From contig BMVA01000008.1 in the NCBI GenBank assembly GCA_014650475.1, forward strand, positions 62,001 through 126,000: a DNA stretch of 64,000 bases, given 5' to 3'. Source of the stretch: Streptomyces albogriseolus (GTDB lineage: Bacteria; Actinomycetota; Actinomycetes; Streptomycetales; Streptomycetaceae). The translations under genes and the position numbers were made by a program. The notes under the pieces were generated by a model. The model ran no database searches. It worked only from the letters and a program-made list of their open reading frames with translations, and was not told the DNA's origin. This document shows positions 1 through 64,000 of the stretch, piece after piece. The stretch's first letter is position 1; each line of letters starts with the position of its first letter.

Positions 1-431
1 ACACCGCCGGGATGGAGGTCTTCGGGCGCGTCTACCGGCTCGCGCGCGCCATGGGCGACCGCCACGAGCAGGTGTACGCGCCGTTCGGGATCTCCCGGGG
101 CGAGTTCGACGTCCTCGCCACCCTGCGCCGCGCCGGGGAGCCGTACACCCTCTCGCCCCGGCAGCTCTCGGCCACGCTGATGCTCACCACCGGCGGGATG
201 ACGGGCCGTCTCGACAAGCTGGAGCGCGCGGGACTGCTGCGCCGCTCCCCCGACCCGCACGACCGGCGCGGACTCCAGGTCACGCTGACCGAGGAGGGGC
301 TGCGGCTGATCGACGAGGCGGTCGTCGCGGGCGTCGCCGAGCAGTCGCGGGCGCTGGCCGCCCTGGGTCCGGAGCGGGCGGCGCAGCTCGCGGATCTGTT
401 GCGGGAGCTGCTGCTCGCCACCGAGCGCTAG
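1..431 (+). CDS. MarR-family transcriptional regulator, 5' end outside window
   Basis: A winged-helix DNA-binding protein of the MarR family. The recognition-helix region lies around residues 48-75 counted from the first visible ATG at base 12, and the wing carries the typical DRRG at about residues 84-87. From that ATG the protein is 139 aa, shorter than the usual 145-165. The codons before it (ACC GCC GGG) are open, so the true start probably lies upstream of the window. It converges on the next gene across a strong hairpin. The ligand and target genes cannot be told from this sequence. Confidence 0.85.
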   Translation, partial: TAGMEVFGRVYRLARAMGDRHEQVYAPFGISRGEFDVLATLRRAGEPYTLSPRQLSATLMLTTGGMTGRLDKLERAGLLRRSPDPHDRRGLQVTLTEEGLRLIDEAVVAGVAEQSRALAALGPERAAQLADLLRELLLATER

Positions 432-445
432 ATCCGCGTCACACG

Positions 446-480
446 CCGAAGGGCGCCGGCGGGGTGCCGGCGCCCTTCGG
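446..480. terminator. 15-bp GC-rich hairpin between convergent genes
   Basis: A perfect 15-bp stem (446-460 with 466-480) encloses a 5-nt loop. It starts 15 bases after the MarR stop and lies 40 bases from the stop of the convergent membrane-protein gene, so it can terminate both. There is no T tract on the + strand, which is common for Streptomyces terminators. Confidence 0.8.
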
Positions 481-519
481 GGAAGCGCGTGCGGACCGCT
501 CGGGCGAGCGGGCCCGGGG

Positions 520-804
520 TCAGGCCTTGGCGTCCGCCTCGGTCCGGATGTTGGAGCTCGTCGGGTCCTTCTTCTGGTGGGACTTGTCGAGCACCATCAC
601 CAGACCGGCGATGGCTACGAAGAGCCCGATCGGGAGCAGGACATAGAGGCCCAGCGTCTCGATGACGCTCAGGCCCGTGCCGGGGTCGTCGCCGTCGTCG
701 CGGTTGAGCGCGAGCGCGGGGGACGACATGAGCAGCATCATCAGCGTCGTACCGGCTGCCAGGGCGCCGGCGCGCAGGGCGTTCTTCTTGTCCACGGTCC
801 CCAA
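520..804 (-). CDS. Small membrane protein with N-terminal signal segment
   Basis: A 94-aa protein. Residues about 9-34 form a hydrophobic signal or anchor ending in PALALN, a plausible signal-peptidase site. Residues about 52-72 are a second transmembrane helix, followed by a short charged tail rich in Lys and Asp. Between them is a short acidic stretch (RDDGDDPGTG) predicted to be outside the cell. I do not recognise a named family. The composition and single small domain are typical of conserved Streptomyces envelope proteins of unknown role. It is divergent from nothing obvious and lies just downstream of malQ on the same strand. Confidence 0.7.
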   Translation of the reverse strand: MGTVDKKNALRAGALAAGTTLMMLLMSSPALALNRDDGDDPGTGLSVIETLGLYVLLPIGLFVAIAGLVMVLDKSHQKKDPTSSNIRTEADAKA

Positions 805-873
805 AGTATCGAACGCGGTCGGGGGCCGCGCGCCCGGGGTGTCGTACGGGCGCGCGGGCCGGTCAGGGGGCGG

Positions 874-2970
874 TCAGGGGGCCGGGCGGGCGTCGGCGCG
901 CAGCACGTCCACCAGGGCCCGCAGCCGGGGGGACGCGGCCAGGTCCTCCAGGGTCACCGGGCGCCCCTCGGCGTCGGCGACGGGCAGCCGCCAGTTCGGG
1001 TACTGGTCCCAGGTGCCGGGCAGGTTCTGCGGGCGCCGGTCCCCGACCCCGTCGGGCAGCCACACCCCGACCATGCGGGCGGGGGTGCGCAGCAGGTAGC
1101 GGTACACCGCCTGGATCCCGGTCTCCTCCCGGGAGGCGTCCGTGCCGCCCTCGCCCGTCGCGGGCAGGAGCCCCAGCCCCTCCAGCAGCTCCAGCCACTC
1201 CCCCACGTCCGCCGCGGCCTCCGCCCGCTCCTCGGCGAGGGGCCGGGTGAGCAGGCCCAGCCGGTCGCGCAGCTCCACGTGCTCGCCGGTGAGGCGGGCG
1301 GCGGTGGACGGCAGGTCGTGGGTGGTGGCCGTGGCCAGGCAGTCGGCGCGCCAGCGCTCCGGCGGCAGCGGGCGGCGGTCGCCCGCCCAGTCCCGTTCGA
1401 ACCACAGCACCGACGTGCCGTACACCCCCCGGTCGCGCAGCGCCTCGCGCACGCCGGGCTCGACCGTCCCGAGGTCCTCGCCGATCACCAGGGCCCCGGC
1501 GCGGGACGCCTCCAGGACGAGCACGGCGAGCATGGCCTCGGCGTCGTAGCGGACGTACGTCCCCTCGGTGGGCGGGCGGCCCTCGGGCACCCACCAGAGC
1601 CGGAACAGGCCCATCACATGGTCGATGCGCAGGGCGCCCGCGTACCGGAACAGGCCCCGCAGCAGGTCGCGGAAGGGCGCGTACCCGCTCTCGGCGAGGC
1701 GGTCGGGGCGCCAGGGCGGCAGCCCCCAGTCCTGGCCGCGCGCGTTGAAGGCGTCCGGGGGCGCGCCGACGGACATGCCGTGCGCGAAGTGGTCCTGCTG
1801 CGCCCAGGCGTCCGCGCCGGTGGGATGCACGCCGACGGCCAGGTCGTGCACGATGCCCACCGGCATCCCGGCCTCCCGCGCGGCCCGCTGGGCGGCGGTG
1901 AGCTGGGCGTCGGTGAGCCAGACGAGCCAGGAGTGGAAGTCGACGCGGTCCCGCAGCTCCTCGCGGGCGCGGGCGGTCTCCGCCGAGCGGGGGTCGCGCA
2001 GCGCGGCGGGCCAGCGGCGCCAGTCGGGGCCGTGCGCCTCGGCGAGCGCGTACCAGGTGGCGTGGTCCTCCAGGGCCTGCCCCTGCTCGGCGCGGAAGGC
2101 GTGCAGGGCGGCGGCGCGGCCGGGGCCGAGCGGAACCGTCCGCACCAGTTCGAGCGCTTCCCGCTTGGCCTCCCAGACGGCGTCCCGGTCGATCAGCTCG
2201 CCCTTGCCGAGCACCGCCTCGCGCAGCCGCGCCGCCCGCTCCAGCAGGGCGTGCAGCCGCTCGCGGTCCTCGACGTGGGCGAACTCGGGCACGGCCTCGA
2301 CCCGCAGGTGCACGGGGTCGGGGAAGCGGCGCGAGGAGGGACGGTACGGGGACGGGTCGGTCGGGGGGCCGGGGACGGCCGCGTGCAGCGGGTTCACCTG
2401 CACGAACCCGGCGCCCAGCGCGCGTCCGGCCCACCCGGCCAGCTCACCGAGGTCGGCGAGGTCGCCCATGCCCCAGGAGCGGCGGGAGAGCAGGGAGTAC
2501 AGCTGCACCAGCAGCCCGTACGAGCGGCCCTCGACCGCGGGCAGCCGGGGCGGTGCGACGATCAGATGGGCGCGGACGGTGCGGCCGTCGGGGGCGGTGG
2601 CGGTCAGCAGGTGCACGCCGGGCGGAAGGTCCTCGGCGGACGCGCGGGTGCCGCCGTCCTCGGTGCGGATCTCCAGCCGGGTGCCCTCGGGCAGCGCGGC
2701 CAGCGCCTCGGGCGGCCGGGCGCCCCTGCCGACGACGGTGGGCGGCAGCAGCCGCTCGGTCCTCTCCTGTTCGCGCACGGCCAGGGCGGCGCGGACGGCC
2801 TCGTCGGTGGACGCGTCGACGCCGAGGGCGGCCAGCGCGCGGGTGACGGCGGCGGCCGAGGCCGGGACCGTCGTGTCCGGGGAGGGGCTGTAGGAGGTGG
2901 CGACTCCGTGCAGGGCGGCGAGCCGGGACAGCGCCTCGGAGGGGGTCCCGTCCTGCCGTGGCGCGGTCAC
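874..2970 (-). CDS. malQ: 4-alpha-glucanotransferase (amylomaltase, GH77)
   Basis: MalQ transfers alpha-1,4-glucan segments between maltodextrins in the cytoplasm, working with maltodextrin uptake and glycogen turnover. The 698-aa length fits actinobacterial GH77 enzymes with an N-terminal extension. The catalytic triad regions are visible: nucleophile in RIDHVMGLF (about residue 449), acid/base in IGEDLG (about 497) and transition-state Asp in TTHDLP (about 550). A GTG start at 2970 lies one base beyond the stop of the upstream 110-aa gene, so the two are probably co-transcribed. No key residue is missing. Confidence 0.95.
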   Translation of the reverse strand: MTAPRQDGTPSEALSRLAALHGVATSYSPSPDTTVPASAAAVTRALAALGVDASTDEAVRAALAVREQERTERLLPPTVVGRGARPPEALAALPEGTRLEIRTEDGGTRASAEDLPPGVHLLTATAPDGRTVRAHLIVAPPRLPAVEGRSYGLLVQLYSLLSRRSWGMGDLADLGELAGWAGRALGAGFVQVNPLHAAVPGPPTDPSPYRPSSRRFPDPVHLRVEAVPEFAHVEDRERLHALLERAARLREAVLGKGELIDRDAVWEAKREALELVRTVPLGPGRAAALHAFRAEQGQALEDHATWYALAEAHGPDWRRWPAALRDPRSAETARAREELRDRVDFHSWLVWLTDAQLTAAQRAAREAGMPVGIVHDLAVGVHPTGADAWAQQDHFAHGMSVGAPPDAFNARGQDWGLPPWRPDRLAESGYAPFRDLLRGLFRYAGALRIDHVMGLFRLWWVPEGRPPTEGTYVRYDAEAMLAVLVLEASRAGALVIGEDLGTVEPGVREALRDRGVYGTSVLWFERDWAGDRRPLPPERWRADCLATATTHDLPSTAARLTGEHVELRDRLGLLTRPLAEERAEAAADVGEWLELLEGLGLLPATGEGGTDASREETGIQAVYRYLLRTPARMVGVWLPDGVGDRRPQNLPGTWDQYPNWRLPVADAEGRPVTLEDLAASPRLRALVDVLRADARPAP

Positions 2971-2971
2971 G

Positions 2972-3304
2972 CTAGGGCTCCGGGCGGTACTGGGCCGGGA
3001 AGGCGTCGAGTCCCGCGGAGTCCGAGGTGTCGGAGAAGGTGTCGGACTCGCTGGTCAGCGGGGTGGCGTCGGCGAGCGGCGGTTCGCTGGTCAGGGGTTC
3101 CGCGTCGGGCAGCGGGGGTTCGCTGGTCAGGGGCGCCTCGGCGCCGGTGCCCTCGGCGCCGAGGAAGCAGTCGTGCGGGTCGCAGGCGGAGTGCTCCGCC
3201 ACGGGCGCGGAGTGCTCCGCCACGGGTTTGGACAGGACCGGGGGAAAGACGTATGCCGCTGCAGCCACCAAGGGCCTCCTCGTCGAGCCGGACGTGCGGG
3301 TCAT
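2972..3304 (-). CDS. Hypothetical 110-aa acidic repeat protein upstream of malQ
   Basis: The protein begins at ATG 3304 and ends one base before malQ, which suggests coupling. It contains internal repeats: a 7-residue PVAEHSA unit twice in tandem (about residues 27-40), then the motif PLTSE three times with a 12-residue period, ending in an acidic Ser/Thr-rich tail. There is a CDPHDC pair but no recognised domain. No clear Shine-Dalgarno sequence precedes the start, so it may be leaderless. Low complexity makes the function unknowable from sequence; the coupling to malQ is the only functional hint. Confidence 0.55.
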   Translation of the reverse strand: MTRTSGSTRRPLVAAAAYVFPPVLSKPVAEHSAPVAEHSACDPHDCFLGAEGTGAEAPLTSEPPLPDAEPLTSEPPLADATPLTSESDTFSDTSDSAGLDAFPAQYRPEP

Positions 3305-3428
3305 CTCGCAGCCCTACCCAGCGGACGCGAGCGCAGACGCACAAAGACGTTCAACGTGAACCTGGTCACATTCTCTTCCGTCACTCTCACTCCTCAGGGG
3401 GACAAACGCGCCACAACACCCCCTCTGA

Positions 3429-3507
3429 TTGACACGTTCACTCCAGGAGTGGTGGGCTCGGGGCGTCTCGGTAACGGAATGGACACGGCCGCCGGTCGTA
3501 GACCGGC
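3429..3507 (+). promoter_or_regulatory. Putative GH84 promoter with 13-bp palindrome and leader hairpin
   Basis: A TTGACA hexamer at 3429-3434 is a good -35 box. The 13-bp palindrome CACTCCAGGAGTG (3439-3451) fills the spacer downstream of it, where a repressor would block polymerase. A second inverted repeat (GCCGGTC, 3-nt loop, GACCGGC; 3491-3507) lies in the leader just before the ribosome site near 3521-3530. A -10 box is not clear. The role is inferred from position only. Confidence 0.45.
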
Positions 3508-3534
3508 CGGTCCCGGGGGATCAGGAGGGGCCTC

Positions 3535-6414
3535 GTGCAGCTGTGGCGTGGTGGAACGGCGACCGCGCGGAGGACCGCACTCGCACTCGCCGTGCTCGCC
3601 GGATCCCTGGGCGTCGCACCCGCCGCGACGGCCGCGCCCGCACCGGATCCGTCCCGGCCGCCCGCCGCCGACCCGGCCGGGAAGGCCGAGGCGGGCGTCC
3701 CGGCGGTGTGGCCGCGCCCGCACTCCCTGCGCGCGCACGGCGCCCCGGTCCGGGTGACCGAAGAGGTCGCCCTGGTCGCGGAGCGGGCCGCGGACCCGTA
3801 CGCCCTGGAGGCGCTGAAGGACGTCCTGCGGGAGGCCGGCGCGCGCCGGTTCACCGACCCCGGCGCACCGGTGCCCGAGGGGGCGCTCGTGGTGCGCGCG
3901 GGCAGTGAACGCGCCTCCGCCGACCCCCGTCACGCCCTCCCGGCCGGCGGCTACACGCTCACCTCCGGCGACGGCTCCGTGACCCTGACCGGGGCGGACG
4001 GCGACGGCCTGTTCCACGCCGTGCAGACCCTGCGCCGCCTGGTCCGCCCCGACGGCACGCTCGCCGCCGCCGTCGTACGGGACTGGCCCGCCACCGCCGT
4101 GCGCGGCATCACCGAGGGCTTCTACGGCACCCCGTGGACGCACCGGCAGCGGCTCGGCCAGCTCGACTTCATGGGCCGCGCCAAGCTGAACCGGTATCTG
4201 TACGCGCCCGGCGACGACCTGTACCGGCAGGCCCGCTGGCGCGAGCCGTACCCGGCCGAGCGGCGCGCGGAGTTCCGCGAGCTGGCCGAGCGGGCCGCGC
4301 GCAACCACGTCACCCTCGGCTGGGCCGTGGCGCCCGGGCAGGCGATGTGCTTCTCCTCCGACGAGGATCTGCGGGCGCTGACCCGCAAGCTCGACGCGAT
4401 GTGGGCGCTGGGCTTCCGCGCCTTCCAGGTGCAGTTCCAGGACGTCAGCTACAGCGAGTGGCACTGCGGGGCGGACGCCGACCGGTTCGGCTCCGGGCCC
4501 GAGGCGGCCGCCCGCGCCCAGGCGCACGTGGCGAACGCGGTCGCCCGGCACCTGAAGCAACTGCACCCGGACGCCCGGGCGCTCTCCCTGATGCCCACCG
4601 AGTACTACGAGGACGGCTCGACCGCGTACCGGCGGGCGCTCGCGCGGGAGCTGGACGACGGCGTCGAGGTGGCGTGGACCGGCGTCGGCGTGGTGCCCCG
4701 CACCATCACCGGCCGTCAGCTGTCCGAGGCCCGCGAGGTGTTCGCGCACCCGCTGGTCACGATGGACAACTACCCGGTCAACGACTACGCCCCCGGGCGG
4801 CTGTTCCTGGGCCCCTACCAGGGCCGGGAGCCCGCCGTGGCCGCCGGTTCGGCCGCGCTGCTCGCCAACGCGATGGAGCAGCCCGAGGCGTCGCGCATCC
4901 CTCTCTTCACGGCCGCCGACTTCGCCTGGAACCCGCGCGAGTACCGCCCCCAGGAGTCCTGGCGTGCCGCGATCGCCGACCTGGCCGGCGGCGACGCCCG
5001 GCGTGAGAAGGCGCTGACCGCCCTCGCCCGCAACACCGCCTCCTCGGTGCTCGGCGGCACGGACGCGGCGTATCTGCGGCCGCTGCTCGCGGAGTTCTGG
5101 CGCACCCGGCCCACCGCGCGCGGCGCAGGCGACACGGCGGCGGCCGAGCGGCTGCGCGCCGCCTTCAGCGACCTGCGCGACCTGCCCGGCCGGCTGTCCG
5201 GCACCTCCCTCTCCGACGAGATCACCCCCTGGACCGGGCACCTCGCCCGCTACGGCGACGCCGGCACGGCGGCGCTGGACATGCTGCGCGCCCAGCAGGC
5301 CGGCGACGCGGGGAACGCCTGGGCCGCGTACCGGCGGCTTGAGGCACTGCGCACGGAGCTGGAGTCGGCGCGGGTCACGGTCGCGGAGGGCGTGCTGGAC
5401 CCGTTCCTGAACCGGGCGCGCACCGCGTACGAGAGCTGGGCGGGCATCGCGCAGGCGCCCGCCGGGAGCTACGGCGGCACGCTGCGGCTGGAGCGGGCCC
5501 GGGTGCTGGACACGGTGACGGTGCTGACCGAGCCGGGCACCACGGGCTCCGTGGAGGTGCGCACGGAGGGCGGGGCCTGGCGGCGGCTCGGCGCGCTGGC
5601 CGCGCAGGGCGCCACCGAGCTGCGCACGGGCGAGCGGCCGGTGGACGCCGTCCGGGTCGTGGACGCGGACCCGGGGCGGGTGCGGCACGTGGTGCCGTGG
5701 TTCGCCGACGTGCCGGACGCCGTGGTGGAGCTGCCCGGCGACCGCGCCGACGCCGACATCGGCCGCACCCGCACGGTGACGGTCACCCTCGGCTCCGCCC
5801 GCCCCGAGGACGTACGGGACCGGCTGACCGCGGACGCGCCGGAGGGCGTCGACGTGCGCGTGCCGAAGCAGCCGCTGTCCGTGCCGCGCGGGACGCCGGT
5901 GCGGGTGCCGGTCGAGGTGACCGTGAAGCCGGGCACGCCCACCCGCTCCTACGACGTCCGCCTCGGCTTCGGCGGCGCGGCCCGCACGCTGACCGTGGAC
6001 GCGGTGCCGCCCGTCGAGGGCCCCGACGTGGCCCGTACCGGCCGTGCGCGGTCCTCGGCCGACGAGACGCCCGACTTCCCGGCGTCGGCGGCCAACGACG
6101 GCGACGCCGGGACCCGTTGGTCGTCGCCGGCCGAGGACGACGCGTGGTGGCAGGTGGAGCTGGACCGCCCGGTGCGGCTGGGCAAGGTCGACCTGCGCTG
6201 GCAGGACGCGCACGCCTCGGCGTACCGCGTCGAGGTCTCCCCGGACGGCCGCGCCTGGCGCACGGCGGCGGAGGTCCACGACAGCCGCGGCGGCCACGAG
6301 ACGGTCCGCATGGACGAGCCGGACGTCCGCCACATCCGCGTCCAGGGCGAACAGCGGGCCACGCGGTACGGGTACTCGCTGTGGTCGGTGGAGGCGTACG
6401 CGGTCGCGGACTGA
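3535..6414 (+). CDS. Secreted GH84-type beta-N-acetylhexosaminidase with C-terminal F5/8 domain
   Basis: This exported enzyme is predicted to remove GlcNAc residues from glycans (hyaluronidase/O-GlcNAcase-like family). The GTG start follows an AGGAGGGG site. Residues 1-34 are a signal peptide with a twin-Arg-poor, Ala-rich end. A GH20/84 N-terminal domain spans about 45-185, and the GH84 barrel starts at GITEGFYGTPWT (about 190). A discoidin/F5/8-type carbohydrate-binding domain covers about 832-958. The usual catalytic Asp-Asp pair reads Gln-Asp here (Q302-D303 in FQDVS), so the mechanism may be altered. It sits near chito-sugar metabolism genes but in its own transcription unit. Confidence 0.9.
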   Translation: MQLWRGGTATARRTALALAVLAGSLGVAPAATAAPAPDPSRPPAADPAGKAEAGVPAVWPRPHSLRAHGAPVRVTEEVALVAERAADPYALEALKDVLREAGARRFTDPGAPVPEGALVVRAGSERASADPRHALPAGGYTLTSGDGSVTLTGADGDGLFHAVQTLRRLVRPDGTLAAAVVRDWPATAVRGITEGFYGTPWTHRQRLGQLDFMGRAKLNRYLYAPGDDLYRQARWREPYPAERRAEFRELAERAARNHVTLGWAVAPGQAMCFSSDEDLRALTRKLDAMWALGFRAFQVQFQDVSYSEWHCGADADRFGSGPEAAARAQAHVANAVARHLKQLHPDARALSLMPTEYYEDGSTAYRRALARELDDGVEVAWTGVGVVPRTITGRQLSEAREVFAHPLVTMDNYPVNDYAPGRLFLGPYQGREPAVAAGSAALLANAMEQPEASRIPLFTAADFAWNPREYRPQESWRAAIADLAGGDARREKALTALARNTASSVLGGTDAAYLRPLLAEFWRTRPTARGAGDTAAAERLRAAFSDLRDLPGRLSGTSLSDEITPWTGHLARYGDAGTAALDMLRAQQAGDAGNAWAAYRRLEALRTELESARVTVAEGVLDPFLNRARTAYESWAGIAQAPAGSYGGTLRLERARVLDTVTVLTEPGTTGSVEVRTEGGAWRRLGALAAQGATELRTGERPVDAVRVVDADPGRVRHVVPWFADVPDAVVELPGDRADADIGRTRTVTVTLGSARPEDVRDRLTADAPEGVDVRVPKQPLSVPRGTPVRVPVEVTVKPGTPTRSYDVRLGFGGAARTLTVDAVPPVEGPDVARTGRARSSADETPDFPASAANDGDAGTRWSSPAEDDAWWQVELDRPVRLGKVDLRWQDAHASAYRVEVSPDGRAWRTAAEVHDSRGGHETVRMDEPDVRHIRVQGEQRATRYGYSLWSVEAYAVAD

Positions 6415-6626
6415 GCCGGCGGCGAGCCGGAGCGCGTGCGCCCCGGTGTCGTACGCGGGCCCGCCCGGAGGCGCGGCGGCCTCTCCAGCGCGCCCACGCT
6501 GATCGTCTGCGTCCTCGCCCTGACCGGGGCGGGCGCCGTGTGGCCGGTGAGGGCGGCGGCCACCGCGCTCCCGCGGTGCGCGCTGCGGACGCCCCCGACG
6601 TCACCCCGGACGCGCGGGCGCATCCG

Positions 6627-7163
6627 TCAGGCCGAGATCCCGTCGATCCGCGCCAGCGCGTCGTCCGCCCCGTACGGCTGGAGGTACGGCAGCCAGCGCG
6701 GGTCGCGGTGGCCCGTGCCGATGATGCGCCAGGCCAGGCCCGTCGGCGGGGCGGGCTTGTGACGCAGGCGCCAGCCCAGTTCGAAGAGGTGGCGGTCGGC
6801 CTTCACGTGGTTGCAGCGGCGGCAGGACGCCACCACGTTGTCCCAGACGTGCTTGCCCCCGCGGCTGCGCGGGATGACATGGTCGACGCTGGTGGCGACG
6901 CCACCGCAGTACATGCACCGGCCCCCGTCACGGGCGAACAGCGCCCTGCGGGTGAGTGGGACGGGCCCCCGGTAGGGAACCCGCACGAAACGCTTGAGCC
7001 GGACCACGCTGGGTGCGGGGACGGTGACGGTCGCGCTGTGCAGATAGGCGCCGGTCTCCTCGAGGCAGACTGCCTTGTTCTCGAGGACGAGCACGAGCGC
7101 GCGGCGGAGCGGTACGACGCCGAGCGGCTCGTACGACGCGTTGAGGACCAGGACATGCGGCAC
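6627..7163 (-). CDS. HNH endonuclease family protein
   Basis: A 178-aa protein with a C-terminal HNH fold. Two zinc-binding Cys pairs (C83/C86 and C114/C117) bracket the motif VDHVIPRSRGG (D94-H95), and N119 follows the second pair. The N-terminal half (residues 1-70, starting VLVLNASYEPL) matches the conserved stand-alone HNH proteins found in nearly all actinobacteria. The GTG start at 7163 has an AAGGAGG site 6 bases upstream. The true substrate of these chromosomal HNH proteins is not established. It is convergent with the GH84 gene across about 210 bases. Confidence 0.9.
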   Translation of the reverse strand: MPHVLVLNASYEPLGVVPLRRALVLVLENKAVCLEETGAYLHSATVTVPAPSVVRLKRFVRVPYRGPVPLTRRALFARDGGRCMYCGGVATSVDHVIPRSRGGKHVWDNVVASCRRCNHVKADRHLFELGWRLRHKPAPPTGLAWRIIGTGHRDPRWLPYLQPYGADDALARIDGISA

Positions 7164-7477
7164 GGACGGCCTCCTTGTACGCCGGCGGCGCGTGGCTCGC
7201 GCCGGGACGATCCGTAGTCAGTCTCCCCTCATGCCTGGTGAACGCGCCACCATGTCCCGGTAACGGGCTGGGAGTGTTTTCGACCACACCCGGATACATC
7301 CCCAGGATCATGGCCTGTTCAAGCGCAGGTGAGCGCGGTCTCTTCTTCACACATCCCGGCGTTCCGCTCACAATGCCCCGTTAGTGTGGTGGTTCCGTCC
7401 CCACCGGTGACCTGTTCGTGATCTCGCAGGTCTTGACTGACGCACCGGGGACGGTCGTGCACCTGGAGGTACCCGCC
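7164..7477. other. Divergent intergenic region, HNH and MscS genes
   Basis: This 314-base stretch must hold both divergent promoters. It contains the HNH ribosome site (7170-7176 on the minus strand) and, at its right end, GGAGGT (7465-7470) ahead of the MscS start. I see no strong palindrome or convincing sigma-70 promoter pair. An in-frame GTG at 7418 would extend the MscS protein by 20 residues but lacks a ribosome site. Confidence 0.5.
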
Positions 7478-8563
7478 GTGTCCTTGTCCGCCGCCCTGCC
7501 GGCCGCCGACCCGTCACCGACCCCCGCGGAGTCGGGGACCCCACGGGTCCCCTCGCTGCAGGACGCCCAGGAGAGCGCCACGAGCGCGGCCGGCTGGGTC
7601 GAGGAGAACTGGTCGACGTGGCTCGCCATCGGACTGCGGGTGCTGCTCATCCTGGTGATCGCGGCGGTGCTGCGCGTGCTCGTCCGGCGGGCCATCACCA
7701 AGCTGGTCGACCGTATGTCCCGCTCCGGCCAGACGCTGGAAGGCGGCGGGCTCGGGGGCCTGCTGGTCAACGCCGAGCGCCGCCGCCAGCGGTCCATGGC
7801 GATCGGCTCGGTGCTGCGCTCCGTGGCGTCCTTCCTGATCATGGGCACGGCCGCGCTGATGGTGCTGGGCACCTTCCAGATCAACCTCGCGCCGCTCCTG
7901 GCGTCGGCCGGTGTGGCCGGTGTGGCGATCGGCTTCGGCGCCCGCAACCTGGTCACGGACTTCCTCTCCGGCGTCTTCATGATCCTGGAGGACCAGTACG
8001 GCGTGGGCGACACCATCGACGCGGGCGTGGCCACCGGCGAGGTGATCGAGGTCGGGCTGCGGGTGACGAAGCTGCGCGGCGCCGACGGCGAGATCTGGTA
8101 CGTCCGCAACGGGGAGGTCAAGCGCATCGGGAACCTCTCGCAGGGCTGGGCGACCGCCAATGTGGACGTCACGGTCCGTTCCGACGAGGACCTGGACAGG
8201 GTGAAGGCCGTACTGAGCGACGTCGCCGAGCGCACCAGCAAGGAGGAGCCCTGGAACGAGCTCCTGTGGAGCCCGGTCGAGGTGCTCGGACTGGACTCGG
8301 TGCTGCTGGACTCGATGGTGGTCCGGGTTTCCGCGAAGACGATGCCGGGCAAGTCGCTGACCGTGGAGCGGGAGCTGCGCTGGCGCATCAAGCGCGCGTT
8401 CGACGCGAACGGCATCCGCATCGTCGGCGGCGCCACGGCCACGGAGGACGCCCCGGCCCCCGACCCGACGGCCGGGATGGCCGCGCCCTCCGCGTACGCC
8501 AGCTCGGTGTCCCCGCAGTCGATGGCCGCCTCCCCGCTGCCGGGTCCGAACACCACCAAGTAG
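7478..8563 (+). CDS. Mechanosensitive ion channel, MscS family
   Basis: A 361-aa inner-membrane channel that would open under membrane tension to release solutes on osmotic downshift. The start at GTG 7478 is chosen because GGAGGT lies 7 bases upstream; an in-frame GTG at 7418 is less likely. Transmembrane helices lie near residues 48-70 and 103-128. The pore helix contains the family signature GVAGVAIGFGARNLVTDF, followed by the beta domain (GDTIDAG, VRNGEVKRIGN). A Pro/Ala-rich tail ends the protein. It is monocistronic; the next gene starts after a regulatory palindrome. Confidence 0.93.
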   Translation: MSLSAALPAADPSPTPAESGTPRVPSLQDAQESATSAAGWVEENWSTWLAIGLRVLLILVIAAVLRVLVRRAITKLVDRMSRSGQTLEGGGLGGLLVNAERRRQRSMAIGSVLRSVASFLIMGTAALMVLGTFQINLAPLLASAGVAGVAIGFGARNLVTDFLSGVFMILEDQYGVGDTIDAGVATGEVIEVGLRVTKLRGADGEIWYVRNGEVKRIGNLSQGWATANVDVTVRSDEDLDRVKAVLSDVAERTSKEEPWNELLWSPVEVLGLDSVLLDSMVVRVSAKTMPGKSLTVERELRWRIKRAFDANGIRIVGGATATEDAPAPDPTAGMAAPSAYASSVSPQSMAASPLPGPNTTK

Positions 8564-8632
8564 CGGCGGGACCGCCGAGGGGCGGGCTCTTGACGCCCGC
8601 TCCGCGCCGGGCCTACCTTCCTACCCGTCCGA

Positions 8633-8647
8633 CAGGAAGGTTTCCTG
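8633..8647. promoter_or_regulatory. Putative ROK-regulator operator CAGGAAGGTTTCCTG
   Basis: CAGGAA-GGT-TTCCTG is a perfect 6-bp dyad with a 3-base centre, 36 bases upstream of the earliest ROK start. The AGGAAnnTTTCCT shape resembles operators reported for actinobacterial ROK-family sugar repressors (from memory). Its place at the head of the ROK-GH4-kinase operon suggests autoregulation. Confidence 0.6.
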
Positions 8648-8683
8648 ACAATTTCCGGTCGGCGGCCCCGGGACGGACGTCCC

Positions 8684-9949
8684 GTGCGCCCGCCGGGAAG
8701 CCGTGCGGCCGACGAAGGGCGGGTGGCGCACCCCGTGACAGGAGCAGCCGGCACGCCGGGCACCCCGCGCGTCCTGCGCGCCATGAACGACCGCGCCGCC
8801 CTGGACCTCCTGCTGGAGCACGGCCCGCTCTCGCGCACCCGGACGGGCAAGCTCACCGGTCTGTCCAAGCCGACCGCCGGCCAGCTCCTGGCCCGTCTGG
8901 AGGCGGCCGGGCTGGTGGTCGCCACCGGCACCACCGAGGGCCGCCCCGGCCCGGGCGCCCAGCTCTACGCCGTGAACCCGGCCGCCGCGTACGTCGCCGC
9001 GCTGGACGTGAACCCGCACCGGATCCGCGCGGCCGTCGCCGACATCACCGGCCGCACCGTCGGCCACCACGAACTGCCCACCCCGGGCCGCCGCCGCGCC
9101 GTGCCCGTCGTCCAGCAGGTCACCGACGCCCTGGACGGCGCGGTGAAGGCGGCGGGACTGACCCGCGCGGACATCCACCGCACGGTGATCGGCACCCCCG
9201 GCGCCTTCGACCCGAACACCGGCCGGCTGCGCTACGCCTCCCACCTGCCCGGCTGGCACTCCCCCACGCTGCTGGACGAGCTGGCGGCGGCCCTTCCGAT
9301 GCCGTGTGCGTACGAGAACGACGTCAATCTCGTCGCGCTCGCCGAGCGGCGGCTGGGCGCGGCCCGCGACCACGACGACTTCGTCCTGCTGTGGAACCAG
9401 GAGGGCCTGGGCGCCGCCCTGGTGCTGGGCGGCCGGCTGCACCGCGGCTTCACCGGCGGCGCCGGCGAGGTCGGCTTCCTGCCGGTGCCCGGCGCCCCGC
9501 TGGTCCGCCACGTCACCAGGACCAACAGCGGCGGCTTCCAGGAGCTGGCCGGCGCCCAGGCGGTGCCCCGGCTGGCCCGCGAGCTGGGCGTCGAGGACGT
9601 GCCGCAGGGCCCGTACGCCGAGGTGGCGGCGGCGCTGTTGGAGCGCGCCGCGGCCCGCCCCGACGAGGAACCGCACCGCGCGCTGCTGCGCACCTACGCC
9701 ACCCGTCTGGCGACCGGCCTGGCCTCCCTGATCGCCGTCCTTGACCCCGCGCTCGTCGTGCTGAGCGGCACCGCCCTCACCGCGGGCGGCGAGCCGCTGC
9801 GCGACCTGATCCAGGCCGAGCTGGCGGAACTGGCCGCCTCCCGCCCGCGTCTCGCAGCGGCCGGCGTCCGTGAACACCCCGTGCTGCGCGGCGCGCTGGA
9901 GAGCGCGCTCGCGACCACCCGCGACGAGGTCTTCGACACCTCGCGCTGA
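8684..9949 (+). CDS. ROK-family transcriptional regulator
   Basis: An N-terminal winged helix (AMNDRAALDLLLEHGPLSRTRTG and the following helix, about residues 33-75) is fused to a ROK sugar-kinase-like domain. It is predicted to be a sugar-responsive repressor of its own operon. The ROK domain carries the GAGEVGF segment, but the usual zinc motif CxCGxxGCxE is absent: the matching stretch has no cysteines. It is therefore likely a ligand sensor without kinase activity. The start could also be GTG 8723, which has a GAAGGG site. It is followed 39 bases later by the GH4 gene. Confidence 0.9.
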   Translation: MRPPGSRAADEGRVAHPVTGAAGTPGTPRVLRAMNDRAALDLLLEHGPLSRTRTGKLTGLSKPTAGQLLARLEAAGLVVATGTTEGRPGPGAQLYAVNPAAAYVAALDVNPHRIRAAVADITGRTVGHHELPTPGRRRAVPVVQQVTDALDGAVKAAGLTRADIHRTVIGTPGAFDPNTGRLRYASHLPGWHSPTLLDELAAALPMPCAYENDVNLVALAERRLGAARDHDDFVLLWNQEGLGAALVLGGRLHRGFTGGAGEVGFLPVPGAPLVRHVTRTNSGGFQELAGAQAVPRLARELGVEDVPQGPYAEVAAALLERAAARPDEEPHRALLRTYATRLATGLASLIAVLDPALVVLSGTALTAGGEPLRDLIQAELAELAASRPRLAAAGVREHPVLRGALESALATTRDEVFDTSR

Positions 9950-9988
9950 CCCCGCCCCCACCCTCACCGGAGCCAAGGGACAACGCGC

Positions 9989-11245
9989 ATGAAACTCACC
10001 GTGGTCGGCGGAGGCTCGACCTACACCCCCGAACTCATCGACGGCTTCGCACGGCTGAGGGACGTCCTGCCCGTCACGGAGCTGGTCCTCACCGACCCGG
10101 CGACCGACCGCCTGGACCTGATCGGCCCGCTCTCCCGCCGTGTCTTCGCCCGTCTGGGCCACCCGGGCCGCATCACCACGACCACCGATCTGGACGCGGC
10201 GGTGGACGGCGCCGACGCGGTCCTCCTCCAGCTCCGGGTGGGCGGCCAGGCGGCCCGTCTCCAGGACGAGACATGGCCCCTCGCATGCGGCTGCGTGGGC
10301 CAGGAGACCACCGGCGCGGGCGGTTTGGCCAAGGCGCTGCGCACGGTCCCGGTCGTCCTGGACATCGCCGACCGGGTCCGCCGCGCCAACCCCGACGCGT
10401 GGATCATCGACTTCACCAACCCGGTGGGCATCGTGACCCGCGCCCTGCTCCGGGAGGGCCACAAGGCCCTGGGCCTGTGCAACGTGGCGATCGGCCTCCA
10501 ACGCAAGTTCGCGGCGCTCCTCGGGGTGGACCCCTCCGAGGTCCGCCTGGACCACGTGGGCCTCAACCACCTCACGTGGGAGACGGCGGTCCACGTCGAC
10601 GGCGAGGACGTCCTCCCTCGTCTGCTGGCCGCCCACGGCGACTCGATCGCGGCGGACCTCCGCCTCCCCCTCCCCCTCCTCACCACGCTGGGCGTGATCC
10701 CCTCCTACTACCTCCGCTACTTCTACGCGCACGACGAGGTGGTCCGCGAGATGCGGACGAAGCCGTCCCGGGCGGCCGAAGTGGCCCGCATGGAGAAGGA
10801 ACTGCTCGCCCTCTACGCGGACCCCGCCCTCGACGAGAAGCCGGCCCTGCTGGCCGAGCGGGGCGGCGCGTACTACTCGGAGGCGGCGGTGGACCTGGCG
10901 GCGGCCCTCCTCCGCGACGCGGGCTCGCGGCACCAGGTGGTCAACACCCTCAACAACGGCACGCTCCCCTTCCTCCCCGACGACGCGGTGATCGAAGTCC
11001 CGGCAGCGGTCACCACCAAGGGCGCGGTACCGCTCCCCGTCGCACCGGTGAACCCCCTGTTCGCGGGCCTGATGGCGAACGTGACGGCGTACGAGGACCT
11101 GGCCCTGGAGGCGGCCCTGCACGGCGGCCGGGACCGCGTCTTCCGCGCCCTGCTCGCCCACCCCCTGATCGGCCAGTACGAGTACGCCGACCGCCTGACC
11201 GACGACCTGATCGCGCACAACCGGGAGCACCTCACGTGGGCCTGA
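9989..11245 (+). CDS. GH4 6-phospho-glycosidase (6-phospho-beta-glucosidase type)
   Basis: A cytoplasmic NAD+- and metal-dependent glycosidase that hydrolyses phosphorylated disaccharides by an oxidation-elimination mechanism. The dinucleotide-binding loop GGGSTYTPEL is at residues 7-16. The metal ligands are visible as Cys in LCNVAIG and His in LNHLTWE, and the catalytic Tyr is probably in GGAYYSEAA. The 418-aa length is normal. An AAGGGA ribosome site precedes the ATG. The gene overlaps the next by 10 bases, so a phospho-sugar substrate made by that kinase is an attractive but unproven link. Confidence 0.93.
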   Translation: MKLTVVGGGSTYTPELIDGFARLRDVLPVTELVLTDPATDRLDLIGPLSRRVFARLGHPGRITTTTDLDAAVDGADAVLLQLRVGGQAARLQDETWPLACGCVGQETTGAGGLAKALRTVPVVLDIADRVRRANPDAWIIDFTNPVGIVTRALLREGHKALGLCNVAIGLQRKFAALLGVDPSEVRLDHVGLNHLTWETAVHVDGEDVLPRLLAAHGDSIAADLRLPLPLLTTLGVIPSYYLRYFYAHDEVVREMRTKPSRAAEVARMEKELLALYADPALDEKPALLAERGGAYYSEAAVDLAAALLRDAGSRHQVVNTLNNGTLPFLPDDAVIEVPAAVTTKGAVPLPVAPVNPLFAGLMANVTAYEDLALEAALHGGRDRVFRALLAHPLIGQYEYADRLTDDLIAHNREHLTWA

Positions 11246-12204
11246 CCGCGGCCGTCCTCGCCGTCGACGCGGGCAACAGCAAGACGGACGTGGCGGTGGT
11301 CGCCCCCGACGGCACGGTGCTGTCCACGGCCCAGGGAGGCGGCTTCCGCCCGCCCGCGGACGGCCTGGACGAGGCGATGGCCACCCTCGCCGCTCCCGTC
11401 ACCGAAGCGCTGCGGACGGCAGGCGTTCCCCAGGCCGCCCACCTCTCCGCCTGCCTGGCCAACGCGGACCTCCCCGTCGAGGAAGAGCAACTCACCGAGG
11501 CCATCGCGTCCCGACGCTGGTCCTCCACGGTCACGGTCCGCAACGACACGTTCGCCGTCCTCCGCGCGGGAGTCTCCGAACCCCGGGGGGTCGCCGTGGT
11601 CTGCGGCGCGGGCATCAACTGCGTGGGCATGCGCCCCGACGGCCGTACGGCACGCTTCCCGGCCCTGGGCCGCTTCTCGGGCGACTGGGGCGGCGGCTGG
11701 GCCCTGGCCGAGGAGGCCCTGTGGCACGCGGCGCGCGCCGCGGACGGCCGGGGCGGACCGACCGCCCTGGCCACCGCCCTCCCCGCCCACTACGGCGTCC
11801 CCGACATGCCCGCCCTGATCGAGGCCCTGCACCTCCGCCGTATCCCGCCGCACCGCCGCCACGAGGCGACGCCGGTCCTCTTCGCCACGGCGGCCCAGGG
11901 CGACCGCACGGCCCGCGACGTCATCGACCGGCAGGCCGCCGAGATCGTCACGATGGCGACCGTGGCCCTCACCCGCCTGGACCTCCTCGACGAGGACACC
12001 CCGGTCCTCCTGGGAGGCAGCGTCCTGGCGGCGGACCACCCCCTCCTCACGGAGGGCATCCGCACCCGCCTCACCGCCCGTGCGCCCAAGGCCGTGCCGC
12101 ACGTGGTGACGGCGCGCCCCGTCCTGGGAGCGGCCCTCCTCGGCCTGGACGACGTGTCGGCCCCGCCGGAGGCGCACGAACGCCTGCGCGCGCACTACAC
12201 GTAG
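11236..12204 (+). CDS. BadF/BadG/N-acetylglucosamine-kinase-type ATPase
   Basis: A 322-aa actin-fold kinase that likely phosphorylates an amino sugar such as GlcNAc. Phosphate-binding loops are AVDAGNSKTD (residues 9-18) and VCGAGINCVG (about 117-126), and the adenosine motif GDWGGGWALAEEAL follows. GTG 11236 overlaps the end of the GH4 gene by 10 bases, giving translational coupling. Together with the ROK regulator and GH4 enzyme it forms a three-gene sugar catabolism operon. The exact sugar is not determinable here. Confidence 0.9.
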   Translation: MGLTAAVLAVDAGNSKTDVAVVAPDGTVLSTAQGGGFRPPADGLDEAMATLAAPVTEALRTAGVPQAAHLSACLANADLPVEEEQLTEAIASRRWSSTVTVRNDTFAVLRAGVSEPRGVAVVCGAGINCVGMRPDGRTARFPALGRFSGDWGGGWALAEEALWHAARAADGRGGPTALATALPAHYGVPDMPALIEALHLRRIPPHRRHEATPVLFATAAQGDRTARDVIDRQAAEIVTMATVALTRLDLLDEDTPVLLGGSVLAADHPLLTEGIRTRLTARAPKAVPHVVTARPVLGAALLGLDDVSAPPEAHERLRAHYT

Positions 12205-12335
12205 GGGGGCCTGCCGCGTCAGGAGGCGCGCCCGCGCACCCCGCGCAGGCGCGCCGCGCACCCTCCCCGCCGGGCGCAACCTCCCGGAACCGAACGGATT
12301 TCCCGGGCGTGTTCCTGGGCAGGGTGGGGTGCGGC

Positions 12336-12352
12336 GGCCGGAAATTCCGGCC
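12336..12352. promoter_or_regulatory. 17-bp palindrome GGCCGGAAATTCCGGCC
   Basis: A perfect 8-bp dyad around a central A, 132 bases after the kinase stop and 98 bases before the GlnX-like start. It could be the operator of the signalling locus or part of a terminator for the sugar operon. The AT-containing centre in GC-rich DNA favours a protein-binding site. No T tract follows it. Confidence 0.45.
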
Positions 12353-12449
12353 GTCACACCGCAATTGGATCAAGATCGTGCCAAGGCCGGTGCGGATGTC
12401 GTGCCCGACGGCGATACTTGCCGCGGAGGATGACCATGGGGGAGGTCAG

Positions 12450-13901
12450 ATGACACACACGCCGAACACGGGCGCGCCCCCCACGCTGCCCGCGATCCCA
12501 CCCCAGCCGCCGGCCCCCGGCGCACCCGGCGGCAGGAGCACCACTCCACTCCCCACGCCCGCCTCACCCCCCTCGCCTCCCGCCCGCCGCCGCACGGCCT
12601 TCGCCGAGGGCGTCGACCGCCTCCGCCACGCCGCCACCACGGAACCCGGCCGCCTCCGCGTCATCGGCGCGGCCCTGGCCGCCCTGGTCGTCGCGTTCGG
12701 CGCGGTCACGGCCTGGCAGATGACCGACCGGGCGGCGGCCGCGGACGCCGTCCTCACCAGCAGCCAGCCCCTCACCTCCGACGCCGCGGACATCTACCGC
12801 TCCCTCGCGGACGCGAACACCGCGGCGAGCAGCGGCTTCCTCGCGGGAGGCCAGGAGTCCGCCGCCACCCGCGACCGCTACGAACGCGACATCGCGACCG
12901 CCGCCGCGAAACTGGTGAACGCCGCGGCCAACGCGGCCCCCGGCTCCCCCTCCACACAGACGATCACCAGGCTCAACCGTCTCCTCCCCGAGTACAAGGG
13001 CCTGGTCGAGCGCGCCCGCACCTACAACCGCCAGGGGTATCCCGTAGGCGGCGCCTACCTGCGCTACGCAAACGAGAAGATGCAGCAGGAGATGCTCCCG
13101 GCCGCCCAGGACCTCTACACCAAGGAGAACGAACGCCTCCGCGCGGACTACGCGGACGCGACCCCGTACCCCTGGCCGGCGATCACCCTGGGCCTTGCCG
13201 CCCTCGCCGCCCTCGCCTGGGCCCAGCGCCGCACGTACCTCCGCACGAACCGCGTCCTCAACCACGGCCTGGTGACAGCGACAGCGGCCACCACCGTCGT
13301 GCTCCTCTGGCTCACGGCCGGCCACGCCCTCGCGCGCAGCCACCTCGACGACTCCTACGACCACGGCGTCCGGTCCCTCGCCGTCCTCCACGACGCCCGC
13401 ATCGCCTCCCTGAAGGCCCGCGGCAACGAGAACCTCACCCTGGTCGCCCGCGGCGCGGAGACGAAGAAGGTCGGCGACCGGACCCTCGACGCCTACGACC
13501 ACGACTTCACCCGCGACATCGACACCCTCGCCAAGGGCCTGGCCCACGCCGGGCGCCTCGCGGACGACGACGCCGGCTCGAAGCCGGTGACCGCGGCCGT
13601 GGGCAGCATGACGGAGTGGAAGAAGCGCCACGCGGCCGCCCGCGAGCAGGACGAGAACGGCAACTACCAGCAGGCGCTGGACATGGTGATCGGCGCCAAG
13701 GGCGCCACGGGCGAGTGCTTCGACGCCGTCGACAAGAACCTGGCGACGGCGCTCGAGCACGAGGAGGCCGAGTTCGCGACGGCGGCCGGCGACGGCCGGG
13801 ACGCGCTGACGGGCCTGCCGGCGGGCGCGGCGGTCCTCGCCGTGCTGGGCGCGGCGGGCGCGGTGCTGGGCATCGGCCGCAGGCTGTCGGAGTACCGATG
13901 A
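12450..13901 (+). CDS. glnX: GlnX-like four-helix membrane sensor protein
   Basis: A 483-aa integral membrane protein with a Pro-rich cytoplasmic N-terminus (residues 1-50) and helices near 68-90, 243-260, 271-292 and 458-478. Two extracytoplasmic helical domains lie between helices 1-2 and 3-4. This layout and its place directly before a solute-binding protein and a PknG-like kinase match mycobacterial GlnX, which senses GlnH in the periplasmic space and controls PknG. Identity rests mainly on topology and gene order, not on motifs. The ATG has a GGAGG site; the stop overlaps the next start (ATGA). Confidence 0.75.
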   Translation: MTHTPNTGAPPTLPAIPPQPPAPGAPGGRSTTPLPTPASPPSPPARRRTAFAEGVDRLRHAATTEPGRLRVIGAALAALVVAFGAVTAWQMTDRAAAADAVLTSSQPLTSDAADIYRSLADANTAASSGFLAGGQESAATRDRYERDIATAAAKLVNAAANAAPGSPSTQTITRLNRLLPEYKGLVERARTYNRQGYPVGGAYLRYANEKMQQEMLPAAQDLYTKENERLRADYADATPYPWPAITLGLAALAALAWAQRRTYLRTNRVLNHGLVTATAATTVVLLWLTAGHALARSHLDDSYDHGVRSLAVLHDARIASLKARGNENLTLVARGAETKKVGDRTLDAYDHDFTRDIDTLAKGLAHAGRLADDDAGSKPVTAAVGSMTEWKKRHAAAREQDENGNYQQALDMVIGAKGATGECFDAVDKNLATALEHEEAEFATAAGDGRDALTGLPAGAAVLAVLGAAGAVLGIGRRLSEYR

Positions 13902-14998
13902 CCGGGCGGCGGACGACGAAGCCGAAGGGGGCCATGACGATGCACACACGACACCTGCGGGCCCGCCTGAAGGGCTGGGGCGGCGTGGGCGCGATGGCAG
14001 CGGCCTGCGCCCTCGCCCTGGTGTTCGCCCTGGCCCTGACCTGCACGGGCTCGGTCGCCTCGGGGGCGGGAGCACACCAGCCGGCCGGCCACCGCACCAC
14101 CCAGGCCCTGACCGCCGACACCGCCCGCGCGGCCGACGACTGCGAGGCGCCCGAGAAGCAGACCCTGCCCCCGTCCCGCGCCGACGGCCCCGCCATCACC
14201 GCGATCAAGAACCGCCCGGGCGAGAAGCGCAAGCTGATCGTCGGTGTGGACCAGAACAGCTACCGGTGGGGCTACCGGGACCCGAACAGCGGCGAGAGCG
14301 GCCGTCTCGAGGGCTTCGACATCGACCTGGTGCACCGCATCGCGGAGGACATCCTCGGCGACCCGGACGCGGTCCAGTTCAAGGCGATCCCGACCGACCA
14401 GCGCATCCCGGCGATCCAGGACGGCCGAGTGGACCTGGTGGTCCGCACGATGACGATCAACTGCTCGCGCCTGAAGGACGTGGCGTTCTCCGCCCCGTAC
14501 TTCAAGACGGGCCAGCAGGTGCTGGCGCCGAAGTCCTCCCCGGTCGAGGGGTACGACGAGACGCTCGCGCACCGCAAGGTCTGCACGGCGAAGGGCTCGA
14601 CGGCGTACGCGAAACTGGAGGAGGACCGGAGGAACGGCGACCTGCCGGCGTCGACGGACATCTCCACCACCGTGCCGAACCAGCTGGACTGCCTGGTGCG
14701 GCTCCAGCTCGGCGAGGTGGACGCGGTCGTCAACGACGGCGCCCTCGCGGCGAGCCAGGCCGCGCAGGATCCGACGGTGGAGCTCAAGGGCGAAGCGTTC
14801 ACGACCGAGTACTACGGCGTGGCGATGAAGAAGGACGCGGACGACCTGGTGCGCCGGGTCAACCAGATCCTGGTGGACTTCCGGCAGGACACGGCGACCG
14901 GCTGGCAGGCCTCGTACACGACATGGCTCTCCGCCACGATGGACGACGACCCGTCCGCGTCGAGGCCCCCGGCCCCGGAGTACCTGCGCCGCGACTGA
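13898..14998 (+). CDS. glnH: GlnH-like extracytoplasmic amino-acid-binding protein
   Basis: A family 3 solute-binding protein of the glutamate/aspartate type. The N-terminal hydrophobic segment ends in LALTCTGS; Thr before the Cys is a poor lipobox, so it may be secreted or anchored differently from mycobacterial GlnH. The binding domain starts near KLIVGVDQNSYRWG and includes GFDIDLVHRIAEDIL, QDGRVDLVVRTMTI and DVAFSAPYF. No transporter permease is nearby, so it is probably a sensor, not an uptake part. The first ATG overlaps the glnX stop; ATG 13934 or 13940 after AAGGGGG are alternative starts. Confidence 0.88.
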   Translation: MTGRRTTKPKGAMTMHTRHLRARLKGWGGVGAMAAACALALVFALALTCTGSVASGAGAHQPAGHRTTQALTADTARAADDCEAPEKQTLPPSRADGPAITAIKNRPGEKRKLIVGVDQNSYRWGYRDPNSGESGRLEGFDIDLVHRIAEDILGDPDAVQFKAIPTDQRIPAIQDGRVDLVVRTMTINCSRLKDVAFSAPYFKTGQQVLAPKSSPVEGYDETLAHRKVCTAKGSTAYAKLEEDRRNGDLPASTDISTTVPNQLDCLVRLQLGEVDAVVNDGALAASQAAQDPTVELKGEAFTTEYYGVAMKKDADDLVRRVNQILVDFRQDTATGWQASYTTWLSATMDDDPSASRPPAPEYLRRD

Positions 14999-15074
14999 CC
15001 GCCCGCGCCCCGACCCCGACCCCGATGAAAAACCCGAACCGCCCCGAGAATTCCCCCGCAGCGAGAGGTGATCG

Positions 15075-16421
15075 ATGGCCGACACGGATCCCGCCGGGCC
15101 GGTGATGGACCGGGACGAGGTGGACCGTGCGCTGGCGCGGCTCGGCGCGGAGCACGAGGCGATCGAGACCTCGCTCCTCGCCCTGCAGGACCACGCGGGC
15201 CGACGACTGCTGGAGGGCGCCGGGCTCACCGGCGTCACCGCCGAGCGGTGGACGTCCACGGAGGCGGCGATCACGCTGCTGTGGACCTACTTCGACGCGT
15301 ACACGGACGTGTTGCGCACCGCACGGGAGATCCGCGCACGCCGCCGCTGGTCCAGCCGCGAGGACCTGGTGGAGCTGACGGAGCTGCTGCGCGGCGAGCC
15401 GGTGACGGTGGCCGGCAGCGCCGCGGCGACGGCCAACGCACCGGCCCCGCACGGCGGTCAGGCCGGTCCGGGCGTGCTCAGCGAGCGCTGGTCCCTCTCC
15501 GCCCTCGTCGACCGGATGAACGAGCTGTACGCGTCCTCGCTGGACATGGTGGTGGCCGCGGACGCGGTGTGGTCGGCGCTGCCCGCCCGGATCGACCTCC
15601 TGTCGGCGGAGCTCCGGCGCACGAGCAGGCTGGCGCACTCGGTCGGGGTGCGCCCGGGCGAGCATCCGGCGGGCGACGACTTGGAGCGGATCACCCGCAC
15701 GCTCAAGAAGCTGCGCGAGCAGGTCGTGTCCGACCCGCTGGCGTTCTGGAGACCGGCGGAGGGCAGCTCCGCCCCGGGCGGCGGGAAGCCCGACACGACC
15801 GTCTACGACCGTGAGGCCCGCGCCCTGGAGGACGTGCGCCGCGAGATCGACGCGGTGCTGGCGGTCCGTCAGGACGCGGAGAAGCGCATCGTCCGCCTCC
15901 GCGACGTGCTCTCCCGCGCCGACCGCACCCTCGCCGAGGCGCGCACCGCGCGCGGCGAGGTGCTGGCGAAGATCGCGGCGACGGAGGTGCCGGTGGTCAG
16001 CGGCCCGCCGACGGCGCTCCAGGAGCAGCTGTCGACGGCGGCGGAGTACCGCAGGCACGCGCAGTGGCACCGGCTGTCACCGCTGCTGGAGTCGCTGGAG
16101 CAGAAGGCGGAGGACGAACTGCTGCGCGCCCGCGAGTCGTTGACCGCGGTGACGGCGCCGCTCGCGGTGCGCGCGGAGCTGCGCGGGCGGCTGGACGCCT
16201 ACAGGGCGAAGGTGACCCGGCACGGGCTGGCCGAGGACCCGCTGCTGGTGGAGCGGTACGAGAAGGCGCGCCGCATGCTGTGGAGCGCGCCGTGCGACCT
16301 GCGCGCGGCGGAGCAGGCGGTGCTGCGCTACCAGCAGGCGGTGGCCGAGCTGCTGGGCGCGGCGCCCGGAGTGCCGGGGCAGGGGACAGGCCCGGACGAG
16401 CGGAGGGGACCGGGCGCATGA
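15075..16421 (+). CDS. Conserved coiled-coil protein of the PknG locus
   Basis: A 448-aa soluble, helix-rich protein with no signal peptide or catalytic motif that I recognise. Residues about 1-115 are helical, 116-140 are Ala/Gly-rich linker, and 245-310 have heptad-like runs of Arg, Glu, Leu and Val consistent with a coiled coil. It starts at ATG 15075 after AGAGGTG and overlaps the kinase start by 4 bases (ATGA), so it is translationally coupled. A scaffold or adaptor between the membrane sensor and the kinase is a reasonable guess, but only from position. Confidence 0.8.
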   Translation: MADTDPAGPVMDRDEVDRALARLGAEHEAIETSLLALQDHAGRRLLEGAGLTGVTAERWTSTEAAITLLWTYFDAYTDVLRTAREIRARRRWSSREDLVELTELLRGEPVTVAGSAAATANAPAPHGGQAGPGVLSERWSLSALVDRMNELYASSLDMVVAADAVWSALPARIDLLSAELRRTSRLAHSVGVRPGEHPAGDDLERITRTLKKLREQVVSDPLAFWRPAEGSSAPGGGKPDTTVYDREARALEDVRREIDAVLAVRQDAEKRIVRLRDVLSRADRTLAEARTARGEVLAKIAATEVPVVSGPPTALQEQLSTAAEYRRHAQWHRLSPLLESLEQKAEDELLRARESLTAVTAPLAVRAELRGRLDAYRAKVTRHGLAEDPLLVERYEKARRMLWSAPCDLRAAEQAVLRYQQAVAELLGAAPGVPGQGTGPDERRGPGA

Positions 16422-18979
16422 GCGAACCGGGAACACAGGGGCCGGCGGCGCCCGCGCGGGAGCGGTCCGCCTGTCAGCGCCCCGACTGCGACGGCGCGTA
16501 CGACGACGTCGGCGGGGGTGAGCTGTACTGCGACACGTGCGGCCTGGCGCCCGTGGTGTCGCCGACGGGCCTGGTGGTCTCGCCCCCGACGGGCATCACG
16601 GCGGGCGGCCGCGACTCGCACGGCTCGGCGGCCGCACGCTCGGGCAGCGCACGCGCGGGCGGCAACCGGAGCGGCCGCAGCTCCCGTACGTCCTCCCAGT
16701 CGTCGAAGTCCCGCCGCTCCGTGTCCGGGCGGCTGTCCCGTTCGCTGTCCGGCCGGACGGCGGCGGGCCGTTCGGTGTCGGTGCGCAGTTCCGGCTCGGC
16801 CGCGGGCGGTTCGGGGCGGGGCCGGCTCGGCGTGGGGCTGGTGCAGGTGCCGCCGATCCCGCGGCCCGATCCGCGGCGGATGGTGCTGGACGACCCGGAG
16901 GTGCCGGAGCGGAAGCGGTTCTGCTCGCGGTCGGACTGCGGGGCGCCGGTGGGCCGGGCCCGCAGCGACCGGCCGGGCCGTACGGAGGGCTTCTGCACCA
17001 AGTGCGGCCACCCCTACTCGTTCGTGCCGAAGCTGCGCCCCGGTGACGTGGTGCACGGCCAGTACGAGGTGGTGGGCTGTCTGGCGCACGGCGGGCTCGG
17101 CTGGATCTACCTCGCCGTGGACCGTGCGGTGTCCGACCGCTGGGTGGTCCTCAAGGGGCTGCTCGACACGGGCGACCAGGACGCGATGGCAGCGGCCATC
17201 TCCGAGCGGCGCTTCCTCGCGGAGATCGAGCACGCCAACATCGTGCGGATCTACAACTTCGTCGAGCACCTCGACCAGCGCACCGGCTCCCTCGACGGCT
17301 ACATCGTCATGGAGTACGTCGGCGGCAAGTCACTGAAGGAGATCGCCAACGCCCGCCGCACCCCGGAGGGCCGGCGCGACCCGCTGCCGGTGGAGCAGGC
17401 GTGCGCGTACGGCATCGAGGCGCTGGAGGCGCTGGGGCATCTGCACAGCCGCAACCTGCTGTACTGCGACTTCAAGGTCGACAACGCGATCCAGACCGAG
17501 GACCAGCTGAAGCTGATCGACATGGGCGCGGTGCGGCGGATGGACGACGACGAGTCGGCCATCTACGGCACGGTCGGCTACCAGGCGCCGGAGGTCGCCG
17601 AGGCCGGCCCGTCGGTGGCGTCCGACCTGTACACGGTCGCCCGCACGCTGGCCGTCCTCACCTTCGACTTCCAGGGCTACACGAACGTCTACGCGGACTT
17701 CCTGCCGGACCCGGACACCATCGAGGTGTTCCGCCAGTACGAGTCCTTCTACCGGCTGCTCGTGCGGGCCACGGACCCGGACCCGGCGCGCCGGTTCGCC
17801 TCCGCGCAGGAGATGGCCGAGCAGCTCACGGGCGTGCTGCGGGAGGTCGTCTCGCTCCAGTCGGGGCAGGCGCGCCCAGCGCTGTCGACGCTGTTCGGGC
17901 CCGAACTGCGCGTGACCGACACGGAGTTGTTCCCCGCACTGGACGGCGACGTGTCCCGGCTGGGCGCCCGCCGCACCGAGGGCCGCAGGGGCGCGCCCGT
18001 CCCGGCGCCCGCCCTCCCCCGCCCCCCCGCCTCCCTGGTCCGGCCCGTGGACTGCCCCACGGCCGCCCTCGCGCTGCCCGTGCCGCACGTCCAGCCCACC
18101 GACCCCAACGCCGGTTTCCTCGCCGGTCTGCTGGCGTCCGCGCCCGCCGAGCTGATCCACGCGCTGGCCGCCGCTCCCGACCCGTCGACCGAGACGCGGC
18201 TGCGCGCGGTGCGGGCCCGGCTGGAGACGGGCGAGTGGGCGACCGCGCTGGAGGCGCTGGGCGCGCTGGAGACGGAGGACGCCGACGACTGGCGGGTGGT
18301 CTGGTACCGGGGCGTGGCCGCGCTCGTCACCGGCGACCACGAGGGCGCCGCGCTCGCCTTCGACGCGATCTACGACGCCTTCCCGGGCGAGATCGCGCCG
18401 AAGCTGGCGCTGGGGCTGTGCGCGGAGGTGCTGAGCCAGCTGGACAACGCGGCGGAGTACTACCGTCTGGTGTGGTCCACCGACCCGAGCTACGTCAGCG
18501 CCGCGTTCGGGCTGGCCCGGGTGCGGCTGGCGGCCGGCGACCGGCACGGCGCCGTACGGACGCTGGAGTCGGTGCCGGAGTCCTCCATCCACTACACCGC
18601 CGCCCGGGTGGCGGCGGTCCGGGCGCGGCTGCGGGGGCGCGCGGTCACCGCGGCCGACGCGCCGTTCCTGGACGATCTGACCGCCGCCGCGGGGCAGGTC
18701 GAGGCGCTGGAGTCGTACGGTCTGGACCCGGCGCGCCGCGAGCTGTTGGCGGCGGAGGTCCTCGGTTGCGGACTGGACTGGGTACTCTCCGGGGGCCAGG
18801 GTTCCGCTCCTCCCGCCGCCGGGGGGCGGACGCTGCTCGGCAGCGGCCTGGACGAGCGTGGGCTGCGCTTCGGCCTGGAGCGCTCGTACCGCACGCTGGC
18901 CCGGCTGGCGCGCAGCGGCGAGGAGAGGATCGACCTGGTGGAACGTGCCAATCGTTACCGCCCCCGGACGTGGGTGTAG
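16418..18979 (+). CDS. pknG: PknG-like soluble serine/threonine protein kinase
   Basis: An 853-aa cytoplasmic kinase. Two zinc-ribbon/rubredoxin-like knuckles come first (Cys pairs near residues 19-43 and 168-195), separated by a Ser/Arg-rich linker. The kinase domain begins at QYEVVGCLAHGGLGWIYLA (about 213). The ATP lysine is in VLKGLL (about 246), the catalytic loop reads YCDFKVDN (about 349), and the metal motif is DMG instead of DFG. A TPR-type helical domain fills about 560-850. This is the mycobacterial PknG architecture. It likely receives amino-acid signals from the GlnX/GlnH pair. ATG 16418 follows CGGAGGGG. Confidence 0.93.
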   Translation: MSEPGTQGPAAPARERSACQRPDCDGAYDDVGGGELYCDTCGLAPVVSPTGLVVSPPTGITAGGRDSHGSAAARSGSARAGGNRSGRSSRTSSQSSKSRRSVSGRLSRSLSGRTAAGRSVSVRSSGSAAGGSGRGRLGVGLVQVPPIPRPDPRRMVLDDPEVPERKRFCSRSDCGAPVGRARSDRPGRTEGFCTKCGHPYSFVPKLRPGDVVHGQYEVVGCLAHGGLGWIYLAVDRAVSDRWVVLKGLLDTGDQDAMAAAISERRFLAEIEHANIVRIYNFVEHLDQRTGSLDGYIVMEYVGGKSLKEIANARRTPEGRRDPLPVEQACAYGIEALEALGHLHSRNLLYCDFKVDNAIQTEDQLKLIDMGAVRRMDDDESAIYGTVGYQAPEVAEAGPSVASDLYTVARTLAVLTFDFQGYTNVYADFLPDPDTIEVFRQYESFYRLLVRATDPDPARRFASAQEMAEQLTGVLREVVSLQSGQARPALSTLFGPELRVTDTELFPALDGDVSRLGARRTEGRRGAPVPAPALPRPPASLVRPVDCPTAALALPVPHVQPTDPNAGFLAGLLASAPAELIHALAAAPDPSTETRLRAVRARLETGEWATALEALGALETEDADDWRVVWYRGVAALVTGDHEGAALAFDAIYDAFPGEIAPKLALGLCAEVLSQLDNAAEYYRLVWSTDPSYVSAAFGLARVRLAAGDRHGAVRTLESVPESSIHYTAARVAAVRARLRGRAVTAADAPFLDDLTAAAGQVEALESYGLDPARRELLAAEVLGCGLDWVLSGGQGSAPPAAGGRTLLGSGLDERGLRFGLERSYRTLARLARSGEERIDLVERANRYRPRTWV

Positions 18980-18982
18980 TTG

Positions 18983-20755
18983 ATGTCGCAGATGCCCCAG
19001 CAGGCCGCGCTGTCGAAATGCCCGAGCTGCGAGGAGCCCCTCGAGTCGGGTGATCGTTTCTGCGGCGCGTGCGGATACGACTTGTCGGTCGTCCCGGCAC
19101 GGCCGGCGGACGAACCGACGATCGCGATGAACGGCACGGTGCCGCCCCAGGCGGCCGTCCCGCCCGCCTGGCCCCCACCCCCCGCGGGCGCGGTACCCCC
19201 ACGCCCGGCCACCCCGCCCCCGGGCCCACCGTCCCCCGGCCCGTACACGGCCCCCGGCGCGAACCCCACCGTGCCCGGCCCGCACTCCCCGGCCCCGGGG
19301 ACCGCAGCCCCTGCCGGGCCCCCGGCGACCGCGGTCCCGCACGCCGCGTCCGCCGGACACGCGACGGGCGTCGGCGCGTCCGGAGACGGAGCCTCGCACC
19401 GGGCGGCACCCGGCGTGCATGCCGCGGCCCCGAGCGGGTCCGCGGCCGATGGCCCCCCGCACCCGACGGCGCCCGGCCCGTACCCTGCGGCGCCCCACGC
19501 CCCCACCGCGCACGCGAGCAACGCCACGACCGGCACCGCGTCGCCCGGCGCCCCCGCACACCCGGCGGCAGCCGACCCGCACCCCCCGGCGCCCAGCGCC
19601 CACACCGCCCCAGCGGGTGACGCCGCGTCGGCCGACCGGTCCGCCCCCTCCCCGGGCGCGCCCGCGCAGGCCGGCACCGCCCCGACGGGCGCTCGGGGAG
19701 CGCCCGTTCAAGGACAGCCCGCGGCGTCGGCCGCGCCCCCCGCCGGGGTGCGGCTCGACCGGCGGGCGCCGGCCGAGGGCGCCGGCGGCGGGGACGACTA
19801 TCCCCTCCAGGCGCCCGACCCCCGCGTCGCGGCCGAGCCCGCCGCCGTGTGCGTGGCGTGCCGGGCCGGGCGGGTGGACGACGACGGATACTGCGAGAAC
19901 TGCGGCCACGCCCAGCCGCGCGAACGGGACCACATGGAACAGGAATGCGGCCCCGTCGCCGCGGTCAGCGACCGCGGTCTGCGGCACCACCGCAACGAGG
20001 ACGCCTTCGCCGTCGGCACGACCGCGCTGCCCGACGGCTCCCCCGTCTCCGTGGCGGTCGTCTGCGACGGCGTCTCCTCGGCGACCCGCCCCGACGAGGC
20101 GTCACTCGCCGCCTCCCGCGCGGCGAACGCGTCCCTGCTCGACGCGCTGCCGCGCGGCACGCACCCCCAGCAGGCGATGCACGAGGCGATCCTCGCCGCC
20201 TCCGAGGCGGTCAACGCGCTGGCGGGCGAGCAGCCCGCGGAGGCCGACGAGCACGCCCCGCAGCAGAACGCGCCCGCGTGCACGATCGTCGGCGCGGTGG
20301 TGACCGCGGGCCTGCTGGTCGTCGGCTGGGTCGGCGACAGCCGGGCGTACTGGATCCCGGTGGACCGTTCCCCGGCGGTGCGGCTGACCGAGGACGACTC
20401 GTGGGCCGCGCAGATGGTCGCCGCGGGGCTGATGGGCGAGGCCGAGGCGTACGCCGACCACCGCGCGCACGCGATCACCGGCTGGCTGGGCGCGGACGCC
20501 TATGAACTGGAGCCGCACACCGCGGCGTTCAAGCCGGACCGTCCCGGTGTGGTCGTGGTCTGCACGGACGGCCTGTGGAACTACGCCGAGTCCGCGGACG
20601 AGATGGCCGAGGCGGTGCCCGCCGACGCCGCCGCGCGCCCCCTGCACGCCGCCCGCGTGCTGGTCGGCCACGCCCTCGACGGCGGCGGCCACGACAACGT
20701 AACAGTGGCACTGGTGCCGTTCCCGGCCGTCCCGCAGGGGGCAGGATCGGCCTGA
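18983..20755 (+). CDS. PP2C-type protein phosphatase with zinc ribbons
   Basis: A 590-aa Ser/Thr phosphatase, the expected counterpart of the kinase just upstream (3-base gap). An N-terminal zinc ribbon (CPSC...CGAC) is followed by about 210 residues of Pro/Ala/Gly linker, then a second ribbon (CVAC...CENC, about residues 290-310). The PP2C domain (about 325-585) has all metal motifs: RNEDA, VVCDGVSS, GWVGDSRAYW, VCTDGLW and GGHDNVT. No transmembrane helix is present, unlike PstP. An adjacent TTG at 18980 is less likely than ATG 18983. Confidence 0.92.
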   Translation: MSQMPQQAALSKCPSCEEPLESGDRFCGACGYDLSVVPARPADEPTIAMNGTVPPQAAVPPAWPPPPAGAVPPRPATPPPGPPSPGPYTAPGANPTVPGPHSPAPGTAAPAGPPATAVPHAASAGHATGVGASGDGASHRAAPGVHAAAPSGSAADGPPHPTAPGPYPAAPHAPTAHASNATTGTASPGAPAHPAAADPHPPAPSAHTAPAGDAASADRSAPSPGAPAQAGTAPTGARGAPVQGQPAASAAPPAGVRLDRRAPAEGAGGGDDYPLQAPDPRVAAEPAAVCVACRAGRVDDDGYCENCGHAQPRERDHMEQECGPVAAVSDRGLRHHRNEDAFAVGTTALPDGSPVSVAVVCDGVSSATRPDEASLAASRAANASLLDALPRGTHPQQAMHEAILAASEAVNALAGEQPAEADEHAPQQNAPACTIVGAVVTAGLLVVGWVGDSRAYWIPVDRSPAVRLTEDDSWAAQMVAAGLMGEAEAYADHRAHAITGWLGADAYELEPHTAAFKPDRPGVVVVCTDGLWNYAESADEMAEAVPADAAARPLHAARVLVGHALDGGGHDNVTVALVPFPAVPQGAGSA

Positions 20756-20779
20756 GGCCGCGACGTCGCGCGCCGGACG

Positions 20780-20805
20780 CGGCACACGCACGCACGCGTG
20801 TGCCG
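20780..20805 (+). terminator. 10-bp hairpin after phosphatase gene
   Basis: A perfect 10-bp stem (20780-20789 with 20796-20805) and a 6-nt loop start 25 bases after the phosphatase stop. No T tract follows. It may end or attenuate the pknG-phosphatase transcript, so the von Willebrand gene could have its own promoter in the remaining 120 bases. Confidence 0.6.
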
Positions 20806-20925
20806 CCTGCGCGTGCCGCGTACGGCCGGCCTCGCACGGGGAAGCTTCACCGGACCGGAGGGGACCGGTCCGTGAAGACGTCGTCGCCCCGCGCCGTCGG
20901 GGCACCGGAGGGGGAGCGAACAGGC

Positions 20926-22272
20926 ATGGCCAATTTCTCGAAATCGAACGTGCCGCAGTTCTCGGTGGACGTGTACCAGAACGAGTACCTGCCGGAGGGG
21001 GGCCGCGAGGTCAACGCGGTGGTGACGGTCACGGCGACCGGCGGCGGCACCATCGGCAGCGCGGTGGCGGCGCCGCACCTGTACTCGCCCGGCGAGGGCC
21101 CGTCGGCGGCCGTGGTCCTGATGCTCGACTGCTCGGGCTCGATGGACCACCCGCCGACGAAGATGCGCAACGCGCGGGACGCCACGGCCGCCGCGATCGA
21201 CACCTTGCGCGACGGCGTGCACTTCGCGGTGGTCGCCGGCACCCACCTCGCACGGGAGGTGTACCCGGGCGACGGCCGGCTCGCGGTGGCCGGACCGGAC
21301 ACCCGGGAGCAGGCCAAGCAGGCGCTGCGGAAGCTCGGCGCGGGCGGCGGCACGGCGATCGGGACCTGGCTTCGCCGCGCCGACCGCCTGCTGGCGTCGG
21401 CGGACGTGGCGATCCGGCACGGCATCCTGCTCACCGACGGCCGCAACGAGCACGAGTCGCCGGAGGACCTGAAGGCGGCGCTGGAGGCCTGCGCCGGACG
21501 GTTCACGTGCGACGCCCGCGGTGTGGGCACCGACTGGGAAGTGAAAGAAGTCACAGGCATCGCCTCGGCTTTGCTCGGCACCGCCGACATCGTCGCCGAC
21601 CCGGCCGGACTCGCCGCCGACTTCACGCGGATGATGGAGACGGCGATGGGCAAGGAGGTCGCGGGCGTCTCGCTGCGTCTGTGGACCCCGGCCGGCGCCA
21701 CCGTGGCATTCGTCAAGCAGGTCGCGCCGACGGTGGAGGAGCTGACCGGCAGGCGCACCGAGGCGGGCCCCCGCGCGGGCGACTACCCGCTCGGTTCCTG
21801 GGGTGACGAGTCCCGTGACTACCACCTCTGCGTGCGGGTGCCGCCCGCCGCCGTGGGCCGGGAGATGCTCGCGGCACGCGTCTCGCTGGTGATCCCGCAC
21901 CCCGACAAGGGCGTGCAGAACCTGGGCGCGCAGGGGCTGGTGCGGGCCGTGTGGACGGACGACCTGGCCGCGTCGACGTCGATCAACCCTCAGGTCGCCC
22001 ACTACACGGGCCAGGCCGAACTGGCGGACGTCATCCAGGAGGGGCTGGACCTGCGCAAAGTGGGAGATATCGACGGAGCAACGGCCAAGCTGGGCCGTGC
22101 CGTTCAGCTCGCCCGTGCCTCCGGCAACGCCGATACTGCGAAACTGCTTGCGAAGGTGGTGGACGTCGTCGACGCCGCGACCGGTACTGTGCGACTGAAG
22201 GCGAAGGTCGAGGAGGCCGACGAGATGACACTCGAGACACGGTCGACCAAGACTGTTCGTGTAAAGAAATGA
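20926..22272 (+). CDS. von Willebrand factor type A domain protein
   Basis: A 448-aa cytoplasmic protein with a vWA fold near the N-terminus. The metal-ion-dependent adhesion site DCSGSM is at about residues 69-74, with the downstream Thr (GGGTAIG) and Asp (LLTDGRN) also visible. The C-terminal half is beta-rich, ending in a helical segment with charged residues. Such vWA proteins often act as assembly platforms beside kinases, phosphatases and FHA proteins. The ATG at 20926 follows a GGAGGGGGAG site. It lies 83 bases before the FHA gene. Confidence 0.9.
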   Translation: MANFSKSNVPQFSVDVYQNEYLPEGGREVNAVVTVTATGGGTIGSAVAAPHLYSPGEGPSAAVVLMLDCSGSMDHPPTKMRNARDATAAAIDTLRDGVHFAVVAGTHLAREVYPGDGRLAVAGPDTREQAKQALRKLGAGGGTAIGTWLRRADRLLASADVAIRHGILLTDGRNEHESPEDLKAALEACAGRFTCDARGVGTDWEVKEVTGIASALLGTADIVADPAGLAADFTRMMETAMGKEVAGVSLRLWTPAGATVAFVKQVAPTVEELTGRRTEAGPRAGDYPLGSWGDESRDYHLCVRVPPAAVGREMLAARVSLVIPHPDKGVQNLGAQGLVRAVWTDDLAASTSINPQVAHYTGQAELADVIQEGLDLRKVGDIDGATAKLGRAVQLARASGNADTAKLLAKVVDVVDAATGTVRLKAKVEEADEMTLETRSTKTVRVKK

Positions 22273-22312
22273 TCTGCAAGTAATCGAGCCTGACCCCTCG
22301 GGGTTGGAGAAA

Positions 22313-22332
22313 TCCGGTCGGGAACGACCGGA
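22313..22332 (+). promoter_or_regulatory. Hairpin with GGAA tetraloop upstream of FHA gene
   Basis: An 8-bp stem (TCCGGTCG with CGACCGGA) is closed by GGAA, a GNRA-type tetraloop. It lies 3-4 bases before the strong AAGGAGAGGGGG ribosome site. It could stabilise or process the transcript, or tune translation of the FHA gene relative to the vWA gene. Confidence 0.5.
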
Positions 22333-22355
22333 AAAGGAGAGGGGGAAGCGCCGAC

Positions 22356-23675
22356 ATGCCGACCTGCCCGAACGGACACCAGTCGGGTTCCGACGACTGG
22401 TGCGAGGTGTGCGGTCACCGCATGGCGGGTGCCGTGCCGCCTCCTCCTCCCCCGCCGCCGGCGCCCGGCGGCGGCTACGGCTTCCCGCCGCCCGGCGGCC
22501 CCGGTGGCCCCGGTGGCGCTCCGGGCGGTCCCGGCGGCGGCTACGGCGGTCCGGGCGCGCAGCCGGAGCTGTGCCCGCAGTGCCGCACGCCGCGTGAGGG
22601 CGGTGCGCCGTTCTGCGAGGAGTGCCGGTGGAACTTCCTCACCAACACGGCGACCTCGTACACCCCGGCCGCCCCGCGTCCGCCGGCCCCCGGTCCGGGC
22701 GGTCCCAGGGGCGGCCCTGGTGGTCCCGGCGGCCCCTTCGGGCACCAGCCGCCCCCTCCGTCGTACGGCGGCGGTGACGGGTTCGACTACCAGAGCTCGC
22801 GTCCCTCGCAGGTGAACCGACCCGCCGAGCCGATCCCGCCGGGCCCGCCCGGCTTCGGCGGCGAGCCCTCGCGCCCGGTCCCGCCCCCGCCCCCGCCCGG
22901 CCGCGGCAACCCGGGCGGTCCCGGCGGTCCCGGTGGTCCCGGCGGCCCGAACGGCCCCGGCGCCCCGCAGGCGTTCCACTCCGGTCCCCCGGCCCCGCCC
23001 GGCTTCCCGCAGGAGACCGGCCGTCCGCCGCAGGGCGGCGGCCCGTCGTACGGCGGCGGTGACGACGACTGGGTGATCTCCCCGCCGACCGGAGGCCCGG
23101 GCGGCCCCGGCGGGCACGGCGGCCCCGGCGGCCCCGGCGGGCACGGCGGGCACGGCGGTCCGAACGGCCCCGGCGGGCACGGCGGTTACGGCTACCCGCA
23201 GCAGGGCGGCACCCAGGCGCCCCCCGGCCCCGGCGGCTTCCCGCAGCAGCCGCGGCAGCAGCAGGGCCCGGTCACCTGGACCGCCACCATCGGTCCGGAC
23301 CGCGAGTACTTCATGGCGATGATGCAGCGTTCCGGCCCCGAAGCCGCGGGCCTGAACCTGCCGGCGTACTCGCCCGAGCAGCAGCGCACGCTCACCGGCA
23401 ACCAGATCACCATCGGCCGCCGCCGGCACTCCACCGGCGACACCCCCGACATCGATCTGTCCACCCCGCCGGAGGACCCGGGCGTCTCGCACCAGCACGC
23501 GGTGCTGGTGCAGCAGCCGGACGGCAGCTGGGCGGTCGTCGACCAGAACTCCACGAACGGCACGACGGTCAACGGCTCCGAGGAGCCGATCCAGCCCTTC
23601 GTCCCGGTTCCGCTGCAGGACGGCGACCGGGTCCACGTGGGCGCCTGGACGACGATCACCATCCGCCGGGGCTGA
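22356..23675 (+). CDS. FHA-domain phosphopeptide-binding protein with zinc ribbons
   Basis: A 439-aa protein. Two short zinc ribbons (CPNG...CEVCG at residues 4-20 and CPQC...CEEC at about 73-90) are followed by a long Gly/Pro-rich linker with GGPGGP and GGHGG repeats. The C-terminal FHA domain covers about 345-438 and shows the phosphothreonine-binding elements GRRRHS, SHQHAVL and NSTNGTTVN. It should read Thr-phosphorylated partners, probably targets of the PknG-like kinase. I see no GarA-like ETTS phosphorylation motif. Its 3' end overlaps the convergent methyltransferase by 20 bases. Confidence 0.92.
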   Translation: MPTCPNGHQSGSDDWCEVCGHRMAGAVPPPPPPPPAPGGGYGFPPPGGPGGPGGAPGGPGGGYGGPGAQPELCPQCRTPREGGAPFCEECRWNFLTNTATSYTPAAPRPPAPGPGGPRGGPGGPGGPFGHQPPPPSYGGGDGFDYQSSRPSQVNRPAEPIPPGPPGFGGEPSRPVPPPPPPGRGNPGGPGGPGGPGGPNGPGAPQAFHSGPPAPPGFPQETGRPPQGGGPSYGGGDDDWVISPPTGGPGGPGGHGGPGGPGGHGGHGGPNGPGGHGGYGYPQQGGTQAPPGPGGFPQQPRQQQGPVTWTATIGPDREYFMAMMQRSGPEAAGLNLPAYSPEQQRTLTGNQITIGRRRHSTGDTPDIDLSTPPEDPGVSHQHAVLVQQPDGSWAVVDQNSTNGTTVNGSEEPIQPFVPVPLQDGDRVHVGAWTTITIRRG

Positions 23676-24654
23676 GCGCCGGCAGCGGCCAGACGTACCT
23701 CCCCGCGGGGTCGTCCAGCCAGGCCCGGCCGCCCTCGGCGTCGACGGTCAGGCCGTAGCGCTCGCGCTGCGGCCTGCCCTCGCGCTCCCAGAGGCCGTAC
23801 GCCTCGCGCGGGCCGAGCACCCCGGCGGTCAGCTCCAGCAGGAACTGGAACAGGTCGCTACGGCGGGCCGCGGGCGGCAGCCCTTCCAGGTCCGGCGGCC
23901 CCGGGTCGGGCGGGCCCGCGCCCCGCAACGGCACGAAGTAGGCGGGCGTGTGCAGGAAGCACCCCTCGGCGTGGTCGGCGTCGCGCACGGTCAGGGCGAT
24001 CAGCCCGGTGGCGAACGGGGCGAGGACCCTCCCGCCCGGACGGCACTGGGCGAGCCAGGCGCGCGGCACGTACGGCAGCGCGCAGGTGGCGATGATCCGG
24101 TTGTAGGGGGCGCGTTCGGGAACCCCGCGCGCCCCGTCGCCGGTGACGACGGCCGGGCGGTGCCCGGCGGCCTCGAGATGGCGGCGGGCGGGCCCGGTGA
24201 TCTCCGGGTCCAGGTCGACGGTGGTGACGAGTCCGTCGTCGCCGAGCCGGTGGCAGAGCAGGGCCGCGTTGTATCCGCTGCCGGTGCCGATCTCCAGCAC
24301 CCGGTGGCCGTCGCCGACGCGCAGCCCGGCCAGCATCAGCGCCATGAGGGAGGGCTGGCTGCTGGAGGAGAGCAGTTCGCCGTCGCGCATCCGGATCGCG
24401 AGCGGGACGTCCTCGTACGCGCCGCGCAGCCAGCGTTCGCGCGCGGCCGGAGAGGCGGACTCGCACGAGCGGCGCTCGTACCCGCCGACCACGCCCGCGT
24501 AGTAGACCGGCACGAACAGATGGCGGGGCACGGCGGCGAACGCGTCCCGCCACACCGGCTCCTCCAGGAAGGCCCCGCTCGCCCCGATCTCCCGCACCAG
24601 CGCCGCCCGCGCCGCGCGGGCGAGGTCCTCACCGGTCTCCGGGCGCCCGTCCAC
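23656..24654 (-). CDS. Protein-L-isoaspartate O-methyltransferase-like enzyme
   Basis: A 332-aa S-adenosylmethionine-dependent methyltransferase. The SAM motif VLEIGTGSGYNAALL lies near residue 120, preceded by the PCMT-type segment SSSSQPSLMALML. A C-terminal extension beyond the roughly 210-aa core is typical of Streptomyces PCMT-like proteins, including those linked to peptide natural products. No peptide precursor or cyclase is adjacent, so housekeeping protein repair is more likely. GTG 24654 has GGAGAG directly abutting it, which is unusually close. Confidence 0.85.
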   Translation of the reverse strand: MDGRPETGEDLARAARAALVREIGASGAFLEEPVWRDAFAAVPRHLFVPVYYAGVVGGYERRSCESASPAARERWLRGAYEDVPLAIRMRDGELLSSSSQPSLMALMLAGLRVGDGHRVLEIGTGSGYNAALLCHRLGDDGLVTTVDLDPEITGPARRHLEAAGHRPAVVTGDGARGVPERAPYNRIIATCALPYVPRAWLAQCRPGGRVLAPFATGLIALTVRDADHAEGCFLHTPAYFVPLRGAGPPDPGPPDLEGLPPAARRSDLFQFLLELTAGVLGPREAYGLWEREGRPQRERYGLTVDAEGGRAWLDDPAGRYVWPLPALSPGGW

Positions 24655-24703
24655 CTCTCCACGGTAGGGCCAGGGGCGGGTCCTAGGCCTTGAGTCCTAT
24701 GCC

Positions 24704-25132
24704 GTGGTGTCTGAGACCATGGACGGCGTGACAGAGATTCGGCGCGGCACGCTTCAGGAGCAGACCTTCTACGAGCAGGTCGGCGGGGAGGAGACCTTCC
24801 GCCGGCTCGTCCACCGTTTCTACCAAGGTGTGGCCGAGGACCCGCTGCTGCGGCCCATGTACCCGGAGGAGGACCTGGGCCCGGCCGAGGAGCGCCTCGC
24901 GCTGTTCCTCATGCAGTACTGGGGCGGTCCGACCACCTACAGCCAGAACCGGGGCCATCCGCGGCTGCGGATGCGGCACGTCCCCTTCAAGGTCGACCGG
25001 GCGGCGCACGACGCGTGGCTGAAGCACATGCGGGACGCCGTGGACGAACTGGGTCTGTCCGAGGAGCACGAGCAGACCCTGTGGAAGTACCTGACCTACG
25101 CGGCCGCCTCCATGATCAATTCCCCGGACTGA
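24704..25132 (+). CDS. glbO: Group II truncated haemoglobin
   Basis: A 142-aa single-domain globin. The segment FYEQVGGEETFRRLVHRFYQGV is the trHb A/B helices with the conserved aromatic pair. MYPEEDLGPAEERLALFLMQYWGGP is the E helix region, and MRHVPFKV supplies the proximal His. The WKYLTYAAASM segment carries the group II G8 Trp. It may bind O2 or NO and protect respiration. An in-frame ATG at 24719 would shorten it by 5 residues. It is divergent from the methyltransferase over 49 bases. Confidence 0.93.
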   Translation: MVSETMDGVTEIRRGTLQEQTFYEQVGGEETFRRLVHRFYQGVAEDPLLRPMYPEEDLGPAEERLALFLMQYWGGPTTYSQNRGHPRLRMRHVPFKVDRAAHDAWLKHMRDAVDELGLSEEHEQTLWKYLTYAAASMINSPD

Positions 25133-25136
25133 CGGG

Positions 25137-25152
25137 CCCCGGCCGGCCGGGG
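25137..25152. terminator. GC palindrome after globin gene
   Basis: CCCCGGCCGGCCGGGG is fully self-complementary and starts 4 bases after the globin stop. It is a probable terminator hairpin without a T tract. Two GTCACAT copies follow (from 25152 and from 25163), of unknown meaning. Confidence 0.5.
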
Positions 25153-25289
25153 TCACATGGTCGTCACATTCCGAGCACGCGACTCCGCATTGCGATCACG
25201 ATCAGGTCAAAAGCGGACGCAGACCGGTGCTGCCCGCCGTGTCCCTCTGACACCATCCCCGAGAGGTCTGGACAACGCGGGGGGTCGCG

Positions 25290-28200
25290 GTGGATGCCGC
25301 TGGGGGATCGGCGAGATTCGTGCTCGCCCGCGCGCGGGCGCACCGTCCCCTGCTCGCCGCCGCGCTGCTGGCCGTCCTGCTGACCACGACCGTCCTGGCC
25401 ACCCTCACCGCCTACTCCACGGCGATCGGCGACGCGGCCCTGCGGCACACGCTCGCGAACCCCCGTGACGCCGCCGCGACCACGCTGCTCGTCAAGGCCG
25501 AGTCGCTGCCCGAGGGCGGCCGGGCCGCGGCCGACGCCGCCGTGCGCCGGGCGGCCGAGCGGGCCTACGACGGCCTGCCGGTGACCCTGCGCACCCTGGC
25601 CCGGTCCGGCCCGTACGGCCTGCCGCCCTCCCTGCGCCCGGCGGACCGGCGCGCCAAGGAGGAGGAGGCCGACCTCACGCACATCGCGGCGCTCGACCGG
25701 ACCCAGGTGCGCCTCACCGAGGGCCGGATGCCCGCCGCGCGCCCCGCAGGACCGGACATCGAGGTCGCCCTCCCCGTCGCCGCCGCCCGTGACCTGGGGC
25801 TGCGGCCCGGCGCCCGGCTCACCCTGGACAACCGCCTCAAGGGCCCTCCGGCGCGGGTGCTCGTCACCGGCCTGTACCGCCCGGCCGACACCTCCGCGCC
25901 CTACTGGCAGCTCGACGAGCTCGCAGGACGCGGCGTCGTCACCGTCCACTTCACCACCTACGGCCCGATGCTCGCCGACCCCGCCGTGCTGAGCGGGGGC
26001 CGGGTCAGCGCGGGGCCCGTGGGCTGGCTGGCCTCGGCCGACTTCTCCGGGATGACCACCGGCCGGATCGACGCGCTGCGCACCGCCATGAAGGAGGGCG
26101 TGGCCGCGCTGCCCTCCGCGCCCGCCCTGCACGGCTCGGCGACCGCCGCCGGGAACCTGCCCGCCACCCTGGACCGCGTCGAGCGCTCCCTGTTCGTCTC
26201 CCGCTCCACGCTGCTCGTCGTGATCCTCCAGCTCGCCCTGCTCGCCGCGTGCGCCCTGCTGCTCGTGGCCCGGCTGCTGACCGCCGACCGCGCGGCGGAG
26301 ACCCGGCTGCTGCGCGCCCGCGGAGCCTCCCGCGCCCGGGTGGCACGGCTCGCCGCCCTTGAGGCGCTGCTGCTGGCCGCCCCCGCGGCGCTGTGCGCGC
26401 CGCTGCTGGCGGGCCCGCTCACCCGGCTGCTCGCCGGGAGGGGCGCGCTGGCCCGGATCGGGCTGCGCCTGGACGCCTCCGTCACCTCGGTCGCCTCGCA
26501 GGGCACGGTGTGGCTGGTGTCGGTGGGGGTGGCGCTGGGCTGCGCGCTGGCCGTCACGCTCCCGGCGCTCACCACCCCGTACGCCCCCGGCCGCGCCAAG
26601 CCGCTGCCCGGACCGGTGCGGGCGGGCGGGGACCTGGGGCTGCTGGTGGTGGCCGGACTGGCGTACTGGCAGCTGAGCCGCCGGCCGGCCGGGGCCGTCG
26701 GCGAGGATCTCGGCGTCGATCCCCTGCTGGTGACCGCCCCGGCGCTGGCGCTGCTCGCCGGCACGGTGCTGACCCTGCGGCTGCTGCCGCTGCCGGCCCG
26801 GCTCGCCGAACGCCGGGCGGCCCGCAGCCGGGGGCTGTCGGGGGCGCTGGCCGGGTGGCAGCTCGGCCGCCGCCCGATGCGCGGCGCGGGTCCGGTGCTG
26901 CTGCTGGTGCTCGCCGTGGCGCTGGGCATGCTGGCGGTCGGCCAGGGCTCCTCCTGGGAGCGCTCGCAGGACGACCAGGCGGACTTCCGGGCCGGCACGC
27001 AGGTGCGCGTCCTGTCCAGCGGCACCGAGGGCCCCGGACGCGGCGCCGCCTACGCGGCCGTCCCCGGCGTCGCCTCGGCCTCCCCCGCCTTCCGTACGAC
27101 CGTGGCGCTGTCCGGCGGGCGGCAGGCGACGGTGCTGGCGCTGGCCACCGAGGGGACCGCGGACACCCTGCTGATGCGCCCGGACCTGGCGGACGTGCCG
27201 GTGCGCACGGCGCTGTCCGGGCTGGCGCCGAAGGGCGGCACGGCGGGCGTACGGATACCGGCGGGCACCGCGCGGCTCGCGCTGACCGCGTCCCTGCGCG
27301 GCGCGGACGCCGCCGCCACCGCCGACGTGACCGCCACCGTGGAGGACGCCCACGGCACCCCCTACCCGCTCGCGTTCGGCGAGCTGCCCCAGGACGGGCG
27401 GCCGCACGATCTGACCGTCGACCTCGCGGCCGTCGCCGGGGGCCCGGCCGGCCCGCTCACCCTGACCGGGTTCCATGTGAACCTGCCGCAGCCGGTCGGG
27501 CCGCCCGGACGGAGCCGGCTCGCCCTCACCGCGCTGACCGCCACGGACACCGCGGGCCAGGACCGCGCCCTGCCGCTGGCGGCCCGCTGGCGGCCGTCGC
27601 TCGACGGCGACGGACCGGACACCGCCGACGACGACACCGTACGGCCGCGCATGGCCGCCGGCGCCCCCGCCACCGTCGACTTCACCGCCACGCCCCTTCC
27701 GCCCGACATGGGCTGGCTGCCCACGACGCTCACGCTCGACCTGCGCGTCCCGCAGCCACCGGTGCCCGTGGTGGAGGGCGTGGCGACGGACCGGTACCTG
27801 GAGTCGGCCGGCGCCCGGGTCGGGCAGCGGCTGAGCGTGCAGCTCGGCGGCGGCACCGTCCCGGTGCGCATCGCCCACGCGGTGCGGGCGCTGCCCACCA
27901 CCCCGTCGGGCGGGGCGGACGACGACGGCGGCGCCCTGCTGCTCGACCTGGCCTCCGTCAACCGCGCGCTCCAGGCCGGCAAGGGCGGGGCGGTGCTGCC
28001 CAACGAGTGGTGGCTGGCCACCCGGCCGGGCGCGTCCGCGCAGGCCGCGGCGGCCCTGCGGAGCCGGCCCGACATCGACCCGTCCCGGGTGGTGGTGCGC
28101 GACGAGATCGCGGCCCGGCTGCGCGACGACCCGTTCGGTGCCGGCCCCGGCAACGCCTTCGCGGCGGCGGCCTTCGCGGCGGCGGCCCTGACAGCGGTCG

Positions 28201-28565
28201 GCTTCGCGGTGAGCGCGGCCGGCTCGCTGCGGGAGCGGTCCGCCGAGTTCGGGGTGCTCCGCGCCCTGGGCGCCTCCCGGCGCCGGCTGGCGCGCGTGGT
28301 GCTCGTCGAGCACGGGGTGCTGGTGGGGACGGCGCTCGCGGTGGGTGTGCTGCTCGGCGCGGTGCTGACCCGGGCGGTGATTCCGCTGGTCATGCTGACC
28401 GCCGAGGCCGCCCGCCCGCTGCCCGGGGTGCTGGTGGTGCTGCCACCGCCGCGGGTGGCGGCGCTGCTGGCCGCGGTGGCGGCCGCCCCGCTCGTGATCA
28501 CGGCCGTCCTGGCCCTGCGCAGGGTCGACGCGGTGTCCTCGCTGCGCGACCGGGGAGGTGAGTGA
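25290..28565 (+). CDS. FtsX-like ABC transporter permease (first)
   Basis: A 1091-aa membrane protein of the FtsX/MacB permease type. An N-terminal helix (about 22-42) precedes a large extracellular domain, then three helices near 305-415. A second extracellular block and a final three-helix bundle (about 950-1075) end with the FtsX motif around RALGASRRRLARVV. Export of lipids, peptides or lipoproteins is the usual role. It overlaps the second permease by 8 bases and is followed by the cognate ATPase, so the three form one operon. Confidence 0.9.
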   Translation: MDAAGGSARFVLARARAHRPLLAAALLAVLLTTTVLATLTAYSTAIGDAALRHTLANPRDAAATTLLVKAESLPEGGRAAADAAVRRAAERAYDGLPVTLRTLARSGPYGLPPSLRPADRRAKEEEADLTHIAALDRTQVRLTEGRMPAARPAGPDIEVALPVAAARDLGLRPGARLTLDNRLKGPPARVLVTGLYRPADTSAPYWQLDELAGRGVVTVHFTTYGPMLADPAVLSGGRVSAGPVGWLASADFSGMTTGRIDALRTAMKEGVAALPSAPALHGSATAAGNLPATLDRVERSLFVSRSTLLVVILQLALLAACALLLVARLLTADRAAETRLLRARGASRARVARLAALEALLLAAPAALCAPLLAGPLTRLLAGRGALARIGLRLDASVTSVASQGTVWLVSVGVALGCALAVTLPALTTPYAPGRAKPLPGPVRAGGDLGLLVVAGLAYWQLSRRPAGAVGEDLGVDPLLVTAPALALLAGTVLTLRLLPLPARLAERRAARSRGLSGALAGWQLGRRPMRGAGPVLLLVLAVALGMLAVGQGSSWERSQDDQADFRAGTQVRVLSSGTEGPGRGAAYAAVPGVASASPAFRTTVALSGGRQATVLALATEGTADTLLMRPDLADVPVRTALSGLAPKGGTAGVRIPAGTARLALTASLRGADAAATADVTATVEDAHGTPYPLAFGELPQDGRPHDLTVDLAAVAGGPAGPLTLTGFHVNLPQPVGPPGRSRLALTALTATDTAGQDRALPLAARWRPSLDGDGPDTADDDTVRPRMAAGAPATVDFTATPLPPDMGWLPTTLTLDLRVPQPPVPVVEGVATDRYLESAGARVGQRLSVQLGGGTVPVRIAHAVRALPTTPSGGADDDGGALLLDLASVNRALQAGKGGAVLPNEWWLATRPGASAQAAAALRSRPDIDPSRVVVRDEIAARLRDDPFGAGPGNAFAAAAFAAAALTAVGFAVSAAGSLRERSAEFGVLRALGASRRRLARVVLVEHGVLVGTALAVGVLLGAVLTRAVIPLVMLTAEAARPLPGVLVVLPPPRVAALLAAVAAAPLVITAVLALRRVDAVSSLRDRGGE

Positions 28566-31320
28566 GGTGACCGTACGGCCCTCCGGGCGGACGCGGACGG
28601 CCGCCTCGCGGGTGACCGCGCCCTGGGTGCGCACCCGGCTGCGGACCGCGCCGGGCGCCGCGGCGGCGCTCGCGCTGCTGGTCGCGGTGACCGCGTTCCT
28701 CGCCGCCGCGCTGCCGCCCGCGCTGGACCGGTACGACGAGGAGGCCATGCGCCGCGCGCTGGAGGCGGCGGGGCCCACCCGCACCACCGTCCAGGTCCAG
28801 ACCTCGGACGCCGACATGCTCCTGAGCGACAGGCCGTGGGAGGACCTGCTGTCCCGGAAGGCGGTGGAGGGCCCGTTCGCGAAGCTGCTCGCGCTGCCGG
28901 GCCGTGCGCTGCCGCTGGACGCGGACCAGTCGTCCGCCGGGGTGCGCACCACCCGGAGCCTCAAGGCCCCCGACCCGTACCTGTCCCAGCCGGACGGCGT
29001 CGCCCCGGTGTTCCACCTCGTCGCCCAGGGCGGCGTCGCCGAGCACTCCCGGCTCAGGGAGGGCCGGCTGCCGAAGGCCCCGGAGGACGCCGGTCGCGGG
29101 GCCGCCGCCCTGGAGGCCGCCGTCACCACCGAGACGGCCGCGAAGCTGAACATCCGGGTGGGCTCGGTCGTCCACCTCCCCCGGGCGGAGGGCGACCCGC
29201 TCGCCGTGCGCGTCACCGGCCTGGTCGTGCCCCGCGAGCCGGACGGCGCGTACTGGTCCACGCTGCCCGGGCTGAGCCGGCCGGACCTCATGGTCACCCA
29301 GGGCCCGGTCCCCAGCCAGTACTGGGCCGGCACCCTGCTGGTGGCGCCGGACGCGGGACCGGCGCTGCTGAGCGTCCCGGCAGCGCCCGCGCGCTACTGG
29401 ATGCTGGCCCCCGACCTCTCGGCACTTCAGGGCCGTGACCTGGAGAAGCAGGCGTCGGCCGTCGCCTCCCTGGAGGGCGGGCCGCTGCTGGAGCGGATGA
29501 CCTCGGCCGTCTCGCCGTACCTGGAGGTGTCCACCGACCTCGACGGCGTGCTCGTCGGACACCAGGAACTGTGGTCGGCCGTCGGCCCTCTCGTCGCGGT
29601 CGCCGCCTTCGGCACCGGCACGGTCGCGGCCGTGGTCCTGTGCATGGCGGGCGGCCTCGCCGCCAAGCGGCGCCGCGCCGAGCTCACCCTGCTGCGCGCC
29701 AGAGGCGCCTCGCTCCGCGGTCTGGCGGGCCGGCTGCTGGCGGAGACGGCGGTGGTCGCCGTACCCGCCGCCGCCCTCGGCCTGCTGGCCGCCCGGCTCG
29801 CCGTCGGCGCCGGCCGGCCGGCGCAGTCCGCGGCCGCGGCGGGGGCCGTCGCTCTGACCGCCGTCCTCGCGCTGCCGCTGCGCGCCGTGGCCGTCCACCG
29901 TGCGGTGGGGGTGCACACCGGCCGCGAGGACGTCGTCCGGGCCCACCCGTCCAAGCGGCGCCTGGTCGCCGAGGTGACGCTGCTGGCCGTGGCGGTGGGC
30001 GCGGTCCTGACGCTGCGCACCCGCGGCACGTCCGCCGAGGGCGACCCCAGCGGCGACGAACTGGTGTCGCTGGCCCCCGTGCTGGTGGCGGTGATCGCCG
30101 CCCTGGTGCTGGTGCGCCTGTACCCGCTGCCGCTGCGCGGTCTGGCCCGCCCGGCGCGGCGGATGCGGGGCGTGGTCGGCCCGCTGTCGCTGGCCCGGGC
30201 GGGACGCGCGGGCGGTTCCACGGTGCTGCCGCTGCTCGCGCTGCTGACCGCGCTGACCACCGCCGCGTTCGGCGGTTCGGTCCTCACCGGGGTGACCGAG
30301 GCCCGCGAGCACGCGTCCGTGTTCGCCGTCGGCGCCGACGCGCGCGTCGACAACCTCGACGAGCGGGCGCCGGACGTCGAGGAACGGGTCCGGCGCGCCC
30401 CCGGCGTCGAGGACGTCACCCCCGTCAAGGTGTCGTACAACGCGCTCGTCGGGAACACACGCGTGTCGCTGGCCGGGGTCGAACCGGACGCGTACGCGGC
30501 GCTGAGCGGCCGCCTGGACGTCGGCGCCTTCGACGCGGACGTGCTGAAGGCGGCCGGTGAGGACGCGGTGCCCGCGCTGGGCTCACCCGCGCTGGCCGAG
30601 CGGTTCGGCGACGCCCCGTTCCCGGTGATCCTGGAGGACGGCGACTCGTTCACCGCGCGGATCGTGGCGGTCCGCACCTGGACGCCGGTGCTCGGCGCGG
30701 ACGACTTCCTGGTGGTGGACGGCTCCGCCCTGCGCGCCGGCCTCGAACCGCCCACCGGGCTGCTGGTCACCGGCGACCACGCGGACGGGGCGGCGCTGCG
30801 GAAGGCCGCGGGCGACGACGCGCGGGTCCGGCTCCGGTCGGACGAGGTCGCCGCCACCGTCGAGTCCCCCCTGCAGACCGGCGCCGAGCGCGTCTACGCG
30901 GCCGCGGTGGCGGCGGGCGCCGGGTACGCCGCGCTCGCCCTCCTGCTGACCCTGCTGCGCGCCGCACCGGAACGCGCCGCGCTGCTGGCCCGGCTGCGCA
31001 CCATGGGCCTGACCCGTGCCCAGGGCAGGCGGCTGCTGATCCTGGAGTCGCTGCCGCAGGCGCTGCTCGCGGCGGTCGGCGGCGCCCTCACCGCCTGGGC
31101 GGCGATCCGGCTGCTGGCGCCCGGCATCGACCTCACGACCATCGCCGTCTCCACCGGCGCGCCCGCGGCGGGCCGCGTCCTGCTGCACCCGGACCGGCTG
31201 TCCCTGCTGCTGCCGGCGCTGGCGGTGGTCGCCCTGACCGTCGGCATCGCGGCGGCCCAGGCCTGGTGGTCGGGGCGCAGGGGCGCGGTGCGCGAGCTGC
31301 GGGCGGGTGACGCGCGATGA
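28558..31320 (+). CDS. FtsX-like ABC transporter permease (second)
   Basis: A 920-aa partner permease with the same plan: N-terminal helix (about 33-56), large extracellular domain, a helix cluster near 345-440 with RARGASLRGLAGRLL, and a C-terminal cluster near 780-905 with RTMGLTRAQGRRLL. GTG 28558 overlaps the first permease stop; GTG 28567 is an alternative. Two unequal permeases plus one ATPase suggest a heterodimeric exporter. The substrate is unknown. Confidence 0.9.
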   Translation: MSEVTVRPSGRTRTAASRVTAPWVRTRLRTAPGAAAALALLVAVTAFLAAALPPALDRYDEEAMRRALEAAGPTRTTVQVQTSDADMLLSDRPWEDLLSRKAVEGPFAKLLALPGRALPLDADQSSAGVRTTRSLKAPDPYLSQPDGVAPVFHLVAQGGVAEHSRLREGRLPKAPEDAGRGAAALEAAVTTETAAKLNIRVGSVVHLPRAEGDPLAVRVTGLVVPREPDGAYWSTLPGLSRPDLMVTQGPVPSQYWAGTLLVAPDAGPALLSVPAAPARYWMLAPDLSALQGRDLEKQASAVASLEGGPLLERMTSAVSPYLEVSTDLDGVLVGHQELWSAVGPLVAVAAFGTGTVAAVVLCMAGGLAAKRRRAELTLLRARGASLRGLAGRLLAETAVVAVPAAALGLLAARLAVGAGRPAQSAAAAGAVALTAVLALPLRAVAVHRAVGVHTGREDVVRAHPSKRRLVAEVTLLAVAVGAVLTLRTRGTSAEGDPSGDELVSLAPVLVAVIAALVLVRLYPLPLRGLARPARRMRGVVGPLSLARAGRAGGSTVLPLLALLTALTTAAFGGSVLTGVTEAREHASVFAVGADARVDNLDERAPDVEERVRRAPGVEDVTPVKVSYNALVGNTRVSLAGVEPDAYAALSGRLDVGAFDADVLKAAGEDAVPALGSPALAERFGDAPFPVILEDGDSFTARIVAVRTWTPVLGADDFLVVDGSALRAGLEPPTGLLVTGDHADGAALRKAAGDDARVRLRSDEVAATVESPLQTGAERVYAAAVAAGAGYAALALLLTLLRAAPERAALLARLRTMGLTRAQGRRLLILESLPQALLAAVGGALTAWAAIRLLAPGIDLTTIAVSTGAPAAGRVLLHPDRLSLLLPALAVVALTVGIAAAQAWWSGRRGAVRELRAGDAR

Positions 31321-31405
31321 CCACGCCCGACTCCGTCTCCGTGCCTGGCTCCGTATCCGTGAGCGCCTTCGTGACGCGTCGACTTCTCCCCGCAGGAGGC
31401 CTCCG

Positions 31406-32377
31406 ATGACCTCGGACCCGACCCTCGCCGACCTCACCGAACGCGTCGCCGCCCGCCGCGACCGGCCCGCGTACGGCCATGACGCGCTCATCACCTGCGA
31501 CCGTCTGGTCCGCGTGTTCACCGCGGACGGCGTGGAGGTGCAGGCGCTCCAAGGGCTCGACCTGCTGGTGCGGGAGGGCGAGCTGATGGCGCTGGTCGGC
31601 GCCTCCGGCAGCGGCAAGTCGACCCTGATGAACATCCTGGCCGGGCTGGACACCCCCACGGCCGGCGCGGCCCGGGTGGCGGGCCGCGACCTGCTGACGA
31701 TGTCCGCGCGGGACCGGCTCGCCTACCGCCGTGAGGTCGTCGGCTTCGTGTGGCAGCAGACCTCCCGCAACCTGCTGCCGTATCTGACGTCGGCGCAGAA
31801 CGTGGCGCTGCCGATGCAGCTCTCCGGCCGCCGCGGCGGACGCTCCCGGTCCGCGCGCCGGGCCCGGGCCGAACGCGCGCTGGAACTGCTGGAGCTGCTG
31901 GAGGTGGCGGACTGCCGGGACCGGCGCCCGCACGAGATGTCCGGCGGCCAGCAGCAGCGGGTCGCCATCGCCGTGGCCCTCGCGGGCGACCCTGCGGTGC
32001 TGCTCGCGGACGAACCGACCGGCGAGCTGGACTCGCACACCGGCGAGCAGATCTTCGCCGCGTTCCGCACGGCCAACGAGCGGCTCGGCACGACCGTCGT
32101 GATCGTCACCCACGACCAGGCGGTGGCGAACGAGGTCAGCCGCACGGTCGCCATCCGCGACGGCCGCACCTCCACGGAGGTGCTGCGCCGCAGCGAGGTG
32201 GACGCGGCCACCGGCGACGAGAAGGTGGTCGCCCGCGAGTACGCGATGCTCGACCGCGCCGGCCGCCTGCAGCTCCCGGCCGAGTACACCAGCGCCCTGG
32301 GCATGCGCGACCGCGTGGCCCTGGAACTGGAACCGGACCACATCGCGGTCCGCCCGGACGACAGCGGCCGGGAGTAG
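31406..32377 (+). CDS. MacB/LolD-type ABC ATPase with C-terminal AbrB-like segment
   Basis: A 323-aa ATPase for the two upstream permeases. Walker A GASGSGKST is near residue 65, the Q-loop VWQQ near 117, signature MSGGQQQR near 177 and Walker B LLADEPTGELD near 198. After the H-loop the protein continues with DRAGRLQLPAEYTSALGM and RVALELEPDHIAVRP (about 282-318), which reads like a swapped-hairpin AbrB/SpoVT strand pattern. This extension could dimerise or regulate the ATPase. ATG 31406 has AGGAGG upstream; an in-frame start at 31307 is less likely. Confidence 0.92.
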   Translation: MTSDPTLADLTERVAARRDRPAYGHDALITCDRLVRVFTADGVEVQALQGLDLLVREGELMALVGASGSGKSTLMNILAGLDTPTAGAARVAGRDLLTMSARDRLAYRREVVGFVWQQTSRNLLPYLTSAQNVALPMQLSGRRGGRSRSARRARAERALELLELLEVADCRDRRPHEMSGGQQQRVAIAVALAGDPAVLLADEPTGELDSHTGEQIFAAFRTANERLGTTVVIVTHDQAVANEVSRTVAIRDGRTSTEVLRRSEVDAATGDEKVVAREYAMLDRAGRLQLPAEYTSALGMRDRVALELEPDHIAVRPDDSGRE

Positions 32378-32379
32378 CC

Positions 32380-32620
32380 GGGCGGGGTTCGGGCCGCCGG
32401 CGGACGGGGACGGCCGGGTGCCCGGGGTTCAGGCCGCCAACAGACAGAAACGGCCAGGCGCCCGGGGGTCAGGGCCGCCGACGGCGGACGCCCTCAGGCG
32501 GCCCGGGAGTCGGGACGTCACCAGACGAACCCAGCCAGGCGACCCAGGATCCGCGACACCTGCAGACGGACGCGGCCAGGCGCCCGGGATTCGGCGCCGG
32601 CAGACGCGGACGGAAGAGGC
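32380..32620. repeat. Degenerate 40-41-bp tandem repeat (about six units)
   Basis: Between two convergent genes, a unit anchored by G(G/A)(T/G)TC recurs at 32386, 32426, 32466, 32507, 32547 and 32588, spacings 40, 40, 41, 40 and 41. Units share a GGCCGCC-like block, a CAGACG-like block and an end resembling CCAGGCGCCCG. It is a diverged minisatellite, not coding on either strand in my reading. It may serve as a boundary or terminator region. Confidence 0.75.
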
Positions 32621-32632
32621 GTCTGCCGGGCG

Positions 32633-33298
32633 TCAGCGGACGCTGAGGCCGAGCGCGCCCACGCCCGCACGCCGGACCGCGACCGACCCGTAGGGCGTCC
32701 GCAGCCGCAGCCACGCGCCGGACGAGAACAGGGTCTGGTCGTCGCCCCGCAGGAAGCCGAGCGACTGGGCGGCGTGCACCGCCCGCACGGGCAGACCGGT
32801 GTCCGCGACCGTCCGGGACCATATCTCCCGCCCGACCCGGTCGAGTTCGGCCCGCGTGCGCTGCTCGGGCGCCAACCGCTCGGTGCGGGAACGGAACTCG
32901 GCGACCGACGCGGCGACGAGCCGGCGCAGCCGCTCGGGCTCGGGCAGACCGGGCTCGGCACGCCAGCCGCCGCGCGGCGGGAGCACCCCGGCCCACGGCG
33001 GCCCGGTGACCGCCGCCGGCACGGCCGCGGTGGCGGCGGACTCGTCCACCGACTCCAGCAGCTCACCGGCGGACACGGTCACGTCCAGGGTGACGTCGAG
33101 CCCGTTCTCGTACGGCTTGGCCAGCCGCACGGCGCGGATCGCCAGCACCTCGAACGAGGGGGGACGGCCGAAGACCGCGAGCGCCGTGCCGGCCGCCTGG
33201 AGGCGGACGGCGGCGCCGCGGTCGTAGTGCAGCAGCCGGGACAGGAAGGCCGCGAGATCCGCGGCCTCCCCCTCGTCGGCGAGGTGGAGCACCGTCAT
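32633..33298 (-). CDS. Conserved hypothetical actinobacterial protein (221 aa)
   Basis: A soluble protein without signal peptide, transmembrane helix or catalytic motif that I recognise. The N-terminal part (residues 1-80) alternates strands and helices (MTVLHLADEGEAADLAAFL, AVRLQAAGTALAVFGRPP). The middle is Ala/Pro-rich, and the C-terminal half (about 120-221) is helical with RTRAELDRVGREIW and a final beta hairpin. It is the third gene of the ettA-thioesterase operon; its start overlaps the thioesterase stop by 4 bases. A role linked to translation or acyl-CoA metabolism is possible only by position. Confidence 0.8.
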   Translation of the reverse strand: MTVLHLADEGEAADLAAFLSRLLHYDRGAAVRLQAAGTALAVFGRPPSFEVLAIRAVRLAKPYENGLDVTLDVTVSAGELLESVDESAATAAVPAAVTGPPWAGVLPPRGGWRAEPGLPEPERLRRLVAASVAEFRSRTERLAPEQRTRAELDRVGREIWSRTVADTGLPVRAVHAAQSLGFLRGDDQTLFSSGAWLRLRTPYGSVAVRRAGVGALGLSVR

Positions 33299-33720
33299 GC
33301 GGCGACGGCCTCCTCCTTGTCACCGGCGGTGGCGTCGTCCGTGTACTCCTGGAGGAACTCGCGCTCCTCCGCGGTGAGCCGCCGGGGACGCTGTGCCTCG
33401 AAGTCGAACGGCACGATCACCGTCGACGCGCGGACGTAGACCAGGTCGTCGTCCTTCACCTCGTAGGTGAGGGTGAAGGACGCCGCCCTGATCTCCGTGA
33501 CCCACAGCTCGATGTCGACCGGGTGGTGCCGGTGCACGAGCTGCCGCTTGTAGTCGATCTCGTGGCGCGCCACCACGGACCCCTGCTTGAAGTCCTTCTC
33601 CGGGCGGAACAGGAAGTCGATACGGGCCTCCTCCAGATAGCGGAGGAACACCACGTTGTTGACGTGGCCGTACGCGTCCATGTCCGCCCAGCGCAGCGGG
33701 CAGCGGTAGATGTGCCGCAA
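33295..33720 (-). CDS. Acyl-CoA thioesterase, 4HBT hotdog family
   Basis: A 141-aa single hotdog-fold protein. The signature RWADMDAYGHVNNVVFLRYLEEARIDF at residues 10-36 holds the catalytic Asp and the His-Asn-Asn turn of the 4-hydroxybenzoyl-CoA thioesterase family. It likely hydrolyses short or medium acyl-CoA thioesters in the cytoplasm. It starts 4 bases after ettA ends and overlaps the following gene by 4 bases, so the three are one transcription unit. Confidence 0.92.
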   Translation of the reverse strand: MRHIYRCPLRWADMDAYGHVNNVVFLRYLEEARIDFLFRPEKDFKQGSVVARHEIDYKRQLVHRHHPVDIELWVTEIRAASFTLTYEVKDDDLVYVRASTVIVPFDFEAQRPRRLTAEEREFLQEYTDDATAGDKEEAVAA

Positions 33721-33724
33721 GAGA

Positions 33725-35389
<1,665 letters not shown>

Positions 35390-35430
35390 GAGAAACCGTC
35401 CGGCAACTTGAAATCTGGCAGTGGGCAGAT

Positions 35431-35475
35431 ACACCCCATCTTGCCCGACCGCCACCCCTGGGGGGAAACCCGTAT
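35431..35475. repeat. attL, left attachment site of the AICE
   Basis: 39 bases (35431-35469) are identical to 54487-54525; after one mismatch (C versus G) five more bases, CGTAT, also match. It lies 42 bases upstream of the ettA start codon. The core contains a CCCCTGGGG dyad that could be the integrase core site. Confidence 0.9.
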
Positions 35476-35567
35476 GGTCCGGGGCCTGCGACCAGGGCTT
35501 TCGCAGACGGCTGCCGCAGGTCTCCTGTCACCGTCGGTCGCTGTCGAGTGCCCTCGGGCCCCCTCGC

Positions 35568-35585
35568 ACGGCCCAGAGACGGCCC
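35568..35585 (+). repeat. Left copy of 18-bp repeat inside element end (possible Int arm site)
   Basis: ACGGCCCAGAGACGGCCC occurs here, 92 bases inside attL, and identically at 54393-54410, 76 bases inside attR. In the excised circle the two copies would flank attP as direct repeats, as expected for integrase arm-type binding sites. Confidence 0.55.
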
Positions 35586-35628
35586 GGCGCCGCCCGCGAT
35601 CAAGGGCGTCTCGCCCTGTCCGTGTCCG

Positions 35629-36384
35629 CTAACGGCTGATCGGAATCTCGTAGACGATCTCGCAGAGCGCGGCGGGCACCACGATGTCCGCGGTCTCGAC
35701 GGGCTGCCCCTGGTCGCTGTAGTACGTCCGCCGGATGTGTGTAACGAGTGCGCCCTTCTGGATGCCCAGAAGTGAAGCCTCCTCGGCGGTCGCCTGCCGG
35801 GGCTCCGGCTGCTCCACGGCGTGGCTGACGGTGATGCCGATCTCCGCCATGCGGTTCACGACCCCTGCCCCGGCGTGCGGCCCTCCCTCGGGGAGGACGA
35901 CGAGCGTGCCGCCGGTGAGGTCGTACGGCTCCCAGCTCGTCGACAGCTGCACCGGCCGGCCGTCGGCCAGGAACTCGTACGCCGTCCGCACGCACAGTCC
36001 ACCTTCGGCGATGCCGAGCCGCGTGGCGATCTCCGCCGGTGCCGGAACCTTGGCCTCGGTCCGGCTCTCCCAGTCGCCCTGCCTGCCGACGGCCTTCATG
36101 TCGGCCCGGAACGGTGAGCCGCTGGGCTGTTCCCGCGCGGACGACCGGACCACGCGCACGCGCTGCCGTGGCTCGGCAACGTAGGTGCCGGAACCGGCGC
36201 GGCCTTCGAGCACGCCTTGGGAGATCAGCAACTCCTGTGCCCGGCGCACCACGTTGTCGCCGACGCCGTACTCCTGGCCGATCTGGGCGCGGGAGGGGAG
36301 CCGGTCCCCCGGTACCCACTCTTGCTCCGCGATCCGCCGCCGTAGCTCGTCGGCGATGCGGAGATAGGGCGGTTACTCAGGCAT
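35629..36384 (-). pseudogene. GntR/UTRA-family regulator interrupted by stop at codon 4
   Basis: From ATG 36384 the minus strand reads Met-Pro-Glu-stop, then continues in the same frame through a full GntR winged helix (RIADELRRRIAEQ, DRLPSRAQIGQEYGV, VVRRAQELL) and a UTRA ligand domain to 35629. Restoring one base (TAA to CAA) would give an intact regulator of about 250 aa. The next usable starts (GTG 36255 or 36252) delete most of the DNA-binding helix. It is probably a recent loss-of-function mutation, unless an unusual start is used. It faces two palindromic operators. Confidence 0.75.
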
Positions 36385-36393
36385 ATGGAAAAT

Positions 36394-36424
36394 CTAGTCC
36401 ACTAGCTCTAATCTAGTTAACTAG
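36394..36424. promoter_or_regulatory. Two CTAGTnnACTAG operators, 19 bp apart
   Basis: CTAGTCCACTAG (36394-36405) and CTAGTTAACTAG (36413-36424) are 12-bp palindromes on the same face of the helix roughly two turns apart. They lie between the broken GntR gene and the divergent + strand operon and are the likely GntR operators. With the regulator broken, the operon may be derepressed or under control of the second GntR. Confidence 0.7.
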
Positions 36425-36464
36425 CTTCACTCAAAGTGATCGCCGCTAACCGGAGGGCTGCCCT

Positions 36465-36749
36465 GTGCCTGCTTCCAAGGAGCGCGCGGAGGCCATCGCC
36501 GCCCGGTTATCGGCCGTCGGGCTCGCCACGCGCGTGGAGGAGCGCGACGACTGCACGGCCATCGAGGCGGAGATGCCGGAACCACTCTCCGCCGAGTCAT
36601 GGCGGGAGGTCCTGGAAGCGGTGGCTGATGCCGACCGCTTCGGCCTCCTCGCCACCAGTTCGAACGACCGCACCGTCTGGGCGGTCGTACGCAAACGGTC
36701 CCCGCGACGGGCGATGTCGGGGGACCGGGCCATCAGCGATAGGAGCTGA
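36465..36749 (+). CDS. Hypothetical small protein (94 aa) of AICE left arm
   Basis: A small acidic alpha/beta protein. The segment KERAEAIAARLSAVGLATRVEERDDCTAIEAEMP suggests helix-strand-strand, followed by the helix ESWREVLEAVADAD. It starts at GTG 36465 with CGGAGGG upstream, the first gene after the paired operators. No known family or catalytic motif is recognised. It probably forms an operon with the four following small genes and GntR. Confidence 0.65.
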   Translation: MPASKERAEAIAARLSAVGLATRVEERDDCTAIEAEMPEPLSAESWREVLEAVADADRFGLLATSSNDRTVWAVVRKRSPRRAMSGDRAISDRS

Positions 36750-36754
36750 ACACC

Positions 36755-37051
36755 GTGCTCAATCGTATCCGCCGTACCGCCTCGCACCTCAGGGAGCGGT
36801 ACCTCTACAAGGGCCGGCACCGCCGCTCCGTAATGCCTGTGCGGCCCGCGGCCGCTTCCCTTGAAGTCGCTCACGGTGCGGTGCTGTTCCTGCGCCGACA
36901 CCCCGAGCACACGGGCCTTCTCGTGGGGGAGGAAACGGCGCTCGTCCGCCCGTACGTCCTGGCCAGTGAGGCCCGCGCACAGCAGCGCTCGGCGCCCGTG
37001 AGCTGTGCCCCCCTCGCCGCTCCTTGGTACGCCTCAGCAGGTGACCACTGA
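36755..37051 (+). CDS. Hypothetical basic small protein (98 aa)
   Basis: A basic N-terminus (RIRRTASHLRERYLYKGRHRR) is followed by a mixed segment with EVAHGAVLFLRRHPEHTGLLVGEE. No recognised domain or membrane helix. It begins 5 bases after the previous stop and its TGA overlaps the next ATG, indicating coupled translation in the left-arm operon. Confidence 0.55.
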   Translation: MLNRIRRTASHLRERYLYKGRHRRSVMPVRPAAASLEVAHGAVLFLRRHPEHTGLLVGEETALVRPYVLASEARAQQRSAPVSCAPLAAPWYASAGDH

Positions 37052-37248
37052 TGCCGCCCCGCCAACAGCCTCACGTGCCGGGGCCTGGCTCCTACCGGTC
37101 AGCCTCGTGCCGGATCGGCACGCACCACGCCTGCGCGGAGTCGTCCCCGGCCACCGCGCCGGTCGATGTGCCAGTGATCTACGAAGCCTGCGACTGCTCG
37201 TGCCACACAGTCGCCAAGTGCCCCGTACAGACGGAGGCGGCACGGTGA
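37051..37248 (+). CDS. Hypothetical Cys/His-containing small protein (65 aa)
   Basis: A 65-aa protein containing CRIGTHHAC and, further on, CDCSCH, together four to six potential metal ligands. It may be a small zinc-binding protein. Both ends overlap neighbouring genes (TGATG at the start, GTGA at the end), strongly suggesting a genuine gene in the operon. Function unknown. Confidence 0.5.
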   Translation: MPPRQQPHVPGPGSYRSASCRIGTHHACAESSPATAPVDVPVIYEACDCSCHTVAKCPVQTEAAR

Positions 37249-37514
37249 AGGTAACGGCACTCGGTGGCGCGGTGCTTTCCCCTGTCGAGATCACCTCGGC
37301 GAGCGTGCAGCGCGGCGACATCATTCAGGTCGGAGGCCAGCATTGCCGGGTGAGCGACCTCTTCCAACTGCCCGGCGGAGCGAAGCGACTCGTACTCGAC
37401 TCGGGTGAGTTGCTGACCATCCACACGATGACCCGGCTCGTGGCCCTGCGGCTCGTGCGAGTGAGAGGCGGTGATCCAGCCCATGCCCTCGCGACGCGAC
37501 ACCATCGCCGATGA
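37245..37514 (+). CDS. Hypothetical small beta-rich protein (89 aa)
   Basis: GTG 37245 follows a GGAGG site and overlaps the upstream stop. The protein alternates short strands (VQRGDIIQVGGQHCRVSDLFQL, KRLVLDSGELLTI), suggesting a small beta barrel. Its 3' end overlaps the second GntR gene by about 30-44 bases depending on that gene's start. No known domain is recognised. Confidence 0.55.
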   Translation: MKVTALGGAVLSPVEITSASVQRGDIIQVGGQHCRVSDLFQLPGGAKRLVLDSGELLTIHTMTRLVALRLVRVRGGDPAHALATRHHRR

Positions 37515-38214
37515 CCTCCGGCACCGGATCGTCACCGGTCGGCTCAAGCCCGGCGACCGCCTGCCCTCCGAGGCGCACTTGGCCGCGCAGTACACGGTGA
37601 GCACACCGACACTGCGGAACGCCCTCGCTGTACTCCAGGCGGAAGGCCTCGTCGAGAAGGTCCACGGCAAGGGGAACTTCATCCGCCGTCCGGTCCGCAG
37701 GATCACGTACGTGGGAGGGGGCCGGACACCGGACAGGCGCATCGTGGACCTCGCGCCCCTGAGCGTCAGCGTCCGCACCACCAAAGTCCGGGCCCGCGGG
37801 CATCTCGCGGCCCTGCTGAAGATGCCGACCGGCAGTCCTCTGACGGAGATCCTCTGTCTCGGCCATGAGGGCGAGGGGCCTCACAGCCTGGCTCGCATCT
37901 ACGTCCCTTGTGACCTGGCGCCGGCCGCCGCACTCCGCGAGTCACTCCCGTATGAGGAGATCATGACGGGCCTGATGGAACTTCGCCCACCGCCGGCTGA
38001 AGTCCGGGAGGAGATCAGCGTCCGCCTCCCGACATCGGAGGAGGCATCCACGCTCCGGATCAGCTCCGCCCTGGCAGTCCTCGCCATCACCCGCCAGACG
38101 GCCGACGTCGCTGGACGCGTGGTCGAGGCGGCCCTCCTCGTGCTACCGGGGGACCGCGCCGACGCGGTGTTCACCGCTCACCACATGATCGACGAGAGGC
38201 CCGCGAAAGCATGA
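37471..38214 (+). CDS. GntR/UTRA-family transcriptional regulator
   Basis: An intact HutC-type GntR protein of 247 aa. The winged helix is at about residues 8-72 (TIADDLRHRIVTGRLKPGDRLPS, STPTLRNALAVLQAEGLVEKVHGKGNFI), followed by a UTRA effector domain. It probably regulates the left-arm operon, or the paired operators left by the broken GntR. The start may be GTG 37471 (just after AGAGG) or ATG 37483. Its stop overlaps the next start (ATGA). Confidence 0.88.
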   Translation: MIQPMPSRRDTIADDLRHRIVTGRLKPGDRLPSEAHLAAQYTVSTPTLRNALAVLQAEGLVEKVHGKGNFIRRPVRRITYVGGGRTPDRRIVDLAPLSVSVRTTKVRARGHLAALLKMPTGSPLTEILCLGHEGEGPHSLARIYVPCDLAPAAALRESLPYEEIMTGLMELRPPPAEVREEISVRLPTSEEASTLRISSALAVLAITRQTADVAGRVVEAALLVLPGDRADAVFTAHHMIDERPAKA

Positions 38215-38519
38215 CGACGTCAAACGAACTGCGGCTCCTCCCCTGGACGGGCCCCGACGGCAAGCCGTGCCTCCTCAGCACCGACGACAACGGCGGCCCC
38301 ATGTCCCGCCTGGCAGACAACATCGAGTCAGCGCAACTCGGCATGGCAACCGCCCTCCTGGACCAAGCGTTAGACATCCTCGCCCAGGCAGAAACGGACC
38401 CCGACGACCTGCGACTCCTGACGAAGGACCTGACCGGAGCCCTACGGGACACGCTCCGCGTTGCAACCAGCAGAGGCCACCGCTTGGAAAGCCGCTCGAC
38501 TGATCCCTCTTCCTGCTGA
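38211..38519 (+). CDS. Hypothetical protein (102 aa), last gene of left-arm operon
   Basis: A helical acidic protein (SRLADNIESAQLGMATALLDQALDILAQ, DPDDLRLLTKDLTGALRDTLRVA). The N-terminus LRLLPWTGPDGKPCLLSTDD is typical of a small family found beside GntR regulators in Streptomyces. It overlaps the GntR stop and is followed 14 bases later by a strong terminator. No function can be assigned. Confidence 0.6.
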   Translation: MTTSNELRLLPWTGPDGKPCLLSTDDNGGPMSRLADNIESAQLGMATALLDQALDILAQAETDPDDLRLLTKDLTGALRDTLRVATSRGHRLESRSTDPSSC

Positions 38520-38533
38520 CCAGCGGGCCTGAC

Positions 38534-38573
38534 GAAGCCCACGGTTCCGACCAGCTCGGACGCCGTGGGCTTC
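38534..38573 (+). terminator. Terminator of left-arm operon
   Basis: An 11-bp perfect stem (38534-38544 with 38563-38573) encloses an 18-nt loop starting 14 bases after the 102-aa gene. The right arm ends in TTC with only a short pyrimidine tail. Confidence 0.7.
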
Positions 38574-38609
38574 TGCTGTCGGTGGTGCTGCTGTGTGACC
38601 ACCGCATTA

Positions 38610-38724
38610 GGAGTTCGATCTTCCCTTGGCTTGGTCGGGGCTCGCCTCGTGAACCGATGCCGTCCAGGGTTGCCGCGCGCCGCCGTCGTCCGGGGTCGTT
38701 GATGTCAGCGTTGGATGTCAACGG
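38610..38724. repeat. Diverged repeat, copy A
   Basis: GGAGTTCGATC at 38610 and CGTTGATGTCAGC at 38697 are 87 bases apart. The same pair with the same 87-base spacing recurs at 41376 and 41463. Sequence between them is only weakly similar. It is probably a decayed repeat or transposon remnant flanking the TIR cargo. Confidence 0.5.
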
Positions 38725-38918
38725 AACAGCTCGGGCATCGGGCAAGTTTCCAGCGGCCCCTCCGGTCGGTCAGCCCAGCGCCACCAGACGTGCAGACCGG
38801 CGCACCTCAGCAGTCTCCGGCAGGTCCGCCGGCCATCGTCCTCCCGCTTGACGAGAACGAAGCCACCGGACTTCATGGGCTGGCTGCACTCAGGGCAGGC
38901 AGGGGCGTCGTCGGTCAT
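38718..38918 (-). CDS. Small zinc-ribbon-like protein (66 aa)
   Basis: ATG 38918 gives a 66-aa protein with CPECSQPM near the N-terminus and two more cysteines (RRTCRRLLRC), followed by a Trp-rich segment (HVWWRWAD). This spacing fits a small topoisomerase-type zinc ribbon. It is isolated on the minus strand between the left arm and the cargo. Function unknown; an upstream extension to 38999 is possible but basic and low in coding character. Confidence 0.5.
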   Translation of the reverse strand: MTDDAPACPECSQPMKSGGFVLVKREDDGRRTCRRLLRCAGLHVWWRWADRPEGPLETCPMPELFR

Positions 38919-39234
38919 GCGGCGCACCCTAACGGAGCGACCGCTTCGTCCCGAAGCAACTTGGGCGGGCGCTCGACCTTGGGCCAGTGCCCTTCTCACC
39001 TGCGGCGGCAGTCCATGGGCGTTCGCGGTTGTCCGCCGCTGTGTGCTGGCGTTGCCACGCAGTTAAACACTCACCTTCCAACGGGGCAGTGTCGCAGGGC
39101 TCGGCTACTTTTCCTGCATGACTGACAGGGATCCGCTGGTGCGATCGGCATAGTTGATGACCAAGAGGAGTGAGGTGAGCTGGATGCATCCTCAGTTCAG
39201 CTACAACTGATCACCGGCAGCCGTGACGTGCGGC
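38919..39234. other. Intergenic stretch with possible 17-aa peptide
   Basis: No ordinary gene is convincing in these 316 bases. One short open frame, 39157-39210 (+), encodes MTKRSEVSWMHPQFSYN, and a GAGGTGAG sequence precedes an internal ATG at 39184. Whether it is translated cannot be judged. The rest has no palindrome or clear promoter. Confidence 0.3.
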
Positions 39235-39681
39235 TCAACTCCTCAGGCCGAAGTCTTCGGGCGAGTCGCCACCCCGGGAGTGCGGTGGCCGCCAGGTCTT
39301 TCCGGCAGGCAGGTCGCCGCCTACATCGCGGCGGTAGTTCTCCTGGGCTTTCGAGCTGGCCTGACGACCGCCGATGTCCACCAGCGCCCCTTTTACCGAA
39401 TGTAGCTCGGGGCCCCCGCGCATCGGCTTCTCATCCGCAGGGGGCTCGGGGGCGGAAAGTAGCGGGTCGAGCTCGCTGCTCTCGTGGGCGGCATGCTCCT
39501 CGTCGGGAGGGAGGGCGAGAGCGGCCCATACGGCGAGGACCGCGCCGCCGACGACGAGCATCTTCGGCCCGTTCTTATTGAAGAAGTCCTTCACCTTCCC
39601 ACTCACGGGAGCGGTCTGGCCGTCCTGGGGAGCGGCCTGGTCGTCGACCTCAGGGGTCTCGTCGGAGGCGTTCACCTGCAC
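39235..39681 (-). CDS. Hypothetical single-pass membrane protein (148 aa)
   Basis: A charged N-terminus (residues 1-38) precedes one transmembrane helix (KMLVVGGAVLAVWAALAL, about 40-58). An acidic, Pro-rich region and a polar tail follow, probably outside the cell or cytoplasmic depending on orientation. No domain recognised. GTG 39681 is the first start. It lies divergent from the TIR gene over 250 bases, in which I see no clear operator. Confidence 0.5.
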   Translation of the reverse strand: MQVNASDETPEVDDQAAPQDGQTAPVSGKVKDFFNKNGPKMLVVGGAVLAVWAALALPPDEEHAAHESSELDPLLSAPEPPADEKPMRGGPELHSVKGALVDIGGRQASSKAQENYRRDVGGDLPAGKTWRPPHSRGGDSPEDFGLRS

Positions 39682-39931
39682 AGACCTACCGGACCCAAGT
39701 CTCGGCTGTCAGGCGATTACCGACATCGCCCAAGCAAGTTCAGCGGCGCTCGCCAGGCTGAAGTGCGCATGCGTGTTCGAGGCTTCCTGAAGGTGAAGCC
39801 TCCGACCGCACCCGTCAATCGGGAGACCAACTCCTCTAACATCCGAGTCTCCGTGCATGGCCCGACCACCGCATGTCGTCAGTTTGACGATTTCGCCCCC
39901 CAGTCGGAGTTGCCGATGGGAGGCTGGCCTC

Positions 39932-40531
39932 ATGCACGCCTTCATCTCTCACAACCACCGCGACAAGCCTGATGTGAAGCCGCTTGCTGCCCGCCTGCGA
40001 CTGCTCGGCGTCGACGTCTGGCTCGACTCCTGGGAGATCCGCCCTGGGGACTCAATCCCGGGCAAGGTCAACGAGGCGCTGGGGCTGGTGGACACCGTGA
40101 TGGTCTTCTGGTCGGTGAACTCCTCAACGTCTGCTTGGGTGAACACGGAATGGGAGGTCGCCCTCACACGGCGCATGCGGGACAACTCTGTCCGTGTCAT
40201 CCCGATCATCCTCGACGACACCCCCCTCCCGCCGCTCCTTGAGCCGATCATGTGGGTATCCCTTGCTGATGGCGATGTCGATCGAGCTGCTCGGGAACTT
40301 GTAGGCGTGGAATCCCAGGCACAACTCCTCAAGCTGATGCAGCAGACAGTCGAAGAGTCCGGACTCGAATACCGGTACTTCGAAGGGTTCGGCGTCATAG
40401 TCGGCTGTCCCCGCTGCGGGGCGCCGAGTTCGAAGCTGGAGGGCTGGAGCGCTGTCGATGACCGCAGGGACGACATGTACGCGGGAGTTCGTTGCGGCCA
40501 ATGCGGCTGGGACGAAGGCGGTGAGATCTGA
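39932..40531 (+). CDS. TIR-domain protein with C-terminal zinc ribbon
   Basis: A 199-aa protein. Residues 1-135 form a TIR domain beginning MHAFISHNHRDK. The box-2-like segment VDVWLDSWEIRPGDSI is at 27-42, and S-x-WVNTEWEVAL places a candidate catalytic Glu at E73. Bacterial TIR domains often cleave NAD+ or make signalling nucleotides in phage defence. The C-terminus carries a Cys4 zinc ribbon (C159, C162, C188, C191), an uncommon pairing. ATG 39932 is chosen for its GGGAGG site. No partner sensor gene such as ThsA lies beside it. Confidence 0.85.
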   Translation: MHAFISHNHRDKPDVKPLAARLRLLGVDVWLDSWEIRPGDSIPGKVNEALGLVDTVMVFWSVNSSTSAWVNTEWEVALTRRMRDNSVRVIPIILDDTPLPPLLEPIMWVSLADGDVDRAARELVGVESQAQLLKLMQQTVEESGLEYRYFEGFGVIVGCPRCGAPSSKLEGWSAVDDRRDDMYAGVRCGQCGWDEGGEI

Positions 40532-40987
40532 CGACGCTTCGCCAGAAGAACAGGGATTCCGTACTGCGAACACCATCCGGGGACAGGACTGGAACCGCAC
40601 TCAGTCGGCCTGTGCAAGCCGTCGTTTGGTCCTCAGCTGACGACAGCCAGCCACCGCGGCGGGCTGGCCGGATGGCTAGGTGCGCGTGTGCCTCGCTGCA
40701 CCCCCACCGGCCTCAGCCACGCTGCCATGCCGTCGACCAGAGCAAGCCGCTCCGACGGAAGCGCGGCGGTGAGACCTTGCGCCATGACTCCTTCGTCCCG
40801 AACTCTCGGCTGGGTGGCTGTTGCAGTCCAGGGCGCTGGTCGTGAAGTTATCGACGGCCGATGAAAGCCGCCTTCGGGTGCGGTGGTTGCTGTACTTCGC
40901 TGCTGTACCGCTAGTAGCAATACGAGCCCGGTGCCCGGCCGCTACGATGCGCAGGCTGGGTAGTGTCCACGCGATGGGGGAGGGGCA
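40532..40987. other. Non-coding stretch with repeat and promoter of next gene
   Basis: 456 bases without a convincing gene. It contains one copy of a GGTTGCTGTAC-type repeat at 40885-40918, internally a double GCTGTAC. The ribosome site GGGGGAGGGG of the following gene is at 40977-40986. Reading frames present look like shadows or chance. Confidence 0.4.
40885..40918 (+). repeat. GCTGTAC-type repeat, copy 1
   Basis: This 34-base sequence has two GCTGTAC units 11 bases apart and ends in AGTAGC. A 36-base copy lies at 41531-41566 with three substitutions and a 2-base insertion. The two copies flank the 120-aa gene. Confidence 0.55.
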
Positions 40988-41350
40988 ATGAGGATCAAGG
41001 ATCCGGAGTACCCGGCAGCGATCGAAGCGGCCGTGGAGATCCTGCGGAAGCGGGCCCGGCAGGGACGGACCATCACGTACGGGGAGCTGAGCGCCGAGTT
41101 GGCGGTACAGGGCTTCGACTCCATCCCGCCTCACCGTGGAGTCATGACCCACCTGCTCAAGGATGTCTGCCTCCACCGCAACGAAGACGGACGAGCACCG
41201 ATGCTCTCAGTGATCGTGGTGAACAAGGCCAGCCGGGAGCCGTCCGACCAGTTCTCCGGTCTTGCCCGGAGCTTGCCCTTCTCCCGGCCGGCGAACTGGA
41301 CCTGGCGAGACGAGCAGCAGCAGGTATTCGCTCAGCACCGCGAGGAATGA
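40988..41350 (+). CDS. Conserved hypothetical protein (120 aa) in defence-like cargo
   Basis: A small basic protein with TITYGELSAELAVQGFDSIPPHRGVMTHLLKDVC, a helical stretch reminiscent of a winged-helix DNA-binding fold, followed by APMLSVIVVNKASREPSDQFSGLA, a conserved-looking strand and turn. It has a strong ribosome site. It stands alone between the TIR and HEPN genes. The TYGELS start resembles alkyltransferase-like folds only superficially, and no PCHR motif is present. Function unknown. Confidence 0.7.
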   Translation: MRIKDPEYPAAIEAAVEILRKRARQGRTITYGELSAELAVQGFDSIPPHRGVMTHLLKDVCLHRNEDGRAPMLSVIVVNKASREPSDQFSGLARSLPFSRPANWTWRDEQQQVFAQHREE

Positions 41351-41897
41351 CGTCGGACCTCGACATCCGCTGCAAGGAGTTCGATCCCGACCTGCTTCGG
41401 CTGCGGTCGGCGACTGGTGGGACGGCCGGGCAGAGTCGCTGGTGTACGCCCCCGTTCAGCGCCGTTGATGTCAGCCGTAGACGTCGCCGTGAGGTCGTCT
41501 CGGGGGCTGGCGGACATGCTCGGTCACTGCGGTTGCTGTACCTCGCCGCTGTACTGCAGCAGTAGCCCTGTCACCCAGCGGCGTCGGCGAACAAGCCTCC
41601 AGCCTCCGCGAGCGGGCGCCACACAACAGCCGTATGACGACCCGAGTTGCCCAGGACAGGGTGTGGCACCTGGCCTTCCTGGCCAGGTAGTGAACCCACT
41701 TACGGTCGGCGGCCACGTCTCGTGCTTCCTGGCGGTGCAGACTCAGGAGAGGAGAACCCTTCGCGCTAGCTCCCTCCTACGTATATACGAGCCTATTTTG
41801 GGTCGAGTACGGATAATCACTCTTGGAGTTGTTCACTACGACGCGCCGTTCTGGCAGAGTGACTCAGCTGACCAATGCCCTGGACGGAGAAGCCTGC
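41351..41897. other. Intergenic stretch with diverged repeats and a hairpin
   Basis: 547 bases without a clear gene. It holds copy B of the 87-base-spaced repeat (41376-41475), copy 2 of the GCTGTAC repeat (41531-41566), and a hairpin ACCTGGCC/GGCCAGGT with a 5-nt loop (41668-41688). The leader of the HEPN-type gene occupies the right part. An extended frame for that gene from TTG 41823 is open. Confidence 0.5.
41376..41566. repeat. Diverged repeat, copy B with GCTGTAC copy 2
   Basis: GGAGTTCGATC (41376) and CGTTGATGTCAGC (41463) repeat the 38610/38697 pair with identical 87-base spacing. The GCTGTAC repeat at 41531-41566 matches 40885-40918. Together they suggest the remains of a mobile or regulatory repeat unit in the cargo. 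Confidence 0.5.
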
Positions 41898-43238
41898 GTG
41901 GAAGACATCTCGGAGTACGACGAAGACCTCTGGGAGGACTTCGAAGATGATCGGTTCGCGCCGCCTCAGATCACTTACCGGGAGGCTGTCGAACGCCTTC
42001 TGAACCTCGCGAGCAAACGCACTGACGTACGTGTCGAGTGGGACGGCAAGCAGGAGTGGGACGGCCGGCGGTGGCGCACAGATGCACGTGTCGTCTTCCC
42101 CGAGGCCGATGGCCTGCGTGCGCATTTGAAGTCGGCAGCGCAGCTTCACCTCTTCGAGCGCATCGTCAGCTCAGGAATCCCGCTGCCTGAGCGTCACGCT
42201 ATCTGGTACCCACAGGAAGGAGTGATCACAGCTCGGCTCGTCGGCGACTTCGACCAGTTTCATAGTGCTTTGGTACGTAGCGTACTCCCACGGCAGAAGC
42301 GAGCCGCCGACCTGGAGGGCCCTCTGGGCGCTGACCTGGCCGCCATGCTCGCCTCGACGGGGGCGTTCTGCGTGAGTGAGGCGGCAGACGGCTCAGGCCG
42401 CTCGTTGCGGCTGGTCTCTGTCCCACCTGAGTTGTCCTTGCTGTACAACACGCGCCACGGAGGAGGGCTCTCACCGAGTGTGGAACTCTCGGGGGTTTCG
42501 GTCTCGAACGCAGCTGAGGCACAGAAGGCGCTGGTCGCGTACGGCACCTCGTACCTCTTCGGCCTCGCCAAGGCTCAAGGAGCATCGCTGCGCCTTTGGG
42601 ACACCGGGTATCGACTCGGGAGCCGAAGGGGACCTTCTTACTCCAAGAAGATTCGTTTCCCTCAGCGGCAATACGACGCAGAGCCTGCCGAGCTCTATGG
42701 CGCCGGCAATGCTGCGGGGCGTCACCCTGTCGAGCGGTACCTGAAGTACTACCAGGTACTCGAGTTCTACATGCCAAAAGCCGTCGACTGGGAGGTCACC
42801 CAACAGGGAGTTGCCGGACAGAATCAGGCGCAATCTCCGTATATTCGCCCTCCGAAGGACGGCAGCCTGAGGATCGAGCAGAACCAACTCGACGCCGTGA
42901 TCAACCTGGCGGTGACGCAAGCAGACGTCGCCGGACTCTTGCGGGATCGGGATCTATTTACGGCGCTGAGTAACCCCCAGATTATTCAGCATGTTGAGAC
43001 GCTCGAGCACGACGGCTCCGGTGCCCCGCTGCTCAGCAGTGACTACCGCAAAGCCGTCTCTTCACGGGTATACGGGATCCGAAACCGGATTGTGCACATG
43101 AAGGAGGGAGGTGGTGTGAAGGGCGCTCCTCTCCTGGGCCTGCACAGCCGGGAAGCACGAGACCTGGCTGCGGATCTCAGACTGCTCCGCTACCTGGCAG
43201 AGAAGGCCATGGAACGTTGGGCCACAGCCTTGCCCTAG
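41898..43238 (+). CDS. Large protein of unknown family with C-terminal HEPN-type motif
   Basis: A 446-aa protein if started at GTG 41898 (CGGAGAAG upstream); in-frame TTG 41823 would add 25 residues. The N-terminal 380 residues match nothing I know. They are acidic at first, then mixed alpha/beta with a conserved-looking RHPVERYLKYYQVLEFYMPKAV segment. The C-terminus has RNRIVH (R395 to H400), the Rx4H signature of HEPN ribonucleases, inside a helical region that ends RLLRYLAEKAMERW. A toxin or abortive-infection effector is a plausible role. Confidence 0.7.
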   Translation: MEDISEYDEDLWEDFEDDRFAPPQITYREAVERLLNLASKRTDVRVEWDGKQEWDGRRWRTDARVVFPEADGLRAHLKSAAQLHLFERIVSSGIPLPERHAIWYPQEGVITARLVGDFDQFHSALVRSVLPRQKRAADLEGPLGADLAAMLASTGAFCVSEAADGSGRSLRLVSVPPELSLLYNTRHGGGLSPSVELSGVSVSNAAEAQKALVAYGTSYLFGLAKAQGASLRLWDTGYRLGSRRGPSYSKKIRFPQRQYDAEPAELYGAGNAAGRHPVERYLKYYQVLEFYMPKAVDWEVTQQGVAGQNQAQSPYIRPPKDGSLRIEQNQLDAVINLAVTQADVAGLLRDRDLFTALSNPQIIQHVETLEHDGSGAPLLSSDYRKAVSSRVYGIRNRIVHMKEGGGVKGAPLLGLHSREARDLAADLRLLRYLAEKAMERWATALP

Positions 43239-43575
43239 GGCCGTGCATGGAGCCACCTCTTGGACCGGGTAGGGGAACAACCTCACAAACCGCCCTCCCG
43301 TATCGAAATGGGCCCGCAGGTTCGCCGATCGACCTGTCAGCTTGGGAAGCTGCGATCACTTGTGGCTGGTTTGGGTGCTGACTCGGGCGAATGGCAGGGC
43401 CCGGCCTCGCCGGGCTCGGCCGCTTTTACCGTGATTCCCCGCTGTTCCCCGTTCGTTCTGGTGCGCGTGTGGTGCAGTCCGCAGCATCAGCCGTCGGCGC
43501 CGACCCAGTGCAGTGAGCGCCGTCCCTGGAGCCTCGGCTGGCTGACCCGCGTAGCTTATGACGTACGCGATACAG
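43239..43575. other. Convergent gap, no gene seen
   Basis: 337 bases between the convergent HEPN-type and methylase genes. GC content falls sharply only at its right end, where the AT-rich methylase begins. An open frame here (43260-43583 +) looks like chance. I see no strong terminator or repeat. Confidence 0.4.
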
Positions 43576-44481
43576 CTACTTAGATCCCTGAAGCTTCTTC
43601 TTTCTCCTAGATGTCATCCAGCGGTAATTCCCTTCCCCTATAATTCCGGTAACTTCTGGGAGGATTAGCTGATTTCCAAAAACTGCGTACTCGACACCTG
43701 TGCGCTGTATTTGTGCCGTGTGGAGGATGTTGAACTCGACGCAGCGAAATCCCTTGTAGAGTTGTTCAGTGACCCGCTTGTCTGCGTCGTACGTCAACAG
43801 CCATCTCAGTGGCGTCGTGCGGAGAATTTTCGCCAGGCTGGCATGGTCGCCTTCTGTGAGTGAGTCTAGATAAAGCCGGTCGCCTTGCACCAGATACGGA
43901 GGGTCTACGTACAGTAGAACGTCGTCACTACTAGGTTCCAGTTCCTTGATAAAAACTCGGGCGTCCTTTTGGGAGACGCTGACGCGAGTGGAATATTTTC
44001 CAAGGTGCCGGATTCGATGCGCGAGGGCCTCACGGTTGAAGCGGGCGTCAATCTTCCATTTTCCGGTCTGGTCGAGCCCTCCGATGGGGCGAGCTCGAAG
44101 AATGCCAGACCGGTTGCATCGGTTTAGGAAGAAGGTCGAGAACCCTAGCTCGATGTCTGACCGACCTTCGGGAGTTCGGTAAACTTCGGAGTGCTTATAC
44201 CAGGCTTCGATACTTACTTCTTCCGATTCGACCAGTTCGGCCAAATGGTCGGTGTGGTGAAAAATGCAGCGCCAAAGTGCGGCCACGCCGGGATCGAGGT
44301 CATTGATGTAAATATGTTCAACTTCGTTGTCTAGCAAAAGACGCAAAGCGGCGCCCGCGCCCCCTGCGAATGCTTCAGCATATGAATGGGGACGCGGGCG
44401 TTGTCGCGCCATAAGCTGGGTGATGTATGGCGCTAGTCGGGCCTTGCCGCCTGGGTAGCGGAGCGGGCTAATGTACCTCAT
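43576..44481 (-). CDS. D12-class DNA adenine-N6 methyltransferase
   Basis: A 301-aa enzyme of the Dam/D12 class. SAM-binding motif AEAFAGGAGAALRL (about residue 35-48), the N-terminal YPGGKARL motif and the catalytic DPPY (about 190) are all present. No restriction nuclease lies next to it. It is the second gene of a two-gene operon with the ParB-like protein (4-base overlap). GC content is markedly lower than the surrounding Streptomyces DNA, indicating recent acquisition, probably from a phage or a distant host. Confidence 0.9.
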   Translation of the reverse strand: MRYISPLRYPGGKARLAPYITQLMARQRPRPHSYAEAFAGGAGAALRLLLDNEVEHIYINDLDPGVAALWRCIFHHTDHLAELVESEEVSIEAWYKHSEVYRTPEGRSDIELGFSTFFLNRCNRSGILRARPIGGLDQTGKWKIDARFNREALAHRIRHLGKYSTRVSVSQKDARVFIKELEPSSDDVLLYVDPPYLVQGDRLYLDSLTEGDHASLAKILRTTPLRWLLTYDADKRVTEQLYKGFRCVEFNILHTAQIQRTGVEYAVFGNQLILPEVTGIIGEGNYRWMTSRRKKKLQGSK

Positions 44482-45866
44482 CGCTTCTTCTTTGCGATAA
44501 GTTCGTCAGCCTTGATAAGGAGAGGACTGTAAGCCATGCTCAATTTGCGCACCTCGGAAGTCAACGGGTTGCTTTGCCAGGAATGAATAAAGGAGTGGAG
44601 TGTTTTGAGCACCAAGGCTCCCTCTTCTTTCTGTGAAAACCTCCATGCATCGCTGAGTGAAGGGTCATCCTTGGTGGGGTCAACCTGGTTCAAGACGGCA
44701 CCAATCCGGCTCTTCAGGTCCCCTTGGTTGCGCTTCCATCCCAGTTGCTCGGCTGCGTCAGTGACCACGACATCGACAACGATCCGCACCATGATAGCGG
44801 CTACGTTGGGCATTTCATCGATGCTCAACCGTTTTGCTTCTTCGAGGAGTTCAGACGTGCGCAGAGTCACATGCCGGAGTGTTACGCTTTGGAAGAGCCG
44901 CTTCTCGAAGTCCGCCCGCTTTCGCCTTGGCGGTTTTTTGTTTGCGTCGTCGGCGGTGTTCGAATTGCTGAGATCACTTTTCGCTTCGCCGTTCGTGACC
45001 CGAGAGAACTTCTCGGGCTCCTCTAGACGGTCCGCAAGTTTAGGCAATTTGTCTTCGACTTCGCGCAGGTAGTCTTCCCGTTGCCGCTTCGACTTGATCC
45101 GGTCTACTGAGAGTGACCCTGCCAAGTCGTCAAATAGCTGGGAGGTGATCGGCTTCATCTTGTGCTTGGGGTAGCTGCACAGGACGACGTCTTCCTCAAA
45201 GGTGATTCCGAGCCGACTCCTCACGTCCGGGTCGCCGATCATCCGACCCAAAGTTGTGATGCGGCTATCCCGAACTGCGGCCACGTTGGCCAATAGTTCT
45301 GAGTCGTCGGCGTACAGATTCGAGATGGCTTCAATGAACAACCTGGCCTTCTCGGTCGGTGTCGACCGGCCGCCGAATCTGCTGGCTTCGCTGGTGCTCC
45401 ACCTCACGACTCCGATGCCGTTGTTTTCTCCGGTGTGCCTTAGTCTGATCCAGTGCGCTGCCTGTAGCCGGCTCTCAGCAATGATGCACTGAACCTTTTT
45501 CGGAGCTTCCCCGCTTTTGGCGATAGCAGCGAACTTCTTCTGTAGTTGCTCTGTGGGAGCAAGGGTCGGCTTGTGCAGTAGCTTCAGCGCCGCGATTCGC
45601 CGGTTACCTTCGAGGACAATGTTGCGGTCACCTTCGCTCATGACGACCACAAGTTCAGTAGGGTTTATTCCGTGCTGCATGATGTCACGGGCCAGCTTGA
45701 GGAGTTTGTCAGGACCCTTCTCAAGGAGGGCGGCAATTGACTCTTCGACGCTGCTCGTCTGCTTCGCGTGCCGGGGGTTGATTTCGTCCAGCGTCAAGGA
45801 CGCTACGCGCATGCTCACTTGCTTCATGGCACTCATAGTCCCCGCGGCCCCCTCGCGATGCATCAC
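44478..45866 (-). CDS. ParB N-terminal-domain protein paired with methylase
   Basis: A 462-aa protein with a ParB/sulfiredoxin-type N-terminal domain: LTLDEINPRH, then NIVLEGNRRIAALKLL (about residues 78-95), the CTP/nuclease-fold core. No HTH or chromosomal ParB C-terminal dimer domain is recognisable. A basic KKPPRRKRADF linker divides it from a helical C-terminal domain. It is thus unlike segregation ParB and resembles phage/defence ParB-like nucleases. ATGs at 45836 and 45827 are possible later starts. The DNA is AT-rich like the methylase. Confidence 0.85.
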   Translation of the reverse strand: MMHREGAAGTMSAMKQVSMRVASLTLDEINPRHAKQTSSVEESIAALLEKGPDKLLKLARDIMQHGINPTELVVVMSEGDRNIVLEGNRRIAALKLLHKPTLAPTEQLQKKFAAIAKSGEAPKKVQCIIAESRLQAAHWIRLRHTGENNGIGVVRWSTSEASRFGGRSTPTEKARLFIEAISNLYADDSELLANVAAVRDSRITTLGRMIGDPDVRSRLGITFEEDVVLCSYPKHKMKPITSQLFDDLAGSLSVDRIKSKRQREDYLREVEDKLPKLADRLEEPEKFSRVTNGEAKSDLSNSNTADDANKKPPRRKRADFEKRLFQSVTLRHVTLRTSELLEEAKRLSIDEMPNVAAIMVRIVVDVVVTDAAEQLGWKRNQGDLKSRIGAVLNQVDPTKDDPSLSDAWRFSQKEEGALVLKTLHSFIHSWQSNPLTSEVRKLSMAYSPLLIKADELIAKKKR

Positions 45867-45963
45867 ATTTTTGGAAGGTAGATCATACTGTCCGCGAGAA
45901 CGATCAGGCTAGGGCGGCGATTATCAGTCATTGACTCAAATGCGCCCATAGTGTTGGCCAGAG

Positions 45964-46131
45964 GTCGGCGGAGCGGCTTTGGGCTGGAGCTGCTTTGGCG
46001 CGAGTGATCATGGCCCCGTAAGCTTCCGGCGCGTCGGGCGGTCTGTGGACCTGCCCGGTAAAGCACGACGTTGGGGCCATGATCTTCGAGGCTCGCGCCA
46101 AAGTGGCTGCCTAAAGCCGTGGAGCCGACCG
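45964..46131. repeat. 168-bp imperfect inverted repeat with internal hairpin
   Basis: Arms pair in blocks from outside in: GGTCGGC/GCCGACC, CGGCTTT/AAAGCCG, CTTTGGCGCGAG/CTCGCGCCAAAG (45994-46005, 46093-46104) and ATCATGGCCCC/GGGGCCATGAT (46008-46018, 46074-46084). The 55-base centre itself folds (CGGGCGGTC, TGTG, GACC, GCCCG). It lies upstream of the ParB/methylase operon. It might be a single-strand origin, a MITE-like element or a structured RNA. No flanking target duplication is evident. Confidence 0.8.
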
Positions 46132-46232
46132 CCCCAGCCACGACGCACCCCTTCTCTAGCATCAGGTGGCTGATTGCTGCGAGCGCGGTGCGGGCGCCGG
46201 CCGGGCTGGAGCGGGGCGGAGACAGGAGCGCA

Positions 46233-46253
46233 GGCCCGGCCGGGGGCCGGGCC
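46233..46253 (-). terminator. Hairpin downstream of Nudix gene
   Basis: GGCCCGGCC, GGG loop, GGCCGGGCC: a 9-bp very GC-rich stem 47 bases beyond the Nudix stop on the minus strand. It is the likely terminator of that gene and sits in a run of GGAGCGG-like repeats. Confidence 0.6.
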
Positions 46254-46299
46254 GCGCGCGGGGAGCGGAGCGAGCCGCCTTGATGAAGTAGGGAAACTC

Positions 46300-46755
46300 T
46301 TACCGCGCTTGGATCAGGCGCTTGCCGTCATGGCTCCGAACGTGGGGCCCGTTGCCGTCCAGCGCATCGAGCAGCCGTACTGCGAAGACCTCGCTCATGC
46401 GCTCGGCCACCTCCTCGGGCGTGAGCCAGTCGACGGCTGTTGACTCCGCGGATGTCCGCGCTGAGCCTCCCGAAGGCTTGCACCGGAACACCAGGGCGAC
46501 GATGCCGCGCGTCGTGTTCTTGTAGACCCCGGTGAGTTCGTCGACCTCGACGCGGATGCCGGTCTCTTCCCAGACTTCGCGAGCTACGCCGTCTTCCGGA
46601 GACTCGGAGAGCTCCAGCACCCCGCCCGGGAGCTCCCACGTTCCGTTGTCGGCTCGGCGGATCGCCAAGAGTCGTCCGTCCTCGCGCACCACGGCACCGG
46701 CCACGGACACGGAGTGCAGTGGCGTTGACTGGGCCTCTCGGACGCTGTTACTCAT
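46300..46755 (-). CDS. Nudix hydrolase, possible Pif-type immunity factor
   Basis: A 151-aa protein with a perfect Nudix box (G-x5-E-x7-REVWEETGI) near residues 45-67, so it likely cleaves a nucleoside diphosphate derivative. In pSAM2 the immunity factor Pif, which blocks redundant transfer between element-bearing cells, is a Nudix protein encoded near korSA. This gene is divergent from the KorSA-like regulator with the start codons 18 bases apart, over a shared operator. ATG 46755 is taken; ATG 46767 would add 4 residues. There is no clear ribosome site, so it may be leaderless. Confidence 0.85.
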   Translation of the reverse strand: MSNSVREAQSTPLHSVSVAGAVVREDGRLLAIRRADNGTWELPGGVLELSESPEDGVAREVWEETGIRVEVDELTGVYKNTTRGIVALVFRCKPSGGSARTSAESTAVDWLTPEEVAERMSEVFAVRLLDALDGNGPHVRSHDGKRLIQAR

Positions 46756-46765
46756 GCACAGGAGC
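46750..46765. promoter_or_regulatory. KorSA-like operator O1
   Basis: ACTCATGCACAGGAGC matches the palindrome ACTCATGTACATGAGT at 13 of 16 positions. It overlaps the Nudix start and sits 8 bases before the GntR start, so it can control both divergent genes. Confidence 0.65.
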
Positions 46766-46773
46766 ATAGGAGA

Positions 46774-47565
46774 GTGAGAAGGACTATGGGAACAGCGGTA
46801 GGAGGTGGCAGGGCCGTACCTCGGTACGTTCAGATCGCCGACGAGATCGTTCAGCAGATCCGGGCTGGTGTCCTCAAGCCTGGCGACATGGTGCCCAGCG
46901 AATCCGAGCTGGTCGAACGCTACGGGGTGTCCGGCGGCACGATCCGCAAGGCCATGGTGGAGGTCCGCGCCAGCGGCCTGGTGGACACCCGCCACGGCAA
47001 GGGGTCGATGGTCAAGGACCGGCCGCCTGTGCGGCTGCGGTCCTCCGACCGTTTCCGCGCTTCGCACCGCCGTGCCGGCAAGGCCGCCTACCTCGCCGAG
47101 TCGGCCCAATCCGGCGCCACGGCCAAGGTCAGCGTTCTGTATATCGGTCCGATGGAGGCCCCAGAGGAGATCGCCGACCGGCTCGGCGTCCCGGCCGGCA
47201 CTCAGGTCCTCGCCCGGCGGCGGCTCTACTTCCGCAACGGCGTCCCGGTCGAGACGGCCTGCTCGTATCTGCCGTGGGACGTGGTCAAAGACATCCCCGA
47301 GCTGTTCGCCGAGAACCCCGGGCCTGGCGGCATCTATGCCCGCCTGGAGGACGACGGCCACACCTTCGCGGAGTTCGTCGAGACCCTGCAAGCACGTCCG
47401 GCCTCCAAGGCTGAGGCTTCCGAACTGGCACTGAGTCCCGGCGCTCCTGTGGTCCACCTCGTCCGCAATGCCGTCACTGAAGCAGGGCGCGTGGTCGAGG
47501 TCTGCGACACCCTCATGGCCGCTGACCAGTTCGTTTTCGAGTACCGCATCCCTGCGACCGACTGA
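46774..47565 (+). CDS. GntR-family repressor, KorSA-like
   Basis: A 263-aa GntR/UTRA regulator. The winged helix is at about residues 17-85 (RYVQIADEIVQQIRAGVLKPGDMVPSE, SGGTIRKAMVEVRASGLVDTRHGKGSMV), followed by a UTRA domain. Its position at the head of the transfer module matches KorSA of pSAM2, the repressor of transfer and replication. Three related 16-bp operators lie next to it and before the next operon. ATG 46786 is an alternative to GTG 46774. Confidence 0.88.
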   Translation: MRRTMGTAVGGGRAVPRYVQIADEIVQQIRAGVLKPGDMVPSESELVERYGVSGGTIRKAMVEVRASGLVDTRHGKGSMVKDRPPVRLRSSDRFRASHRRAGKAAYLAESAQSGATAKVSVLYIGPMEAPEEIADRLGVPAGTQVLARRRLYFRNGVPVETACSYLPWDVVKDIPELFAENPGPGGIYARLEDDGHTFAEFVETLQARPASKAEASELALSPGAPVVHLVRNAVTEAGRVVEVCDTLMAADQFVFEYRIPATD

Positions 47566-47617
47566 CGCTCGCTCACATCCCCTCAGCCCGCTAGGACTTC
47601 TTCGTCCCGGCGGGTTG

Positions 47618-47669
47618 ACTCATGTATAGGAGTCATGCACTCTTCTCCATATCACTCATGTACATGAGT
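47618..47669. promoter_or_regulatory. KorSA-like operators O2 and O3 before the transfer operon
   Basis: O3 (47654-47669) is the perfect 16-bp palindrome ACTCATGTACATGAGT. O2 (47618-47633, ACTCATGTATAGGAGT) matches it at 13 of 16. They are 36 bases apart, start to start, and precede the 118-aa gene that opens the transfer-replication operon. Confidence 0.75.
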
Positions 47670-47703
47670 GACGGAGTCCAGCACTTCTAGAGGAGTGATC
47701 TCT

Positions 47704-48060
47704 GTGCGTCAGATCCCCGTCGACACCCTCAACGCGACCGTGATGGTTGCTCAGCCCCCGCAGCCGAAGGTCAAGGACCGCCGTACCGGAGAGCGTGCGA
47801 TGGACGCCGAGACCGGCGCCGCGCTGTCGACCGTGGACGTGATGTTCGCGGCCAACGGCGAGGTGGAGATCCTGTCGGTCACCGTGCCGGAGTCCGGCAT
47901 CTCGGGTGAGCTGGAGATGGGCACGCCCGTCGCGCTGACCGGTCTGATCGCTCGTCCGTGGGAGAACGAGTTCAACGGTCAGAAGCGTCACGGGATCGCC
48001 TTCCGCGCGGTCGCGGTGACCTCGCTGGCCGACGGCGCGTCGAAGCCGAAGGCGGCCTGA
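47704..48060 (+). CDS. Conserved AICE protein at head of transfer operon (118 aa)
   Basis: A beta-rich 118-aa protein (TVMVAQPPQPKVKDRR, VDVMFAANGEVEILSVTVPE, GTPVALTGLIARPWEN). It is regularly found just before the FtsK-like transfer gene in Streptomyces elements and is often called a regulatory protein. It occupies about the position of pra, the pSAM2 replication activator, but I cannot show homology. GTG 47704 has AGGAG upstream. It lies 3 bases before the translocase gene. Confidence 0.75.
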   Translation: MRQIPVDTLNATVMVAQPPQPKVKDRRTGERAMDAETGAALSTVDVMFAANGEVEILSVTVPESGISGELEMGTPVALTGLIARPWENEFNGQKRHGIAFRAVAVTSLADGASKPKAA

Positions 48061-48063
48061 GTC

Positions 48064-49422
48064 ATGACGTGGCTGTTAGTGGCCCTGGTGCTGGTCGTCG
48101 CCGCTGCGGGTCTCCTGCGGTGGCGGCGTCCCGCCTGGTACTGGCTGACCTTCGGGGTTGCCCTCGCCGCGCTGCGGGTCCTGGTCCGGTACGGGTCGGT
48201 CATGGATGCCTGCGGGCTGACGGTCCCGGCTCCCCGCTGGCGTCTGGCCTTGGCCCGGATGGCGGACCGGCCCGTTCCCCGGCCGCGCGCCCCGCGCATC
48301 CTTCGGGTGCGGCCGACCCGGACGGGCCTGGTGCTCCGGCTCAAGCTCCGGCCCGGGCAGGACGCCTTCGACGTGTCCGCCTCTGCCGACCGGCTGCGGC
48401 ACTCGTTCGGCATGTACGGCGTGACCTCGCGAGAGCTGCGCTCGGGCGTCGTCGAGCTGCGTATGACCGGCTATGACGTGCTCCGGCGGGTGCAGATGCC
48501 GTCCCTGGCCGCCGACACCGGACACATGCGCGTCCCGGTCGCTCTACGGGAGGACGGTTCGGTCCACTACCGCGACTACCGGACCGTCCCGCATGCGCTC
48601 ACCCTCGGGGCAACGGAGTCGGGGAAGTCGGTCTATCAGCGCAACCTCGTGGCCGGGCTCGCGCCGCTGAATGTTGCGCTGGTCGGTATCGACTGCAAGC
48701 AGGGGGTGGAGCTGTTCCCGCTGGCCCGCCGGTTCTCCGCGCTGGCCGACAACCCCGACACCGCCGCCGACATCCTCGATGCCCTCGTGGCGCACATGGA
48801 GGACGTCTACCGGCTCATCCGCTCGCATCAGTCCATCAGCGTGAGCGTGCCCGATGCGGAGATCGCCGCCGACATCTGGGATCTGCCCGAAGACATCCGG
48901 CCGGTGCCGGTCGTGGTCCTGGTCGACGAGGTCGCCGAACTCGCCCTGTTCGCCAACAAGGAGCAGGAGAAGCGGCGGGACCGGATCATCACCGCCCTGG
49001 TCCGCCTGGCCCAGCTCGGCCGTGCGGCCGGCATCTATCTGGAGATCTGCGGGCAGCGCTTCGGCTCCGAACTCGGCAAGGGCATCACCATGCTCCGTGC
49101 CCAGCTCACCGGCCGCACCGCCCACCGCGTCAACGACGAGACCAGCGCCAATATGGCCTTCGGCGACATCTCCCCGGATGCCGTGCTCGCCGCGATCACG
49201 ATCCCTGCCGAAGCGCGCGGGGTCGCCATCGCCGGTGATTCCACGGGTGGTTGGCACCGCATCCGAGCCCCCCACACCACGCTGCGGCAGGCCGTGAACC
49301 TCTGCAACAAGCACGCCGACCGCACCCCGCACCTGCCCGGCTTGGACGCCTTTCGTCCTGCACTCGGCACCCTCACACCCGTTCCGGGCCCAGCAGTCGA
49401 GTCGGCCCCGACCGCCGCCTGA
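48064..49422 (+). CDS. FtsK/SpoIIIE-like conjugative DNA translocase (TraSA type)
   Basis: A 452-aa membrane-anchored ATPase that moves double-stranded DNA between mycelia, the single key transfer protein of AICEs. Two N-terminal helices (about 3-18 and 26-42) are followed by the motor domain: Walker A GATESGKS near 181 and Walker B VVVLVDEVAEL near 285. TGGWHRIRAPH-type sensor and C-terminal segments follow. There is no relaxase gene, as expected. Transcribed with the spread and replication genes downstream. Confidence 0.92.
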   Translation: MTWLLVALVLVVAAAGLLRWRRPAWYWLTFGVALAALRVLVRYGSVMDACGLTVPAPRWRLALARMADRPVPRPRAPRILRVRPTRTGLVLRLKLRPGQDAFDVSASADRLRHSFGMYGVTSRELRSGVVELRMTGYDVLRRVQMPSLAADTGHMRVPVALREDGSVHYRDYRTVPHALTLGATESGKSVYQRNLVAGLAPLNVALVGIDCKQGVELFPLARRFSALADNPDTAADILDALVAHMEDVYRLIRSHQSISVSVPDAEIAADIWDLPEDIRPVPVVVLVDEVAELALFANKEQEKRRDRIITALVRLAQLGRAAGIYLEICGQRFGSELGKGITMLRAQLTGRTAHRVNDETSANMAFGDISPDAVLAAITIPAEARGVAIAGDSTGGWHRIRAPHTTLRQAVNLCNKHADRTPHLPGLDAFRPALGTLTPVPGPAVESAPTAA

Positions 49423-49502
49423 ACGACCCCGCCTGATCGGTCGGCGTGACCGCTTCGCGCCAGGTCCCTACCCCTTCCATGCCTGAAACCGGAGGTGAAC
49501 CC

Positions 49503-49706
49503 GTGGAGCCTTGCGAGGACTTCAACCGCACAGTGCAGCTGCTCAGCGCCCTTGCCCTGTACGCCCACACCTACGGAGCCGACCCCGCCTTCGTCGACGC
49601 CATCGGCCCGGCCCTGGCCGTCTCCCTCCCCGACCCCCCGCCCGGCATCTTCCCGCCCGGGTACGACCCCACCGACGGCCCCCAATACCCGGGAGGGCAG
49701 CCGTGA
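49503..49706 (+). CDS. Small conserved AICE protein (67 aa)
   Basis: GTG 49503 is preceded by GGAGGTGAA, so the shorter start is preferred over ATG 49479. The product has a helix (DFNRTVQLLSALALYAHTYG) and a Pro-rich tail (PPPGIFPPGYDPTDG). It is found at this place in related elements. Function unknown; its stop overlaps the next start. Confidence 0.6.
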   Translation: MEPCEDFNRTVQLLSALALYAHTYGADPAFVDAIGPALAVSLPDPPPGIFPPGYDPTDGPQYPGGQP

Positions 49707-50368
49707 TGGCCCGCCTCCGCATCGACGCCGTCCTGGTCCAGGCCGTCATCGCCGGGGCGCTGTCCTTCGCGCACCTGCACGACCTCGCCGCCGCTGCCGG
49801 ACAGGACGGCTGGAAGGCCTGGGCCTACCCGGTCTCGGTCGACCTGCTCCTGGTCGCCGCCTGGCGACGGCTGCGTACGGACGGACCGTCCCGGCTCGCC
49901 TGGTGCTGGTTCCTCATTGCCCTCGTGGCCTCGCTCGGCGCGAACGTCGCCACCGCCGGACTCCTCGACCTGAACGACGTCCCGGCATGGCTGCGCATCC
50001 TCGTCGCCGCCTGGCCCGCCCTCGCCTTCATGGGCGGCACCCTGCTCGCCCACTCACCCTCGGACCGCTCCGCCCCTGGGCCGGCACCCGCCGACCCGGC
50101 CTCTGAGCCCGTGACCGAGGTAGAGCGCGAACCGGAGACCGCCCCCGAACCCGCGCTGGTGCCCGAGGAGCCTCCCGCCCTGCCCACCGCCGACCCGGAC
50201 CCGGCACCGCCAGCCGTTCCGGTACCGGCCGCCCTGGTCGACCACGCCCGCAAGGTCGCCGCCGACCACCAGCACCGGACCGGCTCCCGGATCGACACCG
50301 ACACCCTGCGCGCCCGGCTCGGCGTCCCGCCGCACCTGGCCGACGCCATCGCCGCCCAGCTCGCCTGA
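49706..50368 (+). CDS. DUF2637-type membrane protein, spread function (SpdB-like)
   Basis: A 220-aa protein with three to four transmembrane helices in the first 115 residues (LRIDAVLVQAVIAGALSFAHL, AYPVSVDLLLVAAW, LAWCWFLIALVASLGANV, ILVAAWPALAFMGG). A long Pro/Glu-rich linker and a C-terminal helical domain like a recognition helix (GSRIDTDTLRARLGVPPHLADAIAAQ) follow. Such proteins take part in spreading of the transferred element along mycelial compartments. The start ATG 49706 or GTG 49703 follows GGGAGG. Confidence 0.85.
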   Translation: MARLRIDAVLVQAVIAGALSFAHLHDLAAAAGQDGWKAWAYPVSVDLLLVAAWRRLRTDGPSRLAWCWFLIALVASLGANVATAGLLDLNDVPAWLRILVAAWPALAFMGGTLLAHSPSDRSAPGPAPADPASEPVTEVEREPETAPEPALVPEEPPALPTADPDPAPPAVPVPAALVDHARKVAADHQHRTGSRIDTDTLRARLGVPPHLADAIAAQLA

Positions 50369-50387
50369 CACCGAAGGGAGACACCTC

Positions 50388-50582
50388 GTGCTCGTCGACC
50401 CGGCCAATCTGACCGCTGCCGACCACTTCGACGCCGCCCGCGAGATGGCCGCCAGTAACCGGCCTTTCCTCGCCTACCTGCTCGCTGAGGAGGCCGCCCG
50501 CCGCACCGCCGACCCGGCCACCGCCGCCGCGATCCGTGCCGCCTTCCCCGACCCGAACCTGACCCGAGAGGAGACCGACTGA
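50388..50582 (+). CDS. Small hypothetical AICE protein (64 aa)
   Basis: A 64-aa helical acidic protein (NLTAADHFDAAREMAASNRPFLAYLLAEEAARR, DPATAAAIRAAFPDPN). GTG 50388 follows AAGGGAGA. Genes of this size and composition sit between spd genes and rep in related elements. No function assigned. Confidence 0.6.
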   Translation: MLVDPANLTAADHFDAAREMAASNRPFLAYLLAEEAARRTADPATAAAIRAAFPDPNLTREETD

Positions 50583-50583
50583 C

Positions 50584-50775
50584 ATGCCCGCCCGCGACTT
50601 CTTCCACTCCGTGATGCGGATCGGCCCGGTGCAGATCGGCACCCACCGCGACCGCAACGGCCAGACCAAGCACGCCGCCGTGTGCAGCTCGGACGACTGC
50701 GGATGGTCCGCCGACTACTCCAGCCAGTCCGCCGCCCAGCTCGCCGCCCGCACCCACCGCTGCAAGGTCCGCTAG
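50584..50775 (+). CDS. Mobile element transfer protein (63 aa)
   Basis: A 63-aa protein MPARDFFHSVMRIGPVQIGT..., with CSSDDCGW and a terminal HRC that may bind zinc. It belongs to a family usually annotated as mobile element transfer protein in Streptomyces AICEs and is thought to help plasmid spread. It starts one base after the previous stop (TGAC ATG). Confidence 0.75.
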   Translation: MPARDFFHSVMRIGPVQIGTHRDRNGQTKHAAVCSSDDCGWSADYSSQSAAQLAARTHRCKVR

Positions 50776-50783
50776 GAGGCCCC

Positions 50784-50939
50784 GTGGACGTCCCGCTCTG
50801 GTTCGCGCTGCTCTGCGTCGGAGTCCTCGGCGTCAAGCTCATCCGCCCGCCGCTCTGGCTCGTCCTGGTGCTGCTGCTGGGCGGCTACCTCCTCGCCGAC
50901 AGCCTCCTGGCCCCGGTCATCGACACCGCCGTCAAGTAA
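50784..50939 (+). CDS. Small membrane protein, spread gene (51 aa)
   Basis: A 51-aa protein of two hydrophobic helices (LWFALLCVGVLGVKLI and LWLVLVLLLGGYLLADSLLAPV). GTG 50784 is 6 bases after an AGGAGG site. Tiny membrane proteins of this type are spread (Spd) components in pSAM2-like elements. Confidence 0.65.
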   Translation: MDVPLWFALLCVGVLGVKLIRPPLWLVLVLLLGGYLLADSLLAPVIDTAVK

Positions 50940-50951
50940 GGAGATGTGCCC

Positions 50952-51284
50952 ATGTTCCGGCCCAAGCTCCCGACCATGCCCCAGCCCACCGGCCAGATCA
51001 CCCCGCCCGCGGTCGTCATCGAGCCGACCAGCATCACCCCCGGCACCCCGGCCCCGCCGTCGGCCCCCGTCATCCCGGCCCCGGCCCCGGTGCCGTCCCG
51101 GCCCACGGTCCAGCTCACCCCCGGCACCGCGCTCGCCCTCGTCGGCGGCGGCACCGCCGTCGTCCTGGTCGTCGGCGCCGTCCTGGTCTCCATGCTCCTC
51201 GCGGTCGCCGTCACCGCCGCCTCGGTCGCCATCTGCGCCGTCGTCCTGCGCTCGCTGCTCGCCTCCGACGCCAAGCGCCGCTGA
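50952..51284 (+). CDS. Spd-type membrane protein with Pro-rich N-terminus (110 aa)
   Basis: A Pro/Ala-rich N-terminus of about 55 residues is followed by two tight hydrophobic segments (GTALALVGGGTAVVLVVGAVLVSMLLAVAVTAASV). AAGGAG 8 bases upstream favours ATG 50952 over GTG 50946. It is typical of SpdB2-like proteins in AICE spread operons. The Pro-rich arm probably lies on one side of the membrane and contacts partners. Confidence 0.75.
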   Translation: MFRPKLPTMPQPTGQITPPAVVIEPTSITPGTPAPPSAPVIPAPAPVPSRPTVQLTPGTALALVGGGTAVVLVVGAVLVSMLLAVAVTAASVAICAVVLRSLLASDAKRR

Positions 51285-51377
51285 GCGGCCCCCGGAGCGG
51301 CCTCTACCGCCAAGTTTCGTCCGCTCCGGGCGCCTTCCCACCTTCCCGATCCAGTGGACCCGAAAGGCAGGCCCATC

Positions 51378-51557
51378 ATGGCCCAGCACACCCCTACAGC
51401 GCGCATCTGCCGCGCCTGTGACGGCTTCGCCGCCGTCGCCATCACCACCGGCACCCGCCTCCCGGACGGCTCCCGCACGACCCTTCGCGTCACGTGCCCG
51501 ACCTGCAAGGGCACCGGCCGCGGCGTCCCCACCGCCCTCGTCCAGGCCGGGAGGTGA
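51378..51557 (+). CDS. Small DnaJ-type zinc-finger protein (59 aa)
   Basis: A 59-aa protein with CRACDGF near the start and CPTCKGTG near the end, the CxxCxG pairs of DnaJ-type zinc fingers. It lies directly before repSA (4-base gap) and is common in that position in related elements. It could be a replication or spread accessory protein. Confidence 0.65.
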   Translation: MAQHTPTARICRACDGFAAVAITTGTRLPDGSRTTLRVTCPTCKGTGRGVPTALVQAGR

Positions 51558-51561
51558 CCGA

Positions 51562-52959
51562 GTGACTGACACCGCCACCCTGGCGGGCCTGGACCCGACC
51601 ACCCTCGGCGATCTGCTGCGGGTGGCCGGGTCCCCTGGCTTCGACCGCTGGCAAGAACAGATCCGCCGCACCGGCGGCTGCTCCGATCCCATCCACCTGA
51701 CCGGCTGGACGCTCCACAAGGACAAGACCACCGGCGAGACCCTGCACCACTACTCGACCGAGGGCGAGCCGGGCGGCCGTCTCCGCGTCGCCTGCGGCAA
51801 CCGCCGTGCCTCCCGCTGCCCGTCCTGCGCCTGGACGTACGCGGGCGACACCTACCACCTCATCCGCGCGGGCCTGGCCGGTGACGACCGCCGCGACATC
51901 CCCGGCACCGTCCGGGATCACCCCCGGGTCTTCGCCACTCTCACCGCACCCTCCTTCGGCCCGGTCCACAACCGCCCCGATCACGGCGTCTGCCGCTGCG
52001 GCGCTCGCCACGCCACGGACGCACCCGATCTGGGCACTGCCCTTGACCCGGTCACGTACGACTACGCGGGCGCCGTGCTGTTCAACAACCATGCCGGGCA
52101 GCTCTGGCAGCGCTTCACCAACCGGCTCCGCCGCGAGATCGCCGCTCGGGCCGGCATCACCCAGCGGGAGTTCCGCGACTGCGCCCGACTGTCCTACGGC
52201 AAGGTCGCCGAGTTCCAGAAGCGCGGCGCCGTGCACTTTCACGCCGTCGTACGCCTCGACGGCCCCGACGGGCCGAACACCCCGCCGCCTTCCTGGGCCA
52301 CCGTCGACCTGCTCGCCGACGCGATCCGCGCGGCTGCGGCGCACTCGTACACCTCGGTCTCGGTCCCGGCCACTGACGGCCAACCGGCCCGCACCTTCCG
52401 CTGGGGCACCCAGCTCGACGTCCGCCCCGTCAAGGCGTTCGGGGACGGCTCCGACATCACCGAGCAGGCTGTCGCCTCCTACGTCGCCAAGTACGCCACC
52501 AAAGCTGCCGAGAACACCGGCACCCTGGACCGCCGCATCGGGGAACTGTCCGAACTCGACCGGCATGACGTCCCCGACCACACCCGCCGCCTGATCGAAG
52601 CATGCAAGATGCTCGACCCGCTGTATCCCGACCGGCGGCTGTGGGCCTGGGCGCACATGCTCGGCTTCCGCGGCCACTTCTCTTCGAAGTCCCGCCGCTA
52701 CTCGACCACCCTCAGCGCCCTCCGCCAGGCCCGCGCCGACTACCGCGCCGCCCAGGAGCACGCCGCCCTCGGCCTCGAGGACGCCGAGCCGGACACCGTC
52801 CTCGTCCTCGCCGACTGGCAGTACGCCGGGCACGGCCACACCCCCGGTGAATCCGTCCTCGCCGCGACCATCGCCCGCGACCTCCAACTCAACCGCGAAA
52901 CCGCACGCGAAGAACTCGCAGCCCTACGCGACCAACTCGCCGACGAAAGGGAGTACTGA
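51562..52959 (+). CDS. repSA: Rolling-circle replication initiator RepSA
   Basis: A 465-aa HUH endonuclease that nicks the double-strand origin and starts rolling-circle replication of the excised element. Early Cys pairs (CGNRRASRCPSC) may bind zinc. The metal-binding HUH motif VHFHAVV is near residue 224 and the catalytic Tyr in SYVAKYATK near 306. The length matches pSAM2 RepSA. GTG 51562 follows GGGAGGTGA. It is followed 2 bases later by xis, so excision and replication are co-expressed. A nick site could lie within the gene, as in pSAM2. Confidence 0.92.
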   Translation: MTDTATLAGLDPTTLGDLLRVAGSPGFDRWQEQIRRTGGCSDPIHLTGWTLHKDKTTGETLHHYSTEGEPGGRLRVACGNRRASRCPSCAWTYAGDTYHLIRAGLAGDDRRDIPGTVRDHPRVFATLTAPSFGPVHNRPDHGVCRCGARHATDAPDLGTALDPVTYDYAGAVLFNNHAGQLWQRFTNRLRREIAARAGITQREFRDCARLSYGKVAEFQKRGAVHFHAVVRLDGPDGPNTPPPSWATVDLLADAIRAAAAHSYTSVSVPATDGQPARTFRWGTQLDVRPVKAFGDGSDITEQAVASYVAKYATKAAENTGTLDRRIGELSELDRHDVPDHTRRLIEACKMLDPLYPDRRLWAWAHMLGFRGHFSSKSRRYSTTLSALRQARADYRAAQEHAALGLEDAEPDTVLVLADWQYAGHGHTPGESVLAATIARDLQLNRETAREELAALRDQLADEREY

Positions 52960-52961
52960 CC

Positions 52962-53159
52962 ATGGCCTCAGAGCTGCCGAACCGCTTCCTGACCCCTGAG
53001 GACCTGGTCGAGATGTTCGAACTCCCCAGCGTCGAGACGGTCTACCAGTGGCGCCGTAAGCGCACCGGCCCCCGCGGCTTCCGCGTCGGCCGGCACCTCC
53101 GCTTCGACCCGACCGACGTGCGGGCCTGGGTGGACTCCCAGATCGGAGAAGCTGCCTGA
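52962..53159 (+). CDS. xis: Excisionase Xis (MerR-like helix-turn-helix)
   Basis: A 65-aa winged-helix protein (LTPEDLVEMFELPSVETVYQWRRKRTGPRGFRVGRHLRFDPTDVRAWV), the standard AICE excisionase. It bends DNA at att sites to bias integrase toward excision. The stop overlaps the int start (ATGA), so the two are translationally coupled. Confidence 0.92.
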   Translation: MASELPNRFLTPEDLVEMFELPSVETVYQWRRKRTGPRGFRVGRHLRFDPTDVRAWVDSQIGEAA

Positions 53160-54421
53160 TGGCCGGGCACATCCAAGACCGCTGGTACCGGACCGAGACC
53201 GGCCCCGACGGCAAGACCCGCAAGGTCAAGACTGACCGCTACGGATCGGGCATGCGCTACCGGGCGCGCTACGTCGGTCCTGACGGCACCGAGAAGTCCA
53301 AGAGCTTCCCGGACAAGCAGAAGCGCTTGGCTGATGCCTGGCTGACCAACATCGAAGCCGACATGGCGCGCGGGCAGTACATCGACCCACGAGCGGCCCG
53401 TGTCACCTTCCGTGAGTACACGGACCGTTGGCTCGGCGCTCTCACCACCGATCTGACGAGCCGGGCCGCCGTCGAAGGCAGGTTGCGCCTCCACGCCCTG
53501 CCGTACCTCGGCACGCGCCCGATCGGATCGTTCCAGCCCGAGCACATCCGCGACTGGAACCGCCGACTCGAAGACACCGTGAGGTCCGCCCAGTACCGGC
53601 GACTCATCTTCGACGCGGTGTCCTCGGTGCTCAACGCGGCCGTGGATGACCGTCTCCTGGCCTCGAACCCCTGCCGGGCGCGATCGGTCAAGGTCCCTCG
53701 TCCGGCGCCGTCACGCGTGCGTCCGTGGACCGCTGAGCAGGTCTTCGGCGTGCGCGCTGGGCTTCCCGAGCGCTACCGGGCCATGGTCGACCTGGGCGCC
53801 GGATGCGGACTGCGACAGGGCGAGGTCTTCGGCCTGGCCGTCGACAACATCGGTGACCTCGGCTGGCTCTACGTCCGCCAGCAAGTCAAGAAGGTGCGCG
53901 GAACGTTGGTCTTCGCCCCGCCCAAGCGCGGCAAGCTCCGTGACGTCCCCCTCGACGCTGAGGTATCGGCGGCACTCCGCGAGCACATGGCGGCCTTCCC
54001 ACCCGTCGACGTGACGTTGCCCTGGTTGACCCCGACCGGTCCCAAGGTCACGCACCGACTCCTCTTCACGAGCAGCATCGGCGCAGCCATCTGGAGTCAG
54101 GGCTTCAACGACCAGGCATGGAAACCTGCCCTCGCGTCCGCCGGCATCATCCCGGCCCCCGAGAAGGGCAAACGCTACGCCGCCGCCCGCGAGCACGGCA
54201 TGCACGCGCTCCGGCACTTCTACGCCTCGGTCCTCCTGGACGCCGGGGAGAGCATCAAGGCCCTGAGCCTCTACCTCGGCCACAGCGACCCGGGGTTCAC
54301 CCTCCGGGTCTACACGCACCTGATGCCGTCCAGCGAGACGCGGACGCGGAAAGCCATCTCCGCGATGTACCGGGCCGCCGGTCACGCTCACGACGGCCCA
54401 GAGACGGCCCAGGCTGCCTGA
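53159..54421 (+). CDS. int: Tyrosine site-specific integrase
   Basis: A 420-aa tyrosine recombinase that integrates and excises the element at the 39-bp core. The N-terminal arm-binding domain (residues 1-65) and SAM-like core-binding domain (about 80-165) precede the catalytic domain. Catalytic residues are Arg in LRQGE (about 218), HALRH (about 346-350), His in LGHSD (about 375) and Tyr in VYTHLMP (about 385). The gene ends 66 bases from attR, the normal position. The last codons carry the 18-bp repeat also found at the other element end. Confidence 0.95.
   Translation: MAGHIQDRWYRTETGPDGKTRKVKTDRYGSGMRYRARYVGPDGTEKSKSFPDKQKRLADAWLTNIEADMARGQYIDPRAARVTFREYTDRWLGALTTDLTSRAAVEGRLRLHALPYLGTRPIGSFQPEHIRDWNRRLEDTVRSAQYRRLIFDAVSSVLNAAVDDRLLASNPCRARSVKVPRPAPSRVRPWTAEQVFGVRAGLPERYRAMVDLGAGCGLRQGEVFGLAVDNIGDLGWLYVRQQVKKVRGTLVFAPPKRGKLRDVPLDAEVSAALREHMAAFPPVDVTLPWLTPTGPKVTHRLLFTSSIGAAIWSQGFNDQAWKPALASAGIIPAPEKGKRYAAAREHGMHALRHFYASVLLDAGESIKALSLYLGHSDPGFTLRVYTHLMPSSETRTRKAISAMYRAAGHAHDGPETAQAA
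54393..54410 (+). repeat. Right copy of 18-bp repeat inside element end
   Basis: ACGGCCCAGAGACGGCCC overlaps the 3' end of int and equals 35568-35585. A third related block GAGACGGCCCC follows at 54420-54430. These are candidate arm-type integrase or excisionase sites. Confidence 0.55.
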
Positions 54422-54424
54422 GAC

Positions 54425-54465
54425 GGCCCCTCATCGGCGAGAAACCCGCTGGTGAGGGGCCTTTT
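54425..54465 (+). terminator. Terminator of the transfer-integration operon
   Basis: GGCCCCTCA (54425-54433) pairs with TGAGGGGCC (54453-54461), followed by TTTT. It is a classical rho-independent terminator 3 bases after the int stop. Confidence 0.85.
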
Positions 54466-54486
54466 CATGCTCGCTCGCGGTAAGTA

Positions 54487-54531
54487 ACACCCCATCTTGC
54501 CCGACCGCCACCCCTGGGGGGAAACGCGTAT
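54487..54531. repeat. attR, right attachment site of the AICE
   Basis: This is the direct repeat partner of attL: 39 identical bases, one mismatch, then CGTAT. Chromosomal sequence that originally lay upstream of ettA now begins after 54531. Confidence 0.9.
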
Positions 54532-54625
54532 CGCCGCACCGGCCTGACCTGCGGATGCGCGGCTGCGGGGCGCGGCACGGCTGTCACTGTCGGTGACGAG
54601 GTCCCGATCACCTCCCGTAGGGTGC

Positions 54626-55525
54626 ATGCGCATGACCGACGCTGAGATCGAGATCACCGCGGATCTGGTCCGCGACCTGCTGCGGGAGCAGCATCCGGAC
54701 CTCGCGGGACTCCCCGTCCGTGAGGTGGCGGGCGGCTGGGGCAACCAGATGTGGCGTCTCGGGGACGGGTTGGCGGTGCGTATGCAGCGTATGGATCCCA
54801 CCCCGCGGCTCCAGCTCAACGAGCGGCGGTGGCTGCCCGTGCTGGCCCCGCGCCTGCCGCTTCCGGTGCCGACCCCGGTGCGGTCCGGCGAACCGTCCGC
54901 CCGCTTCCCCAAGCACTGGACCGTGATGACGTGGGTTCCCGGCGAACCGCTGGACCACTCCTCGATCAGCCGCGGCGATCACGCGGCCGGCACCCTGGCG
55001 GGCTTCCTCAAGGCGCTCCATGTGGAGGCGCCTGCCGACGCGCCGGTCAGCGGGGACCGCGGCGGCCACCCCAGGACGTGCACGGACGGCTTCGACCGGT
55101 TCTTCCACGCCGTCGTCCCCGGCGACCTCGCCGACGACGTCCGGGCCGTCTGGGACGACGCCGTCGCGGCGCCCGAGTGGGAGGGGCCGCCGTTGTGGGT
55201 GCACGGCGACCTGCATCCGGCCAACGTGGTCGTCTCGGACGGGACGCTCTCGGGCGTGATCGATTTCGGTGACATGTTCGCCGGCGATCCGGCCTGGGAT
55301 CTCGCGGCCGCGTGGGTTGTCCTTCCCGCGGGCACCGCCTCACGCTTCTTCGACGCCTACGGGCGGGCGGACGCGGGGACGATCCGGCGCGCCCGCGGGC
55401 TGGCCGCGCTGAAGAGTCTGTTCCTCATGCTGATGGGCCGGAACGGGGACCGGGGTCTTCCCGGCGGCAAGCCGGCGTGGGGGCCCGCGGGCCGGGCGGC
55501 GCTCGATCGCGTCCTGAGAGACTGA
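54626..55525 (+). CDS. Aminoglycoside-phosphotransferase-family kinase
   Basis: A 299-aa APH-fold small-molecule kinase. The catalytic loop HGDLHPANVVV (about residue 192-202) and the metal motif VIDFGDMF (about 213-220) are present. The substrate is unknown; many chromosomal members do not confer resistance. TAGGGT just upstream of closely spaced ATGs (54626, 54632) suggests a leaderless transcript with the -10 box there. The gene was originally the neighbour upstream of ettA before the element entered. Confidence 0.88.
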   Translation: MRMTDAEIEITADLVRDLLREQHPDLAGLPVREVAGGWGNQMWRLGDGLAVRMQRMDPTPRLQLNERRWLPVLAPRLPLPVPTPVRSGEPSARFPKHWTVMTWVPGEPLDHSSISRGDHAAGTLAGFLKALHVEAPADAPVSGDRGGHPRTCTDGFDRFFHAVVPGDLADDVRAVWDDAVAAPEWEGPPLWVHGDLHPANVVVSDGTLSGVIDFGDMFAGDPAWDLAAAWVVLPAGTASRFFDAYGRADAGTIRRARGLAALKSLFLMLMGRNGDRGLPGGKPAWGPAGRAALDRVLRD

Positions 55526-55628
55526 CGCACGGCACGGACCAGCTGCCGCCCTGAGGCTGTTGCGAGCACATCGCACCTGGTCAGGACGTGTACGACGGCT
55601 GTAGCCGCAATCGAGTTCGTGTGCCACG

Positions 55629-56708
55629 GTGAGCCGCATGGACGGGAAGCAGCACGCACACCACGACCATGACCGCCCGGCGCGGACAAAGCGGCTGAAG
55701 CGGCTGAGGCACCGGCTCGCCCACCGCCTCACGCCGCACAGCCACGAGGCCGGCGCCACGGTGGACACGGCGATGGAGACCTCCCGCGAGGGCATGCGCA
55801 CCCTGTGGATCTCACTGGTCGTCCTGGGTGTCACCACCGTCGTCCAGGCCGTGATCGTCGCCCTGTCCGGTTCGGTGGCCCTGCTCGGCGACACCGTCCA
55901 CAACGCCGCCGACGCCCTGACCGCCGTCCCGCTGGGCATCGCCTTCCTCCTCGGCCGGCGCGCGGCCGACCGCCGCTACACCTACGGCTACGGCCGGGCC
56001 GAGGACCTGGCGGGCGTCCTCATCGTCGCCACCATCGCCGCCTCCGCCGTCCTGGCCGCCTGGACAGCCGTCGACCGCCTCCTCCACCCCCGCGACATCA
56101 CGCATCTGTGGGCCGTGTCCGGCGCCGCGCTGGCCGGCTTCGCCGGCAACGAATGGGTGGCCCGCTACCGCATCCGCACCGGCCGCCGCATCGGCTCCGC
56201 GGCCCTGATCGCCGACGGTCTGCACGCCCGCACCGACGGCTTCACCTCCCTGGCGGTCCTCCTGGGCGCGGGCGGCGCCGCACTCGGCTGGCGTGCCGCC
56301 GACCCGGTCGTCGGGCTGCTCATCACCCTCGCCATCCTGATGGTCCTCAAGGACGCCGCCCGCGAGGTGTACCGGCGTCTGATGGACTCGGTCGACCCGG
56401 AACTCGTCGCCACGGCCCACGCCACCCTGCGCGGCGTCGACGGCGTCCTCGGCACCGGGCAGGTGCGGATGCGGTGGATCGGCCACACCCTGCGCGCCGA
56501 GGCGGACATCGTCGTCGACGCGCGGCTCACCGTGGTCGAGGCCCACCGCATCGCCGTGGCCGCCGAACACGCCCTCATCCACGCCGTCCCCCGCCTGACG
56601 GCCACCACGGTGCACACGGACCACACGGCGGTCGAGGACGACCCCCACGCCACCCTCCACCACCACGCCCCGCCCGCCCGACGACCGGCCCCGGCACCCA
56701 CAGCATGA
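55629..56708 (+). CDS. Cation diffusion facilitator metal transporter
   Basis: A 359-aa CDF exporter with a His-rich N-terminus (HAHHDHD) and six predicted helices. The transmembrane metal site shows HNAAD in helix 2 and HARTD in helix 5, the HxxxD pair typical of zinc/cadmium transport. A cytoplasmic C-terminal domain and a His-rich tail (HHHAP) follow. The start may be GTG 55629 or ATG 55638. Its stop overlaps the next gene (ATGA). Confidence 0.92.
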   Translation: MSRMDGKQHAHHDHDRPARTKRLKRLRHRLAHRLTPHSHEAGATVDTAMETSREGMRTLWISLVVLGVTTVVQAVIVALSGSVALLGDTVHNAADALTAVPLGIAFLLGRRAADRRYTYGYGRAEDLAGVLIVATIAASAVLAAWTAVDRLLHPRDITHLWAVSGAALAGFAGNEWVARYRIRTGRRIGSAALIADGLHARTDGFTSLAVLLGAGGAALGWRAADPVVGLLITLAILMVLKDAAREVYRRLMDSVDPELVATAHATLRGVDGVLGTGQVRMRWIGHTLRAEADIVVDARLTVVEAHRIAVAAEHALIHAVPRLTATTVHTDHTAVEDDPHATLHHHAPPARRPAPAPTA

Positions 56709-57205
56709 GTGCCACAGCGGAGCGTCCTCTCCTCTTCCTCGACATCGACGGGCCGCTGATCCCGTTCGGTTCGCCGCAGCCCGCTGCCCCGGCGGCCTCC
56801 GACGACGACGGCAACCCCCTGCTCGCCCGGCTCGACCCTGGCATCGGCGCCCGCCTGCTCGGCCTGGGCTGCTCGCTCGTGTGGGCCACCACGTGGATGG
56901 AGGAGGCGAACGAGGTCGTCGCCCCGCGTCTCGGGCTGCCGAGGCGTCCGGTGCTGGACTGGCCGGAGGCCGACGAGCCGGCCCTTCATGGCCTGCACTG
57001 GAAGACCCGCCCCCTCGTCGAGTGGGCCGGCGGCCGGCCGTTCGTCTGGGTCGACGACGAGATCGGCGCCGTCGACCGTCAGTGGGTCGCCGCCGCCCAC
57101 CCCGGGCCGGCGCTCCTCCACCGCGTCGACCCGGCCAGAGGCCTCCAGGACTCCGACTTCCGCACCCTCACCGACTGGCTCGCCACCCTCGCCCGGCCGT
57201 CGTGA
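56705..57205 (+). CDS. HAD-like hydrolase domain protein (166 aa)
   Basis: A short HAD-fold protein. The N-terminal LLFLDIDGPLIPFG holds a DxDGxL nucleophile motif, TTWMEEAN the second motif region and VWVDDEIGAVD the acidic metal motif. It lacks a large cap domain, like HAD proteins acting on nucleic acids or macromolecules. The substrate is unknown. It is coupled to the CDF transporter by a 4-base overlap. Confidence 0.85.
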   Translation: MSATAERPLLFLDIDGPLIPFGSPQPAAPAASDDDGNPLLARLDPGIGARLLGLGCSLVWATTWMEEANEVVAPRLGLPRRPVLDWPEADEPALHGLHWKTRPLVEWAGGRPFVWVDDEIGAVDRQWVAAAHPGPALLHRVDPARGLQDSDFRTLTDWLATLARPS

Positions 57206-57238
57206 GACGCCGTGGGGCGCAAGCCCCGTGCCCGCCCG

Positions 57239-58660
57239 TCAGCCGTTGTCGCCGGAGGCGCCCTGCCGCCGGCGGGTGAAGACCAGGCCCGCGCCGCCGA
57301 GGACGACCAGCGCTATGGCGGTGCCGGTGATCCACGGAGTGGCACCGGACGCGCCGGTCTCGGCGAGGTTGGTGTCCGTGACCGGGGCGGACAGCGGGGT
57401 GGGCGTCGGACCCGTGAGGGTCTGGGTCGTCGTCCCCGTCTCGGCGGCCCGCGTACGGCAGTCGAGCATCCCGGTGAAGCGCTGCTGGAAGCCGTCCGGC
57501 CCCTCGACGGTGAAGTCGTACGGCCGGTCCTCGTTCAGCGGGACCGTCACCGTGTGGGAGCTGCCGGCCTCGACGGTGTACTCCGCCCCTGCCAGCTTGA
57601 AGGAGAACGCGGCGTCCCCCTGGTTGGCGACCGTGACGTCCACCGCGCCCGCGGCACAGTTCTCGCGGGCCGAGACCGCCGGTATCGCGCCCTCGTTCGC
57701 CCAGCCGGCGCTCGCCGTCGCGGAGACGGTCGACTCGCTGGACCCGGCCAGGATCTGCGTCTGGCTCCGGCTCTCGGAGACGAAGGCACGGCCGACCGGC
57801 ACGCTCGTCGCCGCCTGCACGGTGAGCTGGGCGGTGCCCGCCTCCGCGTCCTCCGGGACCTCGAAGAACAGCTTGCCGCCGTTGCCGGCGGTGGTGACCG
57901 GCTCGCCCTTGGCGTCCACGATCCGTATGCCGGAGGTGGCGGCGTCCGCCGGCGGGGAGACCGTCACGCTCCGCGCGTCGGTGCGGACGGTGACCGGGCC
58001 GAGCCGCTCGCCCGGGCGGCCGGCGACGACCGGCGGGTCGAGGGTCAGCGATGCCTGCGGCTCCTGCGCCTTCCGCGCCTTCTTCTCGAGGTAGTCGGCG
58101 AGCTGCTCGGCCTGCGGGTCGAGCGCGTCGACGTCCACGCCGTCGGAGTGGCGCCATATCGCCACCTGGGTGCCGGCCGCCGCGTCCTGCTCGGTGAGCT
58201 GGCCCCGGACGCCCGCCTTCTTCGCGAGCGCCGCCAGGTCGTTCACCTGCGGGTAGGAGTGCTCGAGGATCCAGAGGATCCGGCCGGCGTCCTTGTTGGT
58301 GCCCAGCGAGGTGCCGCTCCAGGACGTCTCGTGGTACTTGGCGTCCTGCTGGGTGGGGGTGTGGATGTCGACGCAGTAGGTGTGCAGCATGCCGCCGCCC
58401 TCGACGGACATCTCGAACAGCCCCGCCGACACCTGCGTGTCACCGGCGGCTCCGTGGATGACGGCCGCGCCGTACGTCTTGAGCCCGTCGATCGTCGCGG
58501 CTGCTCCGTTGTGCTGCGGCATCGTCCCGGGGTCGCCCGCGGAGGCCGTTCCGGCACCGGCGAGCACGGTGGTGGCGACGATCCCCGTCACCAGCGTCCC
58601 CGCCGCGAGGCGGGCCGACCCACGTCCGCGCGGGCGCCGCGCGGAGAACGAAACAGACAC
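57239..58660 (-). CDS. Cell-wall thioester adhesin with LAxTG sortase signal
   Basis: A 473-aa surface protein. A signal peptide (residues 1-41) precedes a TQXA thioester domain: C96 in TYCVDI and Gln165 in GTQVAIW should form an internal Cys-Gln thioester for covalent attachment to surfaces. Two beta-sandwich domains follow (about 205-420). The C-terminus has LAETG, a hydrophobic helix and RRR, a class E sortase signal. It probably mediates adhesion of hyphae. The gene is monocistronic. Confidence 0.92.
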   Translation of the reverse strand: MSVSFSARRPRGRGSARLAAGTLVTGIVATTVLAGAGTASAGDPGTMPQHNGAAATIDGLKTYGAAVIHGAAGDTQVSAGLFEMSVEGGGMLHTYCVDIHTPTQQDAKYHETSWSGTSLGTNKDAGRILWILEHSYPQVNDLAALAKKAGVRGQLTEQDAAAGTQVAIWRHSDGVDVDALDPQAEQLADYLEKKARKAQEPQASLTLDPPVVAGRPGERLGPVTVRTDARSVTVSPPADAATSGIRIVDAKGEPVTTAGNGGKLFFEVPEDAEAGTAQLTVQAATSVPVGRAFVSESRSQTQILAGSSESTVSATASAGWANEGAIPAVSARENCAAGAVDVTVANQGDAAFSFKLAGAEYTVEAGSSHTVTVPLNEDRPYDFTVEGPDGFQQRFTGMLDCRTRAAETGTTTQTLTGPTPTPLSAPVTDTNLAETGASGATPWITGTAIALVVLGGAGLVFTRRRQGASGDNG

Positions 58661-58841
58661 CGAATTCCCTTCCGAGCAGGACCCGTTACGTGGGGGGCGG
58701 TCCCACCAGCAGAATCTCCGGCTCCGGGAACCCCGGAACCATGCCCGGCATCCTAAGGAGCCGTCGGACAGCGCTTGCCGGTGATCGCGTCGGAGCGATG
58801 ATCCGAATCGGAATCGTTATCGCCGGGACATCGCTGAACAG

Positions 58842-58894
58842 GGCTTATCGACAAATCCACGCAGGACGGTTCGCCATGGATCCGTCGATAAGCC
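58842..58894. promoter_or_regulatory. 11-bp inverted repeat with nested arms
   Basis: GGCTTATCGAC (58842-58852) and GTCGATAAGCC (58884-58894) are perfect complements. Inside them ATCCA (58855-58859) and TGGAT (58877-58881) also pair. It lies 45 bases after the ssbB stop and about 180 bases before the adhesin start, both on the minus strand. It may be the ssbB terminator or an operator of the adhesin gene. The AT-rich arms are unusual here. Confidence 0.55.
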
Positions 58895-58938
58895 TTGGTT
58901 TCGGACAGCCGCCGTGCCGGAGACCGCCACCCCTGATT

Positions 58939-59463
58939 TCACGTCACCATGGCTGCTTCCGGCCGCAGTTGGGTCGGATCACCGCTGTCGGCGCCCGTCG
59001 CCCCGTCCGTCACTCCGTCCGTCGCCCCGTCGGTCGGCGACGACAGGGCCGGATCCGTCTCCCAGGTGGGTTCCGAGCGGTCCGGTGCGGGGTTCGACTC
59101 CGGTCGCGGCGCGCGGCGGAAGGCGGTCGTGCCGCGGGAGAGGTCGTGCCCGACGGACACCGCGTCGATGTCCGCCGACATCCAGTCGGGCTGGCCCTCC
59201 CGTGTCTCTGTGCGCACCTTCAACCGCCCCTGCACGATCACCGGTTCGCCCACCGACAGGGACGCCGCCGCGTTGGTGGCGAGCTGCCGGTTGGCCCACA
59301 CCGTGAAGAAGTTGGTGTGCCCGTCCGCCCAGCTGTTCTTCTCCCGGTCCCAGTAGCGCGCGGTGACCGCGATCCGGAACCTCGCCGAGGGCCCGGAGAC
59401 CGTCTCCCGGTACACGGGCCGCGTCGCCACGTTGCCCACCACGCACACCATCGTCTCGTTCAT
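58939..59463 (-). CDS. ssbB: Single-stranded DNA-binding protein SsbB
   Basis: A 174-aa OB-fold SSB paralogue. The N-terminus MNETMVCVVGNVATRPVYR and the VTARYWDREKNSW, FFTVWANRQLATN and VIVQGRLKVRT segments match Streptomyces SsbB, which acts in chromosome segregation at sporulation, not in general replication. The C-terminal tail lacks the DDIPF-type acidic tip of the main SsbA. A GAT/GACG-rich Thr/Gly/Asp repeat is present in the tail. Confidence 0.92.
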   Translation of the reverse strand: MNETMVCVVGNVATRPVYRETVSGPSARFRIAVTARYWDREKNSWADGHTNFFTVWANRQLATNAAASLSVGEPVIVQGRLKVRTETREGQPDWMSADIDAVSVGHDLSRGTTAFRRAPRPESNPAPDRSEPTWETDPALSSPTDGATDGVTDGATGADSGDPTQLRPEAAMVT

Positions 59464-59730
59464 CGCGTTTCCCTCCCTGGCCCGGCACCCGCCGCTCCCG
59501 CGCCGGCGCCGGGCGGATACACGTACGGGCCCGTCCCGTACGGCTGCCGTCTGGCGCGGTGACCGCGGACCGCCTCGCGCTCCGTGGTCACCGCGCAGTC
59601 AGACTGCCTCCGCCGGGCCGGACCCCGCCGAGCCCTGTGGACCGCCCCCACCCTGTGGAAAACTCCGCCACCCGGACGAGTGGCTGCCGGCTCCCACCAG
59701 ACCCGCCTCCCACCGGACCCGAAGCCCGCC

Positions 59731-61533
59731 TCAGCGCCCCCCGCCCCCCGCACCCACCCCCGCCACACGCCCGTACTGCTCCCGGACCTCCCGGTACCGC
59801 AGCAGCTCCGCCGCCACCGGATCCAGCACGCGGGCGCGCCCGCACCCCGCCGCCGCCTCCCTCAGCCGTCTCTCCGCCTCCAGCCCGTACCTCCGCGCCG
59901 GCCCCCGCGCGGCCATCCGGCAGCTCCACTCGACGAGCGGACCGCCGACGATCCCGATGACCATCAGCAGCACCGGCACCCCCAGGTTCGGCGCCATGAC
60001 GCCGATGATCTGCCCGAGCAGCCAGAGCCCGCCCACGAACTGCAGGATCGTCATGGACGCCTGGGCGAGCACGGCCACCGGCCACCACCCCGGCCGCGGC
60101 GGCCGCCCCGGCGGCAGTCCCGCCCGTACGGCCAGTTCGTCGAGGGCCTCCGGCAGCCCCTGCGACCCGCGCACCGCCGCCTCGCGCACCGCCTGCGCCC
60201 ATGGCACGGGCAGTCCCGCGGAGGCCCGGTCGGCGACCGTACGGACCGCCTGCTCCACACGCTGCCGTGCGGTGACCTCCTCGTCGGGCCGGCCGCCCAG
60301 TGGGACCCTGCCCGTGGTCGGCTCGCGCCGCGCCCGGCACCAGCGCCACAGCCGCAGCCAGGGGGTGCCGCAGGCGCGGTTGGCGTTGCGCAGCCAGGCA
60401 CGTTCGGCCGCCTCGCCCGCCGCGGTGGCCCCCACGGCGTCCGCGAGCCGGTCGGAGAACTCCTCCCGCGCCTCCTCGCTGAGCCCGGTGCGCCGGCGCG
60501 TCGCGTACGCGGGCCACAGCCGGGCGGCGGTGATGTCGACGTCGGCGGCGATCCGGCGGGCGGGCGCCCCGCGCTCGGCCACGAACCGGGCGAGCGCCTC
60601 GCGCAGGTCGCCCACGCCGTCCCCGGTGAGCGCCGACAGGGCGAGCACGGTCGTGCCGGGTTCGCCGTACTCGCCCAGCACGATGCCGTCCTCGTCGAGG
60701 AGCCGACGCAGGTCGTCGAGGACCTGTTCGGCGGCGTCGCCGGGCAGCCGGTCGATCTGGTTGAGGACGACGAACATGACCTCCGCGTGGGCCGCCATGG
60801 GCCGCAGATAGCGCTCGTGCAGCATGGCGTCGGCGTACTTCTCCGGATCGACGACCCAGATCACCGCGTCGACCAGCCCCAGCACCCGGTCCACCTGCTC
60901 GCGGTGCTCCACTGCCGCCGAGTCGTGGTCGGGCAGGTCGACGAGGACGAGTCCGCGCAGCCGTTCGTCGGCGTCCGTCATGGCCTGGAGGGGGCGGCGG
61001 CGCAGCCGGGGCGGGATGCCGAGGCGCTCGATGAGGCTCGCCGCGCCGTCGCTCCAGCTGCACGCGATGGGGGCGGCGGTGGTGGGCCGCCGTACGCCGG
61101 TCTCGGAGATCGGCACCCCGGCCAGCGTGTTGAACAGCTGCGACTTGCCGCTGCCGGTCGCACCCGCGATGGCGACGACGGTGTGCTGCCCGGAGAGCCG
61201 ACACCGCGCGGCGGCCTCGTCCAGCACGCGTCCCGCCTGGGAGAGGGTGCGGTTGTCGAGGCGCGCGCGGGAGAGCCCCACCAGCTCGCGCAGCGCGTCC
61301 AGACGGGAGGCGAGCTGCGGGTCGTACGACAGGGGGATCACCTTCTGCGGGGTGGAGGCGCGGGGTTCGGCCACGGCGGGCTGCTCCTCGGCCGGGCTGC
61401 CGTTCACCCGGCGCGCGATCAGCCCGTCGTCCCAGGCGCCGGCGGTGTCCGCACGGGCGGGGCGCTCGGGCTGCTCGGTGCTCTCGAGGTGCTCGGGGTG
61501 CTCGGTGTGGTCCTGGTCAGTGACGGCGGTCAC
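59731..61533 (-). CDS. dynB: Dynamin-like GTPase, DynB type
   Basis: A 600-aa GTPase. Walker A AGATGSGKS is at residues 123-131, G3 LVDLPDHDS near 200 and G4 NQID near 260. Two transmembrane helices near 470-515 (ILQFVGGLWLLGQIIGV and VPVLLMVIGIVGG) anchor it to the membrane. In Streptomyces the neighbouring DynA and DynB stabilise FtsZ rings during sporulation septation. It begins 3 bases after the other GTPase. An in-frame acidic N-terminal extension precedes the GTPase domain. Confidence 0.85.
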   Translation of the reverse strand: MTAVTDQDHTEHPEHLESTEQPERPARADTAGAWDDGLIARRVNGSPAEEQPAVAEPRASTPQKVIPLSYDPQLASRLDALRELVGLSRARLDNRTLSQAGRVLDEAAARCRLSGQHTVVAIAGATGSGKSQLFNTLAGVPISETGVRRPTTAAPIACSWSDGAASLIERLGIPPRLRRRPLQAMTDADERLRGLVLVDLPDHDSAAVEHREQVDRVLGLVDAVIWVVDPEKYADAMLHERYLRPMAAHAEVMFVVLNQIDRLPGDAAEQVLDDLRRLLDEDGIVLGEYGEPGTTVLALSALTGDGVGDLREALARFVAERGAPARRIAADVDITAARLWPAYATRRRTGLSEEAREEFSDRLADAVGATAAGEAAERAWLRNANRACGTPWLRLWRWCRARREPTTGRVPLGGRPDEEVTARQRVEQAVRTVADRASAGLPVPWAQAVREAAVRGSQGLPEALDELAVRAGLPPGRPPRPGWWPVAVLAQASMTILQFVGGLWLLGQIIGVMAPNLGVPVLLMVIGIVGGPLVEWSCRMAARGPARRYGLEAERRLREAAAGCGRARVLDPVAAELLRYREVREQYGRVAGVGAGGGGR

Positions 61534-61536
61534 CGG

Positions 61537-63147
61537 TCACCTCTCCTTCTGCAGTACGGACAACGCGGCGATGAGTTCCGGCTGGGGTTCCGCGTGCACC
61601 TCGAGGGTGTCGATCGGGGCGAGCCGGCGTTCGCGTTCGGCATGCATGATCCGGTCCACGTGGGCGACGAGGAGCCGTCCGCCGCGGTCGCGCAGGCGCA
61701 GCGCGCCGTGGGCGCCGATCCGCTCGGCGAGGGTCTCCCCGGCGGTCCGGGCGCGGCGGCCGCCGAGCAGGACCGTGGCGACGAGGGCGGCGACCGTCTC
61801 GGGTTCGGGCGCGACGCCGCGTTCCAGCTCGCGCACCTCCTCCTCGGCGAGTTCCTCCAGCTCGCGCCGCCAGCGCCGTACGGCGAGGCCGATGCGGTGC
61901 TCGACGCTCTCCGGGGTGCTGTCGCGGGCGGCCAGCTCGGGGGCGTCGGCGGCGGGCTCGCGCCGCCAGGCCTCGTCGACGCGTTCGTCGGCGGCCGCGA
62001 CGGCGCACAGCAGGAGCGCGCTGAGGCTCTCCACGAGCGTGTCGAGCAGTTCGCCCGGGGTGCAGTCGAGGGGGAAGGCACGCCACCGCTTGAGCGCGTC
62101 CCCGGCGAGCACGGCCCCGGCCTGCAGCCGCCCCCGCACCCGTGAGTGCTCACTGTCGTACGCGGTCTCCACGGCGGAGGTGAGGCGCAGCGTGGCGGCG
62201 TACTGGGCCGCGGCGGCGCCGGCCAGCTCGGGCAGCCGGGAGTTGAGCGAGTCGAGGACGCCGTACGCGGTGCGGGCCATGACGTGCTGGCGGGCGGCCG
62301 GGTCGAGCGTCTGGTGGACGAGCCAGGTGCGCAGGGCGGCGACGGCGGTGCCGGGCAGCAGCCCGCCGCCCCAGGCGGACTCGGGCAGCTCGGGCACGGT
62401 GAACCGGGGTACGTCGCCGAGCCCGGCCTTGGTGAGGAGGGCGCCGTACTGCCGTGACACCTCGGAGACCACCTGGTGCGGCACCCGGTCCAGCACCGTG
62501 ACCAGGCTGACGTCGTACTCCTTGGCGGTGCGCAGCATGTGCCAGGGGACGGCGTCGGCGTAGCGGGCGGCGGTGGTGACCATGATCCAGATGTCGGCGG
62601 CGTTGATGAGCTCGGCGGCGAGGATCCGGTTGTCGGAGACCAGGGAGTCGATGTCGGGCGCGTCGAGGAGGGCGAGGCCGGGCGGCAGGGTGTCGGCGGT
62701 CTCGACGCGCAGGACGCGCGCGGGGTCCTCGCCGGGCAGCAGCAGGTCGTCGGCCGGGTCCTGGTGGTGGGGCACCCAGACGCGGGTGAGGTCGGGCAGC
62801 ACCCGCATTCCGCTGAACCAGTGGTGATCCTCCGGATGGCAGACGAGCACCGGCGTCCGTGTCGTCGGCCGCAGCACCCCCGCCTCGCTGACACGCCGGC
62901 CCACGAGCGAGTTCACCAGCGTGGACTTGCCGGCTCCGGTGGAACCTCCGATGACTGCCAGCAGGGGCGCCCCGGGGTCTCTCAGCCGCGGCACCAGGTA
63001 GTCGTCCAGCTGGGCGAGCAGTTCGTCGCGGTTGGCACGCGCGCGGGCGGCCCCGGCGAGGGGCAGCGGGAAGCGTGCGGCGGCGACACGGTCGCGCAGG
63101 GCGGAGAGTGCGTCGAGCAGCTGAGGCCGTACGTCCAAGGTCACCAC
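61537..63147 (-). CDS. dynA: Dynamin-like GTPase, DynA type
   Basis: A 536-aa soluble dynamin-like GTPase. Walker [10 protein letters not shown] is at residues 67-75, followed by LLDAPDIDS (G3). LDRVP replaces the canonical NKxD, and a long helical stalk region follows. No transmembrane helix is obvious. The start is one of the tandem GTGs at 63147 or 63144; no ribosome site is visible, so it may be leaderless. It is the first gene of the dynA-dynB operon. Confidence 0.85.
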
Positions 63148-63468
63148 ATGCGAAGAATGCCCAATTTTAGGGGAATTCCGAAGCATATGAGCTTGCCTGC
63201 GTGCCGACAGGACACAAGCGGACGGAAGGGGCGACCGAGACACGGGCACGGCCGGGGCATAACGAGTGCACAACACCCGATGCCCCAGGGGCCAAAAACG
63301 GTGCACGATTCGTACCTGCCTGCGATTATCAGGACCGCTTCACCGAACCTCCACATCGAGCCACGGAGGCGAGGCAACAGGGACAAGGATGCGGGAGCCC
63401 TATCCTTGTCTCCGGCAACGTCAAGGACAGGCCCCACCAGGGCACCATGACGACAGGCCACCACACCG
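63148..63468. other. Divergent promoter region of dynA and tRNA-Arg
   Basis: 321 bases holding the dynA promoter (minus) and the tRNA promoter (plus). AAAATT near 63160 is AT-rich for this genome and could be part of the dynA promoter. I see no gene or strong palindrome. Confidence 0.4.
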
Positions 63469-63544
63469 GCCCCCGTAGCTCAGTGGATAGAGCAGGCGCC
63501 TTCTAAGCGCTTGGCCGCAGGTTCGAGTCCTGCCGGGGGCGCCA
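63469..63544 (+). tRNA. tRNA-Arg, anticodon TCT
   Basis: The cloverleaf folds perfectly: acceptor GCCCCCG/CGGGGGC, D-arm GCTC/GAGC, anticodon arm with loop CTTCTAA (anticodon TCT, reads AGA), T-arm GCAGG-TTCGAGT-CCTGC. Discriminator G63541 is followed by an encoded CCA. The 3' end shows no att-like duplication, so it is not occupied by an element. Confidence 0.97.
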
Positions 63545-64000
63545 CTCTCCCCTCCGCGCCCAGACCGGCAGCCGACTGGACGGAGGGCCGGGCCGTTCGG
63601 CGCGGAGTGTAACGGCGGTCTTCCCTCGCACCGCCCGACGCAACACCCACTCAGGCCCCCGCAGCCTCGGGCCGACTCCGCCCCGCAGGCCCTGGCCAGG
63701 GAACTTTTCCTCTGCGCGTGACGTGGCACGGCGAGGGACCCGACCGCACGATTACTCCATTCGAGTGATCCTCATGAACGGTCGCTTGTCACTCGACTGG
63801 AGGTATGGGTCACTGAGAGTACGAACCGGCGGGCTGCCCATCCCTGCACCGGGGAACGTTCAGACAGGCAGCGATCTGCCGGTTTTCTCTTGCCCAGGAG
63901 AGCTCCGGCCGGTCCCCGTGCGGCCGAAGCAGGGCACGAAGAAGTGCGCTGGTTCGCCTCACCGGAAGCAGAGCAGAGCACGACGGCCGGGGGCGAAGGG
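63545..64000. other. Region after tRNA, with repeated GAGTGA-type boxes
   Basis: No complete gene is supported. Related boxes occur close together: ATTACTC, GAGTGAT, then TCACTCG about 20 bases later and GGGTCACTGA, between about 63750 and 63812. They may be operator half-sites for a gene starting near the window end. Confidence 0.4.
63890..64000 (+). CDS. Possible start of a gene truncated by the window end
   Basis: From TTG 63890 or GTG 63944 an open frame with strong third-position GC bias runs to the end (after the GTG: RWFASPEAEQSTTAGGEG). Codon use is more gene-like than in the other frames, but no ribosome site is clear and no family can be named from so short a piece. Confidence 0.3.
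   Translation, partial: MPRRAPAGPRAAEAGHEEVRWFASPEAEQSTTAGGEG

Follow-up and report, generated by a model that had tools for sequence, protein, structure and literature searches.

The window analysed here is a 64,000-nucleotide stretch of Streptomyces albogriseolus contig BMVA01000008.1 (assembly GCA_014650475.1, positions 62,001 to 126,000). Seven plus-strand reading frames were identified at 12450-23675, comprising glnX, glnH, a gene designated cc, pknG, and the genes for a PP2C phosphatase, a vWA protein and an FHA protein (Table 1). Third-position G+C favours the same seven frames, with an upstream extension. The intergenic gaps, in the order glnX to FHA, are -4, 76, -4, 3, 170 and 83 bases, and an ATGA overlap joins glnX and glnH. 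The sequence-only reading had described the genes from glnX to the phosphatase as overlapping or nearly so, with a 76-base gap before the coiled-coil gene, and this description is exact. The spacing is larger ahead of the vWA and FHA genes. Alternative starts of glnH are possible at 13934 and 13940.

Table 1. Coordinates and family assignments of the seven genes in the window.
Feature	Coordinates	Strand	Description
glnX	12450..13901	+	483 aa, GlnX-family membrane signal transducer, NF058618
glnH-like solute-binding protein	13898..14998	+	PF00497 (SBP_bac_3), PDB 6h1u
cc, nearly all-helical orphan	15075..16421	+	448 aa, no family over cut-off
pknG	16418..18979	+	853 aa; PF16919, PF00069, PF16918; PDB 2pzi
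PP2C phosphatase	18983..20755	+	PF13672, PF13240
vWA protein	20926..22272	+	PF13768 (VWA_3), PF18571 (VWA_3_C), MIDAS motif
FHA protein	22356..23675	+	PF00498, C-terminal FHA domain

The earlier proposal that the 483-aa protein belongs to the GlnX family was borne out by a score of 500.7 bits against NF058618 (cut-off 250). Against NF041460, the mycobacterial-type equivalog model, it reached 186.8 bits, below the cut-off of 780; judged by these scores, it is a GlnX-family member but not the mycobacterial-type equivalog. The predicted structure is helical nearly throughout (pLDDT 90.4), its N-terminus being of low confidence. Members of the GlnX family are expected to carry, between their membrane helices, two extracytoplasmic four-helix bundles; three segments of the window protein, not four, passed the hydrophobicity cut. 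In the model, a short helix (50-61) precedes the first long one, as has been described for C. glutamicum (PMC9769921). A sequence search of the PDB with GlnX, up to E 1, returned no match. The best PDB match of the glnH product was M. tuberculosis GlnH (6h1u, E 3e-42), in which R147, T162, S164, R169, W232, and D250 bind Asp/Glu (PMC6069109). The window protein keeps R147, T162, R169, and D250, has Thr in place of S164 and Gln in place of W232, and appears to retain most of the acidic pocket. Gln occupies position 232 in 72 of the 72 proteins from named loci as well; because of this replacement, the ligand may differ somewhat from the one bound by mycobacterial GlnH.

The rubredoxin, kinase, and TPR domains of PknG are all present (PF16919, PF00069, and PF16918; 101.8, 86.9, and 293.6 bits, all above cut-off), and M. 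tuberculosis PknG (PDB 2pzi) matches residues 135-850 with an E value of 3.8e-168. The order along the protein is an N-terminal zinc-ribbon-like motif, a Ser/Arg-rich linker, rubredoxin, kinase, and TPR. The catalytic loop reads YCDFKVDN, whereas the readable kinases of family f3, termed mycobacterial-type here for its resemblance to the GlnH and PknG of M. tuberculosis, have YNDLKPDN or YNDLKPEN.

No Pfam or NCBIfam family was found above cut-off for cc. Its AlphaFold model is nearly all-helical (pLDDT 86.5), a Foldseek search of the PDB with this model gave no match at E ≤ 0.001, and a hydrophobicity scan of the protein revealed no hydrophobic segment. The PP2C protein carries a zinc ribbon near the N-terminus and a long Pro/Ala-rich linker; a second ribbon-like motif was spotted by eye. 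The FHA protein is composed of two zinc-ribbon-like motifs, a Gly/Pro-rich linker, and the FHA domain, and the alignment of its family contains invariant Cys columns. The Thr-rich stretch CEECRWNFLTNTATSYTP at the second zinc ribbon is the first candidate phosphosite of this protein. Most relatives show intact motif patterns (PP2C, 138/141; vWA MIDAS, 133/141; FHA, 130/133). Together with the GlnX assignment and the conserved linkage described below, this makes a sensor-writer-eraser-reader set plausible, with PP2C as the putative eraser of PknG marks.

To describe the conservation of the set, 98 PknG loci were taken, of which 80 extended beyond the PknG match by more than 6 kb in both directions and 18 were dropped. 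The testable set outside f3 comprised 60 loci, paralogue loci being left out. Each of the 22 testable loci of the same genus as the window (family f1) contained all seven genes in this order. All six pknG partners lay within 9.5 kb in 44/60 testable non-f3 loci, a count that misses the cc of L203, where a divergent cc is seen; at least one partner was absent by count in the other 16/60. PP2C and FHA were present in 52/60 and GlnX and GlnH in 58/60. The linkage of the seven genes is therefore conserved among relatives, as had been anticipated from the sequence, and its recurrence in the same order throughout f1 and in other families is not due to chance. Among 296 genomes of the class, vWA (E ≤ 1e-30) was found in 65/98 genomes with PknG versus 1/198 without it, cc (1e-10) in 59/98 versus 2/198, and GlnX (1e-20) in 96/98 versus 1/198; the Fisher tests on these counts ignore the relatedness of the genomes, and the cc counts are low because the A2 profile misses divergent cc. 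Two internal stops interrupt the vWA match of G369, and the G423 and G520 matches are incomplete. The gene order pp2c-vwa-fha is found again in f1, f7, f78, f84, f85, f104, and f41 (another class). This recurrence, which persists through rearrangement of the sensor block, argues against an operon that ends at PP2C and is followed by vWA and FHA as unrelated genes under a promoter of their own; such an arrangement agrees with the longer gaps ahead of the two genes but is very improbable. A literature search, with most subscription papers outside its reach, returned no description of the seven-gene cassette.

Judged from gene arrangement, the set falls into two modules that can come apart, a sensor (GlnX, GlnH, and the TPR domain of PknG) and a phospho-switch (cc, kinase, PP2C, vWA, and FHA). 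In f84, glnX-glnH stands behind fha, not ahead of cc, and cc-pknG-pp2c-vwa-fha stays joined (8/15 complete), which indicates two blocks. In G423 and G547, of the same genus, kinase and sensor are lost or broken, and the frames of cc, PP2C, and FHA are open. Three f85 loci (L249, L254, and L258) contain PP2C-vWA-FHA without a match to the PknG model, the vWA being partial in L258; two others (L250 and L251) encode a TPR-less kinase with the catalytic-loop Lys and the DFG Gly changed and have no GlnX or GlnH match. The absence of the kinase in L244-L258 was judged by the PknG model; a regular expression for kinase motifs was discarded as an absence test, as it gave no match even where a kinase exists. 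From G423, G547, and the two f85 kinase loci, it appears that cc, PP2C, and FHA can act without PknG. The pN/pS values of the three genes in G423 and G547 were 0.27-0.53; because the sequences may have diverged largely before the kinase was lost, these values cannot show selection since that loss. The earlier claim of a complete circuit thus holds as a plausible set of activities but not as one obligate circuit.

The same loci are consistent with cc-PP2C-vWA-FHA being a self-standing phospho-switch that serves several kinases (e.g., of the PknA/PknB type), with PknG as one writer and amino-acid sensing grafted on. A kinase/PP2C/vWA triad, its kinase often bearing a zinc ribbon, also occurs in actinobacterial GAP1-N2 systems (PMC7159879). 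We regard this explanation as unlikely, since vWA, cc, and GlnX are nearly restricted to PknG genomes and adjoin pknG in most mapped main loci.

The FHA protein of the locus is, on sequence grounds, not the usual PknG substrate (GarA/OdhI). Neither ETTS nor E[ST]TS was found in its family (0/133), and it scored 19.7 bits against the GarA/OdhI model NF041660 (cut-off 200). A separate ETTS-bearing GarA-type protein is encoded elsewhere in the genome (G000:C16:197266) and scored 189 bits, just under the same cut-off. The role of reader assigned to the FHA protein by the earlier reading fits its conserved FHA motifs; given the lack of ETTS and the separate GarA, the protein may be a reader, a substrate, or an adaptor. 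GarA/OdhI-type matches (E ≤ 1e-40), mostly below the curated cut-off and above it in 31/296 genomes, were detected in 98/98 PknG genomes and in 143/198 genomes without PknG. Their presence in every PknG genome, together with a core pathway that work on mycobacteria and corynebacteria has established or proposed (PMC6069109, PMC9769921), would suit a single real pathway running from GlnH-GlnX-PknG to GarA/OdhI and 2-oxoglutarate dehydrogenase, in which the four extra proteins tune PknG as brake, docking adaptor, or scaffold. However, because they also occur in PknG-less genomes, these matches are not specific to the set, and the extra genes outlast PknG in G423 and G547, making this pathway-only explanation improbable.

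The f3 sample included nine loci from 7 of 24 PknG genomes, plus three loci of G552. None of cc, PP2C, vWA, or FHA was found in the nine loci, and two f3 second copies were without glnX and glnH. The full set is retained in genome G552, one of whose three loci (L247) stops some 4 kb past the kinase; in the PknG tree, the G552 kinase groups as sister to those of the reduced f3 loci, with an SH-aLRT of 98. Given this distribution and the placement of G552, the textbook glnX-glnH-pknG operon looks like a reduced form. The sequence-only reading had called the Streptomyces locus extended, and the direction is probably the reverse, with loss in f3. Loss is not proven over gain, because the PknG tree, built by a quick search, left 10 forks open and had long outgroup branches marked as unsafe, and L183 (f108), whose locus consists of glnX-glnH-pknG only, lies at an open deep fork.

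Several known systems share parts of the set. The same three activities are clustered in the TerY-P triad (vWA, PP2C, and kinase) and in E. coli YegI-YegK-YegL, which are likened here by description. The threonine phosphorylation pathway of type VI secretion (PpkA, PppA, and Fha) has kinase, PP2C, and FHA parts, and its PpkA carries a vWA (PMC1262709); the window FHA protein scored 32.6 bits against TIGR03354 (TagH), below the cut-off of 120.25. The GAP1-N2 triads (PMC7159879) likewise have an often zinc-ribboned kinase, PP2C, and a stand-alone vWA in adjoining genes, whereas the kinase of the window is a PknG with rubredoxin and TPR, and FHA, cc, GlnX, and GlnH are added. With the glnX-glnH-pknG operon of Mycobacterium and Corynebacterium and its GarA/OdhI output (PMC6069109, PMC8546545, PMC9769921), the locus has in common GlnX, a GlnH-like protein, PknG with rubredoxin and TPR, and an ETTS GarA-type protein elsewhere. 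It differs by cc, PP2C, vWA, FHA, the N-terminal zinc-ribbon-like motif of PknG, the Gln at GlnH position 232, and the PknG loop noted above for the readable f3 kinases.

We consider it somewhat more probable than its converse that the locus represents the PknG system in an earlier form built of two modules, a sensor and a switch, with GarA/OdhI as a second output. Gene identities, conservation, active-site motifs, the separability of the modules, and the presence of a GarA-type gene are observations; the interactions, phosphosites, ligand, and direction of evolution in this scheme are inferred. GlnH would bind an acidic or amide amino acid outside the membrane, and, by homology, GlnX would relay the signal from GlnH to the PknG TPR domain. 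Such a route has been proposed for mycobacteria and corynebacteria. PknG, held near the membrane, may phosphorylate Thr residues of its own tail and of partner proteins. The FHA protein would dock on phosphothreonine and is itself a likely PknG target, PP2C would reset the phospho-marks, and the helical cc and the MIDAS-type vWA protein could hold or remodel the complex. GarA/OdhI most likely stays the metabolic output. A further proposal, to which we give slightly less than an even chance, is that ancestral actinobacterial PknG stood between the amino-acid sensor and a cc/PP2C/vWA/FHA switch with a non-metabolic output; the mycobacterial operon would then be a relic, and Streptomyces and several other families would run both. 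If true, amino-acid signalling would have a second branch besides GarA. PknG has been studied intensively, and the studies of its regulation and substrates consulted here concern a lineage from which four of the seven genes were apparently lost. With the larger set come candidates for the phosphatase that opposes PknG and for its further contacts, in a non-pathogenic, genetically tractable Streptomyces host; the set also ties amino-acid sensing to recurrent, poorly understood kinase-PP2C-vWA triads.

A docking motif VxSPPTG common to PknG and the FHA protein was rejected, as the other Streptomyces FHA proteins, among the sequences listed, mostly have SPPS or no Thr. The motif TG[IVML]T, which follows the zinc ribbon of PknG in 77 of 96 same-genus proteins, was kept as a candidate.

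All seven genes of the locus (glnX, glnH, cc, pknG, pp2c, vwa, and fha, of which cc encodes a 448-aa helical orphan protein) lie where the sequence-only reading had placed them, with intergenic gaps of -4, 76, -4, 3, 170, and 83 bases. The coordinates are listed in the table below.

Features of the window and a separate GarA/OdhI-type locus of the same genome
Feature	Position	Strand	Remark
Family 4 glycosidase	ends 11245		upstream of glnX, 1.2 kb between
glnX-glnH-cc-pknG-pp2c-vwa-fha	12450-23675	+	seven-gene set
PCMT-type methyltransferase	23656-24654	-	first gene 3' of the set; convergent with the FHA gene and overlapping its end
Probable pSAM2-type integrative element	37471-54421
Low-G+C cluster, possible defence cargo	39857-45866		within the element
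TIR-domain protein	39857-40531		within the cluster
L259, separate GarA/OdhI-type protein	G000:C16:187000-203965		protein near C16:197266

The PknG_TPR search (E <= 1e-20) of 296 genomes of the class detected PknG in 98. In total, 98 PknG loci were retrieved, one of which (family f41) came from a phylum-wide search, and were mapped using models seeded from the window proteins; 80 of them were testable, having over 6 kb of sequence on both sides. The proposed linkage of the seven genes proved to be conserved: the order glnX-glnH-cc-pknG-pp2c-vwa-fha was found in 22/22 testable loci of the same genus (f1), in 6/13 of family f85, and, by count, in 5/6 of family f7, whose sixth locus (L203) has a divergent cc missed by the count. 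The single testable loci of f78 and f104 (1/1 each) share this order with a divergent cc. The arrangement cc-pknG-pp2c-vwa-fha-glnX-glnH was observed in 8/15 testable loci of f84, and the one f41 locus, from another class, carries cc-pknG-pp2c-vwa-fha, while its glnH and glnX are encoded on the other strand. None of the nine testable loci of the mycobacterial-type family (f3) has cc, PP2C, vWA, or FHA, and the one locus of f108 contains glnX-glnH-pknG alone. Among the 60 testable main loci outside f3, all six partners of pknG were present in 44, PP2C and FHA in 52, and GlnX and GlnH in 58. The remaining 11 testable loci are second copies (all six partners in 0/11). In some same-genus genomes, a distant PknG-like kinase adjoins a vWA relative away from the main locus (L218, L219, L256, and L257), with a weak cc-like match 5' of the kinase in L256 and L257; this pair is possibly a paralogous switch.

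In raw presence counts over the 296 genomes, which ignore kinship, GlnX was found in 96/98 genomes with PknG versus 1/198 without it, vWA in 65/98 versus 1/198, and cc in 59/98 versus 2/198. The vWA-positive PknG genomes comprised 64/74 outside f3 and 1/24 inside it. A GarA/OdhI-type match (E <= 1e-40) was obtained in 241/296 genomes, exceeding the curated cut-off in 31, and occurred in 98/98 PknG genomes and 143/198 others. Thus, GarA-type proteins always accompany PknG but are distributed far more widely; the occurrence of the extra proteins, by contrast, is linked to that of PknG. The separate GarA/OdhI-type protein of the window's own genome (L259) contains SETTS, preceded by a zinc-ribbon-like motif.

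The assignment of the 483-aa protein to the GlnX family was confirmed by homology (NCBIfam model, 500.7 bits versus a cut-off of 250, residues 63-483), while its score against the mycobacterial-type GlnX equivalog was below the cut-off (186.8 versus 780 bits). Its predicted structure (pLDDT 90.4) is almost entirely helical; confidence is low at the N-terminus, and a short helix (50-61) precedes the first long one. At the level of secondary structure, this predicted layout agrees with the description of C. glutamicum GlnX in PMC9769921. The best PDB match of the window GlnH was M. tuberculosis GlnH (6h1u, E 3e-42). Relative to the ligand contacts taken from PMC6069109, the alignment retains R147, T162, R169, and D250, with S164 replaced by Thr, K161 by Arg, and W232 by Gln. 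These four residues and Gln at 232 were present in 72/72 GlnH proteins from named loci; position 232 was Gln in 23/24 of a second same-genus set, Trp in f3 (7/7), and Tyr in f84 (16/16). An acidic or amide amino acid is still the likely ligand, though it may differ from the ligand of mycobacterial GlnH.

M. tuberculosis PknG (PDB 2pzi) aligned with the window kinase (PF16919, PF00069, and PF16918) from the pre-rubredoxin region through the end of the TPR domain (E 3.8e-168). An N-terminal zinc-ribbon-like motif was found in PknG of 20/22 loci of f1, 6/6 of f7, 1/1 each of f78 and f104, 8/15 of f84, 3/13 of f85, and 0/1, 0/1, and 0/9 of f41, f108, and f3, respectively; with a looser pattern, 96/97 same-genus PknG proteins had it. 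The PP2C protein comprises an N-terminal zinc ribbon (PF13240), a second ribbon-like motif recognized by eye, and the phosphatase domain. In the FHA protein, a Gly/Pro-rich linker separates two zinc-ribbon-like motifs from the FHA domain. Ribbon-like motifs therefore recur across the kinase, phosphatase, FHA protein, and separate GarA-type protein. All four PP2C motif patterns searched were present in 138/141 relatives, complete vWA MIDAS patterns in 133/141, and three FHA-domain patterns in 130/133. The cc protein, whose predicted structure is long and helical (pLDDT 86.5), matched no Pfam or NCBIfam family above cut-off and had no confident relative among solved structures. The FHA protein of the locus is probably not a GarA: it scored 19.7 bits versus the GarA cut-off of 200, and an ETTS-like motif was absent (0/133 relatives). 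The Thr-rich stretch CEECRWNFLTNTATSYTP, near-invariant in same-genus proteins with CEEC located (93/95; first Thr 93/93), is a first candidate for its phosphosite.

The sensor block (GlnX-GlnH and the PknG TPR) and the switch block (cc-kinase-PP2C-vWA-FHA) separate in both directions, as indicated by two small same-genus genomes and the extra f85 loci. G423 and G547 had no PknG_TPR match at E <= 1e-20; both retain open cc, PP2C, and FHA frames, with pknG, vWA, glnX, and glnH fragmented in G423 (L244), and with a trace of pknG and no glnX, glnH, or vWA match within the stretch in G547 (L245). Both loci are eroded copies of the cassette. The f85 loci L249, L254, and L258 contain PP2C-vWA-FHA without a PknG-model match (vWA partial in L258), and L250 (G356) and L251 (G412) carry cc, a kinase, PP2C, vWA, and FHA. 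The kinase of the latter two has no TPR match and an altered catalytic loop (CDLAPGN, with IDLQ at the DFG), suggesting a possible pseudokinase, and neither GlnX nor GlnH was matched at the locus. The coincident loss of TPR and GlnX in these two related loci fits the TPR-GlnX contact proposed in PMC8546545. In the L255 sequence as given, a very short frame between cc and PP2C joins a PknG-type zinc ribbon directly to residues resembling the last ones of PknG.

Among the f3 genomes, vWA was found in G552 alone, which has PknG at three loci: L246 contains all seven genes, and in the other two stretches glnX, glnH, and pknG were found and nothing more of the set. In the PknG tree (63 rows, quick search), the full-set G552 kinase was sister to 11 reduced f3 kinases (SH-aLRT 98). 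The larger set is likewise present in the other large groups (f1, f84, f85, and f7). The simplest reading is loss in the reduced f3 line. Against it, 10 forks of the tree remain open, the f108 locus with its reduced set sits at an open deep fork, and the long outgroup branches were flagged unsafe by the program; gain of the extra genes by transfer may also account for the pattern.

The three-gene core and its broad conservation have been published (PMC6069109, PMC8546545, and PMC9769921), and kinase-PP2C-vWA triads were described among actinobacterial GAP1-N2 systems in PMC7159879. The literature searched held no account of the core and triad united with FHA and cc, nor of the mycobacterial operon as reduced. 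PknG would act as the joint between the sensor block and the phospho-switch block, all interactions within the set being ones that we infer.

Elsewhere in the window, the probable integrative element encodes a GntR/UTRA regulator, a TIR-domain protein, a D12 adenine methyltransferase, an FtsK/SpoIIIE protein, a RepSA initiator, and an integrase. The G+C content falls to 0.62 at 40-48 kb, and in the low-G+C part the TIR-domain protein and D12 methyltransferase cluster with 471-aa and 462-aa proteins having no Pfam match; this cluster is possibly defence cargo.
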